Part shown: in pieces, positions 1-64,000 of the stretch
Layout: each line of letters starts with the position of its first letter
How positions within the stretch are numbered: position 1 is the stretch's first letter
NCBI RefSeq assembly: GCF_003148805.1
Contig: NZ_QGGX01000001.1
Location: 1-64,000, forward strand
Source of the DNA: Aminobacter sp. AP02
Lineage (GTDB): Bacteria; Pseudomonadota; Alphaproteobacteria; Rhizobiales; Rhizobiaceae
Reading direction: 5' to 3'
Length of the DNA stretch: 64,000 nucleotides
Position numbers and translations under genes: made by a program
Notes under the pieces: generated by a model
What the model saw: the letters and a program-made list of their open reading frames with translations, nothing else
Told to the model about the DNA's origin: nothing
Databases searched by the model: none

Positions 1-296
1 GAACACCTCCTAAACTGTGCGCTCGCCCTGTTCGGGATGGCGAGGCCCTTGGCATAGGCGACGCATTTGTCGGCCAGCCAGCCGTTCAGATCCTCCAGCG
101 TCTTGAAGCGCAGCCTGGGCGTGAAGAAGCGCTCGCGCACCAGGCCGACCTGGTTCTCGACTTGTCCCTTCTCCCACCGCGACGCCGGCGTGCAGGCCTC
201 TGGCTCGACAAGGTAATGTCCGCACATCTGCGCGAAGCGGCGGTTGTAGCGGCGATCCCTGCCGATGAAGATCGCGTCCACTGCCGTCTTCATGTT
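1..296 (-). pseudogene. istA: IS21-family transposase IstA, downstream fragment
   Basis: Read on the minus strand from 293, the frame begins MKTAVDAIFIGRDRRYNRRF and continues with WEKGQVENQVGLVRERFF, the conserved integrase-core stretch of IS21 IstA proteins. Near position 45-60 the match moves to another frame (HPEQGERTV), and that frame meets a TAG where the family usually has Trp, so the gene has a frameshift and a nonsense codon. The sequence stops matching IstA at 296, where an IS110-type element begins. The upstream half lies at 1553-1710. The fragment runs off the left edge of the window. Confidence 0.85.
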
Positions 297-302
297 ATGG
301 GA

Positions 303-313
303 TGGACGCCTCC
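303..313 (+). repeat. Left subterminal inverted repeat of the IS1111-type element
   Basis: The 11 bases tggacgcctcc are the exact reverse complement of 1536-1546. The repeat lies about 6 nt inside the left end. Confidence 0.8.
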
Positions 314-357
314 CTCTTCTCCGTCACCATTGGGTGACCAACCTGACGGAGGAAAGT

Positions 358-1356
358 ATGACAAAGGGTTTGCTCGCAATCGATCTTGAAAAGCAATCCT
401 TCCACCTGCATGGAGTAGATGGCGATGGCGCGATCATCTCGCGCAAGGTCAGCCGTGCAAAGCTCGCGAACATCGTCAACGAATTGGCACCAAAGACGAT
501 CGCGATGGAAGCTTGTGCCAGCGCCCATCATTGGGCTCGCTGGTTCATGGCTGACGGCCGACAGGGCCGGTTGATCAACCCACGCTTCGTAAAGCCGTTT
601 GTGCGCGGCTCGAAGAACGATGCAGTAGACGCGGAAGCGATTTACGAAGCAGCGACACGTCCGACCATGCGGTATTGTGCCGGTGAAGTCGATTGAACAA
701 CAAGATCTGCACTGCATCGCATCCGGGAGCGTCTGATCGTCCAACGCACTTCGCTCATCAACCACGCTCGCGGATTGCTGGCTGAATATGGCATTGTGTT
801 GCCGCAAGGACCATGGCGGTTTGCCGCCCAAGCACCAGCGGCCATTGCGCAGGCCGAACTTTCCGATCTCGCGCGCGAGCTGTTCGAGGAGTTTCTCGAC
901 CAGCTCCGAGACGTCAACACCAGTGTCGCCAAACTCGATGCGAAGATTGTCGAGATCTGCAGGGCTCACGAAGATTGCCGACGATTGGCGGAATTGCCTG
1001 GGGTCGGGCCAATCATCGCGACCGCGCTCGTCGCCAGCGTCGCTGACGCCCGTCATTTCCGCTCAGGTGGCGAACTCGCCGCATGGATTGGGCTGGTGCC
1101 GCGACAATATACAACCGGTGGCAAGCCTCGCCTCGGCGGCATTGGCCGACGCGCCAACCACTATCTGCGCCGGCAGATGATCCATGGCGCCCACGCCGTC
1201 ATCAGCCGACTTGCAAAGCATGGTGATCGTCGCTCGGTCTGGCTGAAGGCGATCGTCGAGCGCCGCGGATTCAATAGGGCGCTCGTCGCGCTGGCCAACA
1301 AGACGGCGCGTATCGCATGGGCGCTGCTAACGCGAAAGGAGAGCTACGCCGGCTGA
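358..1356 (+). pseudogene. IS110/IS1111 transposase, double frameshift
   Basis: The N-terminal DEDD/RuvC-like domain reads from ATG 358 (MTKGLLAIDLEKQSFHLHG, then NDAVDAEAIYEA) and ends at a TGA at 694. The next segment, VKSIEQQDL, is in a second frame; deleting one T near 673 would restore RYVPVKSIEQQ. A second shift near 705-712 leads into the C-terminal frame that ends at 1356, with LPGVGPIIATAL and IGLVPRQYTTGGKPRLGGI, the IS110 C-terminal domain with its catalytic-serine region. No single frame spans the gene, so it is most likely inactive. It is the only gene of the element inserted in istA. Confidence 0.85.
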
Positions 1357-1535
1357 TCTGCCGCCGACGAGTCACGGATCGCCGCAAACGCGGCGATGAG
1401 AGCGAGGTGGATACTGATGGCGCAACGGCGCGGACCGCAATTTCCCATCAAGGCCAGGAGCGTATTCGCTCCAGCGACAGGCAAGATAGATTCACGCATC
1501 CTTTGCCGCCGGTTACCAGCACCTGACCTTGCCCA

Positions 1536-1546
1536 GGAGGCGTCCA
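1536..1546 (+). repeat. Right subterminal inverted repeat of the IS1111-type element
   Basis: The bases ggaggcgtcca form a perfect inverted match to 303-313. The repeat lies about 6 nt inside the right end. Confidence 0.8.
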
Positions 1547-1552
1547 TAGATT

Positions 1553-1710
1553 GTCGTAGATGCCGCGCGTGCAGGCCCCACCGAAGAAGGCAACACCTTC
1601 ACCGTCACCGTCACGCCGTCCAGCAGGACGATCTCGTGGCTCCAGTCGAACTGGTAGGCTTCGCCCGGCGCGAAGCTCAGCGGGATATAGGCCACGCAGG
1701 CATCGCGCCG
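1553..1710 (-). pseudogene. istA: IS21-family transposase IstA, upstream fragment
   Basis: On the minus strand the residues PLSFAPGEAYQFDWSHE are the region around the first catalytic Asp (FDWS) of IS21 IstA. After VTVTVKV (about 1594) the match jumps to another frame at FFGGACTRGIYDN. By family comparison roughly 35 codons between these points have been lost. The fragment ends at 1553 against the IS110-type element and continues at 296 and below. From 1711 to 1916 nothing further is recognisable except the leader of the next gene. Confidence 0.75.
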
Positions 1711-1916
1711 TGATCGCCTGCTTTCGAGCAATGCGAGATGAAGCGACCACGAGCCGGCGTTGACGAAACCAACCAACTTTCTTGCGGCCCTTCCTCAAGG
1801 ACGGTTTGGCGGAAAAGTTTTCCAGCAGCGGTTCGCTTGCAGGTCGACAGGTGCTTGAGCGCCAAGCCTCTAGTCTCTTTAATCTACTAAATTTGTAGAA
1901 TTAAGGATGAAGGCTT

Positions 1917-2909
1917 TTGGCAGAGAAAGCTGGGAAAAACAGGCGGCACATTCACGTGCCCACGCTTGCGCGCTTGCCGCCGCTAACGTCGTTGCGGGCC
2001 TTTGTCGCTGCGGCACGGCACCTTAGCTTCACTCGCGCCGCAGAGGAACTGCACGTCAGTTCCGCGGCCGTCGGTCAGCAGATCCGCTCATTGGAGGAAT
2101 ATGTCGGTGAGCAGCTGTTTCATCGCAACACCAGCCCGCTGCAGTTGACGCCGGCAGGCCGCGTGCTGATGCCGGGGCTGACCGAAGCGTTTGAGACCGT
2201 TCTTGATGCCGTCTCACGACTGGCCAGCGATATCCAGGATCAACCTGTCAGAGTTTCGGCCGCGCCTTCTTTTGCTGGAAAGTGGCTGGTCTCGCGGCTC
2301 GAGCGCCTGCGATCGTCGGTGCCGGACCTTAGGGTGCAGGTGAATGCCTCGACGGTTCTTGCCGACGTCGAGCGCGAGGACACCGACTGCGCGATCCGCT
2401 TCGGCAACGGCGCCTATCCCGGCCTGTTCGTCGAGCGCCTGTTTTCGGAAGCGGTGGTGCCGGTTTGCAACCAGGAATTTGCGGACAGGTACGATTTGCA
2501 TCCGCGACTGAAGACGCTGCAAGGCATCCCGTTGTTGCACGAGGAAGGTCCCGAATACGACGGCTCGTGTCCGGACTGGCCGACCTGGCTGCGCGGCGAA
2601 GGCATGTCGACCCGCTTCATCGATGACGGCGTTCGGCTCAACCAGTCGTCCCTGGTGCTGGAGGCAGCGGCGGCAGGCCAGGGTCTTGCTCTCGGCAAGG
2701 TGCGCCTTGCCAACGCCGACCTGCGCTCGGGGCGCCTGATGACGCCTTTCGGAAAACCGCAACCGGTGGAGTTCGCCTATTATTTCGTGGCGGCGCCGCG
2801 AAAACTGAAGTCGCCACCGGTGGAACTGTTCCTGGGCTGGCTGCGGGCGGAAGTGCAGTTGGTGCGCGACATCGCCGTGCCGATCGAGGATCAGACTGCG
2901 GCCAACTAG
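1917..2909 (+). CDS. LysR-family transcriptional regulator (GcvA/AmpR-like)
   Basis: The 330-residue protein has the LysR layout. A winged helix-turn-helix lies at about residues 22-80 (LTSLRAFVAAARHLSFTRAA, then SAAVGQQIRSLE, then LTPAGRVL). A periplasmic-binding-fold effector domain follows, starting at VRVSAAPSFAGKWLV, and its sequence resembles the GcvA/TrpI/AmpR subgroup. The start is taken as TTG 1917 because an AAGGA lies nine bases upstream and a stop codon at 1908 closes the frame. GTG 1956 (MPTLARLPPLTS) is a good alternative. It is convergent with the nitroreductase gene, so it does not share a promoter with it. The target and effector are not deducible. Confidence 0.88.
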   Translation: MAEKAGKNRRHIHVPTLARLPPLTSLRAFVAAARHLSFTRAAEELHVSSAAVGQQIRSLEEYVGEQLFHRNTSPLQLTPAGRVLMPGLTEAFETVLDAVSRLASDIQDQPVRVSAAPSFAGKWLVSRLERLRSSVPDLRVQVNASTVLADVEREDTDCAIRFGNGAYPGLFVERLFSEAVVPVCNQEFADRYDLHPRLKTLQGIPLLHEEGPEYDGSCPDWPTWLRGEGMSTRFIDDGVRLNQSSLVLEAAAAGQGLALGKVRLANADLRSGRLMTPFGKPQPVEFAYYFVAAPRKLKSPPVELFLGWLRAEVQLVRDIAVPIEDQTAAN

Positions 2910-2979
2910 CGGCTCAGCACGCGAATTCGGGGTCAGGTAGATTTGGTCGGCCTCGATCGAAGATATTTGCGGCTCTGCT

Positions 2980-3828
2980 TCAGCGCAGCTTGAAACCAAG
3001 TCCCGTCAGCTCCTGGCGCAGCTGGTCACGATTGCGCAAGGCCTCGGTGCTCGAGATCCGTTTGGCGGCCTGCTCGGTCCAGTCGATGGCCGGCATCCGC
3101 TGTTCGGCCTGAAAGCCGCGCAGGGTCTCGTTATAGGCCTTGAGGTCGGCTGGGTCAGCCGTTGTGTAGCGCTCGCGATGCAGTACCACGCGCTGGGGCA
3201 GTCGCGGCTTGACAGCCGATGCCGCGCGGGAATTCGGCACGCCGACGGTCATGCCGAACACGGCAACGACTTCCGGCGGCAATCCAAGCTCGATGGCGAC
3301 CGCCTGGGGATGATTGCGCAGTGCACCGATGTAACAGGTGCCAAGGCCGAGCGCTTCAAACGCCACAAGCGCGTTTTGTGCTGCGAGTGATGCGTCGATG
3401 GCGCCGATGAGGAAGCTTTCGAGATAGTCCAGGCCAAAGGAGGGGATGCCTCGTTCAGCAGCGGCAGTGCGCAGCCTGGACAGGTCGGCCAGCCATACGA
3501 GCAGCACGGGCGCTTCCTCGATCTGGCGCTGGTTGCCGGCGAGGGCGTTGAGACGCGACTTCAGGTCCGCGTCCTCAACGACGATCACATCCCATGCCTG
3601 GAGGTTGGACGAGGACGGTGCCGACTGAGCCGTCGAGATGGCGAGTTCGAGCGCGCCGTCCGGCAATCCCTGGGGCAGATAGCGACGGACCGTACGATGC
3701 GACAGCATCGTCTCGATGGTTTCGTTCCAGTCTGCAGCTGGCGGGGAGCCGTTGCGATAGCGCCCGTGCCAAAGCGGCTGCAGGCGGTCCTGCAACGGGA
3801 ATTCGGAGACGTGAGGGGCATATGTCAT
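2980..3828 (-). CDS. NfsA-like NAD(P)H-dependent FMN nitroreductase
   Basis: The 282-residue protein carries the nitroreductase fold signature. SHRTVRRYLPQGLPDGALEL is the FMN phosphate-binding start and SAPSSSNLQAWDVIVVED follows. Next come FEALGLGTCYIGALRN and FGMTVGVP, and the tail after PRLPQRVVLHRERY resembles oxygen-insensitive NfsA/FRP enzymes. It should reduce nitroaromatics, quinones or flavins in the cytosol. The start is ATG 3828 (MTYAPHVSE); an in-frame upstream extension lacks family character. It stands alone between a convergent LysR gene and the copper-handling operon upstream on the same strand. Confidence 0.85.
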   Translation of the reverse strand: MTYAPHVSEFPLQDRLQPLWHGRYRNGSPPAADWNETIETMLSHRTVRRYLPQGLPDGALELAISTAQSAPSSSNLQAWDVIVVEDADLKSRLNALAGNQRQIEEAPVLLVWLADLSRLRTAAAERGIPSFGLDYLESFLIGAIDASLAAQNALVAFEALGLGTCYIGALRNHPQAVAIELGLPPEVVAVFGMTVGVPNSRAASAVKPRLPQRVVLHRERYTTADPADLKAYNETLRGFQAEQRMPAIDWTEQAAKRISSTEALRNRDQLRQELTGLGFKLR

Positions 3829-3922
3829 GCGCTTGGAATCCTGCTTGGGGCGTTGGGAACTGGCTGTTCGGTGTCCGGCGTGCGAATCGGCGAGAGCGTC
3901 TTGGGGGCTTCGATGGCCAGTT

Positions 3923-4341
3923 CTATCTATCGCCAGCATTGCGAAATGTAAGTTGAAGCGGAACGCGCTCACCCTCCTTCAGGGGTTGCTTAAGCCCGAT
4001 GAGCATCAGGTGGAATGAACCTTCAGCGAATTCGACGCGGCCGTATGCGGGGATGGCGATGCCGTCGAGCCGCGGTCGCTTCTTGGCCACGCCGTCAATG
4101 AGCGAGGTTTCGTGGATTTGGATCCTGTCCGCGAGCGCGCCGCTGGCCCAAAGCAATACATCCTCGGCGCTACCGTCATTGGTCCGCTTCATGTAGGCTG
4201 CGCCGTTGGTCGCCGAGGGCGGCGTTGCATATGCGAACGGGTGACTGATCGAGACCGCGCCGACTTGAAGCCGTGTGCCACGACTACGCCGCTCGACAGG
4301 GCCAGCGCCAAGACCGCCGGCAAGATAGGTTTCTTCCACAT
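3923..4341 (-). pseudogene. PCuAC-type periplasmic copper chaperone, frameshifted
   Basis: The body of the protein (VGAVSISHPFAYATPPSATN, then HETSLIDG, then GSFHLMLIGL) matches the PCuA(C)/DUF461 Cu(I) chaperone family, whose His and Met ligands bind copper in the periplasm. The signal peptide (MWKKPILPAVLALALSSGVV, then VAHGFK) is encoded from ATG 4341 in a different frame. One missing C around 4264 (minus strand AAG-TCGGCG instead of AAG-GTCGGCG) separates the two. The frame that holds the body has its own ATG at 4369 but gives no signal peptide. It lies 28 nt after SCO1. A real mutation and a sequencing error cannot be told apart here. Confidence 0.75.
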
Positions 4342-4369
4342 GAAAGCTCTCTGAGTTCTGGTGGCTCAT

Positions 4370-4957
4370 TTAATCGACGGCCAAAAGCCGCTTCAGCTTC
4401 GCGATCTGAGAGGCGTGTTCCTCAAGATATTCGATCTTGTCGAAGAGGCGGCCTTGCCGATCCATCAGGTAGATGATGGCGGTGTGATCCATGGTGTAGT
4501 CGCCACCGTCGAGAGGCACCTTCCTGTAGGTCGCCCTGAACAGGCGCGCCATGGCGGCGGTTTCCTCGGCGCTGCCGCGCAGCCCGACGATGCGCTTGTC
4601 GAAGGCGCCGAGATAGCTTGACAAGTAGTCCTGCGTGTCCCTCTCCGGATCGACGGTGACGAACACCGGCACGAGCTCGTCGGCGGCGCGGCCGAGTTCG
4701 GCCAGGATGCCGGTCAGTTCGAACAGCGTTGTCGGGCAAACCTCGGGACAATGGGTGAAGCCGAAGAACACCAAGTATGGCTTGCCCTTGAGATCTGCTT
4801 CCGTGAAGCGGGCTCCGCGCTGCGTCGTCAGTCCGAAAGCGCCGCCGATTTCATAGGCTTCGCCGGTAGGCAGCACAGCCGGGTTCGGGCCGGCCAGCGC
4901 AGGCGCGGCGGTGGTTGCCAGCGCGGCGATGAGAAGGAGCAGGGCGGGCTTGTGCAT
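4370..4957 (-). CDS. SCO1/SenC-family copper chaperone
   Basis: The 195-residue protein has an N-terminal signal sequence (MHKPALLLLIAALATTAAPA) and a thioredoxin fold. The copper motif C70-P-E-V-C74 is present (FFGFTHCPEVCPTT), and the conserved distal His lies in YTMDHTAIIYL. SCO proteins deliver copper to, or reduce, the CuA site of cytochrome oxidase and related cuproproteins in the periplasm. It lies 11 nt downstream of the solute-binding-like gene and 28 nt upstream of the PCuAC gene, so the three are probably co-transcribed as a copper-handling unit. Confidence 0.9.
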   Translation of the reverse strand: MHKPALLLLIAALATTAAPALAGPNPAVLPTGEAYEIGGAFGLTTQRGARFTEADLKGKPYLVFFGFTHCPEVCPTTLFELTGILAELGRAADELVPVFVTVDPERDTQDYLSSYLGAFDKRIVGLRGSAEETAAMARLFRATYRKVPLDGGDYTMDHTAIIYLMDRQGRLFDKIEYLEEHASQIAKLKRLLAVD

Positions 4958-4968
4958 GGCGTGGTCTT

Positions 4969-5802
4969 TCAATGGCAATCCGGTGCATCCTGGTCGAGAT
5001 AGACCTCGAACGCGACATTGCGGGCCCATTTGCCCTTCAATTGCTCCCAAGCAGCCGGTGTCGCTATCTTGGCGAGCGCAAGCTTTACGGCACCGGCGAG
5101 GGCCATATCCTGCTTGTCCACTGCGGCCGATAACGCGACGTCCGGCGTGGCAGGCAGCGTCGCGGAGAACTTCTGCCATCCCTGCTCGCGGAATAGGCGC
5201 ACCAAAAGCTGCTCGTCGTGCAACGCCGCGTCGCACACGCCGGTGCGCACCAGGACCAGCGATTTTGCTGGGGTGTCTTCGATGCGGACGATGGCGCCGC
5301 TTCGCCGCGCGAGCGCCCGCGAGGCGGAATTGCCGCGCGAAACACAGACGGTTCGGCCAGTCAGGTCCTCCCAGCTGTCGATGTCGGTATCCGTGCGCAT
5401 GGCGACCGTTGCGCCGGAGGCAAAGCCGACCGGCAAAAGGTCAGCCTCGGCGGCGATGGGGTCAGTGTCGTCGACCCTGGCCAGCACGATCTCGACATCG
5501 TGGCGGGAAAGTGCGGACGCGCGATCCTGGGTCGCGAGTTGGACAAGCTCCAGCTTCCTGCCGAGCTGCGCTGCGATCTTCTCGGCAATGAGCACGTCGA
5601 AGCTCTCGGGCGTGTAGAGCCGAAATTCACTGGTCGCGGGTGCCGGGGGCACGAAGTCCACCCCGACGCGCAGCGGCGCATTGGGTGCGCCATCGGCCGG
5701 CGTGCCCGCCGAGAGCGAGGCGAGCAGTCCGGCTGCAGCCAGCAAACTGCCGGATCTGATGGTGCACCACCGGCGCGGTGATCTATCTCGTGCCTCGGTC
5801 AA
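4969..5802 (-). CDS. Periplasmic solute-binding protein, family 3-like, linked to copper chaperones
   Basis: The 277-residue protein has a signal region (SLLAAAGLLASLSAG) after a basic N-terminus. Type-II periplasmic binding elements follow: LRVGVDFVPPAPATSEFRLY, then FDVLIAEKIAAQLGRKLELV, DDTDPIAAEADLLPVGFASG and LTGRTVCVSRGNSASRAL. It ends in DAPDCH. No permease or ATPase gene adjoins it. It heads an operon with SCO1 and PCuAC, so a role in copper-enzyme assembly or sensing is more likely than transport. Similar orphan binding proteins accompany quinoprotein dehydrogenases, but none is encoded here. Confidence 0.7.
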   Translation of the reverse strand: MTEARDRSPRRWCTIRSGSLLAAAGLLASLSAGTPADGAPNAPLRVGVDFVPPAPATSEFRLYTPESFDVLIAEKIAAQLGRKLELVQLATQDRASALSRHDVEIVLARVDDTDPIAAEADLLPVGFASGATVAMRTDTDIDSWEDLTGRTVCVSRGNSASRALARRSGAIVRIEDTPAKSLVLVRTGVCDAALHDEQLLVRLFREQGWQKFSATLPATPDVALSAAVDKQDMALAGAVKLALAKIATPAAWEQLKGKWARNVAFEVYLDQDAPDCH

Positions 5803-6141
5803 GACGGGGTTCCTGCATCTTGGTATCGACGGTTGTCTAACGCAGAATAATGTCGGGGAGATTGTAGTTATTGTTGATCATGTTGTTAAATAATCTTTAT
5901 CTGGCAGATTTTCATGGCCATTCGGCAACGACAATGGTCGTATGGTAGCAAGGATCGTCCGAAAATCTACGTTGATCGATAAAATAATCTCTGAATTCGA
6001 ACAAAATGAAACCAAGAGTGCTTATTGCCAGCGCAAGAATGGCTGCGTTGACACAAAATATTACGGAAATACCCTCCAGGACTGTTGGATTTTCCCAAGC
6101 CCGGTGCACCGCTGCCAGGGCAGCCGACCAGGAGAACAGTG
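5803..6141. promoter_or_regulatory. Divergent intergenic region, AT-rich
   Basis: These 339 bp separate the copper operon (leftward) from the ABC transport operon (rightward) and must hold both promoters. The stretch 5820-6060 is visibly richer in A/T than its surroundings. A ribosome-binding AGGAGAA lies at 6130-6136, just before ATG 6142. Short frames on both strands show no protein-like composition. Confidence 0.5.
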
Positions 6142-7230
6142 ATGAACCTCAGATCGAAATTGCTGGCCGTGGCCGGCGCAATCGGCATCAGCGCCACCAG
6201 CGTCTTGGCGTTGGGCACGGGAAGCCAACCGGCCTTGGCCAGCGCCAAGGAGCCACTGACCTTTATCAATTTGCCCCAGGCGGCATGGACCGTCGTCGGC
6301 CAACGCAAGGGCATCATCCAGGAAGAATTCGCCAAGATCGGCATAACCGACATCAAGCTGATCAATCCAGGAACGGCAGAACTGTCCGGCGCCGAGGCAG
6401 CGCTGCTCGATCGCGGCGGCCTCGCCATCGCACAACGCATGATGTACCCCGCGACCGTCCACAAAGCGAACGGCATCGATGCCGTGATCGTCTGGCAGTC
6501 GTCGCCTTCGGACAAGTTCCGGACGCCCTTGCTCGCCAAGGCGAGCTCTGACATCAATAGCCCGGTCGACCTCAAGGACAAGAAGTTCGGCGGCAGTCGC
6601 GTAGGCTGCGGCTGGACATCGCCCACCGAGATCCTCAACGAAGCAGGCGTCCCGCTGGACACCCGCATCCGTAAGGGATCGGTCCGCCAGGAGACGATCA
6701 CGAATTCGGCGGCGACGTCGGCAGCACTGCTGAGCGGTGCCATCGATGCCACCGCCACGCATATTGCACTGCCGGCTTCGGCGGCGCTTTGGCTTTCGGG
6801 CGAGGTCAAGGTCGTTGGCCGCAGCCCGGACAATGGCGTCTATGTCAATTCGGCCGGCCGGGTTTCCTATTTTGCCATGCGGCCCTTCGTGGAGGCCTAT
6901 CCCGAAGCGATCCAGGCATTTTTGATTGCGCATGAACGGACCAAGGCGTGGATCCAGGAACATGTCGATGAATCCGCCGAGATCATTGGCGAAGAGCTGC
7001 GCATCCCGGTCAACATCGCAAAGTTCCAGATCACCGATCCGTCGTCGTTCGAATTCATGCAAGGCGAGGCGTCGGCGGACAATGCCAAGAAGGCGATCCG
7101 TGACTTCCAGAAATACTACATCGCAGCAGGCGACGAGATCCTCCAGGAACGTTTCCTGACCGACGAGACGATAGAGCAGTTCGTCGACGCCCGCTTCTTC
7201 AAGGGCGGCGCATATTCCGTCTACAACTGA
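6142..7230 (+). CDS. ABC transporter solute-binding protein, NitT/TauT type
   Basis: The 362-residue protein has a Sec signal (MNLRSKLLAVAGAIGISATS, ending about ALASA). The SsuA/TauA-like type-II binding fold follows: NLPQAAWTVVGQRKGIIQEE, LINPGTAELSGAEAALLDRG and VDLKDKKFGGSRVGCGWTSP. It should capture a small organic anion, plausibly a sulfonate, sulfinate or related acid, in the periplasm and present it to the permease at 7302. The start is ATG 6142 with AGGAGAA nine bases upstream. It is followed by a perfect hairpin and then the permease gene. The ligand is inferred only from the neighbours. Confidence 0.85.
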   Translation: MNLRSKLLAVAGAIGISATSVLALGTGSQPALASAKEPLTFINLPQAAWTVVGQRKGIIQEEFAKIGITDIKLINPGTAELSGAEAALLDRGGLAIAQRMMYPATVHKANGIDAVIVWQSSPSDKFRTPLLAKASSDINSPVDLKDKKFGGSRVGCGWTSPTEILNEAGVPLDTRIRKGSVRQETITNSAATSAALLSGAIDATATHIALPASAALWLSGEVKVVGRSPDNGVYVNSAGRVSYFAMRPFVEAYPEAIQAFLIAHERTKAWIQEHVDESAEIIGEELRIPVNIAKFQITDPSSFEFMQGEASADNAKKAIRDFQKYYIAAGDEILQERFLTDETIEQFVDARFFKGGAYSVYN

Positions 7231-7248
7231 TCCCGCCCAACCGCATCC

Positions 7249-7275
7249 GATCGGCCGCCCCAAGCGCGGCCGATC
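7249..7275 (+). other. Intercistronic hairpin after the binding-protein gene
   Basis: A perfect 10-bp stem (gatcggccgc at 7249-7258, gcggccgatc at 7266-7275) with a 7-nt loop and no T-tract lies between the binding protein and the permease. It probably stabilises the upstream message or partly attenuates the downstream genes. Confidence 0.6.
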
Positions 7276-7301
7276 CATTACCAAGAAATCTGGAGCACAC
7301 A

Positions 7302-8141
7302 ATGAGCGTCACCACGGTGAATGCGACGACGCCGGCTGTGCGCAAAACCCAGCAGCCGGACAAAGCAAACAAGAGGCGCGTGAAGCCGCGTGACCTAGCC
7401 ATCGGCCTAGTCCTGCCGCTGACTATCCTCTTGCTCTGGCAGGTTGCTGCGCAACGGGCCTGGATCTCGCCGATTTTCCTGCCATTACCATCGACGACCC
7501 TGTTTTCCTTCTTCGACATGGTGGAGCGGCAGAGCTTTCACATAGACTTCCTGGCCAGCATCAGCATCGTCACGCAGGCCTTCGTGTACGGCACTTTGCT
7601 CGGCGTGGGTCTCGGCATTGCTGCGGGCCTGTCGCAAACCGTGGAGCGCATTTTCGGGCCGACGCTTGACGGCATTCGCCACATCCCCGGCATCGCTTGG
7701 CTGCCGCTGATCGTTCTCTGGGTTGGCATCGGACCCGCGGCCAAGATCGTCGTCATCACCAAGACGGTGTTCTTTCCCGTCTTCCTCAACACGCTTCAGG
7801 GCATTCGCGCCGTCGAAAAGAACTTTATCGAACTCGCCGACGTCCTAACCCTGACCCGATGGCAGCTGGTGCGCAAGGTGATCATTCCTGGAGCCATGCC
7901 CAGTATCCTGGTGGGAGTGCGCTACGGCGCGAGCCTGGCCTGGGCGCTGGTCGTCGTCGCCGAAGGACTGAGCGGCATGGAAGGCATCGGCTACCTGATC
8001 TTCCGCGCCCAGTCGCTGCTGATGACCGACCAGTTGCTGGTCTGCATGGTCGTTATCGGCGTCGTCGGCTTCCTCATCGACCGCTCCATGGCCCTCCTTC
8101 AACGCCACGTCCTGCGCTGGAAGCAGGGTTTCGAGGGCTGA
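7302..8141 (+). CDS. ABC transporter permease, SsuC/TauC type
   Basis: The 279-residue membrane protein has about six hydrophobic segments, starting with LAIGLVLPLTILLLWQVA. The BPD transport motif that contacts the ATPase lies in the segment from ADVLTLTRWQLVRKVIIPGA to GVRYGASLAWALVVVAEGL. The order GxxPAAKIVVITKTVFFPVF is typical of sulfonate, taurine and nitrate permeases. It works with the binding protein at 6142 and the ATPase at 10422. The two DszB-like genes lie between permease and ATPase, which suggests that their products act on the imported compound. Confidence 0.9.
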   Translation: MSVTTVNATTPAVRKTQQPDKANKRRVKPRDLAIGLVLPLTILLLWQVAAQRAWISPIFLPLPSTTLFSFFDMVERQSFHIDFLASISIVTQAFVYGTLLGVGLGIAAGLSQTVERIFGPTLDGIRHIPGIAWLPLIVLWVGIGPAAKIVVITKTVFFPVFLNTLQGIRAVEKNFIELADVLTLTRWQLVRKVIIPGAMPSILVGVRYGASLAWALVVVAEGLSGMEGIGYLIFRAQSLLMTDQLLVCMVVIGVVGFLIDRSMALLQRHVLRWKQGFEG

Positions 8142-8172
8142 TCCTCACCGCTGGCACGAAGAAAGAAATGAC

Positions 8173-9261
8173 ATGAACACGGCATACAAACCTTCATCCA
8201 GCGAGCTCGCTGCAAGCACGCCGCGCGACTTGCTTTACACTATCTGCCCCGTCCTGGTCGCGTCGAACGTGGCCCTCGAACTCGGCTGGATCGACGACGA
8301 GTTCGCAAGGGTCGGTGCATCGGCGATCTATCTCCGGTCGATCGCTGGCGAAGCCGCCTGGAAAGCGCACTACGACCACTCGTCCGAGCGGCTATTGCGC
8401 GATGGCGGCAACAGCCCCGCGGTGTGGGCCCAGGCCGATCTTCGCCCGACCATCCTGCTTGGCCTGACCCAGGCGCAGCCGGCCGGCAAGATCATCGTGC
8501 GCGCCGATGACGACATCCACCACGTCGGTGAGCTGAAAGGCCGCCGTGTGGCGATCTATAAGAGTCTCAAGTCAGACAAGATCGACCATCGTCGAGCGAC
8601 CAGCCACCACGGCATTCTCGCAGCACTCGCCCTGCATGGCCTAACGCGAGACGACATCGAATGGGTCAATATCGAAGACCATGATGGTCATCTCGAGACA
8701 CCAACACGTACCCCTGCCGGAATCTGGGCACAGCGCCATAGCCAGGTCGACGCCATCGTGGCCGGCGCGCACAGCCGCGAGGCCCGGGCGCTTGGCGAGG
8801 GCAAGGTCGACGCGATCTACGACTATTCGATCGGCACCTCGCACCTGCTCGAACGCAGCGGTCGCTTCAAAGTGATCGAGGATCTCGATCTCTATCCGGA
8901 CTGGACGCTGAAGATCGCCAACGCGCCGCGCACGATCACGGTCAGCAAGGAGTTCGCCGAGGCCAATCGGGACGTGGTCTTGGCCTGGCTTCGCGCCTCG
9001 ATCAGGGCAGGGCGCTGGATCACCGCCAATCCGGAAGCTGCTGCCGAGGTCTTCCTGCGGACGACCATCTATCCTCATGCCGGCGCAATCGCCGATGCAC
9101 TGCGCAGCTTCGACCTGGTGCCAAACCTGTCCGAACAGAACATCGCCGGCCTTACCATCGAGAAGAACTTCCTGTTGTCCAACGGTTACATCAGGAACGA
9201 CTTCGACGTCCCGGCCTGGGCGGACGCTTCGTTTCTCGACGAGGCACTCGCCTCGCTCTGA
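8173..9261 (+). CDS. DszB-like (sulfinate desulfinase family) protein, copy 1
   Basis: The 362-residue protein has a type-II binding-protein fold but no signal peptide, so it should be cytosolic. Its layout follows DszB, the 2'-hydroxybiphenyl-2-sulfinate desulfinase. Cys25 sits in YTICPVLVASN (DszB Cys27). His66 and Arg76-x-Gly-Gly (HYDHSSERLLRDGGN) match DszB His60 and Arg70, with the same ten-residue spacing. The C-terminus FLLSNGY...WADASFLDEAL also parallels DszB. It could remove sulfite from an imported sulfinate, or be a soluble binding protein. The alignment is from memory of the family, so the reaction and substrate are inference. It is a paralogue of the next gene. Confidence 0.65.
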   Translation: MNTAYKPSSSELAASTPRDLLYTICPVLVASNVALELGWIDDEFARVGASAIYLRSIAGEAAWKAHYDHSSERLLRDGGNSPAVWAQADLRPTILLGLTQAQPAGKIIVRADDDIHHVGELKGRRVAIYKSLKSDKIDHRRATSHHGILAALALHGLTRDDIEWVNIEDHDGHLETPTRTPAGIWAQRHSQVDAIVAGAHSREARALGEGKVDAIYDYSIGTSHLLERSGRFKVIEDLDLYPDWTLKIANAPRTITVSKEFAEANRDVVLAWLRASIRAGRWITANPEAAAEVFLRTTIYPHAGAIADALRSFDLVPNLSEQNIAGLTIEKNFLLSNGYIRNDFDVPAWADASFLDEALASL

Positions 9262-9296
9262 TCCCCTAACAAAAAATCGAAACTAGGAGAGTTTTC

Positions 9297-10361
9297 ATGG
9301 TTGAAGTTCTGGAACGCGCGCCGGCGGGAAAAACCGTCGAGGTCGGGGCCCGTGAAGCCTACTACACTATCTGCCCGGTATTCGTGGCATCGAACGTCGC
9401 ACAGGAATTCGGCTGGATCGAAGAGGAGTTCAACAAGATCGGGGCCAAGCTGTCTTACCTACGCGCGCTCGCGCCTGAACAGGGCTATCTCCCCCATTTC
9501 GGTCACCAGCTCGACCACCTGTTCCGCGACGGTGGCAACATTCCTTCGATCTGGGCGAAGGCCGACGTGACAGACACTACGCTGATCGCGCTGACGGCCG
9601 GCCATCACGGCGGCCAGATCGTCGTCCGGGCCGACTCCGACATCAACCGCGTCGGCGACCTGAAAGGGCGTAGGTTCGGGCTCTACAAGAGTCAGAACAG
9701 CGACAAGGTCGACTGGTGGCGTGCGACGGGCGCACGCGGCATCCTGGTTGCGCTGAAGCTTGCCGGACTGCAACGGTCCGACGTCGAGATCGTCGATGCG
9801 CCGGCCGAGGACCGCGGCTTTGGCAACGCCAGCCGTCCCTCGGAACTGTGGTCGCAGCGCCGGCGTGAGGATCTCGTCTATACCGCCGAGGTACGTCTCC
9901 TCGAAGAGGGCAAGGTCGACGCGGTCTATACCAGCCATGGACGTGGCCAGACGCTCGAGCGCACCGGCAAGTACAAGGTCATCGAGGACTTCTCGCGCTA
10001 TCCGGACTGGACACTCCAGGTGGCGAACAGCCCCTACGCGCTGACCGTCAACAGCGACTTCGCACGCAACAACAGGGACATCGTCGTGGCGTTCCTGAAG
10101 GCGACGGTGCGCGCGGCGCGCTGGATCAACGCCAACCGCGAAGCGGCCGCCACTGTGCTGAACCGCGTGACCTATCACCAGACCCCGGCGGATACGGCAG
10201 CAGCGATCGAAGCCACCGATTTCCTGCCCAACCTGTCGGCGCAGAACCTGGCCGGTCTCGACATACAGAAGAAGTTCCTCGTCGACCACGGATACGTGAA
10301 GCGCGACTTCGACAGCAGGAAGTGGGCTGACGCCAGCTACCTTGAAGAAGCGCTTAGGTAG
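9297..10361 (+). CDS. DszB-like (sulfinate desulfinase family) protein, copy 2
   Basis: The 354-residue paralogue of the preceding protein also lacks an export signal (MVEVLERAPAGKTVEVGARE). The presumed triad is kept: Cys26 in YYTICPVFVASN, and His67 and Arg77-x-Gly-Gly in PHFGHQLDHLFRDGGN. Shared blocks include DLKGRRFGLYKSQNSDKVDW and RTGKYKVIEDFSRYPDWTLQ, but the middle section (RPSELWSQRRREDLVYTAE) differs, so the copies may prefer different substrates. An AGGAGAG precedes ATG 9297. A desulfinase-like role is inferred from conserved residues; a pure binding role remains possible. Confidence 0.65.
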   Translation: MVEVLERAPAGKTVEVGAREAYYTICPVFVASNVAQEFGWIEEEFNKIGAKLSYLRALAPEQGYLPHFGHQLDHLFRDGGNIPSIWAKADVTDTTLIALTAGHHGGQIVVRADSDINRVGDLKGRRFGLYKSQNSDKVDWWRATGARGILVALKLAGLQRSDVEIVDAPAEDRGFGNASRPSELWSQRRREDLVYTAEVRLLEEGKVDAVYTSHGRGQTLERTGKYKVIEDFSRYPDWTLQVANSPYALTVNSDFARNNRDIVVAFLKATVRAARWINANREAAATVLNRVTYHQTPADTAAAIEATDFLPNLSAQNLAGLDIQKKFLVDHGYVKRDFDSRKWADASYLEEALR

Positions 10362-10377
10362 CTTTGATCTTTGAATC

Positions 10378-10403
10378 GAGCCTCCCGGTCGACCGGGAGG
10401 CTC
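10378..10403 (+). repeat. 26-bp perfect palindrome between the DszB-like and ATPase genes
   Basis: Bases 10378-10390 (gagcctcccggtc) are the exact reverse complement of 10391-10403. The element lies 17 nt after the stop of the preceding gene and 18 nt before ATG 10422. There is no T-tract, so it is better explained as an mRNA-stabilising or attenuating hairpin than as a full terminator. The centre gtcgac could also be a protein site. Confidence 0.65.
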
Positions 10404-10421
10404 CCAGCAGGCAGGACGGCC

Positions 10422-11201
10422 ATGAGCGAGCGCGGCAACCTTGAAATCAGTAACGTCAGCAAATCCTACCAGGTGGAGGGGAAAGAGCTGCGGGTGCTGG
10501 ACCACATCAATCTCAAAGTGGCGCCGGGCGAGTTCATCTCGATCGTCGGTCCGTCGGGCTGCGGCAAGTCCACGCTGTTGCGCCTTGTCGTCGGTCTCGA
10601 CGACAACTACGGTGGAGAAATCCTACTGGATAACAAGCCGATCAGCGGCACAAGCCTGCAGCGGGGGATCGTTTTCCAGGATCACCGCCTGCTGCCCTGG
10701 CTGACGCTCGAGGACAACATCGACTTGGCGCTCGAGAATTCCGGCCTGCCCAATGCGCAGCGCCGGCGCGCAGTGGCCGAGCACGTTGCGCTGGTCGGCC
10801 TGACAGGGTTCGAGAAGGTCTATCCGCACCAGCTGTCCGGAGGCATGTCGCAGCGCGCCGCTATTGCCCGCGGGCTTGTATCTCGCCCGGAGATCCTACT
10901 GCTCGACGAGCCGCTGGGAGCACTCGATGCGCTGACCCGGCTCAGGCTGCAGGAGGAGCTGCTGCGGATCTGGAGGGCCGAACGCGTCACGATGCTACTG
11001 GTCACTCACGACGTCGAGGAGGCGATCTATCTCAGCGACCGCATCGTCGTCATGCATTCCACGCCGGGCCGCATCGCTAGCGACATCAAGGTCGACCTGC
11101 CCTGGCCACGTGACCGCGCCAGCCACGAGTTTGCGGATGTCAGGCGTGAGATCCTGCGCAGCATGGATGCCTATTCGTCGGTGGCGGCACGGGCTGCGTA
11201 A
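10422..11201 (+). CDS. ABC transporter ATPase, SsuB/TauB type
   Basis: The 259-residue ATPase has Walker A GPSGCGKST at residues 43-51, a Q-loop in VFQDHRLLPWLTLEDN, the signature LSGGMSQRAAIARGL, Walker B ILLLDEPLGALD and the switch His in LLVTHDVEEA. The segment DHRLLPWLTLEDNI is typical of the nitrate/sulfonate/taurine subfamily. It powers the permease at 7302. The start is ATG 10422 (MSERGNLEIS), just after the palindrome; an upstream in-frame start would lie inside that palindrome. The next gene follows two bases after its stop. Confidence 0.92.
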   Translation: MSERGNLEISNVSKSYQVEGKELRVLDHINLKVAPGEFISIVGPSGCGKSTLLRLVVGLDDNYGGEILLDNKPISGTSLQRGIVFQDHRLLPWLTLEDNIDLALENSGLPNAQRRRAVAEHVALVGLTGFEKVYPHQLSGGMSQRAAIARGLVSRPEILLLDEPLGALDALTRLRLQEELLRIWRAERVTMLLVTHDVEEAIYLSDRIVVMHSTPGRIASDIKVDLPWPRDRASHEFADVRREILRSMDAYSSVAARAA

Positions 11202-11203
11202 CG

Positions 11204-11677
11204 ATGGGTCTCACAGTCGCGCACACCATTCTGGCTACAGCTTTCGTGGCGGCGATTGCCTGCCAGGCAATGGCGGCGGACACCCCGCCGTCGAGCGCGC
11301 TGCCCGATCTTTCGGCCATCACGGCGAAGATATACGCAGAACGCTATGCCGAAGCCGCCGACGAGTTGCAGAAACTCACGGCCACCGTCCAGAACGCCGA
11401 TCTCTACAATCTCCTCGGCTTCAGCCTGCGCAACCTTGACCGCGATGAGGAGGCAGGCAAATGGTATCGCCACGCATTGTATTACGATCCCGACCACAAG
11501 GGCGCGCTCGAATATCAGGGCGAACTGTTCCTGAAGCTCGGCCAGCCCGAACGCGCCAAGGCAAATGTCCAGAAGCTGACGTTTCTATGCCCCGACGGGT
11601 GCGACGAGCTCGATGCCCTAAACCTGGCTATCGCCGAATCCCACGGCACGGGCATGTCATTGCAAAGATTCCCCTGA
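11204..11677 (+). CDS. Exported TPR-repeat protein
   Basis: The 157-residue protein has a clear signal peptide (MGLTVAHTILATAFVAAIAC, cleavage probably near QAMAA). About two tetratricopeptide repeats follow (ADLYNLLGFSLRNLDRDEEA, then KWYRHALYYDPDHKGALEYQ, then LGQPERAKANVQKL). A small CPDGCDELDAL segment near the C-terminus has two cysteines three residues apart. It starts two bases after the ATPase stop, so it is the last gene of the transport operon. TPR proteins are scaffolds; a periplasmic partner cannot be named. It might bridge the binding protein to another component. Confidence 0.75.
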   Translation: MGLTVAHTILATAFVAAIACQAMAADTPPSSALPDLSAITAKIYAERYAEAADELQKLTATVQNADLYNLLGFSLRNLDRDEEAGKWYRHALYYDPDHKGALEYQGELFLKLGQPERAKANVQKLTFLCPDGCDELDALNLAIAESHGTGMSLQRFP

Positions 11678-11900
11678 CCGGGGCCCCGCACTCGCCATCA
11701 TCGATATCCATAGCTATTTCGTCGACCAGACCGACCAGACTTCGGCCTTGACTACGACTGATGCAACGACAGACCGGTTAAGGTGGTGGAGGCGCCAGAT
11801 CGTCGGCAACAAGCCGGAATGGCATACCGAAGCCGTCTGGGGGAACAACCTCAGAGCCCGCCCGGACTGTAAAACCCCGGTTCACGTCAAAACAAATGCT
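11678..11900. other. Intergenic segment without recognised gene
   Basis: These 223 bp follow the TPR gene. No supported protein, RNA or repeat was found. One frame starting GPALAIIDIHSYFVDQ looks protein-like for a short stretch and may be a remnant, but no family was recognised. Confidence 0.3.
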
Positions 11901-12388
11901 TTAGTGTTCAGTTGCAGCCTCGAAAGCAGGACGGCTTGCCTCGATCATGTCTGCAGTGCCCGTCAGGCTGATCCGGAAGTCTGTAGGCCGGTCGAAGAGC
12001 GTTCCCGGCATCACGAAGACACCTTGATCCGCCAGTCTGCGGGTGAAGCCAACTGAGTCGCCGCCCGGCGCGCGCCCCCAGAGGTAGAATGTGCCTTCTG
12101 GCTTGGTCATGCTGTAGCCCCATTGCGTCAGCCGCCGTGCAGCCGGTCGCGCTTACGCTGCAGTTCGCCGATGTCGATGCTAATCCTTTCAAGATCGCCG
12201 ACCGCATATCGCAGGGGCGCATCGGGAAAGTTCCACCTGCCACCGACCTGCGAAGTCAACGCCGCCGCACGCAGGACTTCTTTGTCGGCCTCGGGTATGG
12301 ACGGGCAGGCGGCGAGGTAGCCGATACACAGGCCCGGCGCGAGCAGGATTTTGCGGTAGCTGTAATCGATGGGCGTGTGGAGATAGGC
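11901..12388 (-). pseudogene. Class I/II aminotransferase, C-terminal fragment
   Basis: On the minus strand from 12388, the residues FDNAYLHTPIDYSYRKILLA, then PGLCIGYLAACP, resemble the C-terminal half of fold-I aspartate/aromatic aminotransferases. They run to RLHGG and a TGA. A shift near 12135 opens the next frame (LTQWGYSMTKPEGTFYLWGR, then VMPGTLFDRPTDFRISLT) to the stop at 11901. The N-terminal half with the PLP lysine is missing, cut by the IS6-type element that starts at 12389. It is non-functional. Confidence 0.75.
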
Positions 12389-13176
12389 GTTATCAAACTA
12401 ACTCGCGTTCAGGGATTTGCGGCATAGACCGATGGCATGAACACCGCGACCGTCAGCTATAAGCGCCATCGTTTCCCGCCGCAGATCATCGCCCATGCCG
12501 TCTGGCTCTACTACAGGTTCCCATTGAGCCTGCGTCTGGTCGAGGAAATGCTGCCGGAGCGCGGGATCGGGGTTTCGTATGAGACAATCCGCCGGTGGGG
12601 CAGCAAGTTCGGGCGGGATTACGCCCGCCGCTTGCGCCGCAAGCAGCCAGCCGAAACGATGTCTGTCACTTGGATGAGGTCGTCATCACCATCGCCGGCA
12701 GGAAACACTGGTTATGGCGCGCCGTCGACTAGGATGGCTATGTGCTCGATGAGATCGTCCAGAATCGCCGCAACACCAAGGCAGCCAAGCGCTTGCTAAC
12801 GCGGCTGTTGAAGAAGCAAGGCGCTGCGCCGAAGCGCATGATCACCGACAAGCTGCCCTCCTATGGAGCAGCCCGGCGACAGGTGATGCCGGACGTCGAG
12901 CATCGGTCGCACAAGGGATTGAACAACCGGGCGGAGAATGCACATGTGTCGCTGCGAAAGCAGGAGCGGATGATGCAAGGCTTCCGATCACCAGGAGCAC
13001 TGCAACGCTTCGTTTCGATCTTCTCGGCGCTGCGCAATCTCTTCGTTCCACCTCGCTCAAAACGCTTCGCTCTCGCCACACATTTTCACCGCCTGCGGGC
13101 CATGGCGGAATGGAAAGCCGTGACCGTGATCAACTGACATCAGCGGCTGCAGGTCTCAACACGTTTATCAGACAAC
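12389..13176 (+). mobile_element. IS6-family insertion sequence, degenerate
   Basis: A segment of about 790 bp holds one IS6-type transposase pseudogene. The proposed ends are gttatcaaactaac (12389-12402) and the reverse complement of gtttatcagacaac (13163-13176), which agree at 9 of 14 positions. That is a weak pair, so the ends are approximate. The left end truncates an aminotransferase gene; no matching fragment was found beyond the right end. Confidence 0.6.
12437..13137 (+). pseudogene. IS6-family transposase, frameshift and stop
   Basis: It begins at ATG 12437 (MNTATVSYKRHRFPPQIIAH) with the IS6 helix-turn-helix and LRLVEEMLPERGIGVSYETI. After KQPAE (about 12655) the catalytic core continues in another frame (CHLDEVVITIAGRKHWLWRA), which then meets TAG at 12730 where VDQDGYVLDE is expected. 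The remainder, MLDEIVQNRRNTKAAKRLLT through RAENAHVSLRKQERMMQGFR, carries the second Asp (ITDKLPSY) and the Glu. One frameshift and one nonsense codon make it inactive. Confidence 0.85.
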
Positions 13177-13293
13177 GTGACATCGCCGGTCCGGGTTGCA
13201 AGGGCAGATCGGGGCGGGTGAGAGACACCCATCGGCTTTAGCTTTCTCAGTTTCAATTATTGCGTTCCTGGTAGATGTTGCAGGCAGCTGAAT

Positions 13294-14052
13294 GTGCAGG
13301 GGCAGGATCTCGCGGTGCTTCCGGAAATCAAGCTGATGGGTGATGTCGATGTAGCCGCGCTGTCGCCGCTGCTTCGCGGCATGACCAAGACTGTTTCCTA
13401 CGCAGAGACCCAGGGAGGCATCAGCCTGACCGCGTCGGGGGCGATGAACCGCAAGTTCGTCCACTGGGCCGCTGTTCACTTCGATTGGCCCGGCTACACG
13501 TCGGACGACTTATACAGCATCAACAAGGTTCTCAACGAAGCCGATATGCCGCCGCTTTTGGTCGTCCGTGACATGGTCAAGTACTTGCGGCTTCTGCGGC
13601 GGCGAAAGGATGTACTGGTACCAACCCAACGCGGCCGAGACTTTCTGGCGAGACCGCAGGCCTTCTTCGATCTGATCGCGACGGATTATCTTTATGCTTA
13701 TATCCATTACAGGCAGACGCAGGAGGCCGTCCGCAATCGGATGCGTTGGTGGCACGTCTTTCTCAATCTTATTAATATGAAAGCAGAAACGGGCTGTTCG
13801 TTGGACGACCTGGCGAACGAGGTATATCCGAGCGAATCGTACCTGGAGCCAGCAGAAATGACTGTCGAAACCTGGGCGGAAAGGTCGGCGCTCCGCTACG
13901 ATATCATTCGACCGCTGTGCTGGCTGGGATTACTGCACGAAGATCGCGAGGGGCTGACGATTTGGCAGGATGGGACCTACCACAAGACACCGTTGTGGCC
14001 TGCCTGCTTAAAGCTAGACTCCGACATGCAATCCGAACTCACTCTCCATTGA
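13294..14052 (+). CDS. Conserved hypothetical protein, possibly N-terminally truncated
   Basis: A 252-residue frame opens at GTG 13294 without a convincing ribosome-binding site. Visible features are SLTASGAMNRKFVHWAAVHF, YSINKVLNEADMPPLLVVRD, a basic stretch YLRLLRRRKDVLVPTQRGRD and a tryptophan-rich C-terminal half (RMRWWHVFLNLINMKAE). The GxxLTxxG...R-type opening recalls plasmid-borne rhizobial hypothetical proteins, but no function is known to me. It is bounded by IS6 remains on the left, and its last codons run into the ISNCY transposase end at 14039. The original gene may therefore have lost sequence at either end. Confidence 0.5.
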   Translation: MQGQDLAVLPEIKLMGDVDVAALSPLLRGMTKTVSYAETQGGISLTASGAMNRKFVHWAAVHFDWPGYTSDDLYSINKVLNEADMPPLLVVRDMVKYLRLLRRRKDVLVPTQRGRDFLARPQAFFDLIATDYLYAYIHYRQTQEAVRNRMRWWHVFLNLINMKAETGCSLDDLANEVYPSESYLEPAEMTVETWAERSALRYDIIRPLCWLGLLHEDREGLTIWQDGTYHKTPLWPACLKLDSDMQSELTLH

Positions 14053-15454
14053 GCCGTGCCGGGTAACTTTGTCCTTGCTCCACCGCACTTTGCTGGGAAA
14101 GCGCCTGCCGCCGCCGAGCAATGATCGCGGGATCGGTCATGAAATCCGTCCGCTTACCCGGCTTGCGGCCACGCGGTTTGTAGCCAATCTTCTCGCTGTT
14201 CGTCTTCACGGCCGGCTTCGTCTGCTGCTCCTGACGTTCCTTGATGTAGGCCAGGACATCACCGAGCCGCTTGTTGTCGATGATCGCCGCATGGCTCACC
14301 CGCTGGTCCTTATCGAACACCCGATAGGGCAAGGAATGCCCCTTCCACCGCACATCTAATCGACCATCCGCATATGCGTAGGTCTCGACATAGCGACCAG
14401 CTAGGCCGCGTGTCACCTCGGTCTCCACCAGCATGATCCGCTGGCGCTCAAACGAAAACGTCAACTGCGATGCGACATAACGCTGCTCACGTTTGCAGAG
14501 AATCTCGTTGAGCCGATCCGGGGCCAGATTTATCGATCGGTGCAGGTCATCTGGCCGGGCAGGGACGATCGCAAACCGCGCATTGTAGTGCTCCATGAAG
14601 GTCGGCAGGAATGCATTGCCTGCCGCCATGTCGTCGATGCCGCCCAATCGCAATTCCTTGACCAGCCGATCCTGCAGCGTCCGATTCATCCGCTCGACGC
14701 GGCCCTTGGCTTGGCTCGAATTTGCACAGAGTATCTCGATACTTAGCTCTGAAGGCGCACGCCCGAACTGAGTCATGCCCTGACCACCCCTGGCATCCTT
14801 CTTCGCTACCCGGAACACCGAATGTTTGTCGGAGTAAAAGGCGACAGGTGCCCCATGTTGCCTTAGGTACAGCGCCAGCGCTTCAAAGTAAGTGAACGCG
14901 CTTTCCGAGCGCACAAAGCGCAACTCCATCAACTTGCCCGTCGCATCGTCGACGAACACCAAAAGCGGGCACGGTGGCCCACGATCCTCGAACCAGCGAT
15001 GCTAGGAGCCATCGATCTGCACCAGCTCGCCATAGGCCTCACGCCGCAGCCGCGGCTGATGGAACGTCCGTCGTTGTTGGCGTGACAGCCAAAGACCAGC
15101 CTCCGACATCCAGCCGCGCAATGTCTCGCGCGACACCTGCAATCCGTCACGCGCGGCAAGCTTCTCGGTCGCCAACGTCGGACCGAAATCCGCATAGCGT
15201 TCGCGAACCAGCGTCATCGCGTAATCCCGAACACCGTCACTGATCCGGTTGTTCGACGGCCGACTGATCGCCTTGTGCCGGATCGACGCCGCACCGCCAG
15301 TACTGAGCCGCTCCAAGTGTCGACGGACCTGGCGCGTGCTCAGATCGAGCACATGCGCCGCCGACACCAGCGTCATCCGGCCGGCGACGACTTTTGACAA
15401 AACCTCGATCCGCTGCAAATCGCGCTCGCTCATCGCAATCAATCCCATCCGCAA
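14039..15454 (-). pseudogene. ISNCY-type transposase interrupted by one amber codon
   Basis: The gene reads in one frame from ATG 15454 (MRMGLIAMSERDLQRIEVLS), a helix-turn-helix domain (LSTRQVRRHLERL), to the stop at 14039. A single TAG at 15004-15002 falls after ELVQIDGS and before HRWFEDRGPPCPLLVFVDDA. DDE residues are visible as VQIDGS, FYSDKHSVF and AKGRVERMN, followed by the basic tail typical of these ISNCY (IS1202-like) enzymes. It is otherwise intact over about 470 codons, so the decay is recent or a truncated N-terminal product (about 150 residues) is made. Repeats at 15485-15526 may mark its upstream end. Confidence 0.8.
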
Positions 15455-15484
15455 ACTCCCGCGTCGTCAAAACGCGGGTAGAGT

Positions 15485-15526
15485 GACATTCTTACTTTGC
15501 AGGATCAGGACATTCTAACTTTGCGG
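15485..15526 (+). repeat. Tandem direct repeat at the ISNCY element end
   Basis: Two near-identical copies of gacattctNactttgc begin at 15485 and 15509, a 24-bp period. They lie just upstream of the transposase gene, where ISNCY elements often carry repeated transposase-binding motifs. Confidence 0.55.
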
Positions 15527-15592
15527 CTACACCGATATGCCGGGTAATCTAAATTATGGAACTAGCTGATTGATATTATTAATGAAACTGGC

Positions 15593-15919
15593 TCAGTCTG
15601 CCGAGTTTTGGAGCCACGCTGGAATGTCACGCTTGCCATGTAGTATGCGCCAGACGTCGATATGATCCGCCTGCTCACTATAGAAAATTACATACGGGTG
15701 GCGCTTGAGACGCACCGTGCGCAACCCGGGCAAGCCAAGCTCATATGCATATCGCAATAAGCCCGATGCAGGCTGATCTGCGATCAATGCGTATGCCTTC
15801 TGGAGGTCATCGACGAAACCCAAGGCGGCGTTGACGCCTGCTTGCTGGCCGTAATGATCGAGCGCGTCTTCGATATTTAGTCGTGCTAGTGCTCGAGGGA
15901 TAACTGCCCTCTCGGTCAC
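15593..15919 (-). CDS. parE: ParE/RelE-superfamily toxin
   Basis: The 108-residue basic protein has the ParE pattern: ARLNIEDALDHYGQQAG (first helices), FVDDLQKAYALIADQPASGL and the core strand pair LRTVRLKRHPYVIFY followed by IDVWRILHGKRDIPAWL. ParE toxins poison DNA gyrase; RelE relatives cleave mRNA. The protein starts at GTG 15919, which overlaps the TGA of the antitoxin gene by four bases, so the two are translationally coupled. It sits among transposase relics, a common location for such modules. Confidence 0.85.
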   Translation of the reverse strand: MTERAVIPRALARLNIEDALDHYGQQAGVNAALGFVDDLQKAYALIADQPASGLLRYAYELGLPGLRTVRLKRHPYVIFYSEQADHIDVWRILHGKRDIPAWLQNSAD

Positions 15920-16155
15920 GATTTCTGGTGACCCTGGGCTCGCGTTCGGAGGCTGACGAAATACCCGTCGTCGATCGGAGTAGTTGTTTCTGACGACGCG
16001 CCGTCGAGTAGCAATCGACGCAGGTTCTGGCGATCCTGATCGCGGCGGATCAGTTCGCGAACATATTCGCTGCTCGTGCCATAACCTCGCCCGGAGACCT
16101 GCTGGTCGACGAAGCTTTTCAGGCTATCCGGCAGTGATATGTTCATGGTGCTCAT
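15916..16155 (-). CDS. parD: ParD-type ribbon-helix-helix antitoxin
   Basis: The 79-residue protein begins MSTMNISLPDSLKSFVDQQV, the ribbon-helix-helix DNA-binding region. It continues with SGRGYGTSSEYVRELIRRDQ, a close match to the ParD/CopG-like consensus. The C-terminal part wraps the toxin. The start is ATG 16155; an in-frame upstream extension lacks family character. It probably represses its own promoter in the segment 16156-16230 together with ParE. Confidence 0.87.
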   Translation of the reverse strand: MSTMNISLPDSLKSFVDQQVSGRGYGTSSEYVRELIRRDQDRQNLRRLLLDGASSETTTPIDDGYFVSLRTRAQGHQKS

Positions 16156-16434
16156 GACAGGAAAAATAGCTCCTATGGCAAAAATTGGCAAGATGCGTTG
16201 ACTATGACGACGAAGCCTTTTGCACATCGAGCCACGTCAGGTAGATCGCCAAGCGTGACAACGGCGATCGCGCCGCTGTTGCCCAAGGGCTCCGAATTCG
16301 CAATATCGCGCAAACGCCGTTCGATGCTTGTCGTGGGTATAGCGATTGCCGTTCATTGCAATGAACATGGGCGGCAAGCGGAACAGGAACGGTTCTGTCG
16401 CAAACTCATCTTCAGGACGGATTAACCCAATGCC

Positions 16435-16628
16435 CGGCGCCGTTGTACAGCGAGGATATCGAACTGCTCGGCGAATGACGGTGCCGGATTGCAGGCGTAC
16501 CTTGCCTGTCGTTTGCGCATCATGTGAACCATCTCGATGCCGGACAGGATCGTCGCGGCGCAGGTCATCGTCGTCAGCTTTTGAGAACGGTTGATCTGTA
16601 AGGCGAATTTGCGCAAGCTCTTCGTCAA
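16435..16628 (-). pseudogene. IS6-family transposase C-terminal remnant
   Basis: On the minus strand, NRSQKLTTMTCAATILSGIE, then MVHMMRKRQARYACNPAPSF and AEQFDILA, correspond to the end of IS6-type transposases (GIEVVHMMRKRQ followed by an AEQF motif). Only about 60 residues remain and nothing upstream in the frame matches the catalytic core. From 16156 to 16434 I see no supported gene. This is a scar between the ParDE module and the dgo genes. Confidence 0.55.
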
Positions 16629-16677
16629 TCGGCCGTCGGCATGCTGGCGATATTTTTGGGCAATCGATCAAAGCGCC

Positions 16678-17826
16678 TTACCACTCTGCGAACGAACCGT
16701 CCTTGTGTCGCCAGATGGGATTGCGCCAGCGGTGGCCTTCCTCGGCGCGTTCCTTGACATAGTCCTCGTCGACATCGACGCCGAGGCCTGGGCCATCCGG
16801 AATTGTGACGTAGCCGTCTTCGTAGCGGAATACGTCCTTGTTCTTGGCGTAGTCGATGAGGTCGTTGGTCTTGTTGTAGTGGATGCCGAGGCTCTGCTCC
16901 TGGATGAACGCATTGTAGCTCACTGCGTCCAGTTGCAGGCAGGCGGCGAGCGCGATCGGGCCGAGCGGACAGTGGGGGGCAACCGCCACGTCATAGGCTT
17001 CGGCCATGGCGGCGATCTTGCGGCACTCGGTGATGCCGCCGGCATGCGAGAGATCTGGCTGAATGATGTCGACAACGCCTTCCTGGAGCACGCTCTTGAA
17101 GTCCCAGCGGCTGTAGAGACGTTCGCCAAGCGCGATCGGCGCCGACGATAACGCGGCGATCTCCTTCAGCGCCTCGCGGTTTTCGCTGAGCACCGGCTCT
17201 TCGATGAACATCAGCCTATAGGGCTCGAGTTCCCTGACCAGCACGCGCGCCATTGGCCGGTGAACGCGGCCATGAAAGTCGACGGCGATGCCGACATGCG
17301 GGCCGACTGCCTCGCGTACCATGGCGACTCGTTCGATCGCCGCATCGATCTTGTCGTGGCTGTCGACGATCTGGAGTTCTTCGGTTCCGTTCATCTTGAG
17401 CGCGGTGAAACCGCGCGCGACGACGTCCCTGGCGCCTGCCGCGACTTCCGATGGCCGGTCGCCACCGATCCAGGAATAGACTTTGATGCTGTCGCGGCAT
17501 TTCCCGCCAAGCAGCTCATGCACCGGTACGTCGAGCGCGCGGCCCTTGATGTCCCACAGCGCCTGGTCGATGCCGGCGACTGCGCTCATCAGGATCGGAC
17601 CACCGCGGTAGAAGCCGCCGCGGTACATGACATTCCAGTGGTCCTCGATGAGCCGGGGATCCTTGCCGATCAGATAGTCGGCGAGCTCATGAACCGCAGC
17701 CTCCACGGTGTGGGCGCGGCCCTCGACCACAGGCTCGCCCCAGCCGCTCACGCCCTCGTCGGTTTCGATCTTGAGAAATAACCAGCGCGGCGGGACGATG
17801 TAGGTCTTCAGTGCGGTGATCTTCAT
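16678..17826 (-). CDS. dgoD: D-galactonate dehydratase
   Basis: The 382-residue enolase-superfamily enzyme converts D-galactonate to 2-keto-3-deoxy-D-galactonate in the cytosol. The sequence matches DgoD throughout: [40 protein letters not shown] and [20 protein letters not shown]. The metal ligands are in AVDFHGR (Asp), FIEEPV (Glu) and [12 protein letters not shown] (Glu), and the catalytic His is in [14 protein letters not shown]. The length equals that of the E. coli enzyme. The regulator gene lies 37 nt upstream. DgoK and DgoA, needed for the next steps, are encoded at 25050-26637. Confidence 0.95.
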
Positions 17827-17863
17827 GGTGCAGGCACGACTCCAGATGGGCTGCTACGCCCGT

Positions 17864-18601
17864 TCAGTCTTTCTTGTGCAGGCTCTTCGCCCGCGCAAGG
17901 TCGCGGGCGGCGAGGTCGAGGATTTCGTTGGCAGCGTGTCGCGCGGCGACTGCGTCGCGCATACGCAGCGCCTCGACGACGCCGTAGTGAACCTTGACGG
18001 CTTCGTCGCGCCGGTCGACGGAGTTGGCCGTCGCTTCCAGTGCGAAATTCAATGCCGTTTCGATCATCCCGCCGATCTGGCGAAAGATCGGGTTGTGGCA
18101 CGCACCGTAGAGCACCTGGTGAAAGGCGGCGTCCGAGCGGGCGAAACGCGCTACGTCGCTTCCCGCGGCTTCCATGCCTTTCCAGGCGAGTTCAAGGTCG
18201 GCGATCTCCTGCAGCGATGCGCGCGTCGCGGCAAGTTCAGCGACCAACGGCTCGATGGCACGGCGCGTCTCCAGGATGGAATCGAACAGTTTGGGATCGA
18301 GCGTGTTCGGCCCATGCCACTCTAGCACCTGAGGGTCGATGATGTTCCAGTTGTCGCGCTCGCACACGACCGTTCCGATGCGCGGGCGGCTGAGAACCAG
18401 CCCCTTGGCTGCGAGTGTCTTGAGCGCCTCGCGGATGACGGTGCGGCTAACGCCATGTTCGGTGCAGAGATCGTTCTCGCTCGGCAGCGTGCTGCCTACG
18501 GGATAGTTGCCGGCAAGAACCTCCGAAGCAATCGCGCGCACGATGTCGGGCAAGACACGCGGGCGCCGTGACTTTGCTGCCGATGGCTCGGTGATATTCA
18601 T
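17864..18601 (-). CDS. dgoR: GntR/FadR-family regulator, DgoR-like
   Basis: The 245-residue protein has an N-terminal winged helix (YPVGSTLPSENDLCTEHGVS, then RTVIREALKTLAAKGLVLSR) and an all-helical FadR-type ligand domain (LFDSILETRRAIEPLVAELA, then FHQVLYGACHNPIF). WNIIDPQVLEWH after the wing is characteristic of DgoR and relatives, which respond to galactonate or its dehydration product. It is co-directional with dgoD and divergent from araFGH. The inverted repeat at 18710-18744 is its likely operator. The symbol is assigned from sequence character and context. Confidence 0.8.
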   Translation of the reverse strand: MNITEPSAAKSRRPRVLPDIVRAIASEVLAGNYPVGSTLPSENDLCTEHGVSRTVIREALKTLAAKGLVLSRPRIGTVVCERDNWNIIDPQVLEWHGPNTLDPKLFDSILETRRAIEPLVAELAATRASLQEIADLELAWKGMEAAGSDVARFARSDAAFHQVLYGACHNPIFRQIGGMIETALNFALEATANSVDRRDEAVKVHYGVVEALRMRDAVAARHAANEILDLAARDLARAKSLHKKD

Positions 18602-18709
18602 GCCTTCTCCTCCCCAAGAGCGTGTTTCTCGTTCTTATGTCCGCTTCGCATACCGGACAATGCGCCCTTGCGATCGTCCATGACGGTATCGCAAAAGCAG
18701 GCTATCCTA

Positions 18710-18744
18710 TTTATCATACAAGAGCAATTGACTGGTATGATAAA
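18710..18744. promoter_or_regulatory. Putative operator: 10-bp inverted repeat
   Basis: The bases tttatcatac (18710-18719) and gtatgataaa (18735-18744) form a perfect inverted repeat with a 15-nt spacer. It lies in the divergent region between the DgoR-like gene and araF, about 57 nt before ATG 18801. Position and symmetry fit a dimeric GntR/FadR operator controlling both directions. Confidence 0.6.
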
Positions 18745-18800
18745 AGACGCTAGCGTTTGTCATCCGGGCCGAGCGCCCGGTAGCTTTGGGAGGAATTCAC

Positions 18801-19793
18801 ATGCGATTGTTGAAGACGGCGCTCGTCGCGGGCGCCCTTGCGGTTCTGTCTGCCACCACCATTGCATCTGCCTATGCGCAGGAAACCAAGATCGGCTTCA
18901 TCGTGAAGCAGCCTGAGGAACCCTGGTTCCAGGACGAGTGGAAATTCGCCGACCAGGCCGCCAAGGAAAAAGGCTTCACGCTCGTCAAGATCGGCGCCGA
19001 GGACGGCGAGAAGCTGATGTCGGCGATCGACAATCTCGGCGCCCAGGGCGCCCAGGGCTTCATCGTCTGCACGCCCGACGTCAAGCTCGGGCCTGGCATC
19101 GTCGCCAAGGCTGCCGCCAACAACCTCAAGTTGATGACCGTTGACGATCGCCTCGTCAGCGCCGACGGCAAGCCGATCGAGGAAGTCCCGCATATGGGCA
19201 TTTCGGCAACCAAGATTGGCGAGGCCGTCGGCCAGGCCATCGTCGACGAAATGAAAGCCCGTGGCTGGAAGGCCGAAGAAGTCGGCGCCATCCGCGTTTC
19301 CTACGACCAGCTTCCAACCGCCGTCGACCGCGTCGAAGGTGCCATCTCGGTGCTCAAGGCGAACGGCTTCAAGGCCGAGAATATCTTCGATGCGCCGCAG
19401 GCCAAGACGGACACCGAAGCCGCGCTCAATGCAGCAACCGTTGTCCTGAACAAGAACGCCAACATCAAGAAGTGGGTCGCCTTCGGCCTCAACGACGAGG
19501 CTGTTCTGGGTGCCGTGCGTGCATCAGAAGGCGTCGGCATCGCGGCTGACGGCATAATCGGCGTCGGCATCGGCGGCGCGGATTCGGCCATCAACGAGTT
19601 CAAGAAGCCAGCAGCCACCGGCTTCATCGGCTCGGTGATCATTTCGCCGAAGCGCCATGGCTATGAGACCGCACTCAACATGTACGAGTGGGTCGCCAAC
19701 AACCAGGAACCGGAAAAGCTGATCCTGACTGCCGGCGCGCTCGCCAAGCGCGACGATTTCGAAAAGGTCCGCGCGGAACTCGGCATCGAGTAA
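18801..19793 (+). CDS. araF: L-arabinose/galactose-type ABC binding protein (AraF-like)
   Basis: The 330-residue protein has a signal peptide (MRLLKTALVAGALAVLSATT, ending about AYAQ) and the type-I periplasmic sugar-binding fold. ETKIGFIVKQPEEPWFQDEW, TVDDRLVSADGKPIEEVPHM and HGYETALNMYEWVANNQEPE closely resemble AraF. AraF proteins bind L-arabinose and also D-galactose or D-fucose, which fits the adjoining galactonate genes. The start is ATG 18801 with GGAGG upstream. A strong hairpin follows the stop before araG, probably allowing excess binding protein. Confidence 0.9.
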   Translation: MRLLKTALVAGALAVLSATTIASAYAQETKIGFIVKQPEEPWFQDEWKFADQAAKEKGFTLVKIGAEDGEKLMSAIDNLGAQGAQGFIVCTPDVKLGPGIVAKAAANNLKLMTVDDRLVSADGKPIEEVPHMGISATKIGEAVGQAIVDEMKARGWKAEEVGAIRVSYDQLPTAVDRVEGAISVLKANGFKAENIFDAPQAKTDTEAALNAATVVLNKNANIKKWVAFGLNDEAVLGAVRASEGVGIAADGIIGVGIGGADSAINEFKKPAATGFIGSVIISPKRHGYETALNMYEWVANNQEPEKLILTAGALAKRDDFEKVRAELGIE

Positions 19794-19812
19794 TTGCCGC
19801 CACATTGAACGG

Positions 19813-19845
19813 TGTCCGGCGGCGGTGTTTTGCCGCCGCCGGACA
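19813..19845 (+). other. araF-araG intercistronic hairpin
   Basis: A 13-bp perfect stem (tgtccggcggcgg at 19813-19825, its complement at 19833-19845) with a 7-nt loop sits in the 68-bp gap. No T-run follows, so it is more likely an attenuating or 3'-protecting hairpin than a complete terminator. Confidence 0.7.
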
Positions 19846-19861
19846 TTCAGGAGGACCGTCG

Positions 19862-21373
19862 ATGCCATTTCTCGAATTTTCCCACATCTCGAAATCCTAT
19901 CCTGGCGTCCATGCCCTGTCCGACGTGTCGTTTTCCGTCGAGAAGGGAGCCGTCCATGGCCTCATGGGCGAAAACGGTGCCGGCAAGTCGACGATGATCC
20001 GGGTGCTCTCGGGCGACCAGCATGCCGACTCCGGCGATATCGTCATCGACGGCCAGTTCCAGAAGTACGCCTCCACGCGTGACGCCTTTAATGCCGGCGT
20101 CATCGTCATCCACCAAGAATTGCAGCTGGTTCCGGAGCTTACGGTCGCAGAAAACCTGTGCCTCGGCCGCTTTCCTGCCAATGCCGGTGTCATCCAGGCC
20201 AGACAGATGTTTGCAGAGGTCGGCACAAAACTGAAATCCGCCGGAATCGACATCGACCCGCGCCGCAAGGTCAAGACGCTCTCCATTGGCGAGCGCCAGA
20301 TGGTCGAGATCGCCAAGGCGATCATGCTCGATGCACGTGTCATAGCGCTCGACGAACCGACCTCGTCACTGTCGTCGGGCGAAAGCGAAATCCTGTTTGC
20401 CCTGATCGAGCGCCTGCGCGCCGAAGGCAAGGTGATCCTCTACATTTCCCACCGCCTCGACGAGGTCTTCCGGCTTTGCGACAGTCTGACCGTGCTGCGC
20501 GACGGCAAGCTTGCGGCCCATCACCCAAGCCTTGAAAACGTCACCCGTGAACAGGTAGTCGCCGAGATGGTCGGCCGTCAGATCTCAAACGTTTGGGGCT
20601 GGCGCGCGCGTACGGGGGGAGACGTCCGACTCAAGGCTGAAGGCATCGCCGGCGACAAGCTTGTGCAGCCGGCCAGCTTCGAGGCGAAAGCTGGCGAGAT
20701 TCTCGGCTTTTTCGGCCTGATCGGTGCGGGCCGTTCCGAGCTGATGCGCCTGGTCTATGGGGCCGACGCGCGCAGCGGTGGAACGATCAGTGTCGATGGA
20801 CAGGCGATCCATGCCGTCGACCCGCGCCAGGCCATCCGCGCCGGAATCGTGCTGTGCTCGGAAGACCGAAAGCATGACGGCATCATCCAGGGGCGCTCGC
20901 TGGAGGAGAACATCAATATCTCCTCGCGTCGCCACACCGCGCGCTTCGGTATCCTCGATCCGCGCAAGGAAGCCGAAATCGCCGAGACCTTTATCAAGAA
21001 GCTCAAGGTCCGCACGCCGTCGCGCAAGCAGGACATCCTGAACCTGTCCGGCGGTAACCAGCAAAAGGTCATCCTTGGCCGCTGGCTGTCTGAACAGGGC
21101 GTCCGGGTGCTGATTGTCGACGAGCCGACACGCGGCATCGACGTCGGTGCAAAGTCGGAGATCTACGAAATCCTCTACCAGCTCGCCGAACAGGGCATGG
21201 CGATCATCGTAGTGTCCAGCGAGCTGCCCGAGGTGATGGGCATCTGCGACCGTATCCTAGTCATGTGCGGCGGCCGCATCTCGGCGCACATCGATCGCGA
21301 CGATTTCAGCGAGCGTGCAATCCTGGCGGCAGCGCTTCCCGACAAAAAAACGCCAGACGCAATCGCTTCGTAA
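19862..21373 (+). CDS. araG: Sugar ABC transporter ATPase, AraG-like
   Basis: The 503-residue protein contains two fused nucleotide-binding domains, as usual for monosaccharide importers. The first has Walker A GENGAGKST, signature LSIGERQMVEIAKAI and Walker B VIALDEPTSSL. The second has the degenerate P-loop region FGLIGAGRSELMRLVYGADA and an intact LSGGNQQKVILGRWL with LIVDEPTRGIDVGA. It energises AraH at 21385. The start is ATG 19862 (MPFLEFSHISKSYPGV) preceded by AGGAGG; an upstream in-frame extension overlaps araF and the hairpin and is rejected. Confidence 0.93.
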   Translation: MPFLEFSHISKSYPGVHALSDVSFSVEKGAVHGLMGENGAGKSTMIRVLSGDQHADSGDIVIDGQFQKYASTRDAFNAGVIVIHQELQLVPELTVAENLCLGRFPANAGVIQARQMFAEVGTKLKSAGIDIDPRRKVKTLSIGERQMVEIAKAIMLDARVIALDEPTSSLSSGESEILFALIERLRAEGKVILYISHRLDEVFRLCDSLTVLRDGKLAAHHPSLENVTREQVVAEMVGRQISNVWGWRARTGGDVRLKAEGIAGDKLVQPASFEAKAGEILGFFGLIGAGRSELMRLVYGADARSGGTISVDGQAIHAVDPRQAIRAGIVLCSEDRKHDGIIQGRSLEENINISSRRHTARFGILDPRKEAEIAETFIKKLKVRTPSRKQDILNLSGGNQQKVILGRWLSEQGVRVLIVDEPTRGIDVGAKSEIYEILYQLAEQGMAIIVVSSELPEVMGICDRILVMCGGRISAHIDRDDFSERAILAAALPDKKTPDAIAS

Positions 21374-21384
21374 AGGGACTGAGC

Positions 21385-22335
21385 ATGACGAATTCTTTCA
21401 AGAAGGTACTGCTCGGCGACCAGGGTCTCGTGGTGATCTTCGTCCTGGCCTTCGCGCTGGTGTCGGTCTTCGTCCCGAACTTCCTGACCGAGCGCAACAT
21501 GCTGGGCCTGCTGCAGTCGGTCGTCACCGTCGGCATCGTCGCCTGCACGATGATGTTCTGCCTGGCGGCGCGGGATTTCGACCTGTCGGTCGGTTCGATC
21601 GTCGCCTTTGCCGGCATGGTCGCCGTCATGGCCTCGAACGCCACCGGGTCGATCACCGTCGGGATCCTCACGGCCCTGCTGTGCGGCGGTGCTGTCGGCC
21701 TGATCAATGGCGTGGTCATCGCCAAATTCCGCATCAACGCGTTGATCACCACGCTGGCGACGATGCAGATCGTGCGCGGACTGGCGTTAATTGCGTCGGA
21801 CGGCCGGGCGGTCGGGATCAACGATCCGAACTTTTACCAGCTCGCTCTGTCCAAGCTCCTGGGCATTCCAACCCCGATCTGGGTGCTGGCGATGCTGTTT
21901 GTGGTGTTCGGCTTCGTGCTCAACCGCACGGTGTTCGGCAAAAACACGCTCGCCATCGGCGGCAATCCCGAAGCGTCGCGCCTGGCCGGCGTGAATGTCG
22001 ACTGGACGCGCATCTGGATATTCACGCTGCAAGGCATGGTCTGCGCCGTTGCCGGCATCCTGCTCGCCTCGCGCATCACCTCGGGACAGCCCAATGCGGC
22101 GATCGGGCTCGAGCTGTCGGTCATTTCGGCCTGCGTGCTCGGCGGCGTGTCGCTTGCAGGCGGCCGAGCGGCGATAGCCGGCGTGATCGTGGGTGTCATG
22201 ATCATGGGCATCGCCGAGAATGTGATGAACTTGCTCAACATCCCGGCCTTCTACCAGTACATCGTCCGTGGCGTGATCCTGCTGCTCGCCGTGTTGCTCG
22301 ACAACCTCAGGTCCAGCGCGCTCGGACGCCGTTGA
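21385..22335 (+). CDS. araH: Sugar ABC transporter permease, AraH-like
   Basis: The 316-residue membrane protein has around eight to ten hydrophobic segments. The BPD_transp_2 pattern is seen in FCLAARDFDLSVGSIVAFAG, INGVVIAKFRINALITTLAT and GLELSVISACVLGGVSLAGG. It forms the channel of the AraFGH importer. It starts 11 nt after araG at ATG 21385 (MTNSFKKVLLGDQGLVV) and ends one base before the aldose epimerase start, so the unit is tightly packed. Confidence 0.93.
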   Translation: MTNSFKKVLLGDQGLVVIFVLAFALVSVFVPNFLTERNMLGLLQSVVTVGIVACTMMFCLAARDFDLSVGSIVAFAGMVAVMASNATGSITVGILTALLCGGAVGLINGVVIAKFRINALITTLATMQIVRGLALIASDGRAVGINDPNFYQLALSKLLGIPTPIWVLAMLFVVFGFVLNRTVFGKNTLAIGGNPEASRLAGVNVDWTRIWIFTLQGMVCAVAGILLASRITSGQPNAAIGLELSVISACVLGGVSLAGGRAAIAGVIVGVMIMGIAENVMNLLNIPAFYQYIVRGVILLLAVLLDNLRSSALGRR

Positions 22336-22336
22336 G

Positions 22337-23215
22337 ATGCAAGGACTTGTCGAGCTTGAAAACGACCGCCTGTCGCTGCGGGTAAGCACCAGTGGCGGGG
22401 CGGTCGTCGCCGGCCAGACGAGCGATGGGCGGCCCTTCCTGCGCCGACATGGCGACGGCGCGTTCGACGTTTTGCGGTCGGCGTGTTTTCCGCTGGTTCC
22501 GCTCGGCAATCGCGTCGACCAAAACCGCTTCGAGCTTGGCGGCAAGAACTATCGCTTCAAACCCAACACAGCCGAGCCGAACTACATCCATGGCGATGGC
22601 TGGCTGACCGAATGGACCATAGAAGATGCATCGGCCACACATGTCCGACTCGCTTTCGAGCAGGCACGCTCCGCCAATTCGCCGCACATCTATGGCGCGG
22701 TCCAGACAATCTTCCTTGACGGCGCCAGCGTAGCCATGGTGCTTTCGGTGACAAACCGGGGAGACGAGACACTGCCATTCGGCATCGGCTTCCACCCCTA
22801 TTTTCCCCGCACCGAAGGCACCCGGCTTATGGCCCCGGCGGCGACATGGTGGACCGAGCGTGAGGGTTGCCTGCCCGGTGTGCGTACGACCATCCCGGGC
22901 AGTGCCGATTTCGCGACGCCGCGCCGGCTGCCGCGCCGCAGGCTGAACAATTGTTTCGAAGGTTGGAGCGGGCAAGCGCGGATCATCTGGCCCGAAATCA
23001 AGCTGGCCGCGGACATATCTGCCAATCCCTTGTTCTCGCGCTACATGCTCTATGCGCCGGAGGACGAAGGGAGCTTCTTTTGCCTGGAGCCGATGTCGCA
23101 TACGCCCAATGCGCTGGCGATGTCGTTCCCGGAGGCCCTCCATTTGCTTTCGCCCGGCGAGACGCTTTCCGGCGCCTTTTCGATCACCGTTTCTGACTGC
23201 GAGGAATTCCAATGA
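22337..23215 (+). CDS. Aldose 1-epimerase family protein
   Basis: The 292-residue cytosolic protein belongs to the GalM/YeaD superfamily. Family features are FPLVPLGNRVDQNRF, NYIHGDGWLTEWTIED (catalytic His region), LPFGIGFHPYFPRTEG and FFCLEPMSHTPNA with the catalytic Glu. It interconverts alpha and beta anomers so that the dehydrogenase encoded next receives the right form. It begins one base after araH stops and overlaps the next gene by four bases (ATGA), indicating coupled translation. Confidence 0.88.
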   Translation: MQGLVELENDRLSLRVSTSGGAVVAGQTSDGRPFLRRHGDGAFDVLRSACFPLVPLGNRVDQNRFELGGKNYRFKPNTAEPNYIHGDGWLTEWTIEDASATHVRLAFEQARSANSPHIYGAVQTIFLDGASVAMVLSVTNRGDETLPFGIGFHPYFPRTEGTRLMAPAATWWTEREGCLPGVRTTIPGSADFATPRRLPRRRLNNCFEGWSGQARIIWPEIKLAADISANPLFSRYMLYAPEDEGSFFCLEPMSHTPNALAMSFPEALHLLSPGETLSGAFSITVSDCEEFQ

Positions 23216-23991
23216 GCGACCGTCTTGTCGGCAAGCGCATTTTCGTGACCGGCGCCGCTCAGGGCATTGGCTTGGCCGTCACCCAGGAGTGCCTGAAGCA
23301 AGGCGCGAAGCTCTTTGTCGTCGACCGTGATGGAGAGCTGCTGCGCGAGACGGTCGAACGTCTCGATGCGGACAAAGGCATGCTCGAATATGCCGAAGCC
23401 GACATCTCCGACGCTTCGGCCATCGCTGCGGCCATGGCGCAGGCCAGCGAGGCCATCGGCCCGGTCAACGCCCTGATCAACAATGCCGGCATCAACGTCT
23501 TCAGTGCGCCGCTCGAAACCACCGATGAGGAGTGGCAGCGCTGCTTCGACGTCAATCTCAAGGGTGCGTGGAACTGCTGCAAGGCAGTACTGCCAGGCAT
23601 GATTTCGGCCGGCGGCGGGGCGATCCTCAACATTGCCTCGACGCACTCCTTCACCATCATTCCGCACACATTCCCCTATCCACTGGCCAAGCACGCGCTG
23701 CTCGGTCTCACCAAATCCTTGGCGCTCGAATATGCGGCTGCCGGAGTGCGCGTGAATGCACTCGCGCCCGGCTATGTCGAGACGCAGAAAAACATCGACT
23801 ACTGGAACAGCTTTGCCGATCCGGAGAAGGCGCGTGCCGAGACCCTGGCGCTTCACCCCGGCAAGCGAATTGCCACGACGACCGAGATAGCCAAGGCGGC
23901 CGTGTTCATGATCTCGGACGAATGCCCATTCATGAACGCCGCCTGCCTCGTGGTCGACGGTGGCTTGAGCGTTCTCCAGCACGCTGTCTGA
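23212..23991 (+). CDS. SDR-family sugar dehydrogenase (probable aldose 1-dehydrogenase)
   Basis: The 259-residue classical short-chain dehydrogenase has the cofactor motif TGAAQGIG, the NNAG motif (LINNAGINVF), catalytic Ser in NIASTHSF, and Tyr/Lys in YPLAKHALLGLTKSLALEY. It ends with FMNAACLVVDGGLSVLQHAV. Coupling to an aldose epimerase and a galactose/arabinose importer, near dgoD, suggests oxidation of D-galactose or L-arabinose to the lactone. A lactonase is not adjacent but one candidate lies at 37646. Substrate and cofactor preference are inferred. Confidence 0.8.
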   Translation: MSDRLVGKRIFVTGAAQGIGLAVTQECLKQGAKLFVVDRDGELLRETVERLDADKGMLEYAEADISDASAIAAAMAQASEAIGPVNALINNAGINVFSAPLETTDEEWQRCFDVNLKGAWNCCKAVLPGMISAGGGAILNIASTHSFTIIPHTFPYPLAKHALLGLTKSLALEYAAAGVRVNALAPGYVETQKNIDYWNSFADPEKARAETLALHPGKRIATTTEIAKAAVFMISDECPFMNAACLVVDGGLSVLQHAV

Positions 23992-24479
23992 TCGTTCGAT
24001 CACGCGAGTGGAAAGCCACGTAAGAGGCGTGGGTTTCGGTTCCGGCACGTAGAGGTTTGTCGCGTCCCTTCTCCGCTCACAGTCGATCCCAATGCCGCTT
24101 TGTCGGTTGGTGTCGACAATCAAACGAGGAACCCCGGGCGGCATTCAATGATCTCAAGTGCCAGAAGTGCATTCCAGCGCTTCATTTGAGCGTCGGTGCC
24201 TGTCGGCCTCTAGCCAGGAAAACTTCGGCAACCCACCCGAAATGCATTTGTCGGCTAGGCGGGGATCCGTGCAATCCAAGCAGCTTCTAAGGCCCAAGCT
24301 CCGCATCCCTCGATAGTCGCACCCCTCGAAGTGCGGGAAAACATGCCGGACGAATCCACCCGCTATCCATAATGCAATCGCATTGACGTCATATGCGCCC
24401 GATTGAAGAGCTTGTTTGTCGCGCAGAACCTTTCCGACGCGCGTTTTCGGGACGGAAAGCTCTCCCGCGGAGGGGCTTG
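23992..24479. other. Non-coding or decayed segment
   Basis: These 488 bp show no supported gene. One short plus-strand frame around 24130-24290 looks partly protein-like (AAFNDLKCQKC), but I recognise no family. The stretch probably belongs to the same decay zone as the UbiX-like pseudogene that follows. Confidence 0.4.
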
Positions 24480-24970
24480 GTGGCAAGCTGAGCCTGGACG
24501 CGACGCGCAAGATCGGCACCGAAACCCATCTCGTCTCTTCACATGGTGCCCGGGCAAGCATCGCGCATGAACTGGGCGAATATGGTCTTACCAGTCTCGC
24601 CGCATCTGCCAGCCGCACCCATGGCCAGCGGCTCGTTCGGGGCTGACGGCATAATTGTCGTTTCATTCTCGATGCGGACGCTGGCTGCCCTGGCTCATGG
24701 CCTCGGCGACAATCTGCTAACGCGCGCTGCCGATGTTACCCTCAAGGAAAAACACCGTCTGGTGGTAGCGCCGCGCGAAGCCCGTTCCATGAAGGTCATA
24801 TCGAGCCTATGCTCCGGTTGGCACGCCTGGGGGCCGTCATCGCATCGCTGGTGCCGCCGCTGTATACCCTGTCGTCTATCGAGCAGTTGGTGCGCGAGAT
24901 CGCCGCGCGCCTCGTCAATTGGGCCGGCATCGATCCAGGTGACGCGCTTACACGATGGGGTGAGGGCGCA
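24480..24970 (+). pseudogene. UbiX/Pad1-like flavin prenyltransferase, frameshifted
   Basis: Three frames together give a UbiX-type protein. The first has [20 protein letters not shown]. The second has [20 protein letters not shown], then [20 protein letters not shown] and [14 protein letters not shown]. After a shift near 24777 the third has [20 protein letters not shown] and [19 protein letters not shown]. UbiX enzymes make prenylated FMN for UbiD decarboxylases. No intact start is visible and no UbiD partner lies nearby. It sits between the SDR gene and dgoA, functionally unrelated, so it is a relic. Confidence 0.72.
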
Positions 24971-25049
24971 GAATGCGCCACTTCGACCGGGCGCAGCTGC
25001 CTCACATCGCACGGCCAAGGCCAGGCGAATTCAAGCCTGACCGCTTCAC

Positions 25050-25688
25050 TCAGTCAACATCGAAAGCTGCGTCATAGGATGCAATGATGTCGCGCGCCTT
25101 GTTGCGGACCGTTTCAGCGCTGTCGCCGGGTGCGTAGAGGTTTGTAGCCAGGCCGAAGGTGCTGATACCGATTTTCCTGTAATCGGCGAACGATGCTTCC
25201 GAGACCCCACCGACCACGCCGACGACCGTATCCTTGGGAAGGATGGTCTTGATGGCTGCGACGCCTGAAGTGCCGAGCACGCCACCTGGGAAAAATTTCA
25301 AAGCCGAAGCCCCGCATTTGACCGCCAGTAGCGCCTCGGTTGGCGTGAAGACGCCGGGCATGGTCAGCATCTTGTGCTCCGACGCGCGCGCGATGACTTC
25401 GGGTTCGATGTTGGGGCTGACGACCAGGCGGCCACCGACATCGGCCAGCCGGTCCACCTGTTCGGCCGAAAGTACGGTTCCGGCACCTATCATCGCCTTG
25501 TTGCCGAAAGCGTCGATCACCCGGTGGATAGAAGTGTAGGGATCGGGCGAGTTGAGCGGGATTTCGATCAGGTCGAAACCTTCTTCGATCAGCGTGCCGA
25601 CGACCGCTTCGGCTTCTTCAGGCTTGATGCCACGCAAGATGGCGACGAGGGATCGCTTCAGATTCGGCCAGGCGATGTTTGATGCCAT
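25050..25688 (-). CDS. dgoA: 2-dehydro-3-deoxy-6-phosphogalactonate aldolase
   Basis: The 212-residue class I aldolase (KDPG/KHG family) cleaves 2-keto-3-deoxy-6-phosphogalactonate to pyruvate and glyceraldehyde 3-phosphate. Motifs seen are VAILRGIKPEEAEAVVGTLI, DLIEIPLNSPDPYTSIHRVI and VVSPNIEPEVI. The Schiff-base Lys is in GASALKFFPGGVLG. NSPDP rather than NSP-alone forms is typical of DgoA. The start is ATG 25688 (MASNIAWPNLKRS). It lies 13 nt after dgoK, so the kinase and aldolase are translated from one message. Confidence 0.93.
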   Translation of the reverse strand: MASNIAWPNLKRSLVAILRGIKPEEAEAVVGTLIEEGFDLIEIPLNSPDPYTSIHRVIDAFGNKAMIGAGTVLSAEQVDRLADVGGRLVVSPNIEPEVIARASEHKMLTMPGVFTPTEALLAVKCGASALKFFPGGVLGTSGVAAIKTILPKDTVVGVVGGVSEASFADYRKIGISTFGLATNLYAPGDSAETVRNKARDIIASYDAAFDVD

Positions 25689-25701
25689 GTTTTTGTTTCC
25701 T

Positions 25702-26637
25702 TTATGCCCAGATTGAATGCGCTGCCGAAAAGAGGCCACGCCGCACGGCGTCATCGGCATCGATATGCCTGACGTTCAGGCCGACGCGCTGGAGCGCCGC
25801 TTTGTAGAGACCGACGATGGCGCCGGATGCGACCAGGGTGACGTCCGCATAGTCAGGGAAGTTCTGCCTGGCAGCCAGTGCCTCCGCCCCGATCAGCAGG
25901 CCGGAAAGATGCGCAGCCCCCTCTGACTTGGTCTCGAAATTCAGCAGCTGTGCAGCACGCACGCAAAAGAGCCTGCTCACGCTAAGCGACAAGTCGCTGG
26001 CCGCCTTGTCCAGCGCTTTGACAAAGGCCGGTGCATCAGCTCCGAACGGGATGTCGCCGTCCATCGCGAAGGCCAGCGTGGAGTGTTTGCTGAACAGGCT
26101 GAAAAGTTCACCGGTCATAAAGGTGGCGAACCGTCTCACCCATCCGTCTTCGAGTACCACCCATTTGCTGTGGGTGCCGGGCATGCACACCAGTTGTCGC
26201 GCGGCCATGTCGCCCAGGCCCAGCAACTGGGTTTCCTCGCCGCGCATCACTTCTGGCGCCAGCGGATCACGCTGGGCGATGCCGGGAAGGATGCGGATGT
26301 CGGCAAAACCGTTCGGCACGCCGACGGCACAAGCCGCGAAATCGGCGAGGCGCGTCGGCGCGTCGACATAAGGCGCCTCGACCCAACCCTGACGCGCTCC
26401 TGCCATGCCGCAGATCAGGATAGGCAGGTCCACCGGCGCATCCATTGCGGCGAGGTGCGCGCGCAACACCGGTTCGAAACCAGACGTCGCGCAATGCGTC
26501 ATGCCTTCGCGACCGCGGCTTTCGGCCAGCACGCGACCATCGCGCGCCATGAGCCAGGCGCGGAAGCTTGTGGTACCCCAGTCCACGATCACGCAGCAGG
26601 CTTCTTGTGATGTGTTCAAGGTCGAGCCTCTTGGCAT
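25702..26637 (-). CDS. dgoK: 2-dehydro-3-deoxygalactonokinase
   Basis: The 311-residue enzyme phosphorylates 2-keto-3-deoxygalactonate at C6 using ATP. It has the DgoK pattern VIVDWGTTSFRAWLMARDGR (phosphate loop), PILICGMAGARQGWVEAPYV, RILPGIAQRDPLAPEVMRGE and VCMPGTHSKWVVLEDGWVRR. Sugar-kinase-type motifs close the C-terminus (LVASGAIVGLYKAALQRVGL). It precedes dgoA and follows the TRAP permease genes by 25 nt, so all five genes 29559 to 25050 could be one operon for uptake and use of a sugar acid. Confidence 0.93.
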   Translation of the reverse strand: MPRGSTLNTSQEACCVIVDWGTTSFRAWLMARDGRVLAESRGREGMTHCATSGFEPVLRAHLAAMDAPVDLPILICGMAGARQGWVEAPYVDAPTRLADFAACAVGVPNGFADIRILPGIAQRDPLAPEVMRGEETQLLGLGDMAARQLVCMPGTHSKWVVLEDGWVRRFATFMTGELFSLFSKHSTLAFAMDGDIPFGADAPAFVKALDKAASDLSLSVSRLFCVRAAQLLNFETKSEGAAHLSGLLIGAEALAARQNFPDYADVTLVASGAIVGLYKAALQRVGLNVRHIDADDAVRRGLFSAAHSIWA

Positions 26638-26662
26638 GACTTCGGAGGACGCGTGGTGGCCA

Positions 26663-27943
26663 TCATTGGGTCATCCAGCGCAGCGGCGCCATCACCAGCT
26701 CCGGGAACAAGACGAGCAGGAACAGCACAAAGGTTTCGGCCAAAAGGAATGGCCAGATGCCCTTCATCAAATTGCCCATCCGCATCTGCCCGACGCCGCA
26801 CACCACGTTGAGCACGGTGCCGACCGGTGGCGTGATCAGGCCGATGGCATTGTTCATGATGAACAGTACGCCGAAATAGACGGGATCGATGCCCGCCTGC
26901 TTGAGCACCGGCACCAGCACCGGGGTCAGGATCAGGATGGTGGGGGCAAAGTCGAGCGCGGAGCCGACGATCAATACCAGGACCATCAGCACCAGGATGA
27001 GCAACGTCTTGTTATCCATGATTGGCTGGAGCAGTTCGACCATCTGTGCCGGCATATTGGCAGCCGCGATCAGCCAAGCCGAGACGGAAGCTGCGGCGAC
27101 GAGGAACATCACAACCGCGGTGGTCTTGGCGGCATTGAGCATCAGGTCGTAGAGCTGGCTGAATTTCAGTTCGCGATTGATGAAGAGCCCGACGATCAGG
27201 GAATAGGCTGCAGCAACGACCGCGGCCTCTGTCGGTGTGAAGAAGCCGAACTTCAGGCCGCCGATGATGATCACCGGCAGCATTAGGCCCCAGAAGCTCT
27301 CGATGGTCAGTCGAAGCCGCTCGCCCATTGGCTGCTTTGGAGCTACCTCGATCTTGTCTTTTCGCGCGACGAACATCCACGTCAGCATCAGCGACGTCCC
27401 CATCAGGATGCCGGGCACGATACCTGCGATGAAAAGCTTGGTGATCGAGACCTGGGCGGCAACGCCATACAGGATCATGCCGATCGACGGGGGGATGATG
27501 GGCGCGATGATGCCGCCGGCGGCAATCAGTCCACCCGAGCGATATGGATTGTAGCCGGCCTGCCGCATCATCGGCAAAAGCACGGCGGCAAGCGCCGCGG
27601 TATCGGCTACCGCCGAGCCAGACAGCGAAGCCATGACGACCGCGGCGCCAATCGCCACGAAGCCGAGGCCGCCGCGCAGATGGCCGACCCAGGCCATCGC
27701 CATGTGGATGATGCGCCGGGTGATACCGCCGGCGTTCATGAACTCGCCCGCCAGCATGAAAAACGGCACGGCGAGAAGCGGAAAGCTGTTGGCGCCATCC
27801 CACATGTTTTGCACGACGATCTGCGGATCGGTCATGCCCATGTGGAACATCAGGGCAAGGCCCGAGACGATCAGGGCCATGGCGACCGGCATGCCGATCG
27901 CCATCGCCGCCAGCAGCGAGATGACGAAAATCAGGATGGTCAT
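26663..27943 (-). CDS. TRAP transporter large permease (DctM type)
   Basis: The 426-residue polytopic membrane protein begins MTILIFVISLLAAMAIGMPV and has about twelve hydrophobic segments. DctM landmarks include VPFFMLAGEFMNAGGITRRI, SLSGSAVADTAALAAVLLPM, GGIIAPIIPPSIGMILYGVA and FIMNNAIGLITPPVGTVLNV. It is the sodium-coupled transport subunit of a tripartite system. It overlaps the small-permease gene by four bases. Galactonate or a related sugar acid is the likely cargo because dgoK and dgoA follow. Confidence 0.93.
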   Translation of the reverse strand: MTILIFVISLLAAMAIGMPVAMALIVSGLALMFHMGMTDPQIVVQNMWDGANSFPLLAVPFFMLAGEFMNAGGITRRIIHMAMAWVGHLRGGLGFVAIGAAVVMASLSGSAVADTAALAAVLLPMMRQAGYNPYRSGGLIAAGGIIAPIIPPSIGMILYGVAAQVSITKLFIAGIVPGILMGTSLMLTWMFVARKDKIEVAPKQPMGERLRLTIESFWGLMLPVIIIGGLKFGFFTPTEAAVVAAAYSLIVGLFINRELKFSQLYDLMLNAAKTTAVVMFLVAAASVSAWLIAAANMPAQMVELLQPIMDNKTLLILVLMVLVLIVGSALDFAPTILILTPVLVPVLKQAGIDPVYFGVLFIMNNAIGLITPPVGTVLNVVCGVGQMRMGNLMKGIWPFLLAETFVLFLLVLFPELVMAPLRWMTQ

Positions 27944-28482
27944 TTGCGCGCCGCCTCAACGCTGGAATCGACTTCGTGCATGCCCTCTTCCTCGACCTGG
28001 ATGAGTTCGTCGTCGCGGACCTTGCCGCGCGCGAGCCGAACCAGATTGTGGAGGCACAGTGCCGCCATCAGCGCACCGGTGAAGTAGGTGACGCCATAGA
28101 CCCAGCTCATCGGCAGCTGCATGACGGTGGAAACAGTGGTCGCGTTGATCTCGTGCTGCATGAAGGTGCCAACGAAGATGTAGACGCTGCACACGAAGAT
28201 CAGGATCTGGGAAATCATCCAGCACAGCCGCCGCCATCTGACGGGGAGGGCGAGCACGACGGTATCGACGCCAAGATGCCGGTTTTCGCGCATCGCCACC
28301 ACGGCACCGATGAAGGTAAGCCAGATGAACAGGAAGCGCGGCAGCTCCTCGGAGACGTCGATGCCTGTATTGAAGCCAGCACGCAAAATGACGTTGCCGA
28401 GCACCATCACGAACATGCTGGCCAGGCAGATCACCATGACGGCTTCAAGCAGTTGAAAAAATCTGTCTACGAGACGCGGCAC
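27940..28482 (-). CDS. TRAP transporter small permease (DctQ type)
   Basis: The protein of about 180 residues has four membrane segments (VMVICLASMFVMVLGNVIL, FLFIWLTFIGAVVAMRENRH, ILIFVCSVYIFVGTFM and YGVTYFTGALMAALCL). ENRHLGVDTVV is a DctQ signature. I place the start at GTG 28482 because AGGAG lies about nine bases upstream. The longer in-frame ATG at 28542 would begin inside the intercistronic hairpin. The acidic tail (EEEGMHEVDSSVEAARK) is variable in the family. Confidence 0.88.
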   Translation of the reverse strand: MPRLVDRFFQLLEAVMVICLASMFVMVLGNVILRAGFNTGIDVSEELPRFLFIWLTFIGAVVAMRENRHLGVDTVVLALPVRWRRLCWMISQILIFVCSVYIFVGTFMQHEINATTVSTVMQLPMSWVYGVTYFTGALMAALCLHNLVRLARGKVRDDELIQVEEEGMHEVDSSVEAARK

Positions 28483-28514
28483 AGCTCGGATCTCCTGGGG
28501 TTTTCGACACGAAG

Positions 28515-28542
28515 ATGCCGCGGACGTCTCCGTCCGCGGCAT
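28515..28542 (-). other. dctP-dctQ intercistronic hairpin
   Basis: A perfect 12-bp stem (atgccgcggacg at 28515-28526, its complement at 28531-28542) with a 4-nt loop lies between the binding-protein gene and the small permease. No T-tract follows in the direction of transcription. It probably sets a higher level of binding protein than membrane subunits. Confidence 0.7.
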
Positions 28543-28557
28543 AGGTCAGAGTGCGGT

Positions 28558-29559
28558 TTAGTTGGCAGCCTTGCGCGCCGCTTCGATCGCGACTGTGAAT
28601 TCCTGGACGAAGTCGGCGCCGACCGAGGCGGTGTATTTCTCGACCACAGGCTTGACCATTTCACGCATCTTGGCGAGCTCGGCTTCCGGCATCGTGTCGA
28701 TCTCGATTCCAGTTTCCTTGAGCTGATCGGTGATCTTGCCGTCGTTTTCGGCGATCAGCTTGGCCTGGTAGGCGGATGCGTCTGCGGCAGCCGTCATGAC
28801 AGCGTTTCGGTCAGCTTCCGGCAGGGCGTCGAACCAGGTCTTCGAAGCCACGATCGCGACCGGCGAATAGACATGGTTGGTCAGCGTGATGTATTTCTGC
28901 ACTTCGTAAATGCGGTTGGCGTAGATGTGGGCCAGCGGGTTCTCCTGGCCGTCCAGCGCCTTGGTCTCGAGCGCCGAGAACACTTCCGAGAACGACATCG
29001 TCACGGCATTGGCGCCGAGCGTTTTCCAGGTGTCGAGCGCGACTGGGTTCTGCATCACGCGCAGCTTAAGGCCGGAGATGTCGTCCACCGATTTGATCGG
29101 CTTGACACTGTTGGTCAGGTTACGGAAGCCGAATTCGCTCCAGGCAAGACCGGTCAGTCCGATCTCGGACATGCGGTCGAGCATCTTGCGGCCTACCGGC
29201 CCGTTCAGCACGGCGCTGGCTTCCTCGCGATTGGCGAACATGAACGGGAAGTCGAAGATCTGGACTTCCTTGATCTTGCCCGAGAGCGGGGCGACGCCGC
29301 CAACATAGAGCTCAAGCGTGCCGCTCTGGGTGGCCTGCAGCATCTTGTCGTCGCCGCCAAGGATGCCACCGTCGAAGACCTGGATCTCGACGCGGTTCTC
29401 GGTCGCCTTGGCGACGTCTTCAGCAAACTTCTTCATGGCCACGGCTTGCGGATGCTCGGCCGGCATGCCGTGCCCGAGACGGGCAGCTGTCGCGGGGGCC
29501 ACAAGACTTGCCAGGCCGGCGGCTGCCGCCAATGTGAGTGCGAGCGTTTTGAGACGCAT
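28558..29559 (-). CDS. TRAP transporter solute-binding protein (DctP type)
   Basis: The 333-residue exported protein has a signal peptide (MRLKTLALTLAAAAGLASLV, ending about ATAA). The DctP fold follows: LGHGMPAEHPQAVAMKKFAE, GGDDKMLQATQSGTLELYVG and FGFRNLTNSVKPIKSVDDIS. The ligand-pinning Arg is in LKLRVMQNPVALDTWKTLGA, and SEVFSALETKALDGQENPLA is conserved. Such proteins bind carboxylates, including sugar acids. The start is ATG 29559 with GAGAGGAG upstream. It is the first gene of the TRAP-dgoKA unit. Confidence 0.93.
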   Translation of the reverse strand: MRLKTLALTLAAAAGLASLVAPATAARLGHGMPAEHPQAVAMKKFAEDVAKATENRVEIQVFDGGILGGDDKMLQATQSGTLELYVGGVAPLSGKIKEVQIFDFPFMFANREEASAVLNGPVGRKMLDRMSEIGLTGLAWSEFGFRNLTNSVKPIKSVDDISGLKLRVMQNPVALDTWKTLGANAVTMSFSEVFSALETKALDGQENPLAHIYANRIYEVQKYITLTNHVYSPVAIVASKTWFDALPEADRNAVMTAAADASAYQAKLIAENDGKITDQLKETGIEIDTMPEAELAKMREMVKPVVEKYTASVGADFVQEFTVAIEAARKAAN

Positions 29560-30032
29560 GGAAAACTCCTCTCTCTCTTCAGGTTCTTGTCGTGGGGGCT
29601 GTGAGCGGGGCGATGGCGTTGCGTATTGAGCCATTCCCGATTGGGTCAATTCGATGGGTATGTGCGAGTCCGCTTTGAGGCGCGCGACCGTGTGCCGCGG
29701 ACCACCTTGGGTGCCTGCCGGAAGGGGCGACCGAGCAATGGGCTACTCCACGAAACAAACTTGGCCACACGCCCTCCCAGGCAAAAGTTGCATGCTCTTG
29801 ACGCTCCAATAACTCCGATTATAAGAGAAAACAAGACTGAATGCCGAGTGACTTTGGGGAACCGAAAACGGCAGGCACGCGCCGGTTCGAGCATTGCATC
29901 CGTCGCCAAAGGGAAGCGTTCGGCGCAAGCCGGCGCGTTCGCGTGACATGGTTGGGTCATACGAATGGCCGACCTCAGGCGCACAACCAATTCGTGTCGC
30001 AAGACACTGGACAACAACGGGATAGACAAGAC
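29560..30032. promoter_or_regulatory. Divergent promoter region between TRAP and dehydratase operons
   Basis: These 473 bp separate two divergent operons. Frames here extend into the dehydratase frame from 29841, but the extra residues lack dehydratase homology. I see an AT-richer patch at about 29810-29840 (ataagagaaaacaagactgaa) and no convincing symmetric operator. Confidence 0.4.
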
Positions 30033-31748
30033 GTGACACGGAAATTGCGTTCGCAGGCCTGGTTCGGGGGCTTCGGCAAGGATGCCTTCATTCACCGCAG
30101 CTGGATGAAGAACAACGGCCTGCCCGACGATGCCTTCGACGGTCGCCCGGTGATCGGAATCTGCAATACCTTCTCCGAGTTCACTCCATGCAATGCGCAT
30201 TTTCGCGGACTGGTCGAGCATGTGAAGGCCGGCATCCTCGAGGCAGGTGGCTTGCCGCTCGAATTTCCCGTCTTCTCCTGTGGTGAATCGAACCTGCGTC
30301 CTACTGCGATGCTGTTCCGCAATCTCGCTTCGATGGATGTCGAAGAAGCAATCCGCGGCAACCCGATGGACGGCGTGGTCCTGATGGCCGGTTGCGACAA
30401 GACCACGCCGTCACTGGTCATGGGCGCTGCGTCCTGCGACGTGCCGGCGATCGTCGTGTCGGGCGGGCCGATGCTGAACGGTCGCTTCCGAGGCAAGCCG
30501 ATTGGCTCGGGCACCGACGTCTGGAAATTCTCCGAGGACGTGCGCGCCGGCGTGATGACCGAACAGGAGTTTGCCGCCGCCGAAAGCGCCATGTCGCGCT
30601 CTCCCGGTCATTGCATGACCATGGGTACGGCTTCGACAATGGCGTCGATGGTCGAGTCGCTTGGCCTGGCGTTGCCCGGCAATGCGGCCTATCCGGCGGT
30701 CGATGCCCACCGCGCGCGCCTTGCCCGCCTCTCCGGCCGACGCATCGTCGAGATGGTCAAGGAAGATTTGCGCCTGTCGGCCATACTCACGCGAAAGGCG
30801 TTCGCCAACGCGATCCGCATCAATGGTGCGATTGGCGGTTCGACAAACGCGGTCGTGCATCTGCTTGCCATCGCCGGCCGCACTGGCATCGAGCTTTCAC
30901 TCGACGACTGGGACCTCTTCGGCCGCGATATCCCGACCATCCTCAACCTGATGCCGTCGGGCAAGTTCCTGATGGAGGAGTTCTGCTACGCCGGAGGCCT
31001 GCCGGCGGTGATGAAGGAAATCGCAGACCTGCTTGACCTCGACGCCCTGACGGTGACCGGCAAGACGGTAGGCGACAACATAGCATCCGCCGAGAATTTC
31101 AACGACGAGGTGATCCTGCCCCGCAACAAGGCGCTGACCCAGCAGGGCGGAATTGCGGTTCTGCGCGGCAACCTCGCGCCGAACGGCGCGATCCTGAAGC
31201 CGTCCGCCGCGTCCCCGGAGCTCATGAGTCACCGTGGCCGCGCAGTGGTGTTCGAAAACATCGAGCACTACAAGGCGCGGGTCGACGATCCGGCCCTCGA
31301 CATCGACGAAACCTGCGTCATGGTGCTCAAGAACTGCGGCCCCAAGGGTTATCCCGGCATGGCCGAGGTCGGCAACATGGCGCTGCCGCAAAAGCTCTTG
31401 GCAAAGGGCGTGCGCGACATGGTCCGCATCTCGGATGCGCGCATGTCGGGCACCGCGTTCGGTACCGTCGTGCTGCATGCGGCACCCGAAGCGGCCGTTG
31501 GAGGCCCGCTCGCGCTCGTCGAGGACGGCGACATGATCGAACTCCACGTCGAAAACCGCCGCCTGCATCTTGAGGTCAGCGACGAAGAACTTACGCGCCG
31601 CCGCGCGCGCTGGACCCCGCCGTCACAGGATATGCAGGGCGGTTATCAGAGCCTCTATGTCGAGCGCGTCATGCAGGCGGATCGAGGTGCCGACCTCGAC
31701 TTCCTGGTCGGCTGCCGTGGCCACGATGTGCCACGCGAAAGCCATTGA
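30033..31748 (+). CDS. IlvD/Edd-family sugar-acid dehydratase (L-arabinonate dehydratase-like)
   Basis: The 571-residue iron-sulfur dehydratase has the cluster cysteines in GICNTFSEFTPCNAH, MAGCDKTTPSLVMGAAS and GHCMTMGTASTMAS. Further family blocks are GNPMDGVVLMAGCDKT, RINGAIGGSTNAVVHLLA and ISDARMSGTAFGTVVLHAAP. MTRKLRSQAWFGG, then HRSWMKNNGLPDD, closely resembles L-arabinonate and related pentonate dehydratases. It should form a 2-keto-3-deoxy sugar acid. The start is GTG 30033; upstream in-frame sequence is not conserved. The lyase gene begins 11 nt later. D-galactonate or D-xylonate activity is also possible in this subfamily. Confidence 0.88.
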   Translation: MTRKLRSQAWFGGFGKDAFIHRSWMKNNGLPDDAFDGRPVIGICNTFSEFTPCNAHFRGLVEHVKAGILEAGGLPLEFPVFSCGESNLRPTAMLFRNLASMDVEEAIRGNPMDGVVLMAGCDKTTPSLVMGAASCDVPAIVVSGGPMLNGRFRGKPIGSGTDVWKFSEDVRAGVMTEQEFAAAESAMSRSPGHCMTMGTASTMASMVESLGLALPGNAAYPAVDAHRARLARLSGRRIVEMVKEDLRLSAILTRKAFANAIRINGAIGGSTNAVVHLLAIAGRTGIELSLDDWDLFGRDIPTILNLMPSGKFLMEEFCYAGGLPAVMKEIADLLDLDALTVTGKTVGDNIASAENFNDEVILPRNKALTQQGGIAVLRGNLAPNGAILKPSAASPELMSHRGRAVVFENIEHYKARVDDPALDIDETCVMVLKNCGPKGYPGMAEVGNMALPQKLLAKGVRDMVRISDARMSGTAFGTVVLHAAPEAAVGGPLALVEDGDMIELHVENRRLHLEVSDEELTRRRARWTPPSQDMQGGYQSLYVERVMQADRGADLDFLVGCRGHDVPRESH

Positions 31749-31759
31749 GGGAGAAGTCG

Positions 31760-32683
31760 ATGTCACGTTTTACTGTTGCCGACATGCATGGCATCCACGC
31801 CATTCTCTACGCGCTGTTCGATGATCAGGAGCGGCTCGATCGGGCGGCGATGCGCCGGCAGGTGGAGGTTTGCCTTGAGGTCGGCGTCCACGGCATGGCG
31901 GCACTCGGCCTTGCCACGGAAGTGTCGAAGCTCACGGATGCCGAGCGCCGGACGGTCATGGACTGGATCGCCGAGGACACCTGCGGAAAGGTGCCGCTGG
32001 CGCTCACCATCTTCGGCGCGTCGGTCGCCGAGCAGATCGCACAGGTGCGTCACGCCGAAAGCGTTGGTGCCGATTGGCTGATCCTGCAGCCGCCGATGGT
32101 CGGCCAGTATGGCGCGGCCGAATACATCCGCTTTTTCGGACGCGTGGCAGAAGCCACGGATCTTCCGGTCGCCATCCAGAACGCACCCGCTTTCATGGGC
32201 CGGGGGCTGAGTTCCACCGAAATCAGCGATCTCGTGCATCAGCACCCCAATATCCAGCTGGTAAAGGGCGAGGGTCCGGTGGTCGATATCGCCGGCCTGG
32301 TCGAGGCGACCGGCGGCAAGCTGCCTATCTTCAATGGCCGCGCCGGGCTCGAAATGCTCGACAATCTGCGTATCGGTTGCCGCGGGCTCATCCTGGCGCC
32401 GGACTGCATCGACTATGCGGTCGCGGCCTATGAAAGCTTCCGGGCCGGCGACGAGGACGGTGCGCTTGCGACCTATCGCCAGATGCTGCCGGCTGTCGTT
32501 TCCACCATGCAGGGATTGGAGAATCTGCTGTGCTACGGCAAGCGCCTGTTTGCACTGCGCAGCGGATTGGCTGTTCATGATCGCGGCCCGGCACTGCGCC
32601 CCAACGTCACGGGCCTTGCCATGATCGAGCGTTTTGCCGCCGATCTCGGACCGCTGGCGCGCAGGACGAAAGCCACGGCCTGA
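31760..32683 (+). CDS. DHDPS/NAL-family 2-keto-3-deoxy sugar-acid lyase or dehydratase
   Basis: The 307-residue class I lyase has a TIM-barrel layout. DMHGIHAILYALFDDQERLD opens the barrel, GVHGMAALGLATEVSKLTDA resembles the substrate loop, and the Schiff-base Lys is in NIQLVKGEGPVVDIA. It follows the dehydratase gene with GAGGGAG before ATG 31760. It likely processes 2-keto-3-deoxy-arabinonate or a similar acid, either as an aldolase (pyruvate plus an aldehyde) or as a second dehydratase on the way to 2-oxoglutarate semialdehyde. The sequence alone does not decide between these. Confidence 0.82.
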   Translation: MSRFTVADMHGIHAILYALFDDQERLDRAAMRRQVEVCLEVGVHGMAALGLATEVSKLTDAERRTVMDWIAEDTCGKVPLALTIFGASVAEQIAQVRHAESVGADWLILQPPMVGQYGAAEYIRFFGRVAEATDLPVAIQNAPAFMGRGLSSTEISDLVHQHPNIQLVKGEGPVVDIAGLVEATGGKLPIFNGRAGLEMLDNLRIGCRGLILAPDCIDYAVAAYESFRAGDEDGALATYRQMLPAVVSTMQGLENLLCYGKRLFALRSGLAVHDRGPALRPNVTGLAMIERFAADLGPLARRTKATA

Positions 32684-32822
32684 TCGAGCTGCCAAGTGTC
32701 GTCGCCCTGTGGATGCGGCCGGTTGAAATGCTGTCGAGGGTATGAATTATGACACGCACCGGTGATTTTGCCGGCGCACTACAGCAGGTATGTTGCGGCA
32801 CACAAGGTCGGGATCGGATTCG

Positions 32823-33524
32823 ATGACAAAGCCAAGGCCGATGCCAGAGCGAGGCTTGCCGGCCCAGATCGCCGCCGATATCGGCCGGCGCATCACCCGT
32901 GGCGACCTCAAGCCAGGGGACATTTTGCCCAAGGAACTGGAACTCCTTTCGAGCCTCCAGGTCAGCCGCACGACTTTGCGCGAGGCACTGAAGATTCTTT
33001 CGACCAAGGGCTTCATCGAGGCCAAGCCGCGCATGGGCACGCGCGTCCTGCCGGCGGACAGGTGGAACACGCTCGATCCCACTGTCTTGTCGTGGCAAGA
33101 CGACTCCGAAAGCAGCGAAACGCTTGCCGAAGAGTTGTTCGAGATACGCCTGTCCATCGAACCGATGGCGGCGGCCTTGGCTGCGCGCCGCTCGACTGCC
33201 GCCGACAGGGCGGGCATTCGCCGGGCGTTCGAGGCGATGTCACGCCGATATGATGATGAGCGGCAGTCGATCGAGGCCGATATCGCCTTCCATCTCCAGA
33301 TCATCCAGGCGGCGCATAACCGCTTCTTGCTTCCTGTCTCCTCGGTGATCCGTGCCGCATTGACTGTCAGTATCCCCAAGACACTGAGGACGTTCGGCAT
33401 CGAGCATTCACTCGACATGCACGAGGCCATCGCCATTGCTATCGAGAAGGGTGATGAAGAGGCTGCTGAAGAGGCCGCGCGCAAGCTGATCCAGGACACC
33501 TATCAACGAAACTTCCGGACCTGA
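32823..33524 (+). CDS. GntR/FadR-family transcriptional regulator
   Basis: The protein of about 233 residues has an N-terminal winged helix (LPAQIAADIGRRITRGDLKP, then SRTTLREALKILSTKGFIEA) followed by WNTLDPTVLSWQ, the junction shared with DgoR-like regulators. The helical FadR ligand domain has EIRLSIEPMAAALAARR and AFHLQIIQAAHNRFL. It is the last gene of the dehydratase-lyase unit and probably controls it in response to a sugar acid. The start ATG 32823 is preferred; ATG 32790 in the same frame is an alternative. Confidence 0.82.
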   Translation: MTKPRPMPERGLPAQIAADIGRRITRGDLKPGDILPKELELLSSLQVSRTTLREALKILSTKGFIEAKPRMGTRVLPADRWNTLDPTVLSWQDDSESSETLAEELFEIRLSIEPMAAALAARRSTAADRAGIRRAFEAMSRRYDDERQSIEADIAFHLQIIQAAHNRFLLPVSSVIRAALTVSIPKTLRTFGIEHSLDMHEAIAIAIEKGDEEAAEEAARKLIQDTYQRNFRT

Positions 33525-33561
33525 AGGCCGCCGCCATTGCATGCGTTGAGCTTGGATTACT

Positions 33562-33584
33562 TCCCCAGCAGGTACTGCCGGGGA
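33562..33584. terminator. Hairpin between convergent genes
   Basis: The halves tccccagcag and ctgccgggga form a stem of nine pairs with one mismatch and a 3-nt loop. It lies between the end of the GntR gene and the end of the convergent unknown gene. There is no T-run, so terminator function is plausible but unproven. Confidence 0.4.
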
Positions 33585-33620
33585 GGCGACGAGTATGGTT
33601 GCCAAGGGTTGATGAGCGTA

Positions 33621-34838
33621 TCAGCTGTTGTTTTGTCCTCGCCCGATGGCAGCGCCGATCCAGTCCAGTCGTGCGGCCGGAATAAGCCCGTAATTGTAGA
33701 AATTGATTCCGTCGACATTTGTCGAAAGGGCCGGCGCGACCTTGGCGGCGAGCACTTCAGGCCCTGACATTTCAGGATAGTAGAGGCGGTAGCAGGTGCC
33801 GAGGAATTTGTCTGGCCCAAGTGCCTTTCGCCCTGTCGCCAATAATTCCGTCACCTCGTTTGCCTCCATGCCATAGGCGGAAAGGATGACGCCGTCGCAG
33901 GCCTTGCCGATTGCAGCCAGGTCCGAACCGCCGAGCCAGCCTTCCTTGAGGTCGATGACCACGATGCGCGTTGCCGGATCGGCGACCTCGCGCAGTTCGG
34001 CGACAAGGCTGGTAACTGGTTCGAAACGCCAGGCCATGTAAGCGTGCAGCTGCGGCCATGGAGCGAAGGTGTCGAGGCCGCGAGCGGGAAAATCAGGGAA
34101 GCGGGGTTGGGGCGTGGCGCGCTCGCAGGTGTCGGTTACCCATTCGCAAACGAGCCGGCGCGCCGCCTCGCCATCGGCCCCGGCTTTTGCCGCACGTGAC
34201 AGGCAAGATGGGCAGAAGCAGAGCGACAGCAGGAAATCGTCTTCCGCCGTCAGGCCGACGCCATCCTTCTCATGATGATACTCATGGGCGAAACTCATGA
34301 AGGTCGGGGTTTCGAGCTCGATCATGTCGGGCCGGTAGGTCCGACTGATGTCTTCTACCAACGCACGGACATAGGCACGGGCACCGGCATTGGACGGGCA
34401 CAGGCTATAGTAGTTCGGGTCGCCGAACGCATTTCGCGTGACTGCGCCGGGGTACAGCATGCCGAGCCGCGTGTTGTGCAGGCAGACCGTCCAGCACGAC
34501 ACTTTCAGCCCGCCGGCATCTCGGCGCCTGATGAGACCGGCGAGGACATCGCCGCCCTCGGTGATGACGTCCGCGACCTTCGGCCGGATGGCGAGCCCGT
34601 CCCAACGATTGGGCGTTGGCTGGAAATAGATGGTACCGTCTTCTGGAAAGTAGGCTTTGCGGCGCGGGCTGCGCGGCTGCAGGAAGCGGCCGGCATGATA
34701 GGACGTGGCCAGGCTGACGGTGTTCATCCCGGCGCGCTCGGCCAGTTCGCGTTCGACGGTATCGTAGCCGATATCCTGGATGTCCCAGGGGTAGGTCCAC
34801 GTCGAAAGATGCATGGATTTCCTCGCAGCTTGCGTCAT
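33621..34838 (-). CDS. Uncharacterised protein, probable TIM-barrel enzyme
   Basis: I recognise no named family for this protein of about 405 residues. The pattern is barrel-like: MHLSTWTYPWDIQDIGYDTV, MNTVSLATSYHAGRFLQPRS, VSCWTVCLHNTRLGMLYPGA, IELETPTFMSFAHEYHHEKD, ATRIVVIDLKEGWLGG and DGVILSAYGMEANEV. A CFCPSCLSRA segment has clustered cysteines that may bind zinc. There is no signal peptide. It begins at ATG 34838, overlapping the deacylase stop by four bases, and ends the operon. A hydrolase-like or glycosidase-like role is a guess from the fold pattern and the sugar importer nearby. Confidence 0.6.
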   Translation of the reverse strand: MTQAARKSMHLSTWTYPWDIQDIGYDTVERELAERAGMNTVSLATSYHAGRFLQPRSPRRKAYFPEDGTIYFQPTPNRWDGLAIRPKVADVITEGGDVLAGLIRRRDAGGLKVSCWTVCLHNTRLGMLYPGAVTRNAFGDPNYYSLCPSNAGARAYVRALVEDISRTYRPDMIELETPTFMSFAHEYHHEKDGVGLTAEDDFLLSLCFCPSCLSRAAKAGADGEAARRLVCEWVTDTCERATPQPRFPDFPARGLDTFAPWPQLHAYMAWRFEPVTSLVAELREVADPATRIVVIDLKEGWLGGSDLAAIGKACDGVILSAYGMEANEVTELLATGRKALGPDKFLGTCYRLYYPEMSGPEVLAAKVAPALSTNVDGINFYNYGLIPAARLDWIGAAIGRGQNNS

Positions 34839-35842
34839 GCTGAAACCGGTTCGGCAACCTGCATCAGGCAGTCTCCGGCTTCGCACATGGTGTGCAGCCG
34901 GCGCGAGATGACTATGCCGGCCTCGGCGAAATGAAGTGCTTCTTCGGCATCGTCGAGCCGCTCGAGATCATGGTACCAACCAGCGAGCTGGCCGGCGGCG
35001 ACGTGCTCTCCAAGTCGGGCTGCCGGCTCGAACCAGCCGCGACGAGTGGTGTAGATGCCCTGGCTGTGACGCGACAATGACAGCAATCTCGTTTCGAGTA
35101 CTCCGGTTGAAGACGCCAGAACCGGCTCCTCAATCACGCCGACCCCAAGCAGAAGGTTGTCGATGGCACGCGCGGTGATCGCCATGGAATCGACCGTAGC
35201 GGTCCCGCCGCCGCCGAACTCGCCTGAGATGCCGATCGCACCTGCACGCCGCGCAGCACCCATCGATGTGGGGGAGGCGGCGCCATTGTCGGCGACGAAG
35301 CCATAGGGCATGCCGAGTGACTTCATGAGAGCGACGCCACGCTGGTGCCGTTCCGGGTCGGCATTTCGTTCGACCAGCGCGGTTGGCAGGTGTTCCATCG
35401 AGGTGCCGCCGGAATGCAGGTCGAAGACGATGTCGTGGCGCGCAAACAGGTCGCTTTCAAGGAAATGCGCCAGCCGGCTGGTCGGCGTGCCCGCAGGATC
35501 GCCGGGGAAGGCGCGGTTGAGGTTGCCGCCATCGAGCGGCGAGCAGCGCTTGGCCGCCATCACCGCCGGTGCATTGGCCATCGGCAGGATGGTGACGCGC
35601 CCCTTGATGAGGGCCGGGTCGAGCTTGCGGATCAGCCGCGCCAGCGACAGCTCGCCTTCATATTCGTCGCCATGGTTGCCGGCCATCAGCAACACCGACG
35701 GACCCTCGCCGTTGCGGATGAGGCAAATCGGCACCTTGACATGGAAATAGGGCGAGCGGTCGATCGAAAACGGAATGCTCAGATGGGCAAGCGTCTTGCC
35801 GTCGCGGTCAAAATCGAGGCTATGAACGAGGCCGGAATGCAT
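34835..35842 (-). CDS. Succinylglutamate desuccinylase/aspartoacylase-family deacylase
   Basis: The 335-residue M14-like zinc hydrolase has metal ligands in MAGNHGDEYEGELSLARLI and DLHSGGTSMEHLPTALVERN. GGNLNRAFPGDPAGTPTSRL is the conserved substrate block. The family removes acyl groups from N-acylated amino acids, such as N-acetyl-diaminobutyrate or N-acetyl-aspartate. It sits between RidA and the unknown protein, overlapping the latter by four bases. In this operon it probably releases a free amine for the PLP enzyme encoded upstream. The precise acyl substrate is unknown. Confidence 0.85.
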   Translation of the reverse strand: MHSGLVHSLDFDRDGKTLAHLSIPFSIDRSPYFHVKVPICLIRNGEGPSVLLMAGNHGDEYEGELSLARLIRKLDPALIKGRVTILPMANAPAVMAAKRCSPLDGGNLNRAFPGDPAGTPTSRLAHFLESDLFARHDIVFDLHSGGTSMEHLPTALVERNADPERHQRGVALMKSLGMPYGFVADNGAASPTSMGAARRAGAIGISGEFGGGGTATVDSMAITARAIDNLLLGVGVIEEPVLASSTGVLETRLLSLSRHSQGIYTTRRGWFEPAARLGEHVAAGQLAGWYHDLERLDDAEEALHFAEAGIVISRRLHTMCEAGDCLMQVAEPVSA

Positions 35843-35853
35843 GGAACTGCCCC

Positions 35854-36198
35854 TTAGATTGCGGCGACCGCAGTGATCTCGATCCTGAGATCGGGATCGG
35901 CGAGGCGTGCCTCGACGCAGGCGCGAGCGGGCAGGCGCTCGGGATCTACCCAGGCGTCGTAGACGCTGTTCATCGCTTCGAAATCGCCGATCTGCGGCAA
36001 AAACACGTTGACCGCGACAAGCCTCGATTTGCTGGTGCCGGCTTCGGCGAGCAACTGGTCGATCTTCGACAAGACGTCCCTCGTCTGGCTCTCGATACCG
36101 GCCTTGCGGTCGTTTGCGACCTGTCCGGCAATGTGGACCATGCCGCCATAAACGACTGCCTGCGACATGCGCGAGCCGGACTGGAAGTACTGGATCAT
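35854..36198 (-). CDS. ridA: RidA-family enamine/imine deaminase
   Basis: The 114-residue protein of the YjgF/YER057c/UK114 family opens with MIQYFQSGSRMSQAVVYGGM. HIAGQVANDRKAGIESQTRD, LVAVNVFLPQIGDFEAMNSV and the conserved Arg region LPARACVEARLADPDLRIEI follow. RidA hydrolyses reactive 2-aminoacrylate-type enamines made by PLP dehydratases. That fits the fold-III PLP enzyme encoded immediately upstream. The start is ATG 36198, with AAAGGA nine bases before it; the in-frame ATG at 36213 lies within that ribosome site. Confidence 0.92.
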   Translation of the reverse strand: MIQYFQSGSRMSQAVVYGGMVHIAGQVANDRKAGIESQTRDVLSKIDQLLAEAGTSKSRLVAVNVFLPQIGDFEAMNSVYDAWVDPERLPARACVEARLADPDLRIEITAVAAI

Positions 36199-36238
36199 TT
36201 CAGGTCCTTTCAAGTTTTCTCAAGTCGGCAAGCGCCGG

Positions 36239-37564
36239 TCAGCCGAAATAGGTGGGGAACGCGCTGCGCACACGCCCCGTCCCGTCGACGCCGAAAATCA
36301 CGCGATAGCGATCGAGGCAGGTGCAGGGGTGCGAGATGCCGAACTCTATGACGTCGCCGACGGCGAGGTCAGTTTCAGGTGTAAGGGACAGGAATGCGTG
36401 CTGGTCGTTGAGCTTGACGACAGTCGGCAAAGGGGTGGCCAGCTGTAACGGTTTGCCAGAGCGATAGCGGCCAAGCACGACGGGAAAGCCCTGGTCGAAG
36501 GAGACGTCGCGCATGCCCATGCCGCAAATGGCGACGCCGGGCTCCGGGAGGGACAGCACTTCCGCCCACAGCCGAAGAGCCGGACGAAATGATTGCCGGG
36601 CTGAGGTCGCGATGCCATCGAGTGCGAAACCGCCGCGTTGATCGACAGCGGCCATGGCTCGGTCGTAGACGCCATTGTCGTGGAAGAAGATCGCGCCACT
36701 GCGCAGCAACAGGATGGCGTTTGTATCGCGCGAGACCGGCGGCGCCAGTTTGGACACCACCTTGTCGAAGAACACTGAACCGCCAGCGCTAACGATCAAC
36801 GGGGTGTCAGGACCGACCCGTTTTCGCAGCAGCGTAAAGACATCGGCCGTGAGCTCCAGCAGCCCCGATATCGCCGCGTCGGTCTCGTCCTGGGTTGGCC
36901 GCCCGGCGGCGCCTTCGTAGGTTGCAACGCCTGCGGCGACGAGGCGGCCGCCAGTGCCGAGGATCGCCTCGAGGATCGCTTTGGCGTCGTCGAGCGTGCG
37001 TGCGCCGCCGCGTCCGGCGCCGGTTTCGACCAGCACGCGCAGTGGCGGTAGCGCGTCATTGGCGCGCCATATCTCGATAAGGGCTTCGACCGATGCGACG
37101 GAATCGGCGAAGACATGCAGGTCGGCTAGTGGGTTGGCCGCCACCAACATGGCGAGCCGGCCGGCGCCACCGATACCTCCGACCTCGTTGGCGAGGATCA
37201 GCCTGGTGAGCCCGGCCCGAAGCATCACCGAAGCCTGCCTTATGTCGGCGACCGTTGTGCCCCAGGCACCAGCCTCCACAAGCGAACGCGCCAGATCGGG
37301 GGACATCGGCGTCTTGGCGTGCGGTGCGATGTCGACGCCGGCTTGCCTTGCATAACGCAGGAACAGGTCGCGATTGCCCGCAAATGCAGTCTCGTTGAGG
37401 GTAAGCACCGGCAACGACATGTTGCCGTCGGCGGGGTGCCAACCCTTAGAGCCGACGAGGCTGCTGTCGAGGTCTGATACACCGGGCGGTACGCCGCGAA
37501 TACGGTCGTCGAGCGTGAACTTTTCGCGGGCTCCTGTCAGCATGGCTGGTGCTTCCGGTTTCAT
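36239..37564 (-). CDS. Fold-III PLP enzyme, D-threonine aldolase / D-hydroxy amino acid dehydratase-like
   Basis: The 441-residue protein has an alanine-racemase-type N-terminal barrel. The PLP Lys is in VDIAPHAKTPMSPDLARSLV, and AWGTTVADIRQASVML follows. The C-terminal domain has the metal motif ISHPCTCLDRYRVIFGVDGT (His and Cys ligands), as in D-threonine aldolases, DSD1-type D-serine dehydratases and D-threo-3-hydroxyaspartate dehydratase. It likely breaks down a D-configured hydroxy amino acid. RidA follows 40 nt downstream. It is the first gene of the leftward operon and is divergent from the lactonase gene at 37646. Confidence 0.82.
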   Translation of the reverse strand: MKPEAPAMLTGAREKFTLDDRIRGVPPGVSDLDSSLVGSKGWHPADGNMSLPVLTLNETAFAGNRDLFLRYARQAGVDIAPHAKTPMSPDLARSLVEAGAWGTTVADIRQASVMLRAGLTRLILANEVGGIGGAGRLAMLVAANPLADLHVFADSVASVEALIEIWRANDALPPLRVLVETGAGRGGARTLDDAKAILEAILGTGGRLVAAGVATYEGAAGRPTQDETDAAISGLLELTADVFTLLRKRVGPDTPLIVSAGGSVFFDKVVSKLAPPVSRDTNAILLLRSGAIFFHDNGVYDRAMAAVDQRGGFALDGIATSARQSFRPALRLWAEVLSLPEPGVAICGMGMRDVSFDQGFPVVLGRYRSGKPLQLATPLPTVVKLNDQHAFLSLTPETDLAVGDVIEFGISHPCTCLDRYRVIFGVDGTGRVRSAFPTYFG

Positions 37565-37645
37565 GTGATGCTACCCATTCGCGCGGCCGGAACGCGCGTT
37601 CCGGCGTGTAGTTGTGTCCGGTCTGGACGAAAGAGGGAAAAACGC

Positions 37646-38593
37646 GTGGCGCAGGTCTATTCCGGTCCGATCATCGATGCACATCATCATCTGTGGGACC
37701 TTGGCCTGGATCGTCATCCGTGGCTGAGCGCGACCGCGAATGATCGCGGCAGCCTTGGCAACCTTGGACCGCTGCGGCACAACTACCTTCCAAGCGACTA
37801 TCGGCGCGATGCCAGGCGACACGACGTCGTCGGCAGCGTGCATGTGGAAGCGGGCTGGGCGAGCGATGACAATGTCGGTGAGACGCGCTGGCTCGAGAGC
37901 CTCGACAAGGCGCAGGGCGTCGCTGTTCGTTACGTGGCGCAGGTGCGGCTTGCGAGCAAGAATGCGGCGGCGATCCTCGAAGCTCAATCGGCGTTTGCCC
38001 GCGTCGTTGGCGTGCGCGATATCCTGAGTTGGGATACCGATCCGGCAAGACGCTTTGCGGCGCGCGACGGGATCATGGATGAGCCTTCGTTCCGTGCCGG
38101 TCTCGACCTTTTGCAACGCCATGGCTTTTCGTTCGACCTGATGGTCTTCCCGCGCCAGCTTGCCGGCGCCGCCCGGTTGGCCGCTGCCTTCCCGAACCAG
38201 ATCTTCGTCGTCAACCATTGTGGTAGCCCGATCGACCGCGACGCCGACGGTATGCAGGTCTGGCGCGACGGACTGCGAATGCTTGCGCGCCTGGACAATG
38301 TCGCCGTCAAGATTTCGGATCTCGTCGCTTACGATCATGACTGGACGCTCGAAAGCCTGCGGCCGGTTGTCATGCACTGCATCGAGTGTTTCGGCCCCGA
38401 GCGCGCGATGTTCGGCAGCGACTTTCCCGTTGCTGGCCTACATGCGACGTTCGACGAGGTGTATGACAGCTTCAAGGCCATCACGGCAGACCTTTCGGGG
38501 GCAGAACAGGGCGCACTGTTCTTCGACACGGCCAAGCGCATTTACAGGCTGGATGACAACTCATCGGCGGGCGGCCTCGCGACCGGAGAGTAG
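37646..38593 (+). CDS. COG3618-type lactonase/amidohydrolase
   Basis: The 315-residue amidohydrolase-superfamily protein has the HxH motif in IIDAHHHLWDLGLDRHPWLS. Metal and substrate residues lie in GSVHVEAGW, IFVVNHCGSP and AMFGSDFPVAGLH. The family contains L-fucono- and L-rhamnonolactonases and the LigI PDC hydrolase. With a ribose-type importer next door, a sugar lactone is the most likely substrate. The start is GTG 37646 with AGAGGGA upstream. Its last 33 bases overlap the 3' end of the convergent permease gene. Confidence 0.83.
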   Translation: MAQVYSGPIIDAHHHLWDLGLDRHPWLSATANDRGSLGNLGPLRHNYLPSDYRRDARRHDVVGSVHVEAGWASDDNVGETRWLESLDKAQGVAVRYVAQVRLASKNAAAILEAQSAFARVVGVRDILSWDTDPARRFAARDGIMDEPSFRAGLDLLQRHGFSFDLMVFPRQLAGAARLAAAFPNQIFVVNHCGSPIDRDADGMQVWRDGLRMLARLDNVAVKISDLVAYDHDWTLESLRPVVMHCIECFGPERAMFGSDFPVAGLHATFDEVYDSFKAITADLSGAEQGALFFDTAKRIYRLDDNSSAGGLATGE

Positions 38594-39535
38594 CAGCAAG
38601 CCGAGGATCAGCGAGCCGAACAGGATGCTGCGCCAGCCTGGCGAAGCGTTGACCACGGTGATCAGTGCTGTGATCGTGACCAGAAGGATCGAGCCGGGAA
38701 TTGTTCCGGCATAGGTGCCGAGCCCACCGAGGATCGAGGTGCCACCGAGCACGACCGCAGCAATCGAAGCCAAGAGATAGGGGTCGCCGATGCCGACGTA
38801 GCCCTGACCATTCATGCCGAGAACGAGCACGCCGGCGAGCCCCGCCGTTAAGCCGCTAATACCGTAGATGGCGATCGTGGTGGCTGGCACCGGCACGCCT
38901 GACAGCTCGGCGGCGCGCGGATTTGCCCCGATCGCGAAGATTCTTGCGCCGAACGGCGTGGCGTGCATGACGAACAAAACAAGCGCCGAAATGACCACCC
39001 ACAACAACACACCGGCTGGAATGCCGGCTGGGCGGGCATTGCCAAGCCAGCCGACCAGCGGGTTCTGCACGGATACGGCGCTGCCGCCGGCGATGATGAT
39101 GAGCAGGCCTTGCAGGAACGTCGCCATGGCGAGCGTCATGATCATCGGGTGGACCTTGAGGTAGGCGACGCCGAGCCCGTTGACCAGTCCGATGGCGGTG
39201 GTCATCGCCAGCACAATCAGGATCGCAGACAATCCGGTTGGATCGGCCGACGAAGAAACCAGGGGCAGGCCGACGGCCGCGACCGTGACGATGGCTGCAA
39301 CAGACAGGTCGATACCGCCGGCGACCACAACGAAGGTCTGCCCTGCGGCGACCAGGCCAATGACTGCGGCAAGCTCGACCAGATAGCGCAGATGGCCGAA
39401 TGCTCCGAAGCCGCGCGTGGCGAGGCTAGCGACGATCCACACGGCGGCGACCACCAGCAAGGTCAGGAACGGCCGGCTGCGCAGTATGGTCATGATGCGG
39501 GCCTTGGGCGACATGGATTGGCTCGCGCTACTCAT
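38561..39535 (-). CDS. Ribose-type ABC permease (second)
   Basis: The 324-residue BPD_transp_2 protein has about nine membrane segments. VAAGQTFVVVAGGIDLSVAA, VNGLGVAYLKVHPMIMTLAM and LLASIAAVVLGGTSILGGLG are typical of RbsC/XylH-like permeases. It starts at ATG 39535, four bases before the end of the preceding permease gene, so the two are a coupled heterodimer pair. A much longer in-frame extension overlaps that gene and is rejected. Confidence 0.9.
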   Translation of the reverse strand: MSSASQSMSPKARIMTILRSRPFLTLLVVAAVWIVASLATRGFGAFGHLRYLVELAAVIGLVAAGQTFVVVAGGIDLSVAAIVTVAAVGLPLVSSSADPTGLSAILIVLAMTTAIGLVNGLGVAYLKVHPMIMTLAMATFLQGLLIIIAGGSAVSVQNPLVGWLGNARPAGIPAGVLLWVVISALVLFVMHATPFGARIFAIGANPRAAELSGVPVPATTIAIYGISGLTAGLAGVLVLGMNGQGYVGIGDPYLLASIAAVVLGGTSILGGLGTYAGTIPGSILLVTITALITVVNASPGWRSILFGSLILGLLLLSGREAARR

Positions 39536-40503
39536 CTTTGAACCTTGCGGAATTGCGGCAGCGCAACGGCGCCAATGATAATCAGGCCCTGGGCGACATA
39601 TTGAGCGACCGGGGTGAACCCGAGAAAGAACATGACCGAGATCATCAGGCTGAGCAGCAGGGAGCCAGCGAGCGCGCCGCGCATGGTGCCCTGGCCGCCG
39701 AGGAAGCCGATGCCGCCAAGCACCGCGGCGGCGATCGAGTTCAAGGTGAAGGCCGCGCCGATGACCGGATCGCCAGATCCGGTCTGCGCGGCTACGAACA
39801 GTCCCGCTCCCGTCGACAGCAGGCCGCTGAGCGCATAGGCGGCGATGCGCGCGGCATCGACCGGCACGCCGGAACGGTAGGCACCGACGGGGTTTTCGCC
39901 GGCGGCGTAAAGGCTGAGGCCGAGCGGTGTCGCGAGGTACAACTTCCACAACAGCACGATCGCCACCAGCAGCAAAAATGCCGCCGGGGTGTTGCCGGCC
40001 AGCAGGTCAGACAACCATTCGGGCATGGCCCCGCCGGGCCGCGGCAGGATGAGAAGTGCAGCGCCGCCGATGATGAACGAGCCTGCGAGTGTCACGACGA
40101 TGGCCGGCAAACGCAGCTTGACGACGATGAAGCCGGTGATGGCGCCGATGCCGAGGCCTGCCGCCGCCACCAGCGCGGATCCGCCGGCAACACCGAGGGG
40201 GCCCACCATTGTCGTTGCCGCAATGACGGCACCGAGGCTGACTGTCGCGCCGATGGCGAGACTGATGCCCCCAGTCAGCATCAACAGGGCCTGCGCCATG
40301 GCGACCAGGGCGAGGGGAAACCAGCTCTGAGTGAACTTGGCGAAGCCGGACATGGTGAACAGGCCCGGGAACAGGAAGCCATATGCGACGATGAAGGCGA
40401 GCACGACCGCAAACAGGCCGCGCACGCCGACATTGCGGCCGGCCTGAACCGGCCAGTACAGCCTGCCGGAGTGCTGCCCTGATGTGGATGGAACGGCGCT
40501 CAT
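39532..40503 (-). CDS. Ribose-type ABC permease (first)
   Basis: The 323-residue BPD_transp_2 protein has GLFAVVLAFIVAYGFLFPGL as its first hydrophobic segment. LALVAMAQALLMLTGGISLA, TGFIVVKLRLPAIVVTLAGS and TLNSIAAAVLGGIGFLGGQG mark the conserved loops. It differs clearly from its partner at 38561, as in importers with two non-identical permeases. It overlaps the ATPase gene by four bases. Confidence 0.9.
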   Translation of the reverse strand: MSAVPSTSGQHSGRLYWPVQAGRNVGVRGLFAVVLAFIVAYGFLFPGLFTMSGFAKFTQSWFPLALVAMAQALLMLTGGISLAIGATVSLGAVIAATTMVGPLGVAGGSALVAAAGLGIGAITGFIVVKLRLPAIVVTLAGSFIIGGAALLILPRPGGAMPEWLSDLLAGNTPAAFLLLVAIVLLWKLYLATPLGLSLYAAGENPVGAYRSGVPVDAARIAAYALSGLLSTGAGLFVAAQTGSGDPVIGAAFTLNSIAAAVLGGIGFLGGQGTMRGALAGSLLLSLMISVMFFLGFTPVAQYVAQGLIIIGAVALPQFRKVQR

Positions 40504-42008
40504 GCGGCTACCTTCGGCTTGTCGGCACCGACGGCTGCGGCAACGATGTTTTCTTCACTCAGGGCGTCATGCTCCAGCATGGCGGCAATGCGGCCTTCGC
40601 GCACGACAGCGACGCGGTCGCACAGATGCACGAGTTCGGGGGTGTCGGAACTCATCAACACGACGGCCTTGCCGTCCTTGGCGAGCTGGCGCAGCATGAT
40701 GTAGATCTCGCGCTTGGTCTCGACGTCGACGCCGCGCGTGGGGTCGTTGAGTAACAGCACGAGCGGGTCGTGTGGCATCCATTTGGCCAGCGCAACCTTC
40801 TGCTGGTTGCCGCCTGACAGTGCCTGAGCCGGACGGTTAAGGTCACCCTTGATGCCGAGCTGGGCGGCGAGCTTGCGAGCGAGATCACGTTCGCTGCCGC
40901 GATTGCGCGGCTTCAATGCCGGCAGCCGCGCGAAGGCGGGAAGCATCAAATTGGTAATGATGGGATGGATAAGGTGCAGGCCCTCACGCTTGCGGTCAGC
41001 CGGCACATAGGCAAGGCCAAGCGCGTTGGCCTTTGGCACGCCGCCGGGCAGGGCCTGATATGCGTTGACCTCCGACGATACAGCTTTGGCGGGGATCGCG
41101 CCATAAAGACCGAGCAACAGGTCTTCCTGTCCTTGGCCGACCAAGCCGCCGATGCCGAGCACCTCGCCTGTTTTGATGTCGAGATCGACATCCCGCACCA
41201 GCCCGGCCGAGAAATTGCGAACCGAGGCGGCAGTGGTTCTCGATGGCGACGCCTGCCACTTCGGAAACAGGTCGCCGGGATCGCGCCCCACCATCAGGCG
41301 CACGAGGCCAGCCGCGTCGGTGCCTTCAAGTGGTCGGTCGGCGGTGACCGAGCCGTCCTTCAGCACAGTGACGTGTTGGCACAGCGCCATCACTTCGTTG
41401 AGCCGGTGCGAGATGTAGAGGATGGCCGTTCCTTGGCTGCGAAGTCTCTCCAGAAGGTCGGTCAGGATCCTCGTCTCCGTCGCCGACAATGAAGATGTCG
41501 GCTCGTCGAGGATCAGCACCCGCGGCTTGCGATAGAGCGCCTTGGCGATCTCGACCATCTGGCGTCTGCCAAGCGAAAGCTCTCCGACCGGTGTCGACAG
41601 CGGCTCGTCGAGGCCGACGAGCGCGCATGCCTCGCGGGCTTGGGAGGCCAGACTAGAATAGTCGACAAGGCCAAAGCGGCGTGGATAAGCGCCGAGCCCG
41701 ATGTTTTCGGCAATCGACAGATTGGCTGTTAGCGAAAGTTCCTGCTGGACGACGGCGATACCGGCCTGGCGCGCCTCCGGCGGTGTCATGTGCGACACAG
41801 CCTTTCCGTCCACTTCAATGGTGCCGCCGTCCGGCCTGAGCGCACCGGACAGCATGTTGATCAGGGTCGATTTCCCGGCGCCGTTCTCGCCGAGCAGCGC
41901 ATGCACGCGCCCTGGCAGGAGAGCGATGGAAACATTGCGCAGGACGGGGTTGCCGAAGAAAGCCTTCGACACCCCCCGCGCGGCAAGAAGCGGAGCCGTA
42001 TTCACCAC
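40500..42008 (-). CDS. Sugar ABC transporter ATPase, RbsA-like
   Basis: The 502-residue double-domain ATPase has the first Walker A GENGAGKST, signature LSLGRRQMVEIAKAL and Walker B LILDEPTSSLSATE. The second domain has GGLVGQGQEDLLLGLYGAIP in place of a canonical P-loop, then LSGGNQQKVALAKWM and LLLNDPTRGVDVETKREI. The second Walker B reads NDPTRG rather than DEPTRG, a loss of Glu common in the weaker half of this family. It powers the two permeases that follow. Confidence 0.92.
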   Translation of the reverse strand: MVNTAPLLAARGVSKAFFGNPVLRNVSIALLPGRVHALLGENGAGKSTLINMLSGALRPDGGTIEVDGKAVSHMTPPEARQAGIAVVQQELSLTANLSIAENIGLGAYPRRFGLVDYSSLASQAREACALVGLDEPLSTPVGELSLGRRQMVEIAKALYRKPRVLILDEPTSSLSATETRILTDLLERLRSQGTAILYISHRLNEVMALCQHVTVLKDGSVTADRPLEGTDAAGLVRLMVGRDPGDLFPKWQASPSRTTAASVRNFSAGLVRDVDLDIKTGEVLGIGGLVGQGQEDLLLGLYGAIPAKAVSSEVNAYQALPGGVPKANALGLAYVPADRKREGLHLIHPIITNLMLPAFARLPALKPRNRGSERDLARKLAAQLGIKGDLNRPAQALSGGNQQKVALAKWMPHDPLVLLLNDPTRGVDVETKREIYIMLRQLAKDGKAVVLMSSDTPELVHLCDRVAVVREGRIAAMLEHDALSEENIVAAAVGADKPKVAA

Positions 42009-42028
42009 GTCTAGACGTCCCTCACACT

Positions 42029-43078
42029 TTACTTGCCGGCCAGCAGCTTTTCAAACAGGGCCTGGTCGTAGGACGAGTAGATGTAGCCATCGGCGGGGAA
42101 GTCGGCTGCGCGCGCCAAGTAGTCGCCGATGTTGGAGTTGTCGATCACCGGAAGCGGGATCTTCACGAAGGCGGGCACATCCTTGCCTTCCAATGCCTGA
42201 ACCGACAGCCAGGTAGCGAATGCACCAAGCCAGTTGGGCTGCATGGTCGCCCAACCCTTCAGATCCTTTTCCTTCCACAGTTCAAGGAACTGGCGGGCGT
42301 TTTCGCCGGTGATCGGCACCTGCGCGCGGCCCTGCTTGTCGAGGGCGAGCACTGCACCGGCCGACAAAGCGCCGCCGAGCGACAGGATGCCGTCGATCTC
42401 AGGGTTGGCAAACAACAGGCTGGTGACGGCTTCCTGCGCCGGGGCGACGTTGTAGGCAGTGTTGGTCTCGGCCAAAATCTTCACGTCGGGGTTGGCTTCA
42501 AGCACTGGTGTCGCGCCCTTGCGGCGGTCGTCGCTGACCGAAACGCCGGCCGGGCCGTTGAGCACGAGGATGTTGCCCTTGCCGCCCATCTGCTCGACCA
42601 GAAACTTGGCGGCCTGCTCGCCCCACTGGGCCGAATCCGTGTTGACCTTGGCGGTAACCTGATCGGTGTCGACGAGGCTGTCGAAATTGATGATGGCGAT
42701 GCCCTTGGCGCAGGCATCGGCCAGCACGCGCGCGGGCGCGGTCGAGGATCCGGCGATGAGGATGATCGCATCGACGTCGGAATCAATCATCGACTGGATC
42801 TGCTGGATCTGGACGTTGGCATCACCTTGCGCATCGGTGACCACGAGCTTGTCGACCAGGCCCTGCTTTTTCAGCTCTTCGACCTGGGCTTCGAGCGTGC
42901 CCTGGGTCTGCTTCATCCAGGTCGGCACGGAATAGATGTTGGCCCACCCGATCGTGTACGGCGCCTTGCGGTCTCCCTTGATGCAGTTGGCGGCGGCCTG
43001 AGCCTGCGACACAGCACCGAAGCTCAAGGCAAGACCCAGCCCTAGGGCGCTGGCGGATGCAAATAGCGACAGTTTCAT
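42029..43078 (-). CDS. Sugar-type ABC binding protein
   Basis: The 349-residue protein has a signal peptide (MKLSLFASASALGLGLALSF, ending about AQAA) and a type-I binding fold. RKAPYTIGWANIYSVPTWMK, DVDAIILIAGSSTAPARVLA, NILVLNGPAGVSVSDDRRKG and ILSLGGALSAGAVLALDKQG mark it. It is the first gene of a four-gene import operon. The start is ATG 43078 with GAGGGAGAGAG upstream. The ligand could be a sugar, an amino sugar derivative or another polyol; the enzymes at 33621-38593 suggest an N-acylated or lactonised compound. Confidence 0.88.
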   Translation of the reverse strand: MKLSLFASASALGLGLALSFGAVSQAQAAANCIKGDRKAPYTIGWANIYSVPTWMKQTQGTLEAQVEELKKQGLVDKLVVTDAQGDANVQIQQIQSMIDSDVDAIILIAGSSTAPARVLADACAKGIAIINFDSLVDTDQVTAKVNTDSAQWGEQAAKFLVEQMGGKGNILVLNGPAGVSVSDDRRKGATPVLEANPDVKILAETNTAYNVAPAQEAVTSLLFANPEIDGILSLGGALSAGAVLALDKQGRAQVPITGENARQFLELWKEKDLKGWATMQPNWLGAFATWLSVQALEGKDVPAFVKIPLPVIDNSNIGDYLARAADFPADGYIYSSYDQALFEKLLAGK

Positions 43079-43880
43079 TGTTCTCTCTCCCTCCAAAGAT
43101 TGTGCCTTGGGGCACCTCCAAACACAGCTCCGCCTCTCGGTTTCCGCGTTGCGGAAGCCGCCGGTTTAGTTGCCTGGTCAGGTTGCTCTAAGACTTCTTG
43201 TGTCTGCTATATTGGACAGTATTACCATATAGTGGACAGTGACGTATGTTACGCACAGCTTTGAATAACTTTCAAGCTACTTGGAGCGCCGCTTCGACAA
43301 AATCGGATGCTTTGGTGCAAAATGGGACTGGACGCGTTTGCACCTGGCCAGATGCACGACAGCGATCGTTCGAACCAAGCCACGCATCTCTACCTGAGGA
43401 GTTTCGCGCCGCAGGTGATCCGTATGCGCCGGGGCTCCACATTGCGCGGTGTCGTGAGGCGTGCGGCCCTGCCTGGTTTCAGGGGCGTGCCACGTGCGTC
43501 CACGCGGACGTCGTCTTCGGCCTTGGGCTCATCTTTTAGCTCGGTCCCCAGAACCTCGCTCTCATCCAGCGGGCGTGACGCGCACCCATCCATTTGCGGT
43601 TGCCTCTACCGGCTACGTGTCAGAAATTGCCTTCGTGATCATACTCTGGAGCACGGTACTTTTTGCGGCTGGGCAATTCGGATATCGAGCGTCCTTTCTC
43701 GAAGACTTCGTCGACCGCTCCGAAGCTCCCAAGTTCCGGCGGTGGCAGGCTAACTCTTTCGAATGTCACCCGGAAATTTGACCAGACAAGTCGGAGAGGA
43801 TTTTCCCGCCGTCTCGAAATTCGTGAATACTTCTTGCTATGCGTGACATATAACAAGGCACGTGCAGTGGAAGAACAGCG
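43079..43880. promoter_or_regulatory. Divergent intergenic region upstream of the sugar ABC operon
   Basis: About 800 bp lie between the binding-protein gene and the IclR gene. The part 43246-43800 contains only short frames of unlikely composition on both strands. The one clear regulatory feature is the direct repeat at 43207-43240. Two promoters are expected, one leftward for the import operon and one rightward for the IclR gene. Confidence 0.45.
43207..43240. promoter_or_regulatory. Putative operator: paired tatattggacagt repeats
   Basis: The bases tatattggacagt (43208-43220) and tatagtggacagt (43228-43240) are direct repeats 20 bp apart, about two helical turns. They lie about 130-160 bp upstream of the binding-protein gene, in leftward orientation reading actgtccaNtata. 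Spacing and location suggest cooperative regulator binding, possibly by the adjacent IclR protein. Confidence 0.55.
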
Positions 43881-44645
43881 ATGAGACGGTCGAACCAAGA
43901 CAGTGACGACGAGCAGGGATCCTCGTCAACGGTAAAAAGCGTTGAAGTCGCGGTACAGATTCTCGATGCGCTGGCCGATGCTCCGGGACCGGTGCGCGTG
44001 ACCGAGCTTGCGCGTTCCTTGGACATGACCAAGGCCAGGGTTTCCAGGCATCTGCAGACGCTGACCCGGCTCGGTCTTGTCGACCACGCCAGGGAAGGCG
44101 AAGGCTATGTCTTCGGCCGCAAGCTGTTCAAGTTCGGTCGCGCGGCGGTCTATCGCAGCAATGTCGTGGAGATCGGGCGGCCATATCTCAACGAATTGTG
44201 CGCGCAGACCGGGCATACGGCTTTGCTGACCACGCCGATCAAGGGCGGCGCGATGGTCGTGCACGCTGTGCCAAATCCATTCGAGCCCGGTATCATGGTA
44301 CAACCCGGCATGGTGCTGAGCCTGCCCGGATCGCCGGCCGCCAGGCTGTTTTACTATTTCGAAAACAAGAAGCCGGTGCCGCCCCGGGTCGTCGAGAACT
44401 TGTCGGCATATGGCGTCGATTTCGAAACCGACACGCGCGGCAACGGGCTCGGTGGCATTGCCGCTCCGATCTTCGAGGCCGACGGCCAGATTTGTGCCGC
44501 TCTCGGCGTCATCTTGTCGTCGTCGCTGCTGGTGCCGGAACCCGACGTCCAGTTGCTTGCGACCGTGAGATCGGTCGCAAGCGAGATCCAGAAGCGTTAC
44601 GCTGACGGGGTGAACGCGCCGTTGATGCCGAAACGATCAGGCTGA
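43881..44645 (+). CDS. IclR-family transcriptional regulator
   Basis: The 254-residue protein has an N-terminal winged helix (VKSVEVAVQILDALADAPGP, then VTELARSLDMTKARVSRHLQ) and an IclR effector domain (IGRPYLNELCAQTGHTALLT, then GGIAAPIFEADGQICAALGV). The start is ATG 43881. It is divergent from the sugar ABC operon and convergent with the Rieske oxygenase gene, which ends 50 nt beyond it. IclR proteins often control aromatic and sugar catabolism, so either neighbour could be the target. Confidence 0.9.
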   Translation: MRRSNQDSDDEQGSSSTVKSVEVAVQILDALADAPGPVRVTELARSLDMTKARVSRHLQTLTRLGLVDHAREGEGYVFGRKLFKFGRAAVYRSNVVEIGRPYLNELCAQTGHTALLTTPIKGGAMVVHAVPNPFEPGIMVQPGMVLSLPGSPAARLFYYFENKKPVPPRVVENLSAYGVDFETDTRGNGLGGIAAPIFEADGQICAALGVILSSSLLVPEPDVQLLATVRSVASEIQKRYADGVNAPLMPKRSG

Positions 44646-44695
44646 TCGCCGACGATTTGCCGGCTCGCCACAAGTCGCCGGGAGCCGGCGCTAGA

Positions 44696-45871
44696 TCATG
44701 ACTTGGGGACGACCCGTGAGCCGGCCGCGAGCTCGACCAGCGCCATTGCCGGATCGAAGACCACGCCCAGTGGATCCTTGCCGCTGGCCACGGCGTCGAC
44801 CTGCTGGCGCAGGACACGGCGCAGCATGCCGATGCCCTGGTCGGTTGACGTCAGGTTTTCTTCCGAATGGAAGGTGATCGGCCCCTGGCCGACCTGCGCT
44901 TCGTAGTCCCCCGGAAGCTTCTGGTGTTCCTGTTCGGACAGCTCATGCCAGAGCTTGCCGGCGTATTTCGAGCGGATTCTGGCCAGCGTGCCGGCTTCGC
45001 TGACGCGGCCGACCGAATAGATGCGGAACGAGGCATCGTCCATCGGCAGCACCCAGCCGAGCAGGCTGCACGGGCCGTCGACGGTGGCGACGGGGCTTGC
45101 GACGGCGCGTACTGTGGGTATCACCGCCTCGGTGATGCGCTGGTGCTCGCCGGCTTCGAGATCGCGCAGCTGCAGGCTGGAGACGCCGCGGGGCGTGTAG
45201 TGGAAGGTCACGCGCGGCATCAGGCTCATCTTGGAATTGAACTGATCGCCGCTGAAGGAGCCGTGCAGGATCGGCACGTGGAAGGGATCGAGTACGTTTT
45301 CATAGTGCTGAAGCCAGTTGCAATCGACGATGACCGGACCGCCGCTGCCAATGCTGCTGTCGTCTGTTTCGAGAAACTCGCCGGCTTCGAGCTTCTCGAG
45401 CACATCGTATCTCGGCAGCAGCGGCTTGCGATCGAGCGGGCCCATATAGGCAAAGATCAGGCCGTATTTCTCTTCAATGGGATAATGCGGCTGGCGGACA
45501 TGGCCGCGCGTCTTCGCCCCCATGTCGGGCTCGCAGGGTTGCTCCAGGCAGTTGCCTTCGGTGTCGAATAGCCAGCCGTGGTAGCAGCAGCGAATGCCGG
45601 TCTCCTCTACGCGGCCGTAATAGAGCGAAGCGCCGCGATGGGCGCAGCGCGGGTGCACGAGGCCGGGCCGGCCAGTGCCGTCGCGAAACAGGATGAGCTC
45701 TTCGCCCAGCGCCCTGATCTTCCTCGGCGTGGCGGTTGCGTCCTCCGACAGGCCGACCGGATGCCAGTAGCGGCGAAGCAGCTCGCCCATCGGCGTTCCG
45801 CGCCCCACCTCGGTCAGTTCGGCGAAGTATGTCGGCTTGGGTAACGAATAGGCCGATCCGTCCTTGGTCAT
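44696..45871 (-). CDS. Rieske non-heme iron oxygenase, large subunit
   Basis: The 391-residue protein has an N-terminal Rieske domain with C76-x-H78 and C95-x2-H98 (CAHRGASLYYGRVEE...CCYHGW). The catalytic domain has the mononuclear iron motif in ENVLDPFHVPILHGSF. The layout resembles phthalate 4,5-dioxygenase, vanillate O-demethylase and related one-component-oligomer oxygenases that act on aromatic acids. The reductase gene is 13 nt upstream. The substrate is not deducible. O-demethylation or hydroxylation of an aromatic acid would feed the ring-cleavage operon to the right. Confidence 0.9.
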   Translation of the reverse strand: MTKDGSAYSLPKPTYFAELTEVGRGTPMGELLRRYWHPVGLSEDATATPRKIRALGEELILFRDGTGRPGLVHPRCAHRGASLYYGRVEETGIRCCYHGWLFDTEGNCLEQPCEPDMGAKTRGHVRQPHYPIEEKYGLIFAYMGPLDRKPLLPRYDVLEKLEAGEFLETDDSSIGSGGPVIVDCNWLQHYENVLDPFHVPILHGSFSGDQFNSKMSLMPRVTFHYTPRGVSSLQLRDLEAGEHQRITEAVIPTVRAVASPVATVDGPCSLLGWVLPMDDASFRIYSVGRVSEAGTLARIRSKYAGKLWHELSEQEHQKLPGDYEAQVGQGPITFHSEENLTSTDQGIGMLRRVLRQQVDAVASGKDPLGVVFDPAMALVELAAGSRVVPKS

Positions 45872-45884
45872 TGTGGTTCCTCCC

Positions 45885-46862
45885 CTAGCGGTCGAGCCGC
45901 AGCAGCGCGGTTGTGGCGCGTGAGCAGCAAATCATCATCGTGTTGCCAGCCGCGCGTTCGCCGTCGCTGAGGACCTTGTCGCGATGGTCGGGCACGCCCT
46001 CGAGAACGCTGGTTTCGCAGGTGCCGCAGACGCCGTTGCGGCACGACGAGGGCGCGTGGACCCCGGCCTGTTCGAGTGCGTCGAGAATTGTCTGGTCGGC
46101 GCCGACGTGGATGGAGAGCCCCGATTTGTTCAGGACGACAGTGAAGCCGCCGTCATCGGCGGCTGGGACAGTCGGCGTGAAAGATTCGTAGTGCACGGTC
46201 GAGGAATCGCGGGATGACGTGGCGACCATGAACGCATCCAGCATTGGCGCTGGTCCGCAACAGTAAAGCTGCACGTTTGGCGCTGCCTGGGCGACAATCC
46301 GCTCGATATCGAGCAGGCGATCGCTTTCGCTGTCGACATGCAGGTGGACATTGTCGCCGAGAGCCGAAAGCTCATCAAGCAGCGCGCATTCGCCGCGCGA
46401 GCGCACTGCATAGTGCAGCGTCCATTCGGTCCCGGCCTCGTGCAGCTGCCGGGCCATGGCCAGCAAAGGCGTGATGCCGATGCCGCCTGCAATCAGGACC
46501 GACGCAGCGGACGTTTGCTCGAGCGCAAAGGTCGAGCGTGGCTGTGATATCCTGATGCGATCGCCGGGCCTGGCGCTCGAATGAAGCCAGCGCGAGCCGC
46601 CACGGGTGGCCCTGTCGAGGGCAACCGCGATGCGGTAGTCAGCGCCATCAGGCAGGCCGATCAGCGAATATTGGCGCACCAACCCATCGGGCAGGTGGAC
46701 ATCGATATGAGCCCCGGCTTCGAATGACGGTAAAGGGCCGCCATTTGTCGGCCGCAGATCATATGAGAGGACCGTTGGTGTTTCGTAGGATATCCGACGG
46801 ACAATCACCTCGATTGTCGCATCGCCATCATGTTGGTGACCGTCGTTCATGTTAGCGGCCAT
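45885..46862 (-). CDS. Phthalate dioxygenase reductase/VanB-type oxidoreductase
   Basis: The 325-residue electron-transfer protein has an FMN-binding barrel (GAHIDVHLPDGLVRQYSLIG), an NAD-binding domain (VLIAGGIGITPLLAMARQLH, then YCCGPAPMLDAFM) and a C-terminal plant-type 2Fe-2S domain. The last carries APSSCRNGVCGTCETSVLEG with a later Cys in MMICCSRA. It passes electrons from NAD(P)H to the oxygenase encoded next. This order of domains is typical of VanB and phthalate dioxygenase reductases. Confidence 0.92.
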   Translation of the reverse strand: MAANMNDGHQHDGDATIEVIVRRISYETPTVLSYDLRPTNGGPLPSFEAGAHIDVHLPDGLVRQYSLIGLPDGADYRIAVALDRATRGGSRWLHSSARPGDRIRISQPRSTFALEQTSAASVLIAGGIGITPLLAMARQLHEAGTEWTLHYAVRSRGECALLDELSALGDNVHLHVDSESDRLLDIERIVAQAAPNVQLYCCGPAPMLDAFMVATSSRDSSTVHYESFTPTVPAADDGGFTVVLNKSGLSIHVGADQTILDALEQAGVHAPSSCRNGVCGTCETSVLEGVPDHRDKVLSDGERAAGNTMMICCSRATTALLRLDR

Positions 46863-46925
46863 CCCAAAGCCGTTTGAAGGGAGGCCCGGCCGCGCGTCCG
46901 CGGGATGCCGGGCCTGAGTTAGGGG

Positions 46926-48593
46926 TCAGCCCAGCGGGTTGGCCGGTGGCGTGACGGGCGAGGGCACGAACGGGTGGATCAGCGCCCAGGGGCTCGGCAT
47001 CTCGCTGACCGAGACGGTGATCAGGGCCGGGCCCTTGCTGCCCCTTGCCCGCGTCAGCGCGTCATGCAGTCCCGACGGCGAGTCGACCTTTTCGAACGGC
47101 AGGCCGAAGGCGCTGGCCAGATGGGCAAAGTCTGGGTTGGCGAGCTCGACGGCGAAGGTGTCGCCGAAGGTGCGCTGTTGGATGCGGCGAACATTGCCAT
47201 AGTGGCCGTCGACGAAGACGACGACTGACATGTTGCAGCCGTCGCGCGCAAGTGTCGCCAGTTCCTGCATGCCCCAGCCGAAACCGCCGTCGCCATTGAG
47301 CGAAACCACGCGCCGGCTCGGATTGCCGTGCGCCGCGCCGAGCGCAGTGTTGAAGCCGTAGCCCAGCGTGCCCTGATAGCCGGGGGTGACGTAGGAGTTG
47401 GCGGCGTGGACGGGGAAGGCGATGTTGGAGAAGTAGCCTACCTGGGTCAGCTCGCTGACCAGGATGTCGTCATTTGCCATGCTGGAACGGATGGCCCTGA
47501 CATAGTCGGTCTGCGGCTGGATCGCGTCGGTCTGCGATGCCGACCAGGCCTTGACCTTGCCGATCTTGTCGGCCGAAGAGCTGCGTGTTTCGGCAGGCAG
47601 CGCTGCGAGCAGCGCTTCGGCGGCGGTAGACGCGTCTGAGAGCACCAGGCAGCCCGGTGCGCGCGGTGCACCGGCAGCACCAGCGTCGACATTGACATAG
47701 ACGTACTTGGTCTTGTCGCTCGCATGGGTCGGCTTGGCGATACCGTCGATGAACCGGGTCCCGACGGCGACGATGACGTCTGCATGGGGGAAGACGGCGC
47801 GGCCGCCGAGCGAGGTCAGAGCCAGCGGGTGGTTGTCGTCGAGCATGCCGCGCGCGCCGTCGGTCATGACGACCGGTGCCTGCAGTCGCTCGGCCAGCGC
47901 CTGGATAGCCTTGCCGGCGCCAGATGCGGCAGCACCGCCGCCGATCTGGATGACCGGGAATTTCGCCTGCGCCAGGATGGCCGCAGCCGCCTTGACGGCA
48001 TCGGCCTGTGGTTCGAGACGGCTGAATTCGGCGCGGGCCAGAATCTTGGTCACGCCCTTGGCCTGCAGCACGTCAGGCGGCAGCTCGATGGCGACCGGGC
48101 GCGGATGGCCCGAGCGCAGCTGCACGAAGGCTTCGTGTACGAGCGCCGGGACATCCTCGGGGCGGTGGGCGATGCCGTGCCACTTGGTCAGCGACTTCAG
48201 GATGCCGCTCTGATCCGGGATCTCGTGCAGCATGCCATGCTTCTGGCCGATCAGCGTCGAGGGAATCTGACCGGATATGCAAAGTACACGCGACGAGCAC
48301 GCATAGGCGGTGGCGAGGCCGGACAGCGCGTTGAGCACGCCGGGGCCGGGCACCACCATGAACACGCCCTCGCGGCCGGTGGTGCGGGCATAACCATCGG
48401 CCATGTAGGACGTCGCCTGCTCATGGCGCGGCATGATGTAGCGAATGCGGTCGGGCTGGCTGCGGATCGCGTCCACCGCCCAGTCGAGCTGAATGCCGGG
48501 AATGCCGAAGATGTCGGTCACACCTTCTTCGAGGAGCTGCGCGACCAGCGCCTGTCCTCCGGTCAGCTCCATAGGTTCGTACTTCCCGCTCAC
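46926..48593 (-). CDS. ThDP-dependent decarboxylase/acetolactate synthase-like enzyme
   Basis: The protein of about 555 residues has the three-domain ThDP fold. The activating Glu is in IMPRHEQATSYMADGYART, and the cofactor Mg motif is GDGGFGWGMQELATLARDGC ... VDGHYGN. FGIPGIQLDWAVDAI replaces the usual FGVPG lining of acetolactate synthases. It may decarboxylate a 2-oxo acid such as an arylpyruvate or benzoylformate, consistent with a divergent aromatic aminotransferase and a distal aldehyde dehydrogenase. GTG 48593 has GGAGAAG seven bases upstream; ATG 48572 is an alternative. The substrate remains inferred. Confidence 0.82.
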   Translation of the reverse strand: MSGKYEPMELTGGQALVAQLLEEGVTDIFGIPGIQLDWAVDAIRSQPDRIRYIMPRHEQATSYMADGYARTTGREGVFMVVPGPGVLNALSGLATAYACSSRVLCISGQIPSTLIGQKHGMLHEIPDQSGILKSLTKWHGIAHRPEDVPALVHEAFVQLRSGHPRPVAIELPPDVLQAKGVTKILARAEFSRLEPQADAVKAAAAILAQAKFPVIQIGGGAAASGAGKAIQALAERLQAPVVMTDGARGMLDDNHPLALTSLGGRAVFPHADVIVAVGTRFIDGIAKPTHASDKTKYVYVNVDAGAAGAPRAPGCLVLSDASTAAEALLAALPAETRSSSADKIGKVKAWSASQTDAIQPQTDYVRAIRSSMANDDILVSELTQVGYFSNIAFPVHAANSYVTPGYQGTLGYGFNTALGAAHGNPSRRVVSLNGDGGFGWGMQELATLARDGCNMSVVVFVDGHYGNVRRIQQRTFGDTFAVELANPDFAHLASAFGLPFEKVDSPSGLHDALTRARGSKGPALITVSVSEMPSPWALIHPFVPSPVTPPANPLG

Positions 48594-48704
48594 GCTACTC
48601 TTCTCCGGTTGGTTTCGACCCCGAGGCCAGGTCAGTCCCAAGGGCATTTGCCAGCCCAGGAGCGTCCCAAAAACCCTGCTCGTCGTCACATGAAATGTAA
48701 AGTC

Positions 48705-48897
48705 GTCTCATAATGCGTTACATCGTCTCGCTAGTCAACGACAAAACGAGACGTCGGATCTCAAGCGGAGGCCGGGTCGGGTTACCCATCGTGTGAGCCT
48801 TCGAAAAATGCTAGAGGACGCGCGCCGCAAGCGGTCCACCCGGCGAGTCCGAGTTGACCACGTTCAAAATACGCGATAAAGTCTCATAATACGAGAC
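48705..48897. promoter_or_regulatory. Divergent promoter with a cluster of GTCTC motifs
   Basis: The divergent region holds gtctcataatgcg (48705-48717), cgtctcg (48724-48730), cgagacg (48747-48753) and gtctcataatacgagac (48881-48897), the last with gtctc/gagac arms. A ttgacc at 48854 could be the -35 of the aminotransferase promoter. Motif copies lie at both promoter ends, suggesting one regulator controls both directions. No regulator gene is immediately adjacent. Confidence 0.55.
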
Positions 48898-48909
48898 AAT
48901 GAGGGTGTC

Positions 48910-50094
48910 ATGTTTTCCAATCTCGCCACGCCGACGGCCGATCCGCTGCTCGGGATGATGCAGCAGTTTCGCGACGATCCGAGTGCCGACAAGGTCGATC
49001 TCGGCATCGGCATCTACAAGGACGGCCAGGGCAATGCGCCGGTGCTGGCAACGGTCAAGCAGGCCGAAGCCTTCCTGGTGGAGAGCCAGAAGTCGAAGAC
49101 CTACGTCTCTTCGGCTGGCAATGAGGATTACAACCGGCTGACCCGGGAGCTCATTTTCGGCTCCAATGCCGGCCTGATTGCGCGCTCGCAGGCGATCCAG
49201 ACGCCGGGCGGCACCGGCGCATTGCGCGTCGCCGGCGACTTCGCCCAGCGACTGAAGCCAGGATGCAGGGTCTTCCTGCCAACCCCGACCTGGCCGAACC
49301 ATCCTTCGCTGCTGGCTGCGGCTGGTCTCGAGGTGGTCAGCTACCCCTATTACGACGTCGCTTCCGGCACGCTGCAGTTCGACAAGATGATGGACGCGCT
49401 GCGCGCCGCTGGCCCGGGCGACCTGGTGCTGCTGCATGGCTGCTGCCACAATCCTGGCGGTGCCGATCCGAGCCTGGCGCAGTGGGCCGAGATTGCCGAG
49501 CTGCTCGCTTCGACCGGCGCGATGCCGCTGATCGATCTGGCCTATCTCGGCTTCGGCGACGGGCTGGACCAGGATGCCGCCGGTGTCCGCCTGCTGGCCG
49601 AGCGCGTGCCGGAAATGCTGATCGCCAGCTCCTATTCGAAGAATTTTGCCGTCTACCGCGAGCGTGTCGGCGCGCTGACTCTGGTGGCCAAGGACGAAGC
49701 CACCGCCAGCCGCGCGCATGGTCACCTGCTGCCGGTCGTGCGCACCAACTACTCGATGCCGCCGGATCACGGCGCCTCGGTCGTCGCGCACATTCTCGGC
49801 AATACGGCGCTGCGCAAGAGCTGGGAAGGCGAAGTCGCCGAAATGCGCGGGCGCATCAACGGCATGCGCACCAAGCTGGTCGCGGCACTTGCCGGCCGTA
49901 CGACGCGCAACTTCGGCTTCCTTGGCGAGCAGCGCGGCATGTTTGCCATGCTCGGTATCACGCCAGCCGACGCCGAGCGGATGAAGGTCGAGCACCATGT
50001 CCACATCACCAGCTCCGGCCGCGTCAACGTTGCCGGCTTGACCGACAGCAATGTCGCTCATGTCGCAAACGCCATCGTGGCGGTCTGCGGCTAA
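48910..50094 (+). CDS. Aromatic/aspartate aminotransferase (class I)
   Basis: The 394-residue fold-I PLP enzyme of the TyrB/AspC group opens MFSNLATPTADPLLGMMQQF. VDLGIGIYKDGQGNAPVLAT, LHGCCHNPGGADPSLAQWAE (PLP contacts), PLIDLAYLGFGDGL and the Schiff-base Lys in ASSYSKNFAVYRERVGAL follow. Arg substrate contacts are near the C-terminus. It should interconvert an aromatic or acidic amino acid with its 2-oxo acid. It is divergent from the ThDP enzyme, which could act on that 2-oxo acid. A strong terminator follows. Confidence 0.9.
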   Translation: MFSNLATPTADPLLGMMQQFRDDPSADKVDLGIGIYKDGQGNAPVLATVKQAEAFLVESQKSKTYVSSAGNEDYNRLTRELIFGSNAGLIARSQAIQTPGGTGALRVAGDFAQRLKPGCRVFLPTPTWPNHPSLLAAAGLEVVSYPYYDVASGTLQFDKMMDALRAAGPGDLVLLHGCCHNPGGADPSLAQWAEIAELLASTGAMPLIDLAYLGFGDGLDQDAAGVRLLAERVPEMLIASSYSKNFAVYRERVGALTLVAKDEATASRAHGHLLPVVRTNYSMPPDHGASVVAHILGNTALRKSWEGEVAEMRGRINGMRTKLVAALAGRTTRNFGFLGEQRGMFAMLGITPADAERMKVEHHVHITSSGRVNVAGLTDSNVAHVANAIVAVCG

Positions 50095-50132
50095 ATTCTT
50101 CCGCTGGCTTTTACCGGCGTGGACAAAAGAAC

Positions 50133-50168
50133 AGGGCGGCGCTCCAGTGGAGCGCCGCCCTTCATTTT
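50133..50168 (+). terminator. Rho-independent terminator after the aminotransferase gene
   Basis: A perfect 13-bp stem (agggcggcgctcc at 50133-50145, ggagcgccgccct at 50149-50161) with a 3-nt loop is followed by tcattttt. It sits between two convergent genes and is the clearest terminator in the window. It may also stop leftward transcription from pobA. Confidence 0.88.
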
Positions 50169-50225
50169 TGCCGCGTTGAAGAAAAGATCCGGGACCAGCT
50201 TGCGCTGTCCCGGATCATGCAGGTT

Positions 50226-51401
50226 TCAGATTTCGTAGGGCAGGCCGAGTTGCGCCTTGCGCAGCCGCTGCTGGCCGATCTCGGTGTTGCCCCAGTGGTA
50301 AAGCGTCTGGTACTGCATCCTGGTCTGGAAGCTCGTCTGGCCGGGGAAGACGTGCAGGGCCTCGCACATCGAGCAGGCCCAGTGCACCGTCGGCCAGATG
50401 CGGCGCAGGCACATTTCCGAGTAACTATCGAGCAGGGTCGTGTCGTTGGCGGTCAGCAGGCGACGGATCGCCTCCGCCATGATCCTGGCGTCGCCGACGG
50501 CGAGGTTCAGACCCTTGCCACCGCTGGGCGGCACGATGTGTGCGGCATCGCCGGCAATGGCGAGGCGGCCGTGACGCATCTTCTCGCAGACATAGCCGCG
50601 CAAGCGCGCGACGCTGCGCTCGATGATCGGCCCGCGATTGAGCTGGGCGTTGGTGCCGTCATCGAGGCGCAAATCGAGTTCGTCCCAGACCTGCTGATCG
50701 CTCATGGCGTTAGGATCGGCGTCGGGCTCGACCTGCAAGTAGAGTCGGCCGACCGAGGCTGAGCGGGCCGAAGCGACGGCCAGGCCGCGCGTCGAATGGG
50801 CAAAACCGCGGCGGGCAGCGAGCGGTGCCGCCTCGGCCAGGATGCCGAGCCAGGCGAAGGGATATTCGGTCAGGAAGACATGGTCGTCGGAGCCCGGGAT
50901 GTGCCTGCGGCTGACGCCATGATAGCCATCGCAGCCGGCGATGAACTGGCACTCCAGCACCTTGTCCTCGCCATTGTGGCGGTAGTGGATACGCGGGGAG
51001 TCTCCTTCGATGCCTTCGAGCGTTGAAACAGCGGCTTCGAAGACGATCGGCAGGCCGTCGGCCTCGCGCTGAAGGATCAGGTCCTCGACGATCTTCTGCT
51101 GGCCATAAGTTGTCAGGTGCCGCCCGGTGCCGTCGTCGAGCGAGATGTCGGCTTTCTGCTTGTCCCAGCACAGCTGCATCGAGCGCATCGGGATGCCCTC
51201 GCGATTGAGGCGCTCTCCCATGCCATAGGTGCGCAACGTATCGACGGTGCCCGATTCAAGCACGCCGGCGCGGACACGCTCCAGCACATAGTCCCGCGTT
51301 CGCCGCTCGAGGATCACTGAGTCGATGCCATTGAGCTGGAGGATCCGTGCCACGAGCAGGCCGGCTGGCCCGGCGCCGATGATCCCGACCTGAGTTTTCA
51401 T
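50226..51401 (-). CDS. pobA: 4-hydroxybenzoate 3-monooxygenase
   Basis: The 391-residue FAD monooxygenase converts 4-hydroxybenzoate to protocatechuate with NADPH and oxygen. The dinucleotide motif is GAGPAG at residues 9-14 (MKTQVGIIGAGPAGLLVARI). The DG motif is in AGCDGYHGVSRRHIPGS and the GD motif in AIAGDAAHIVPPSGGKGLNL. YVLERVRAGVLESGTVDTLR matches PobA closely, and the length is as expected. The start is ATG 51401. It is the last gene of the long aromatic operon, 42 nt after the first RraA-like gene. Confidence 0.95.
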   Translation of the reverse strand: MKTQVGIIGAGPAGLLVARILQLNGIDSVILERRTRDYVLERVRAGVLESGTVDTLRTYGMGERLNREGIPMRSMQLCWDKQKADISLDDGTGRHLTTYGQQKIVEDLILQREADGLPIVFEAAVSTLEGIEGDSPRIHYRHNGEDKVLECQFIAGCDGYHGVSRRHIPGSDDHVFLTEYPFAWLGILAEAAPLAARRGFAHSTRGLAVASARSASVGRLYLQVEPDADPNAMSDQQVWDELDLRLDDGTNAQLNRGPIIERSVARLRGYVCEKMRHGRLAIAGDAAHIVPPSGGKGLNLAVGDARIMAEAIRRLLTANDTTLLDSYSEMCLRRIWPTVHWACSMCEALHVFPGQTSFQTRMQYQTLYHWGNTEIGQQRLRKAQLGLPYEI

Positions 51402-51443
51402 GCGTTCACCCATTTCTGACTGGTTTGCGGCGCCTATCAGGCG

Positions 51444-52112
51444 TCAGTATTCGAGGCCTTTGTCCTTCAGGCGCCCGCGCAGATTGAAGAGGTCGAGGCT
51501 GAGGACGCCCTTGGCGAGTTCTGTGCGCTTGGCTTCCTCGTCGGCGATGCGCTTCTCGGAGAGATGCGCGACGGTGTCGGCAAGTTCACGCGGGATGATG
51601 ACCACGCCGTCATCGTCGGCGACGACGACATCGCCGGGATTGACCACGGCGCCGGCGCACGAAACCGGTACGTTGACCGAGCCGATCGTTTCCTTGACCG
51701 TTCCTTGCGCGCATATCGCAGTCGACCACACCGGGAATTTCATCTGGGTGAGGTCGCGGATGTCACGGATGCCTGCGTCGATGACGAGGCCAATGCCGCC
51801 GCGCGCCATGACCGAAGTCGCCAGAAGGTCGCCGAAATAGCCGGCGTCGGAGGGCGAAAACGGCGCGACGACGAGGATGTCGCCCGGCTTGATCAGCTCG
51901 ATCGCCACATGGATCATCCAGTTGTCGCCGGGCGGCACCAGCACGGTGACGGCACTTCCTGATATGGCAGCACCGGGATAGATCGGCCGCATTTTGGAGC
52001 TCATCAGGCCGGTCCGGCCGAGCGCCTCATGGGTGGTGGCGACGCCTGCCTTGGCCAGCCGGGCGATTGTCGCGCTATCGGCGCGCTCGATGTTGCGGAC
52101 GACCTTGTTCAT
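51444..52112 (-). CDS. RraA-fold aldolase, probable 4-carboxy-4-hydroxy-2-oxoadipate aldolase
   Basis: The 222-residue protein of the HMG/CHA aldolase (LigK/GalC) family has the substrate Arg-Asp pair in [13 protein letters not shown]. The block [20 protein letters not shown] is typical of true CHA aldolases, as are [20 protein letters not shown] and [19 protein letters not shown]. It would split the hydrated ring-cleavage product into pyruvate and oxaloacetate. It overlaps the second RraA-like gene by four bases. Of the three paralogues it looks most like characterised aldolases. Confidence 0.82.
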
Positions 52113-52765
52113 GACTGGCGCGTCTGCAGCGAGTGGTAGCGATACTTCACGCGGGCATCGCGAAGCGACATGCCCTCGGTGATCGCCTGGCGGATCGCGT
52201 TTTCGGCGGTTGCAATCTCGTCGGCGAGGTTGAGAACCTGCTCGACACGCTCGTTCGGAATGACCACGACACCGTCGGCGTCACCGACAAGGATATCGCC
52301 CTGGCGAACCAGCGCGCCGCCGATCTCGACCGTGATCCCGATCGCGTCGACCTGGACGCGGTCCTTGCCTGTTTTCATCGAGTAGCTGCGGGAGTAGATC
52401 GGGTAGCCGAGCCTGAGGCAGAGGTCGACGTCCCGGCAGGCGCCGTCGATCACTGTGCCGGCAAGCCCCTTGTGGCTGGCGAGCTGGGTCATGATATCGC
52501 CCCAGACCGTGCAATCCTCGCGGCCGCGATTGTCGAGCACGACGACGGTGCCGGCTGGAAGGTCGTCGATGAAATCGCCGACATTGCCGGGTGCCAGCAC
52601 ATCGACCGGCACGTAGCGGACGGTGAAGGCACGGCCGACAAGCCTGAACTTGTGGTCGCGCGGCTTGATGCCCCGGCACACGCCTTCGATGCCGAGCCGG
52701 TCCATAGCGTCGGACAGGGTGGCGCAGTCGTGTTTTCCAGCGCGTTCTACGGCTTGGTCGGTCAT
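52109..52765 (-). CDS. RraA-fold aldolase-like protein, second paralogue
   Basis: The 218-residue protein has the family core [40 protein letters not shown], the Arg-Asp pair in [20 protein letters not shown] and [20 protein letters not shown]. It may be an aldolase for a related substrate or an oxaloacetate decarboxylase, an activity many RraA-fold enzymes show. It overlaps both neighbours by four bases. It clearly differs in sequence from the first and third copies, so it is not a recent duplicate. Confidence 0.75.
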
Positions 52766-53424
52766 TGCATAGCCTCGAGCATGTCTTCGTAATCGGCGCC
52801 GAGCACCTGCGAGACCGGCTTGCCGGTCTTCAGGGCTTCGACCATCAGGCGTTCCTTGGCCGCGATACGCTCGGCGGTCTGGATCACCTTTTGCGCCTTG
52901 TCGGCCGCCATGAACACGGCGCCCGAACTGTCTGATATGACGTAGTCGCCGGGGGTGATCGTCACGGTGGCGATGGTCACCGGAACATTCGTTGCGACTT
53001 CATGGACGCGACCCCGCGCAGTGCGCACCGTTGTAGAGCGCGCAAAGATCGGAAAGTCGAGCCCGTTGGCTTCATCCAGGTCGCGCAACGGGCCATCGAC
53101 GATCACGCCTTGGATTCCGGCGATGCGCGCAGCCTGGGTCAGCACGCCGCCCCAGCCGCCGGCGTCGATGCCAGGATGGGACACAACGATGACCGTGTCG
53201 GCATCGCCGGCTTCGATGGCGCGGGCACCGAGATGCACCTTGGGCGCATCGGCGGGCGCCGGGCCTTCGGCGAGTGCTACGGTAACGACGCGTCCGGCGA
53301 CAACGCCGCCGCCGGAGCGGCGGGCGAGGCCGGTGACAGCACCAGTCATGCCGAGCGCGTCGAGTGCATCGGAGACCGAGCAGGCATCAAGCCCGCGCAG
53401 CCGCTCAAATAGATCGGCGCTCAT
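52762..53424 (-). CDS. RraA-fold aldolase-like protein, third paralogue
   Basis: The 220-residue protein begins MSADLFERLRGLDACSVSDA. The family core is SHPGIDAGGWGGVLTQAARI, the Arg-Asp pair VIVDGPLRDLDEANGLDFPI and VISDSSGAVFMAADKAQKVI. GGWGG replaces the GDN/GRE loop of its neighbours, which should change substrate contact. It starts at ATG 53424, overlapping the dioxygenase stop by four bases, and overlaps the second paralogue likewise. An upstream in-frame extension lies inside the dioxygenase gene and is rejected. Confidence 0.75.
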   Translation of the reverse strand: MSADLFERLRGLDACSVSDALDALGMTGAVTGLARRSGGGVVAGRVVTVALAEGPAPADAPKVHLGARAIEAGDADTVIVVSHPGIDAGGWGGVLTQAARIAGIQGVIVDGPLRDLDEANGLDFPIFARSTTVRTARGRVHEVATNVPVTIATVTITPGDYVISDSSGAVFMAADKAQKVIQTAERIAAKERLMVEALKTGKPVSQVLGADYEDMLEAMQ

Positions 53425-54437
53425 GGCTTGACGCCCCACCAGTACATGCCCTGCGCGGTGCCGGTGCCGGCCGCCGAGCGGTAGCAAGGCACGTAGGCGA
53501 CCTCGTGGAACTCGGTGTCGTAGGCTTCCATTACCCCGGCAGTGGTGATCCAGCTTTTCATTTCCGAGGTGCCCGACTGCAATTCGGACAGCGGGATGTT
53601 CTTGAGGAACTCGGCATCCTTTTCGCGCATCGCCTGCATGAAGCGGGCGTCCCAGTCTTCGTCGATGGTGAAGTGGCTCATGCCGCCCGAACCGAACACC
53701 ACGACACGCGCATCACTGTCCCACGACCGGATCGCTTCGCCGACCACCTGGCCGAACTTGTAGGAGCGCTTGGCCGTCGGCTGGTTCGGCGGGAAGAAGG
53801 TGTTCTGGTAGATCGGGACGTTGGGAATGACTTTGTCGCGCATCACCTGGCGGTAGATGTGGCCGAAGGCGTGGCTGATGCCAGTCGTGCGCGGATTGTG
53901 GGTCGGCAGCTTGGGCGAGACGGTGATGTCGAATTCGTTCTCGACCAGGTTGCCGATGATGTGCTTGGCGAGTTCCGGCACCGTGTCGTATTCGCGGTAC
54001 TCTTCCGGCGCATGGCCGGCTTCGCCCTCGGCAACACCCGGCGGCATCAGGCGGCGGCCTTCTTCGGTCGCCGGATGATGTCGGATTTTGTCGCCGTAAT
54101 AGATCATGTAGGGTGGGCTCAGGTCTTCGCCGTAGATCTCGTGCTGGTCGTTGCCGAAGATGATGGCGACGTCGGCCTTCATGGCGTCGAAGGCGTCGGC
54201 GAGGCGTTCGCTGGCGATGTGGCACTTCTCATAGTTGGCGGTCATCGCCTCCATGGTGCTGCGTTCGGCGAGGTTCTCGTGCTTGCGCAGTTCGCAGAGC
54301 TGGTCGAAGGAGTAGACCCCGCCGCGGAAGGGGTGCATGCGCGTGCGGTCCGACTGGACGCGCAGCAGCCACTTGTCGGGCGTGGTGTGCAGTTGAGGCC
54401 CGTGGGCCGTGCAGATGAATCCAACTATTTTCGCCAT
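53421..54437 (-). CDS. LigB-type class III extradiol ring-cleavage dioxygenase
   Basis: The 338-residue protein has candidate iron ligands His12 (FICTAHGPQL), His99 (FGNDQHEIYGED) and Glu260 (GSGGMSHFTIDEDWD). GISHAFGHIYR probably supplies an active-site His. It would cleave protocatechuate or gallate at a bond next to the diol, feeding the LigJ-like hydratase. No separate LigA-type alpha subunit gene is recognisable. The protein is longer than LigB, which fits the single-chain gallate or methylgallate dioxygenase types. It lies 47 nt after the LigJ-like gene. Confidence 0.83.
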   Translation of the reverse strand: MAKIVGFICTAHGPQLHTTPDKWLLRVQSDRTRMHPFRGGVYSFDQLCELRKHENLAERSTMEAMTANYEKCHIASERLADAFDAMKADVAIIFGNDQHEIYGEDLSPPYMIYYGDKIRHHPATEEGRRLMPPGVAEGEAGHAPEEYREYDTVPELAKHIIGNLVENEFDITVSPKLPTHNPRTTGISHAFGHIYRQVMRDKVIPNVPIYQNTFFPPNQPTAKRSYKFGQVVGEAIRSWDSDARVVVFGSGGMSHFTIDEDWDARFMQAMREKDAEFLKNIPLSELQSGTSEMKSWITTAGVMEAYDTEFHEVAYVPCYRSAAGTGTAQGMYWWGVKP

Positions 54438-54484
54438 AGGTAGCCTCCATGTTGTTCCAAGGCTGCGCTTCAGGTGACCTGGCT

Positions 54485-55510
54485 TCAGGCTTCGATCTTG
54501 AAAAGCCGCGCGGCGTTGCCGCCCAGGATTGCCTTGCGTTCATCATCCGAGATGAACGACAGACCGTTGATGTGCGGGATGATGGTGTCGAAGGTTTCGC
54601 CGGTTTCCGGATCGATGGACGAGCCGACGCCGGGCATTTCGGCGCCGTAGAGGCACTGCGAGGCGCCCACGACCTTGACCAGGAGCTCGATCGCTTCGCG
54701 CGAGTAGAGCACGGTGTCGAAGTAAAGTTTCTGCAGCCGGTCGCGGAAACGCACACCTGACGTCGACATGCCGTTGCGCGGCACCGTGGTCGCATCGAAG
54801 CGGCCAAGCTGATAGGGGATCGCGCCGCCGCCGTGGGAGACCAGGATCTTGAGCTCGGGGAAGTCCTCCAGAACCGTCGACTTGCAAAGGCCGTAGACTG
54901 CCGTGGTCTCTTCGTTGATGAAGTGCAGCGAGTAGGGCTCCCGTTCGGGCGCCCGCGAGCTTGCCGAATGGATGTGGCCGACGACGTCGAGCTCGCAGAG
55001 CTTCTCGTAGAGCGGGTACCAGTAGCGATCGCCCATCGGAGGCGCCATGCGACCGTTGTTTTCGAACGGATCGGGATTGATGAGGCAGCCGCGGAAACCG
55101 AACTCCTTCACGCAGCGCTCGAGCTCGGGCAGCGCCTCGGTGATCGGGCTGTCGCCGGTTTGCGGCAGGCCAGCGACACCGTAGAACCGCTCCGGATAGA
55201 GCGCGCATTCCTGGGCGATGATGTCGTTGGCATATTCGACATACCAGTGCACCAGCTTCTTCGGCTCTTCCGAATGCATGAGCTGGAACGGGCGCGGCGA
55301 CAAAAGTTGGATGTCGACGCCGGCTTGGTCGAGGCAGGCGAGGTGACCCATGGGCGCCATCTCGACGCGGTTAAAAGCCTGCTCGAGCGCCTCGTTGGAA
55401 ACCGGCGGCACCTTACGGCCATGCGCGCCGCGATGCGACAGGATGCTCGCCTTGTAGGCGGGCAGCTGATGCGGCACCGCCATATGTGCGTGACAGTCGA
55501 TGATCTTCAT
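54485..55510 (-). CDS. Amidohydrolase-family hydratase, LigJ-like
   Basis: The 341-residue protein has the HxH metal motif at residues 7-9 (MKIIDCHAHMAVPHQLPAYK). Further metal or substrate residues lie in GHIHSASS, KILVSHGGGAIPYQLGRFDA and CLYGAEMPGVGSSIDPETGE. The last block is characteristic of 4-oxalomesaconate hydratases (GSECPGVGTAVNP in LigJ). The enzyme would hydrate the ring-cleavage product to 4-carboxy-4-hydroxy-2-oxoadipate. The start is ATG 55510. It sits between the FAD monooxygenase and the dioxygenase genes, as expected for consecutive steps. A decarboxylase role is the main alternative. Confidence 0.78.
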   Translation of the reverse strand: MKIIDCHAHMAVPHQLPAYKASILSHRGAHGRKVPPVSNEALEQAFNRVEMAPMGHLACLDQAGVDIQLLSPRPFQLMHSEEPKKLVHWYVEYANDIIAQECALYPERFYGVAGLPQTGDSPITEALPELERCVKEFGFRGCLINPDPFENNGRMAPPMGDRYWYPLYEKLCELDVVGHIHSASSRAPEREPYSLHFINEETTAVYGLCKSTVLEDFPELKILVSHGGGAIPYQLGRFDATTVPRNGMSTSGVRFRDRLQKLYFDTVLYSREAIELLVKVVGASQCLYGAEMPGVGSSIDPETGETFDTIIPHINGLSFISDDERKAILGGNAARLFKIEA

Positions 55511-55553
55511 CGGGCACTCCAGAATTCCACAAAAGGTTGCATGGGGTTCCGCC

Positions 55554-57215
55554 TCAATTCGCAGAGGCGGCAGCGCCTGTAAGGATGTCGAGCAGGGCGT
55601 CGGGGTCGGCCGGAAAGGCATCGCCGCGCCAGGCGACATGTCTATCGGGGCGTGACAGCACGAAGGTTTCGGCATAGGGCCCGTCGCCGCCGTCGCCGGG
55701 CACGACATCAAGCAGCCGGATCGGCATGCCGCGCGCCGCTGCTGCCGCCATCAGAGGCTGTGCGTCCTTGGCCGGGTCGAACCGCAGCAAGGTGTAGTCG
55801 GGCCCCATCGCGTCGTAGAGCGAGCGCTTGTCCGCCAGCCAGATATGCGGCGTGCGGCAGCCCGGCACCGTCGACGGCGTGAAGTCGGCCATCGAATAGG
55901 CCGGCTGCGCTTCGCCATCATAGGAGATGATCGGCGAGCGGTCGTAGTAGTAGCCGAAGTTGAGCCCGCCGCAGCAATATTGCTGGACGTTCAGGTCGTA
56001 GATCTTGCGGCCCAGCACCTCGCGCGCGGCAGCACCTTCCGCCGTGTCATCCTCGATGTTGGGGGGCACGACCTTTCGCTCCTTAGCCATGGCGTGTGCA
56101 TGATTCATGGCGAAGACCGAGACCTGCTCGGTGATCGGCTGGCGTTCGGCAGCATAGGCATCGAGCATGCCTGGCTTGCCCCATCCGGCAATGTTGGCGG
56201 CGAGCAGCCAGCCCAGGCACTCGGCGTCGGCGATGCCGGCATTCATGCCGTAGCCGGCATATGGCACCCACAGATGCGCGGCGTCGCCGCAGATGAAAAC
56301 ACGGCCGCGCTGGAAACTATCGGCAACGAGCCGGCGCCCGTACCAGTCCTCGTTGGACAGGACTTCATAGGAAAAGTCTGGCCCAACGCCGAGGATTTCG
56401 CGGATCGACCAGTCGCGGTCGACGCTTTCGAAATCCGGCTCGTCGTCGCGCAGGTAGTTGTGCACCAGCCAGGTCTCGCGGCCATCGATGGCATAGACGT
56501 TGCCGCTGCGGCGCGGGTTGAGCGAAAAGCTCGCCCATGCCGGCGCGTCGTTCATTAGGCCGAGCAGCTGTGGTGCACGGATGTAGGTCGACTGCACGCG
56601 TTGGACGACGGCATTGCCGACGAGCTTGGCGCCGATGTCGCGGCGGACCTGCGAGCGGCCGCCATCGCAACCGGCGAGATACCGGGCGGAGATCGTCGTC
56701 TCCTCGCCGCTGTCGATGTTGCGGGCACTGATCTGCACGCCGTCGGCGGTCTCAGTGTGCGAGAGGTATTCGGTACGGTTCAGCACGGTAAGCCCCGGCA
56801 TCGCCGCCGCGTGCTCGAACAGTATCGGTTCGAGGAACAGCTGGTTGATCCGGTGCGGTGGCTCGGCCGTCGGCCAGTCGGTATCAGGACCACCGGTTGC
56901 CGTGAAGCGATCGCGCCGGCAGGGGATGGGGATGCGGGTGATCGCCTTGCCGGTCATCGAGGTGCGGTAGGCGATGTCGTTGGCGTAGTCCTCGGGCAGG
57001 CCGGCATTGCGTGCGGCGCTGGCAACGCCCAGGCGCCGCAGGATCTCCATCGAGCGCGCCGAGACGTGATTGCATTTCACGTTCGGCGGCTCGCCATGAT
57101 GGCGGGTCTCGAGGATCGTCACGGCCACGCCGCGCTGCGCCAGGATCATGCCCAGCGTCAGCCCGACCGGCCCCGCACCGACGATGAGGACGTCGGTCTC
57201 CACCGTTGCCGTCAT
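55554..57215 (-). CDS. FAD-dependent aromatic monooxygenase, MhpA/PheA type
   Basis: The 553-residue flavoprotein hydroxylase has GAGPVG near residue 13 (DVLIVGAGPVGLTLGMILAQ), the DG motif in YLAGCDGGRSQVRRDIGAKL and the GD motif in FICGDAAHLWVPYAGYGMNA. A C-terminal thioredoxin-like region follows (HIWLADKRSLYDAMGPDYTL). This layout is shared by 3-(3-hydroxyphenyl)propionate and phenol hydroxylases. It presumably adds a hydroxyl group ortho to an existing one to prepare the ring for cleavage. It overlaps the Rieske ferredoxin gene by four bases. Confidence 0.87.
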   Translation of the reverse strand: MTATVETDVLIVGAGPVGLTLGMILAQRGVAVTILETRHHGEPPNVKCNHVSARSMEILRRLGVASAARNAGLPEDYANDIAYRTSMTGKAITRIPIPCRRDRFTATGGPDTDWPTAEPPHRINQLFLEPILFEHAAAMPGLTVLNRTEYLSHTETADGVQISARNIDSGEETTISARYLAGCDGGRSQVRRDIGAKLVGNAVVQRVQSTYIRAPQLLGLMNDAPAWASFSLNPRRSGNVYAIDGRETWLVHNYLRDDEPDFESVDRDWSIREILGVGPDFSYEVLSNEDWYGRRLVADSFQRGRVFICGDAAHLWVPYAGYGMNAGIADAECLGWLLAANIAGWGKPGMLDAYAAERQPITEQVSVFAMNHAHAMAKERKVVPPNIEDDTAEGAAAREVLGRKIYDLNVQQYCCGGLNFGYYYDRSPIISYDGEAQPAYSMADFTPSTVPGCRTPHIWLADKRSLYDAMGPDYTLLRFDPAKDAQPLMAAAAARGMPIRLLDVVPGDGGDGPYAETFVLSRPDRHVAWRGDAFPADPDALLDILTGAAASAN

Positions 57216-57622
57216 GCTCGTGGGCCCCCGACGGTGACCACGACCTCGCCGTTGGTCACCTGCACCGGAATGGGGGTCAGGCCGACACTCGGGTCGATCG
57301 GGTGACGTCCCGTCAGCATGTCAAACTCGAAGCCGTGCCAGGGGCAGACGATATGCAGCTGCTCCTTGGAGAAGCCGAGGCCCAGGCTCTTGCCGTTGTC
57401 GGCGACCTGTTCCAGCGTGCGCGGCATGATCTTGCCCTGACACACCGGACCGCCCATGTGCGGGCAGATGTTGAGATAGGCACGAACCTCGTCGCCGACG
57501 AAGTAGATACCAATGCCGACACCGTCGACATCGATGACCATGCGCTGGCGCTTCTTGAGTTCGTCGTGACGGCCAAGCACGATCTGTTGCGACGCTGTCG
57601 TCGCCATTTCAGGGGCGCTCAC
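57212..57622 (-). CDS. Rieske-type 2Fe-2S ferredoxin
   Basis: The 136-residue protein has C53-P-H55 (YLNICPHMGGPVCQGK) and C93-P-W-H96 (HIVCPWHGFEFDMLTG), the four Rieske ligands, and no oxygenase domain. GTG 57622 is the likely start: GGAGG lies six bases upstream and the codon overlaps the TGA of the preceding gene. ATG 57607 is an alternative. A Rieske ferredoxin normally serves a ring-hydroxylating dioxygenase, but none adjoins it; the nearest is at 44696. It may instead assist the FAD monooxygenase or the decarboxylase-like protein. Confidence 0.88.
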   Translation of the reverse strand: MSAPEMATTASQQIVLGRHDELKKRQRMVIDVDGVGIGIYFVGDEVRAYLNICPHMGGPVCQGKIMPRTLEQVADNGKSLGLGFSKEQLHIVCPWHGFEFDMLTGRHPIDPSVGLTPIPVQVTNGEVVVTVGGPRA

Positions 57623-57918
57623 GATGCCCTCCGGAACCACATGGCGAGGTCGAAGACATTGAGGTCGGCGGCGCGCAGCAATTCGCTGACCAGCACTGCC
57701 GTCTCGGTGGCGGTCAGCGCATCTTGGGCGACAGGCGGGAAGAGCTTGTCCGTCTTGTCGACCTTGGCCGAGTAAAGCCGTCCAAGGGCGGTGAGCGCGA
57801 CGGCAATGTCTGCCTCTTTCACGTTGTCGAGGCACCTCGACGCCAGGGCCTCGTCTGCTGCCGCTGCGATCGCTGCTGCTGCCGCGCTGAAACCAGCGCC
57901 ATGTTCTGATGTCGTCAT
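57619..57918 (-). CDS. Small uncharacterised protein of the aromatic operon
   Basis: The 99-residue protein begins MTTSEHGAGFSAAAAAIAAA and has an Ala-rich N-terminal helix. The body is LDNVKEADIAVALTALGRLY, then KLFPPVAQDALTATETAVLV and SELLRAADLNVFDLAMWFRR. It has no signal or membrane segment. I recognise no family. It begins 11 nt after the amidohydrolase stop and overlaps the ferredoxin start, so it is translated as part of the operon. An all-helical accessory or subunit role, perhaps the missing small partner of an enzyme in the cluster, is a guess. Confidence 0.65.
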   Translation of the reverse strand: MTTSEHGAGFSAAAAAIAAAADEALASRCLDNVKEADIAVALTALGRLYSAKVDKTDKLFPPVAQDALTATETAVLVSELLRAADLNVFDLAMWFRRAS

Positions 57919-57929
57919 GATCTGTGCCA

Positions 57930-59183
57930 CTACGATGCGGTTTTCGGGCGACTGGAGAGCACGTCTTCGGCCAGCGGCTTGCGGCGTGTCGTGTCGAGCT
58001 TGAACAGTCTCGCGGCGTTGAGCCCGAGGATGTTGCGCTTGGCCTGCTCGGTGAGGAACGGCAGCGAGCTGATGGTCGCTGGCGAGTCCCAGTCCCAGTG
58101 CGGCCAATCCGAGGAGTAGAGCAGCTGGGTCTCGGCGTTCATGGCCTCCATTGTCGCTTCAAGAAGCTTCATGTTGGTGCGCTCGAGTGGCTGGCTGGTG
58201 TAGTACATCTCGCGCATGTACTCGCTCGGCAGCCGCTTCAGGCCCGGAGCCTCGCTCGGCCGCATCAGCACCTCGTGGTCGAGGCGCTGCATAAGGAACG
58301 GGATCCAGGCGAGGCCGCTTTCCACCCAAAGCATGTTCAGCTTGGGGAAGCGCTCGGGCATCGCGTTGACGATCCAGTTGGTGAGGTGGATCTGGTTGTA
58401 GTGCGTGAACGACAGCGCATGCATCGACAGGAAGCGGTTGAGCTGCGCGAATGACGGGTCGCCCCAATGATAGCCGGAGTGGAAGGCCAGCGGCTTGTCC
58501 AGTTCCTGGATCATCGAATAGAGGCGCATGTAGCAGTCATGGTGGACCGGCTTGTTGCGAGTCGAGCAGACAGTGAAGCCGATGATGCCTTCGGTGGCGC
58601 CATACTGAGCGACCAGTTCCTCGCACGCCTCGGGCGTGTTGAACGGCAGGTAGAGCAGGCCCTTCATGCGGGTATCGATCGGCAGGATGCGCTCGATCAT
58701 CCAGCGGTTGAACGCCTTGGCCAGCGCCACCTCGATCTCGTCCTGCGGATGCATGCCGAGCAAGAGCATGGCGCTGGGAAACACCACCTGGTAGTCGAGG
58801 CCCATCGCATCCATGCTACGGCGCGCGGTCGAAATGAAGCGGTGAACGCTGTCGTCCGTCACCGGCTCGCGGCGGCCTTGGTGGCCGATGCGGCCACCGA
58901 CGCTTTGCAGCGACAGGCCCGGCGAGATGTTGAGCAGGGCGTTCTGGCCGCCAAAGCCCTTGACCTGGTGCTGGCCGATCTGGCGCAGAACATCATTGTC
59001 GATGAGGTCGATGATCTCGGACCAGAAATGGTCTTCCGAAACGTGGGCGTCGACGTCGACGATGAGATAGTCGTCGAAATTCCTCGCTGCCTGGCGCGTC
59101 GCGTGCGCGAGTACGTCTCGGGAGTCGGTCGAGCCGGTTATTTCACCGATCTCGCGGAAGTTGGGAATGGAATTCTCGGTCAT
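57930..59183 (-). CDS. Amidohydrolase 2 (ACMSD/decarboxylase-like) family protein
   Basis: The 417-residue protein has VDVDAHVSEDHFWSEIIDLI near its N-terminus, so the usual HxH is replaced by D45-A-H47 with Glu50 near. Other metal and substrate residues are in AFHSGYHWGDPSF, SFTHYNQIHLTNWI and LLYSSDWPHWDWD. The group includes amino- and hydroxybenzoate decarboxylases and hydrolases. It probably removes a carboxyl group or hydrolyses a product of the pathway. The start is ATG 59183; TTG 59198 overlapping the preceding stop is possible. It lies 11 nt from both neighbours. Confidence 0.78.
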   Translation of the reverse strand: MTENSIPNFREIGEITGSTDSRDVLAHATRQAARNFDDYLIVDVDAHVSEDHFWSEIIDLIDNDVLRQIGQHQVKGFGGQNALLNISPGLSLQSVGGRIGHQGRREPVTDDSVHRFISTARRSMDAMGLDYQVVFPSAMLLLGMHPQDEIEVALAKAFNRWMIERILPIDTRMKGLLYLPFNTPEACEELVAQYGATEGIIGFTVCSTRNKPVHHDCYMRLYSMIQELDKPLAFHSGYHWGDPSFAQLNRFLSMHALSFTHYNQIHLTNWIVNAMPERFPKLNMLWVESGLAWIPFLMQRLDHEVLMRPSEAPGLKRLPSEYMREMYYTSQPLERTNMKLLEATMEAMNAETQLLYSSDWPHWDWDSPATISSLPFLTEQAKRNILGLNAARLFKLDTTRRKPLAEDVLSSRPKTAS

Positions 59184-59194
59184 TACGCTACGCT

Positions 59195-60634
59195 TCAACC
59201 CTGTGTCACGAATTTGGTCACGAGATAGCTATCGAGGCCTTCCGACCCGCCTTCGGAGCCGTAGCCGCTTTCCTTGACGCCACCGAACGGGGTCTCGGGC
59301 GTCGTCAGCACCATGTTGTTGATGCCGACCATGCCGGACTCCAGCTCGTCCCCGATGCGCGTGGCAGTGGTCGTGTCCCTGGTGAAGGCATAGGCGGAGA
59401 GGCCGAAAGGCAGCCTGTTGGCTTCGGCAACGACCTCGTCGAAATCCTTAAACCGGCGCGTAACGGCAACCGGACCAAATGGCTCTTCATTCATGATGCG
59501 CGCCTCGTTGGGCACGTCGGTCAGTACAGTCGGCTGCCAGAAATAGCCGCGTTCGCCATGGCGTTCGCCGCCCAGCTCAATGCGCGCACCACAGCGCTGC
59601 GCATCCGAAACCAGGGTTTCCATGGCGCCGACACGGCGAGCATTGGCCAGCGGTCCCATTTGGGTCGTTGGGTCAAGACCGTCGCCCAGCTTGAGCGACG
59701 CGGCCACGTCGCGGAATTTTGCGACGAATCGGTCGTGAATGGATTCGTGGAGGTAAAAACGCGTCGGCGTGATGCAGATCTGACCCGCGTTGCGGTACTT
59801 CGACCGCGCCGTCATTTCCGCCGCCTTCTCAATGTCGGCGTCGGCAAAGACGATCGTCGGCGCATGGCCGCCGAGTTCGAGCGTTGCCGGTTTGACGCCC
59901 TCGGCTGCCAGCTTGGCGAGATGCTTGCCGACGCGTGTGGATCCGGTGAAGGAAATCTTCTTGATTACCGGCGAGGCGATCAAATGCGTGGAAATCTGGT
60001 CCGGCACGCCGAAGACGATGTTTAGAACGCCATGTGGAAGGCCGGCATCAGCGAGTGCTTGCGCTATCGCCAGCGTCGGAGTCGGAGTTTCCTCAGCCGG
60101 TTTGGCAATGCACGAGCATCCGGCGGCAAGTGCCGCGGCGATTTTGCGTGCCGGAATGGTAACGGGGAAATTCCACGGCGTGAACGCTGCAACCGGGCCG
60201 ATCGGCTCGCGGAACACTAGGCTTCGGACACCTGACGTGCGCGAAGGGATGATACGTCCGTAGGCGCGGCGGCCTTCCTCGGCGTACCAGTCGAAGATGT
60301 CGGCCGCGCCGTTCACCTCGGCCATCGAGTCGCCGACCGGCTTACCCTGTTCCAGCGTCATGAAGTGCGCAATGCTGGCGGCACGCTCGCGCAGCAGGGC
60401 TGCCGCGCGGCGCAGGATGCCGTAGCGCTCGAAAGCCGAAACCTTGCGCCAGGACCGATAAGCCGTGCTTGCTGCGTCAAGTGCATTGTCAAGATCGGCG
60501 GCCGTAGCAACGGGGATTTCGCCGACTGTATCGCCACTGGCGGGATTGATAATGGGCAGGATCTCGCGATCGCCCGCTCTGACCCTCTCGGATCCGATCC
60601 GCATCAAGCGATCTATCTGACCTTCTATGATCAT
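59195..60634 (-). CDS. NAD(P)-dependent aldehyde dehydrogenase, succinate-semialdehyde dehydrogenase type
   Basis: The 479-residue protein opens MIIEGQIDRLMRIGSERVRA. The Asn is in TPWNFPVTIPARKIAAALAA, the general-base Glu in ATLELGGHAPTIVFADADIE and the catalytic Cys in NAGQICITPTRFYLHES. The C-terminal block NEEPFGPVAVTRRFKDFDEV is as usual. It oxidises an aldehyde to a carboxylic acid. It is the first gene of the aromatic operon, so an aromatic aldehyde or a ring-cleavage semialdehyde is likely. The start is ATG 60634; longer in-frame sequence upstream runs into the divergent regulator and is rejected. Confidence 0.9.
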   Translation of the reverse strand: MIIEGQIDRLMRIGSERVRAGDREILPIINPASGDTVGEIPVATAADLDNALDAASTAYRSWRKVSAFERYGILRRAAALLRERAASIAHFMTLEQGKPVGDSMAEVNGAADIFDWYAEEGRRAYGRIIPSRTSGVRSLVFREPIGPVAAFTPWNFPVTIPARKIAAALAAGCSCIAKPAEETPTPTLAIAQALADAGLPHGVLNIVFGVPDQISTHLIASPVIKKISFTGSTRVGKHLAKLAAEGVKPATLELGGHAPTIVFADADIEKAAEMTARSKYRNAGQICITPTRFYLHESIHDRFVAKFRDVAASLKLGDGLDPTTQMGPLANARRVGAMETLVSDAQRCGARIELGGERHGERGYFWQPTVLTDVPNEARIMNEEPFGPVAVTRRFKDFDEVVAEANRLPFGLSAYAFTRDTTTATRIGDELESGMVGINNMVLTTPETPFGGVKESGYGSEGGSEGLDSYLVTKFVTQG

Positions 60635-60693
60635 GTCCCACTCAACTTGTTGAAATTGTTGAATGCGGGAGCTCGTCACCGCAATTCTTAAAA

Positions 60694-60785
60694 GATATGA
60701 TAGTTTAAAAAAAATGGTCGCGCAATCGCCATTTTTCGCTTGATATTCGACTCGAAATGCTCTTTTTTGTCCTAAATATCGTATC
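60694..60785. promoter_or_regulatory. Divergent promoter with paired gatatgatag-type sites
   Basis: The 157-bp region between the ALDH and GntR genes is AT-rich. It contains gatatgatag at 60694-60703 and atatcgtatc at 60776-60785, an imperfect inverted pair (GATAYGATA). These are candidate operators for the FadR-type regulator encoded rightward. Promoters for both directions must lie here. Confidence 0.45.
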
Positions 60786-60791
60786 AAAGGG

Positions 60792-61574
60792 ATGGGTATG
60801 CAAAAAGCGCCTGACGCTGAAGGTGGCGGTCTGACCCAGATGGTCGGGCCGGCCGAGCGCCTATGGTCCTCGGGTAAGCAGTCCACGCTTTCTGCGAACG
60901 TGATCGACCAGATTCGCACCGTCCTCTTTGCGGGCCGGCTCGCTCCTGGCGATCGACTTGGCTCGGAAGCGTCGCTGGCTTTGCAGTTCGGCGTCAGCCG
61001 CATGACCATGCGGGATGCCCTGCGCTCGCTTCAGGCGTCAGGCGTGATCGAGGTCAAGGTCGGCATCAAGGGCGGCATCTTTGTCGCGGAAGGCAATTCG
61101 GAGCGCCTGGCGGAGACCATTGCCATCCAGCTGAAGCTTATCGGCATCGGCACTGAAGAGTTGCTCGACACGCAGACCGCCATTGAGGTCATGGCTGCTG
61201 GGCTTGCGGCAACGAACGCCGACAGCGCCGATATCAAGGCGTTGCATGACGCGCTGGCCGAGGCCGAGCGCCTGATCGACGACGCCGAGGAGTTCACCTG
61301 GGCGGCGATCAACTTCCATGGCTGCGTCGTTGCGGCCTCTCACAATCGGGTGCTCTCGGCGCAATTCAGGGCGCTAAGCCATGTCCTGATGCCGCTATAT
61401 GTTCGCGGGTCGTCGCCTGATGTGGCCCGTCGCGCGGTGGCGTTTCAGCGTGCGCTGATTGCCTGTATCGAAGCGCGCGAGCCCGATGCGGCCAGAAATC
61501 TCGTTTACGGACGTCTGCAGTTCGTCAAGTCGCGCCAGTTGGGCGACCTGGCGAAGGGAGAGCCTGGCGAATAA
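60792..61574 (+). CDS. GntR/FadR-family regulator of the aromatic operon
   Basis: The 260-residue protein has a winged helix (VIDQIRTVLFAGRLAPGDRL, then GVSRMTMRDALRSLQASGVI, then VKVGIKGGIFVAEG) and an FCD-type helical effector domain (LLDTQTAIEVMAAGLAATNA, then INFHGCVVAASHNRVLSAQF). It is divergent from the eleven-gene aromatic operon and upstream of a peptide-type ABC importer, so it may control both. ATG 60792 is used; ATG 60798 is nearly equivalent. Confidence 0.87.
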   Translation: MGMQKAPDAEGGGLTQMVGPAERLWSSGKQSTLSANVIDQIRTVLFAGRLAPGDRLGSEASLALQFGVSRMTMRDALRSLQASGVIEVKVGIKGGIFVAEGNSERLAETIAIQLKLIGIGTEELLDTQTAIEVMAAGLAATNADSADIKALHDALAEAERLIDDAEEFTWAAINFHGCVVAASHNRVLSAQFRALSHVLMPLYVRGSSPDVARRAVAFQRALIACIEAREPDAARNLVYGRLQFVKSRQLGDLAKGEPGE

Positions 61575-61703
61575 CCACGGAGGAGCAGCAAGGCTCGTGC
61601 CTTGCTGCTTTGGTTCAAGCCGGGTGCAGAGGGGGAATGCCTGCCGAACGCCGCAAAAGGAGCTGGCGTTGCGGGTCAATTTGGAAAAATGGGAGTGAGG
61701 AAG

Positions 61704-63233
61704 ATGTTTACGATTTCGCGCCGAAGCCTGCTCAAGATTTCAGCAGCCTCAGGCCTGATGGCGGTTCTGCCCGGCGGCGGCGCATGGGCGGCTGAGCCCA
61801 AGCGCGGCGGCCACCTTGTCGTGGCCAGCGGCGGCGCATCGACGGCGGACTCGCTTGACCCCAGGACGTTCGGCTCGCCTTACACGGCGGTCATGTCCGG
61901 GATCACCTACAACTCGCTAATCGAGGTGCACGGCCTCGACATGGAACTCCGTCCAGGTCTCGCCAAGAGCTGGGAGCCGTCCAATGGCGGCAAGACCTGG
62001 ATCTTCGACCTTGTCGAAGGCGCTACCTTCCACAATGGCAAGGCCTTCACCAGCGAGGACGTCGTGTTCTCGCTCAAGCGCCATGCCGAGGAGGCGTCGC
62101 GTTCCAACATGCGCAGCATCATCAAGAGCGTCGCCGACATTCGCGCTGACGGCCCCAACCGCGTCATCATCGACCTGCCTGAAGCGAACTACATGTTCCC
62201 GGCCATGCTGACGGCGTTCTCGCTCGGAATCGTTCCGGCGGGCACGACGACCTTCGATGGCGTTGGAACCGGCCCTTACAAGCTGAAGCGGTTCTCGCCG
62301 GGCGAAGTGCTCGAAGCCGAACGCAACGAGAACTACTTCAAGTCGGATGCAGCTTTCGTCGACACCCTCGAATTCCTGGCCATCAACGATGCGTCGGCAT
62401 TGGGTAGCGCATTCCAGAGCGGCCAGATCCATCTCACCACGCTGCTTGACGCGCGCACCGCGCCGCTTATGCGCCAGATGCCGAACCTCAAGATCTACAA
62501 CACCGAGGGACGCGGCTTCATCTGCTTCAACATGCGCACCGACATGGCGCCGTTCGACAACCCCGACATGCGCATGGCACTCAAGCTTGCCGTCAACCGC
62601 CCCGATATGCTCGAACGCGTTTCGGTGGGCGTCGGCCGCATTGCCAATGACACACCGGTCGCACCCAGTGATCCGGTCTACGCTGCCGACCTGCCGCAGA
62701 CGGAATACGATCCAGTGCGCGCCAAGGAACTGTTTGACAAGACAGGCTTCAAGGGCCCGATCGTTTTGCAGACGTCGGAAGCCATCTCGTCACGTGCCGT
62801 CGACATGGCTGTGATTTTCCAGGAGCACGCAGCCAAGGCCGGCATCCCGATCGAGGTCAAGCGCGAGCCGTCGGACGGTTACTGGGAGACCATCGTCGGC
62901 CAAACGCCGTTCCACGTCTCGGCCCGCTCGGACCGGCCGACCGCCGACGCGATCTTCTCGGTCGCCTTCCTCAGCACTTCGGGCAACAACGAGTGCAAAT
63001 GGGTGAACAAGGACTTCGACGCTGCCGTGATCGCGGCCCGCGCCGAACCCGACCTCGAAAAGCGAAAGGCTTTCTACGCAACAGCGCAGAAAATCTGCCG
63101 CGAAGATGGCGGAACCATCATTCCGTTCTTCTCGAGCACGGTAGAAGGGACGACCAGCGACCTCGACGGTTTTGTTCCTTCGGCACTGCAGATGGCCGGC
63201 TACCGCGCCATCGAGCAGGTCTGGTTCGCCTGA
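61704..63233 (+). CDS. ABC transporter solute-binding protein, family 5 (dipeptide/opine type)
   Basis: The 509-residue protein has a Tat-like signal (MFTISRRSLLKISAASGLMA, ending about AWAA). Family 5 blocks follow: LVVASGGASTADSLDPRTFG, LRPGLAKSWEPSNGGKTWIF, EDVVFSLKRHAEEASRSNMR and VGTGPYKLKRFSPGEVLEAE. These proteins bind peptides, opines, nickel or other organic ligands. The Arg pair SRRSLLK suggests folded export through Tat. The start is ATG 61704 with GTGAGGAAG upstream. The permease gene follows 18 nt later. Import of an aromatic or peptide-linked aromatic substrate is plausible from context. Confidence 0.88.
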   Translation: MFTISRRSLLKISAASGLMAVLPGGGAWAAEPKRGGHLVVASGGASTADSLDPRTFGSPYTAVMSGITYNSLIEVHGLDMELRPGLAKSWEPSNGGKTWIFDLVEGATFHNGKAFTSEDVVFSLKRHAEEASRSNMRSIIKSVADIRADGPNRVIIDLPEANYMFPAMLTAFSLGIVPAGTTTFDGVGTGPYKLKRFSPGEVLEAERNENYFKSDAAFVDTLEFLAINDASALGSAFQSGQIHLTTLLDARTAPLMRQMPNLKIYNTEGRGFICFNMRTDMAPFDNPDMRMALKLAVNRPDMLERVSVGVGRIANDTPVAPSDPVYAADLPQTEYDPVRAKELFDKTGFKGPIVLQTSEAISSRAVDMAVIFQEHAAKAGIPIEVKREPSDGYWETIVGQTPFHVSARSDRPTADAIFSVAFLSTSGNNECKWVNKDFDAAVIAARAEPDLEKRKAFYATAQKICREDGGTIIPFFSSTVEGTTSDLDGFVPSALQMAGYRAIEQVWFA

Positions 63234-63251
63234 TACCAAGGACTGGACGGC

Positions 63252-64000
63252 ATGGTTCTCTTCGCCAATTCCCCGGTGAAATCGTTCGTAGTAGCCAGGG
63301 TTGCGTCTGGACTCGTGTCGATCTTCTTCATCTCGTTCCTGGTTTTTGTGGGAACCTCGATGTTGCCGGGCGACGCTGCAAATGCGTTGCTCGGCCAGAA
63401 TGCCACTCCTGAAACGGTCTTGGCCCTGCGCACGGAGCTCGGCCTCGACCAACCCTTGCCGGTGCGCTACTTCCATTGGCTTGGCAATGCGCTGCACGGC
63501 GATTTCGGAACCTCGCTTTCCAACTCCCAACCAGTGATCAACCTCCTGGTGCCGCGGCTGATCAATTCGTTGATCCTCGCCTTTTCTGCGGCGGCGATCG
63601 TCCTGCCGCTGGCCGTCGGCATCGGGCTGCTCGCCGCGATCAACCGTGGCAAGGCGATCGATACCGTCACCGGTTCGATCTCGGCGATCTTCCTGTCGAT
63701 GCCGTCGTTCCTGATCGGCTACCTCCTGGTCTTCATCTTCGCGGTCAAGCTCGGGCTGTTTCCGCCGTTGTCGATGGTCCGTTCCAGTGCCAGCCTGCCG
63801 ACCTGGATTTCGGCGCTGACATTGCCCGTGCTCACCTTGGTGCTTGTTGCGCAGGCCCATGTGATGAAGCTCACTCGGGCCGCCGTGCTCGGGGTGATGA
63901 GCTCCGACTACATACTGATGGCGGAGACCAAGGGCATTCCACGCAACAGGATCATTCTCAAGCACGCGCTGCCCAACGCGCTGTCGCCGATCGTCTCAAT
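63252..64000 (+). CDS. ABC transporter permease, DppB type (partial)
   Basis: The first 249 codons of a DppB/OppB-like permease are present. The protein opens MVLFANSPVKSFVVARVASG with the first membrane segment VSIFFISFLVFVGTSMLPGD. The periplasmic loop LGQNATPETVLALRTELGLD follows, and later segments include SLILAFSAAAIVLPLAVGIG. The EAA-type loop is near the end (SSDYILMAETKGIPRNRIIL, then KHALPNALSPIVS). The gene runs off the right edge of the window, where DppC and ATPase genes are expected. Confidence 0.92.
   Translation, partial: MVLFANSPVKSFVVARVASGLVSIFFISFLVFVGTSMLPGDAANALLGQNATPETVLALRTELGLDQPLPVRYFHWLGNALHGDFGTSLSNSQPVINLLVPRLINSLILAFSAAAIVLPLAVGIGLLAAINRGKAIDTVTGSISAIFLSMPSFLIGYLLVFIFAVKLGLFPPLSMVRSSASLPTWISALTLPVLTLVLVAQAHVMKLTRAAVLGVMSSDYILMAETKGIPRNRIILKHALPNALSPIVS

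Follow-up and report, generated by a model that had tools for sequence, protein, structure and literature searches.

The window analysed here, i.e. the whole stretch of 64,000 nucleotides at positions 1 to 64,000 of contig NZ_QGGX01000001.1 (Aminobacter sp. AP02), carries two tandem genes at 8173–10361 whose products are 49% identical to each other; the original prediction had named such a tandem, and both open reading frames (ORFs) were recovered at these coordinates. The pair sits between the permease and ATPase genes of a sulfonate-type importer. The plus-strand gene order is exported SsuA-like substrate-binding protein (SBP), permease, DszB1, DszB2, ATPase and TPR protein, and a divergent minus-strand group encodes SBP3, SCO1 and an NfsA/FRP-type reductase. 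The features of the locus are as follows:

2980–3972, minus strand: NfsA/FRP-type NADPH nitro/flavin reductase; homologue at 7/7 loci (window and L003–L008)
4370–4957, minus strand: SCO1/SenC-like protein; start probably Met94 of a longer ORF, 4370–5236
4969–5802, minus strand: SBP family 3 protein preceding SCO1; same pair at the ends of Ancylobacter loci L003–L005
6142–7230, plus strand: exported SsuA-like substrate-binding protein with an N-terminal hydrophobic segment and without Cys/His/Arg, opening the importer operon; its start is set at the ATG at 6142, inside a longer ORF, 6085–7230
7302–8141, plus strand: ABC permease; best NCBIfam models SaoP, SsuC and TauC, all below cut-off
8173–9261, plus strand: DszB-like protein 1 (P0001), 362 aa, predicted cytosolic sulfinate desulfinase, without signal peptide
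9297–10361, plus strand: DszB-like protein 2 (P0002), 354 aa, paralogue with the same catalytic set, without signal peptide
10422–11201, plus strand: ABC ATPase; best NCBIfam models of SaoA, NtrCD, PhnT2, TauB and SsuB type, all below cut-off
11204–11677, plus strand: TPR protein with an N-terminal hydrophobic segment; homologue beside the ATPase in 4/4 Ancylobacter loci

The cluster is flanked by transposase-like ORFs (775–1356, 12437–13137 and 14039–15454), which we take to be IS110-, IS6- and IS481-like, and their presence on both sides suggests a mobile or rearranged region. Two small adjacent ORFs on the minus strand at 15593–16227 are presumably a ParD/ParE-like toxin-antitoxin pair. No compositional anomaly was seen, with a GC content of 0.62 in the cluster versus 0.63 at 18000–64000. 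Within positions 1–19000 we found neither a monooxygenase gene nor dszA or dszC beside the pair, and across the whole window three Ancylobacter queries gave no monooxygenase gene and nothing beyond weak pieces, and a DszA-family query had no real match. One such piece lies at 6032–6124, just before the exported SBP gene, where 31 residues match the C-terminal end of the Ancylobacter LLM (FMN monooxygenase) by tblastn (E = 0.004); translations of this stretch bear only a weak resemblance to the Ancylobacter protein, and it is perhaps a relic of a monooxygenase gene, perhaps a chance match. Elsewhere, the window's genome has seven LLM matches, all outside the neighbourhood of the pair, and one of them is 52% identical to the Ancylobacter gene and adjoins an SsuA_fam SBP and permease- and ATPase-like ORFs.

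As the original prediction anticipated, the usual label for both proteins is ABC solute-binding protein: the Pfam model NMT1, a solute-binding family, matches both above its cut-off, and the SsuA_fam model matches both below its own. It had also held that neither protein has an export signal, and the first in-frame starts and the hydrophobicity of the first 45 residues point the same way. The ATG of each gene is the first start codon past the upstream in-frame stop, so that a longer N-terminus is impossible. Within the first 45 residues the hydrophobicity peak of both proteins begins at residue 23 and is the conserved Cys-bearing YTICPV strand; in two other products of the cluster, the exported SBP and the TPR protein, it lies at residues 6–20. 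A hydrophobic segment preceding the domain is absent from P0001, from P0002 and from all of the relatives checked (10/10), and neither sequence contains the signal peptide typical of exported SsuA-type solute-binding proteins.

A search of 177,635 distinct PDB sequences gave DszB as the top match for each protein, with almost the entire length aligned (E = 1.8e-8 for P0001 and 1.4e-6 for P0002), and the best non-DszB chains are binding proteins at E = 0.013 and 0.029 respectively. With a profile of 25 family members (alignment A2), DszB scored E = 2.5e-39, and the strongest chain other than DszB was a binding protein at E = 4e-7. When the AlphaFold models (mean pLDDT 86 for P0001 and 88 for P0002) were compared with known structures by Foldseek, three DszB chains took ranks 1–3 for both models (E = 1.3e-20 to 6.9e-19 for P0001, 3.1e-19 to 5.3e-19 for P0002), followed by SsuA at about 4e-15. 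That DszB tops the PDB sequence, family-profile and both model searches places the likeness beyond chance. The TM-scores to DszB are moderate (0.71–0.77) and those of the next-listed SsuA/TauA chains reach from 0.58 to 0.75. What sets the pair apart from plain binding proteins is therefore less the overall fold than the E-values and the residues. The fold alignments with DszB show a low identity of 21–24%. The original prediction that the C-termini also parallel DszB is borne out in the alignment, where Trp349 is invariant in 25/25 family rows. In the P0001 model, low-confidence blocks at 61–70 and 191–200 lie within the stretches aligned with DszB 55–62 and 187–204, and in the P0002 model only the first of these is clearly low (60); in DszB the two loops turn helical upon substrate binding, according to PMC6100217.

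The core of the original prediction was a Cys in YTICPV and an H-x9-R-x-G-G arrangement equivalent to Cys27, His60 and Arg70 of DszB. Both elements are present in both proteins, and the Cys, His and Arg positions align with those of DszB in the sequence alignment and in the fold alignment of the predicted models. The corresponding codons are:

8245–8247, plus strand: Cys25 of P0001, aligned with DszB Cys27 (Thr23 aligned with Ser25)
8368–8400, plus strand: His66 (DszB His60) and His69 (DszB Tyr63) through Arg76 (DszB Arg70) of P0001, then Gly78-Gly79
9372–9374, plus strand: Cys26 of P0002, aligned with DszB Cys27
9495–9527, plus strand: His67 through Arg77 of P0002 (DszB His60–Arg70)

Where DszB has Tyr24-Ser25-Asn26-Cys27 and His60-x9-Arg70-x-Gly72-Gly73, P0001 (C25/H66/R76) and P0002 (C26/H67/R77) have Tyr-Thr-Ile-Cys and His-x9-Arg-Asp-Gly-Gly. 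The His-to-Arg spacing of 10 residues is that of DszB H60–R70, whereas the Cys-to-His spacing is 41 in the pair and 33 in DszB. Cys, Arg and Gly-Gly are kept in 32/32 tabulated relatives (33/33 rows with DszB), as is a hydroxyl at DszB position 25 (33/33 rows; Thr in all 32 relatives, Ser25 in DszB), and the His60 equivalent is kept in 31/32 (32/33 rows with DszB), being lost in L011_7507. By contrast, 0/8 binding proteins from such clusters keep the Cys, His or Arg, a set of eight in which one (L039) aligns poorly and export is assumed from annotation or family, with an N-terminal hydrophobic segment confirmed for three (window, L007, L013). Alignment A2 has 16 invariant columns, which include S25 (as Thr), C27, R70 and G73 of the published five-residue active-site model; the remaining residue, His, is nearly invariant. 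The RXGG motif (Arg70 and Gly73 in DszB), retained in 32/32 relatives, is described as highly conserved among DszB homologues in PMC6100217, where C27 is the proton donor (or the nucleophile in an earlier proposal), H60 and S25 form a dyad, R70 and G73 lie at the sulfinate, and an H60Q variant is still active at a level ~17-fold lower.

Around this set the pocket differs from that of DszB. Tyr63 is replaced by His in 30/32 relatives, giving HxxH; Trp155 has no counterpart (a gap in 32/32); and Phe203 falls in a gap in 30/32 and is Val or Ala in 2, in a loop whose alignment is uncertain. The aromatic residue at Phe61 is kept, as Tyr67 in P0001 and Phe68 in P0002. The motif table and tree comprise 32 relatives and leave out copies from L004, L006, L014, L033 (one of two), L038, L042 (two of three), L043, L045, L046 and L049–L051; among 21 family ORFs of these loci, two of which the tree also contains, the complete motif is present in 19, while L042:2174 (not in the tree) lacks it and L046:6064 covers the C-terminal part of a gene split over two ORFs. 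L007:3316, whose start codon is unsettled, was omitted from structure alignments A4 and A5.

In the tree, DszB and the 32 relatives fall on one side of a branch with 100/99 support and the binding proteins on the other, and the window proteins belong to a 17-row clade (100/100); the DszB branch is long, which makes its exact placement unsure. One scan of GTDB, confined to loci that contain short exact peptide patterns, turned up close relatives at four Ancylobacter loci, one Devosia locus and one Opitutaceae locus, at 64–70% identity. The two genes are separate orthologous lines (P1–P1 62–68%, P2–P2 70–71%, P1–P2 49–50%), with 25 positions fixed differently between them, and dN/dS values of 0.09–0.18 indicate purifying selection (four Ancylobacter species, with six comparisons for each gene and 12 in all). 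The largest number of copies among the 29 family loci is found in an Opitutaceae MAG (L007:3316–10008), where six tandem DszB-like genes lie between permease and ATPase; two TonB-receptor-like genes lie downstream of this array. The close clade is rare, being present in 2 of 297 genomes of the taxonomic family, own genome included (the second being matched only in part, at the end of a contig; E <= 1e-60), and in the own genome only in the class (386 genomes) and phylum (397 genomes) samples (E <= 1e-70, with the best few first-look candidates per genome scored). The broader family occurs in 8/397 genomes of the order, own included (E <= 1e-50), and 92 plasmid records match P0001 when counted by E-value (E <= 1e-5) and not by motif, 50 of them from Sinorhizobium and 22 from Rhizobium. 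More distant members with YTNCP/FTNCP (L009:7953–9119, L034:8684–9889) lie near SulP permease and rhodanese-type genes, and L009 also has 2-hydroxyacyl-CoA dehydratases and their activases. On viral contigs, 33 stretches matched the search pattern and none encodes a relative.

The wider family is recurrently linked to flavin monooxygenases, and the close relatives to a flavin reductase and sulfur transport. A flavin monooxygenase (LLM) or DszC/SfnB-like gene is found at 21/29 family loci versus 0/20 control stretches (arbitrary 17-kb stretches from four of the same genomes); the 29 loci are not independent, and the count becomes 14/21 once near-duplicates are removed by hand and 9/16 once L003, L010, L011, L013 and L044, from which the reference LLM/ACAD proteins were drawn, are removed as well. 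L006 is scored negative despite an MsnO8-type LLM. An Ssu- or Opp-type ABC component occurs at 25/29 family loci, and among the 20 controls Ssu-type genes occur in 4 and Opp-type in 1, labels assigned at E <= 1e-15 that match any ABC ATPase and so are a weak criterion. Within the window's own 17-row clade a monooxygenase gene is nearby in the Ancylobacter loci only, which makes the oxygenase step the weakest link of the argument for this clade; the other positive loci are in the sister branch or not placed in the tree. L007, L008, L009, L012, L033 and L034 showed no monooxygenase gene, and the last four of these no flavin reductase.

In Ancylobacter L003–L005, the window's genes are accompanied by genes for a MauG-like protein, an NtaA/DmoA-family FMN monooxygenase and an FAD protein, between SCO1 and the reductase (the L006 stretch starts inside the FAD gene). 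The window matches this three-gene block in weak pieces only. Family scans on the L003 copies assigned the FMN monooxygenase to TIGR03860, with YtnJ, NTA monooxygenase and DszA as PDB kin. Behind the DszB1 orthologue in Devosia come genes for a sulfate SBP, CysT, CysW and CysA, each above an NCBIfam cut-off. On the rhizobial and Paracoccus plasmids (L010, L044, L045, L049, L051), DszB-like genes, annotated in all five as ABC transporter substrate-binding protein, occur with DszC/SfnB-like and LLM genes and Opp-type transporters (the L049 stretch without LLM). Recurrent neighbours are of sulfur-acquisition types (SfnB/DszC-like, NtaA/DmoA/SfnG-like and sulfate ABC genes), and some relatives adjoin 2-hydroxyacyl-CoA dehydratases or a homocysteine S-methyltransferase. 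Four loci (L009, L034, L040 and L041) have no matched Ssu- or Opp-type genes, and there the family members adjoin SulP/rhodanese-like or monooxygenase genes. SBP3, SCO1 and MauG upstream in Ancylobacter form what we take to be a resemblance to the mtoX cluster. A link to methanethiol oxidase was dropped: PF05694 (SBP56) lies on another contig of the window's genome and is present in 0/6 genomes of the relatives. The SBP56 (methanethiol oxidase family) gene is at 182324–183697 of contig C6.

Homology to DszB, conservation of Cys/His/Arg/Gly-Gly and Thr, lack of a signal peptide and position in an SsuABC-type operon are all established here by computation. Judging from sequence, the pair probably represents cytosolic sulfinate desulfinases of the DszB superfamily that serve sulfur scavenging. 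The DszB-type reading first proposed for these proteins is upheld by homology, aligned residues, N-termini and context, with catalysis and substrate as predictions, and so is its placement outside the dibenzothiophene pathway, as no dsz operon was found here and DszB Trp155 and Phe203 have no counterpart. The reaction would be R-SO2- + H2O -> R-H + HSO3-, a hydrolytic removal of sulfite from an organic sulfinate. The importer would bring in an organosulfur compound (a sulfonate, sulfinate or sulfone), and the sulfinate would be made by a flavin monooxygenase whose gene lies next to the pair in Ancylobacter but elsewhere in this genome. The Arg and Gly-Gly loop would hold the sulfinate, and the Cys thiol, aided by the His–Thr pair, would either protonate the C–S carbon, as computed for DszB, or attack the sulfur; the released sulfite would feed sulfur assimilation. 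The mechanism computed for DszB is electrophilic aromatic substitution, as given in PMC6100217. It needs an aryl sulfinate, and this counts against our reading, as the pair shows no sign of an aryl substrate. The paralogues have been maintained as two distinct orthologous lines and probably act on different substrates.

The altered pocket (Trp155 and Phe203 not kept, Tyr63 replaced by His in 30/32 rows) also favours a different reaction for these Cys/His/Arg enzymes within the DszB clade, e.g. one that cleaves a sulfonate or sulfone directly or removes some other acidic group, and the dehydratase or methyltransferase genes near some relatives fit such a reading; yet the sulfinate-binding set (Arg, Gly-Gly, His and hydroxyl) is kept complete and the recurring neighbours are of sulfur-acquisition types, and we give this alternative a small chance. 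About as improbable, if not slightly more so, are non-catalytic cytosolic binding-fold subunits of the ABC importer, acting as sensors or as receivers of substrate in trans. In CmpC/NrtC-type ATPases an SBP-like C-terminal domain has a regulatory role, and the regulatory domain of CmpABCD is indeed a Foldseek match of both models (E about 4e-10); the genes also lie between permease and ATPase, and an Ssu-type importer is present at most close loci. However, in those Foldseek lists the E-values of DszB are better by nine to ten orders of magnitude, the catalytic residues are invariant, family members occur without matched Ssu- or Opp-type genes at the four loci named above, and six copies at one importer (L007) are hard to square with regulators.

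A role as ordinary solute-binding proteins of the periplasm, with export by a route that escaped recognition, is what the NMT1 match above cut-off and the SsuA_fam match below it would suggest, but we regard this as very improbable: there is no upstream in-frame start codon, no N-terminal hydrophobic segment in either protein or in 10/10 relatives, the operon already encodes an exported SBP, and tree and profile group the pair with DszB. HMP synthases of the THI5/NMT1 type have a Cys-rich CCCFC motif as their hallmark; it is absent from both proteins, whose Foldseek match to this group (E about 1e-12) ranks behind DszB and SsuA, and this candidate was rejected. Beyond the preferred reading of the pair as sulfinate desulfinases, we offer a broader and decidedly more tentative suggestion, i.e. 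that the DszB superfamily is patchily widespread and misannotated outside fossil-sulfur metabolism, that HxxH and a pocket without aryl residues have taken it beyond DszB's aromatic chemistry to desulfination of alkyl (non-aromatic) sulfinates, and that tandem paralogues (two here, six in Opitutaceae) are substrate-specific sets fed by one importer.

The literature that we found places DszB in a fuel-biodesulfurization setting, as the rate-limiting and least understood step (PMC6100217). If our reading is true, natural relatives hidden as ABC transporter substrate-binding proteins in soil and root-nodule bacteria would offer new starting enzymes and would reveal a natural cellular recovery of sulfur from sulfinates. 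In the PMC literature, which covers few subscription papers, we found no paper on tandem DszB-like proteins within a sulfonate-type importer operon or in Ancylobacter, and no leads on sulfolane. The nearest precedent in the literature is the bds genes of Gordonia: according to PMC3868597, the experimentally tested benzothiophene operon of Gordonia terrae C-6 (bdsABC, a desulfinase with flavin monooxygenases) lies, by gene number, among sulfonate/taurine-type ABC genes. The likeness is one of gene context, and the window pair differs in having no adjacent monooxygenase.

With DszB proper, the HBPS desulfinase of the 4S pathway, the pair shares fold, length, lack of a signal peptide, Cys27/His60/Arg70/Gly72-Gly73, the position-25 hydroxyl, an aromatic at Phe61 and the C-terminal segment. 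It differs in its 21–24% identity, its Cys–His distance (41, not 33), His69 and HxxH in place of Tyr63, the want of its aryl-pocket residues (no Trp155/Phe203 counterparts) and of linked dszA/dszC, none being found alongside, and in forming two paralogues inside an ABC importer operon. The DszB-like plasmid genes of Sinorhizobium, Ensifer, Mesorhizobium and Paracoccus (with SfnB/DszC-like and/or LLM genes and Opp-type ABC genes) likewise keep the motif under a substrate-binding-protein annotation, but are of YTRCP/YTQCP type with a peptide-type rather than Ssu-type transporter, and the two placed in the tree, L010 and L044, belong to the sister branch. The SsuA/TauA sulfonate-binding proteins differ in being exported, and 0/8 binding proteins tested keep Cys, His or Arg; they have the binding-protein fold in common with the pair and probably share its ancestry. 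Should the desulfinase reading hold, a transport-protein fold would have turned enzyme, and then multiplied, inside a transporter operon.
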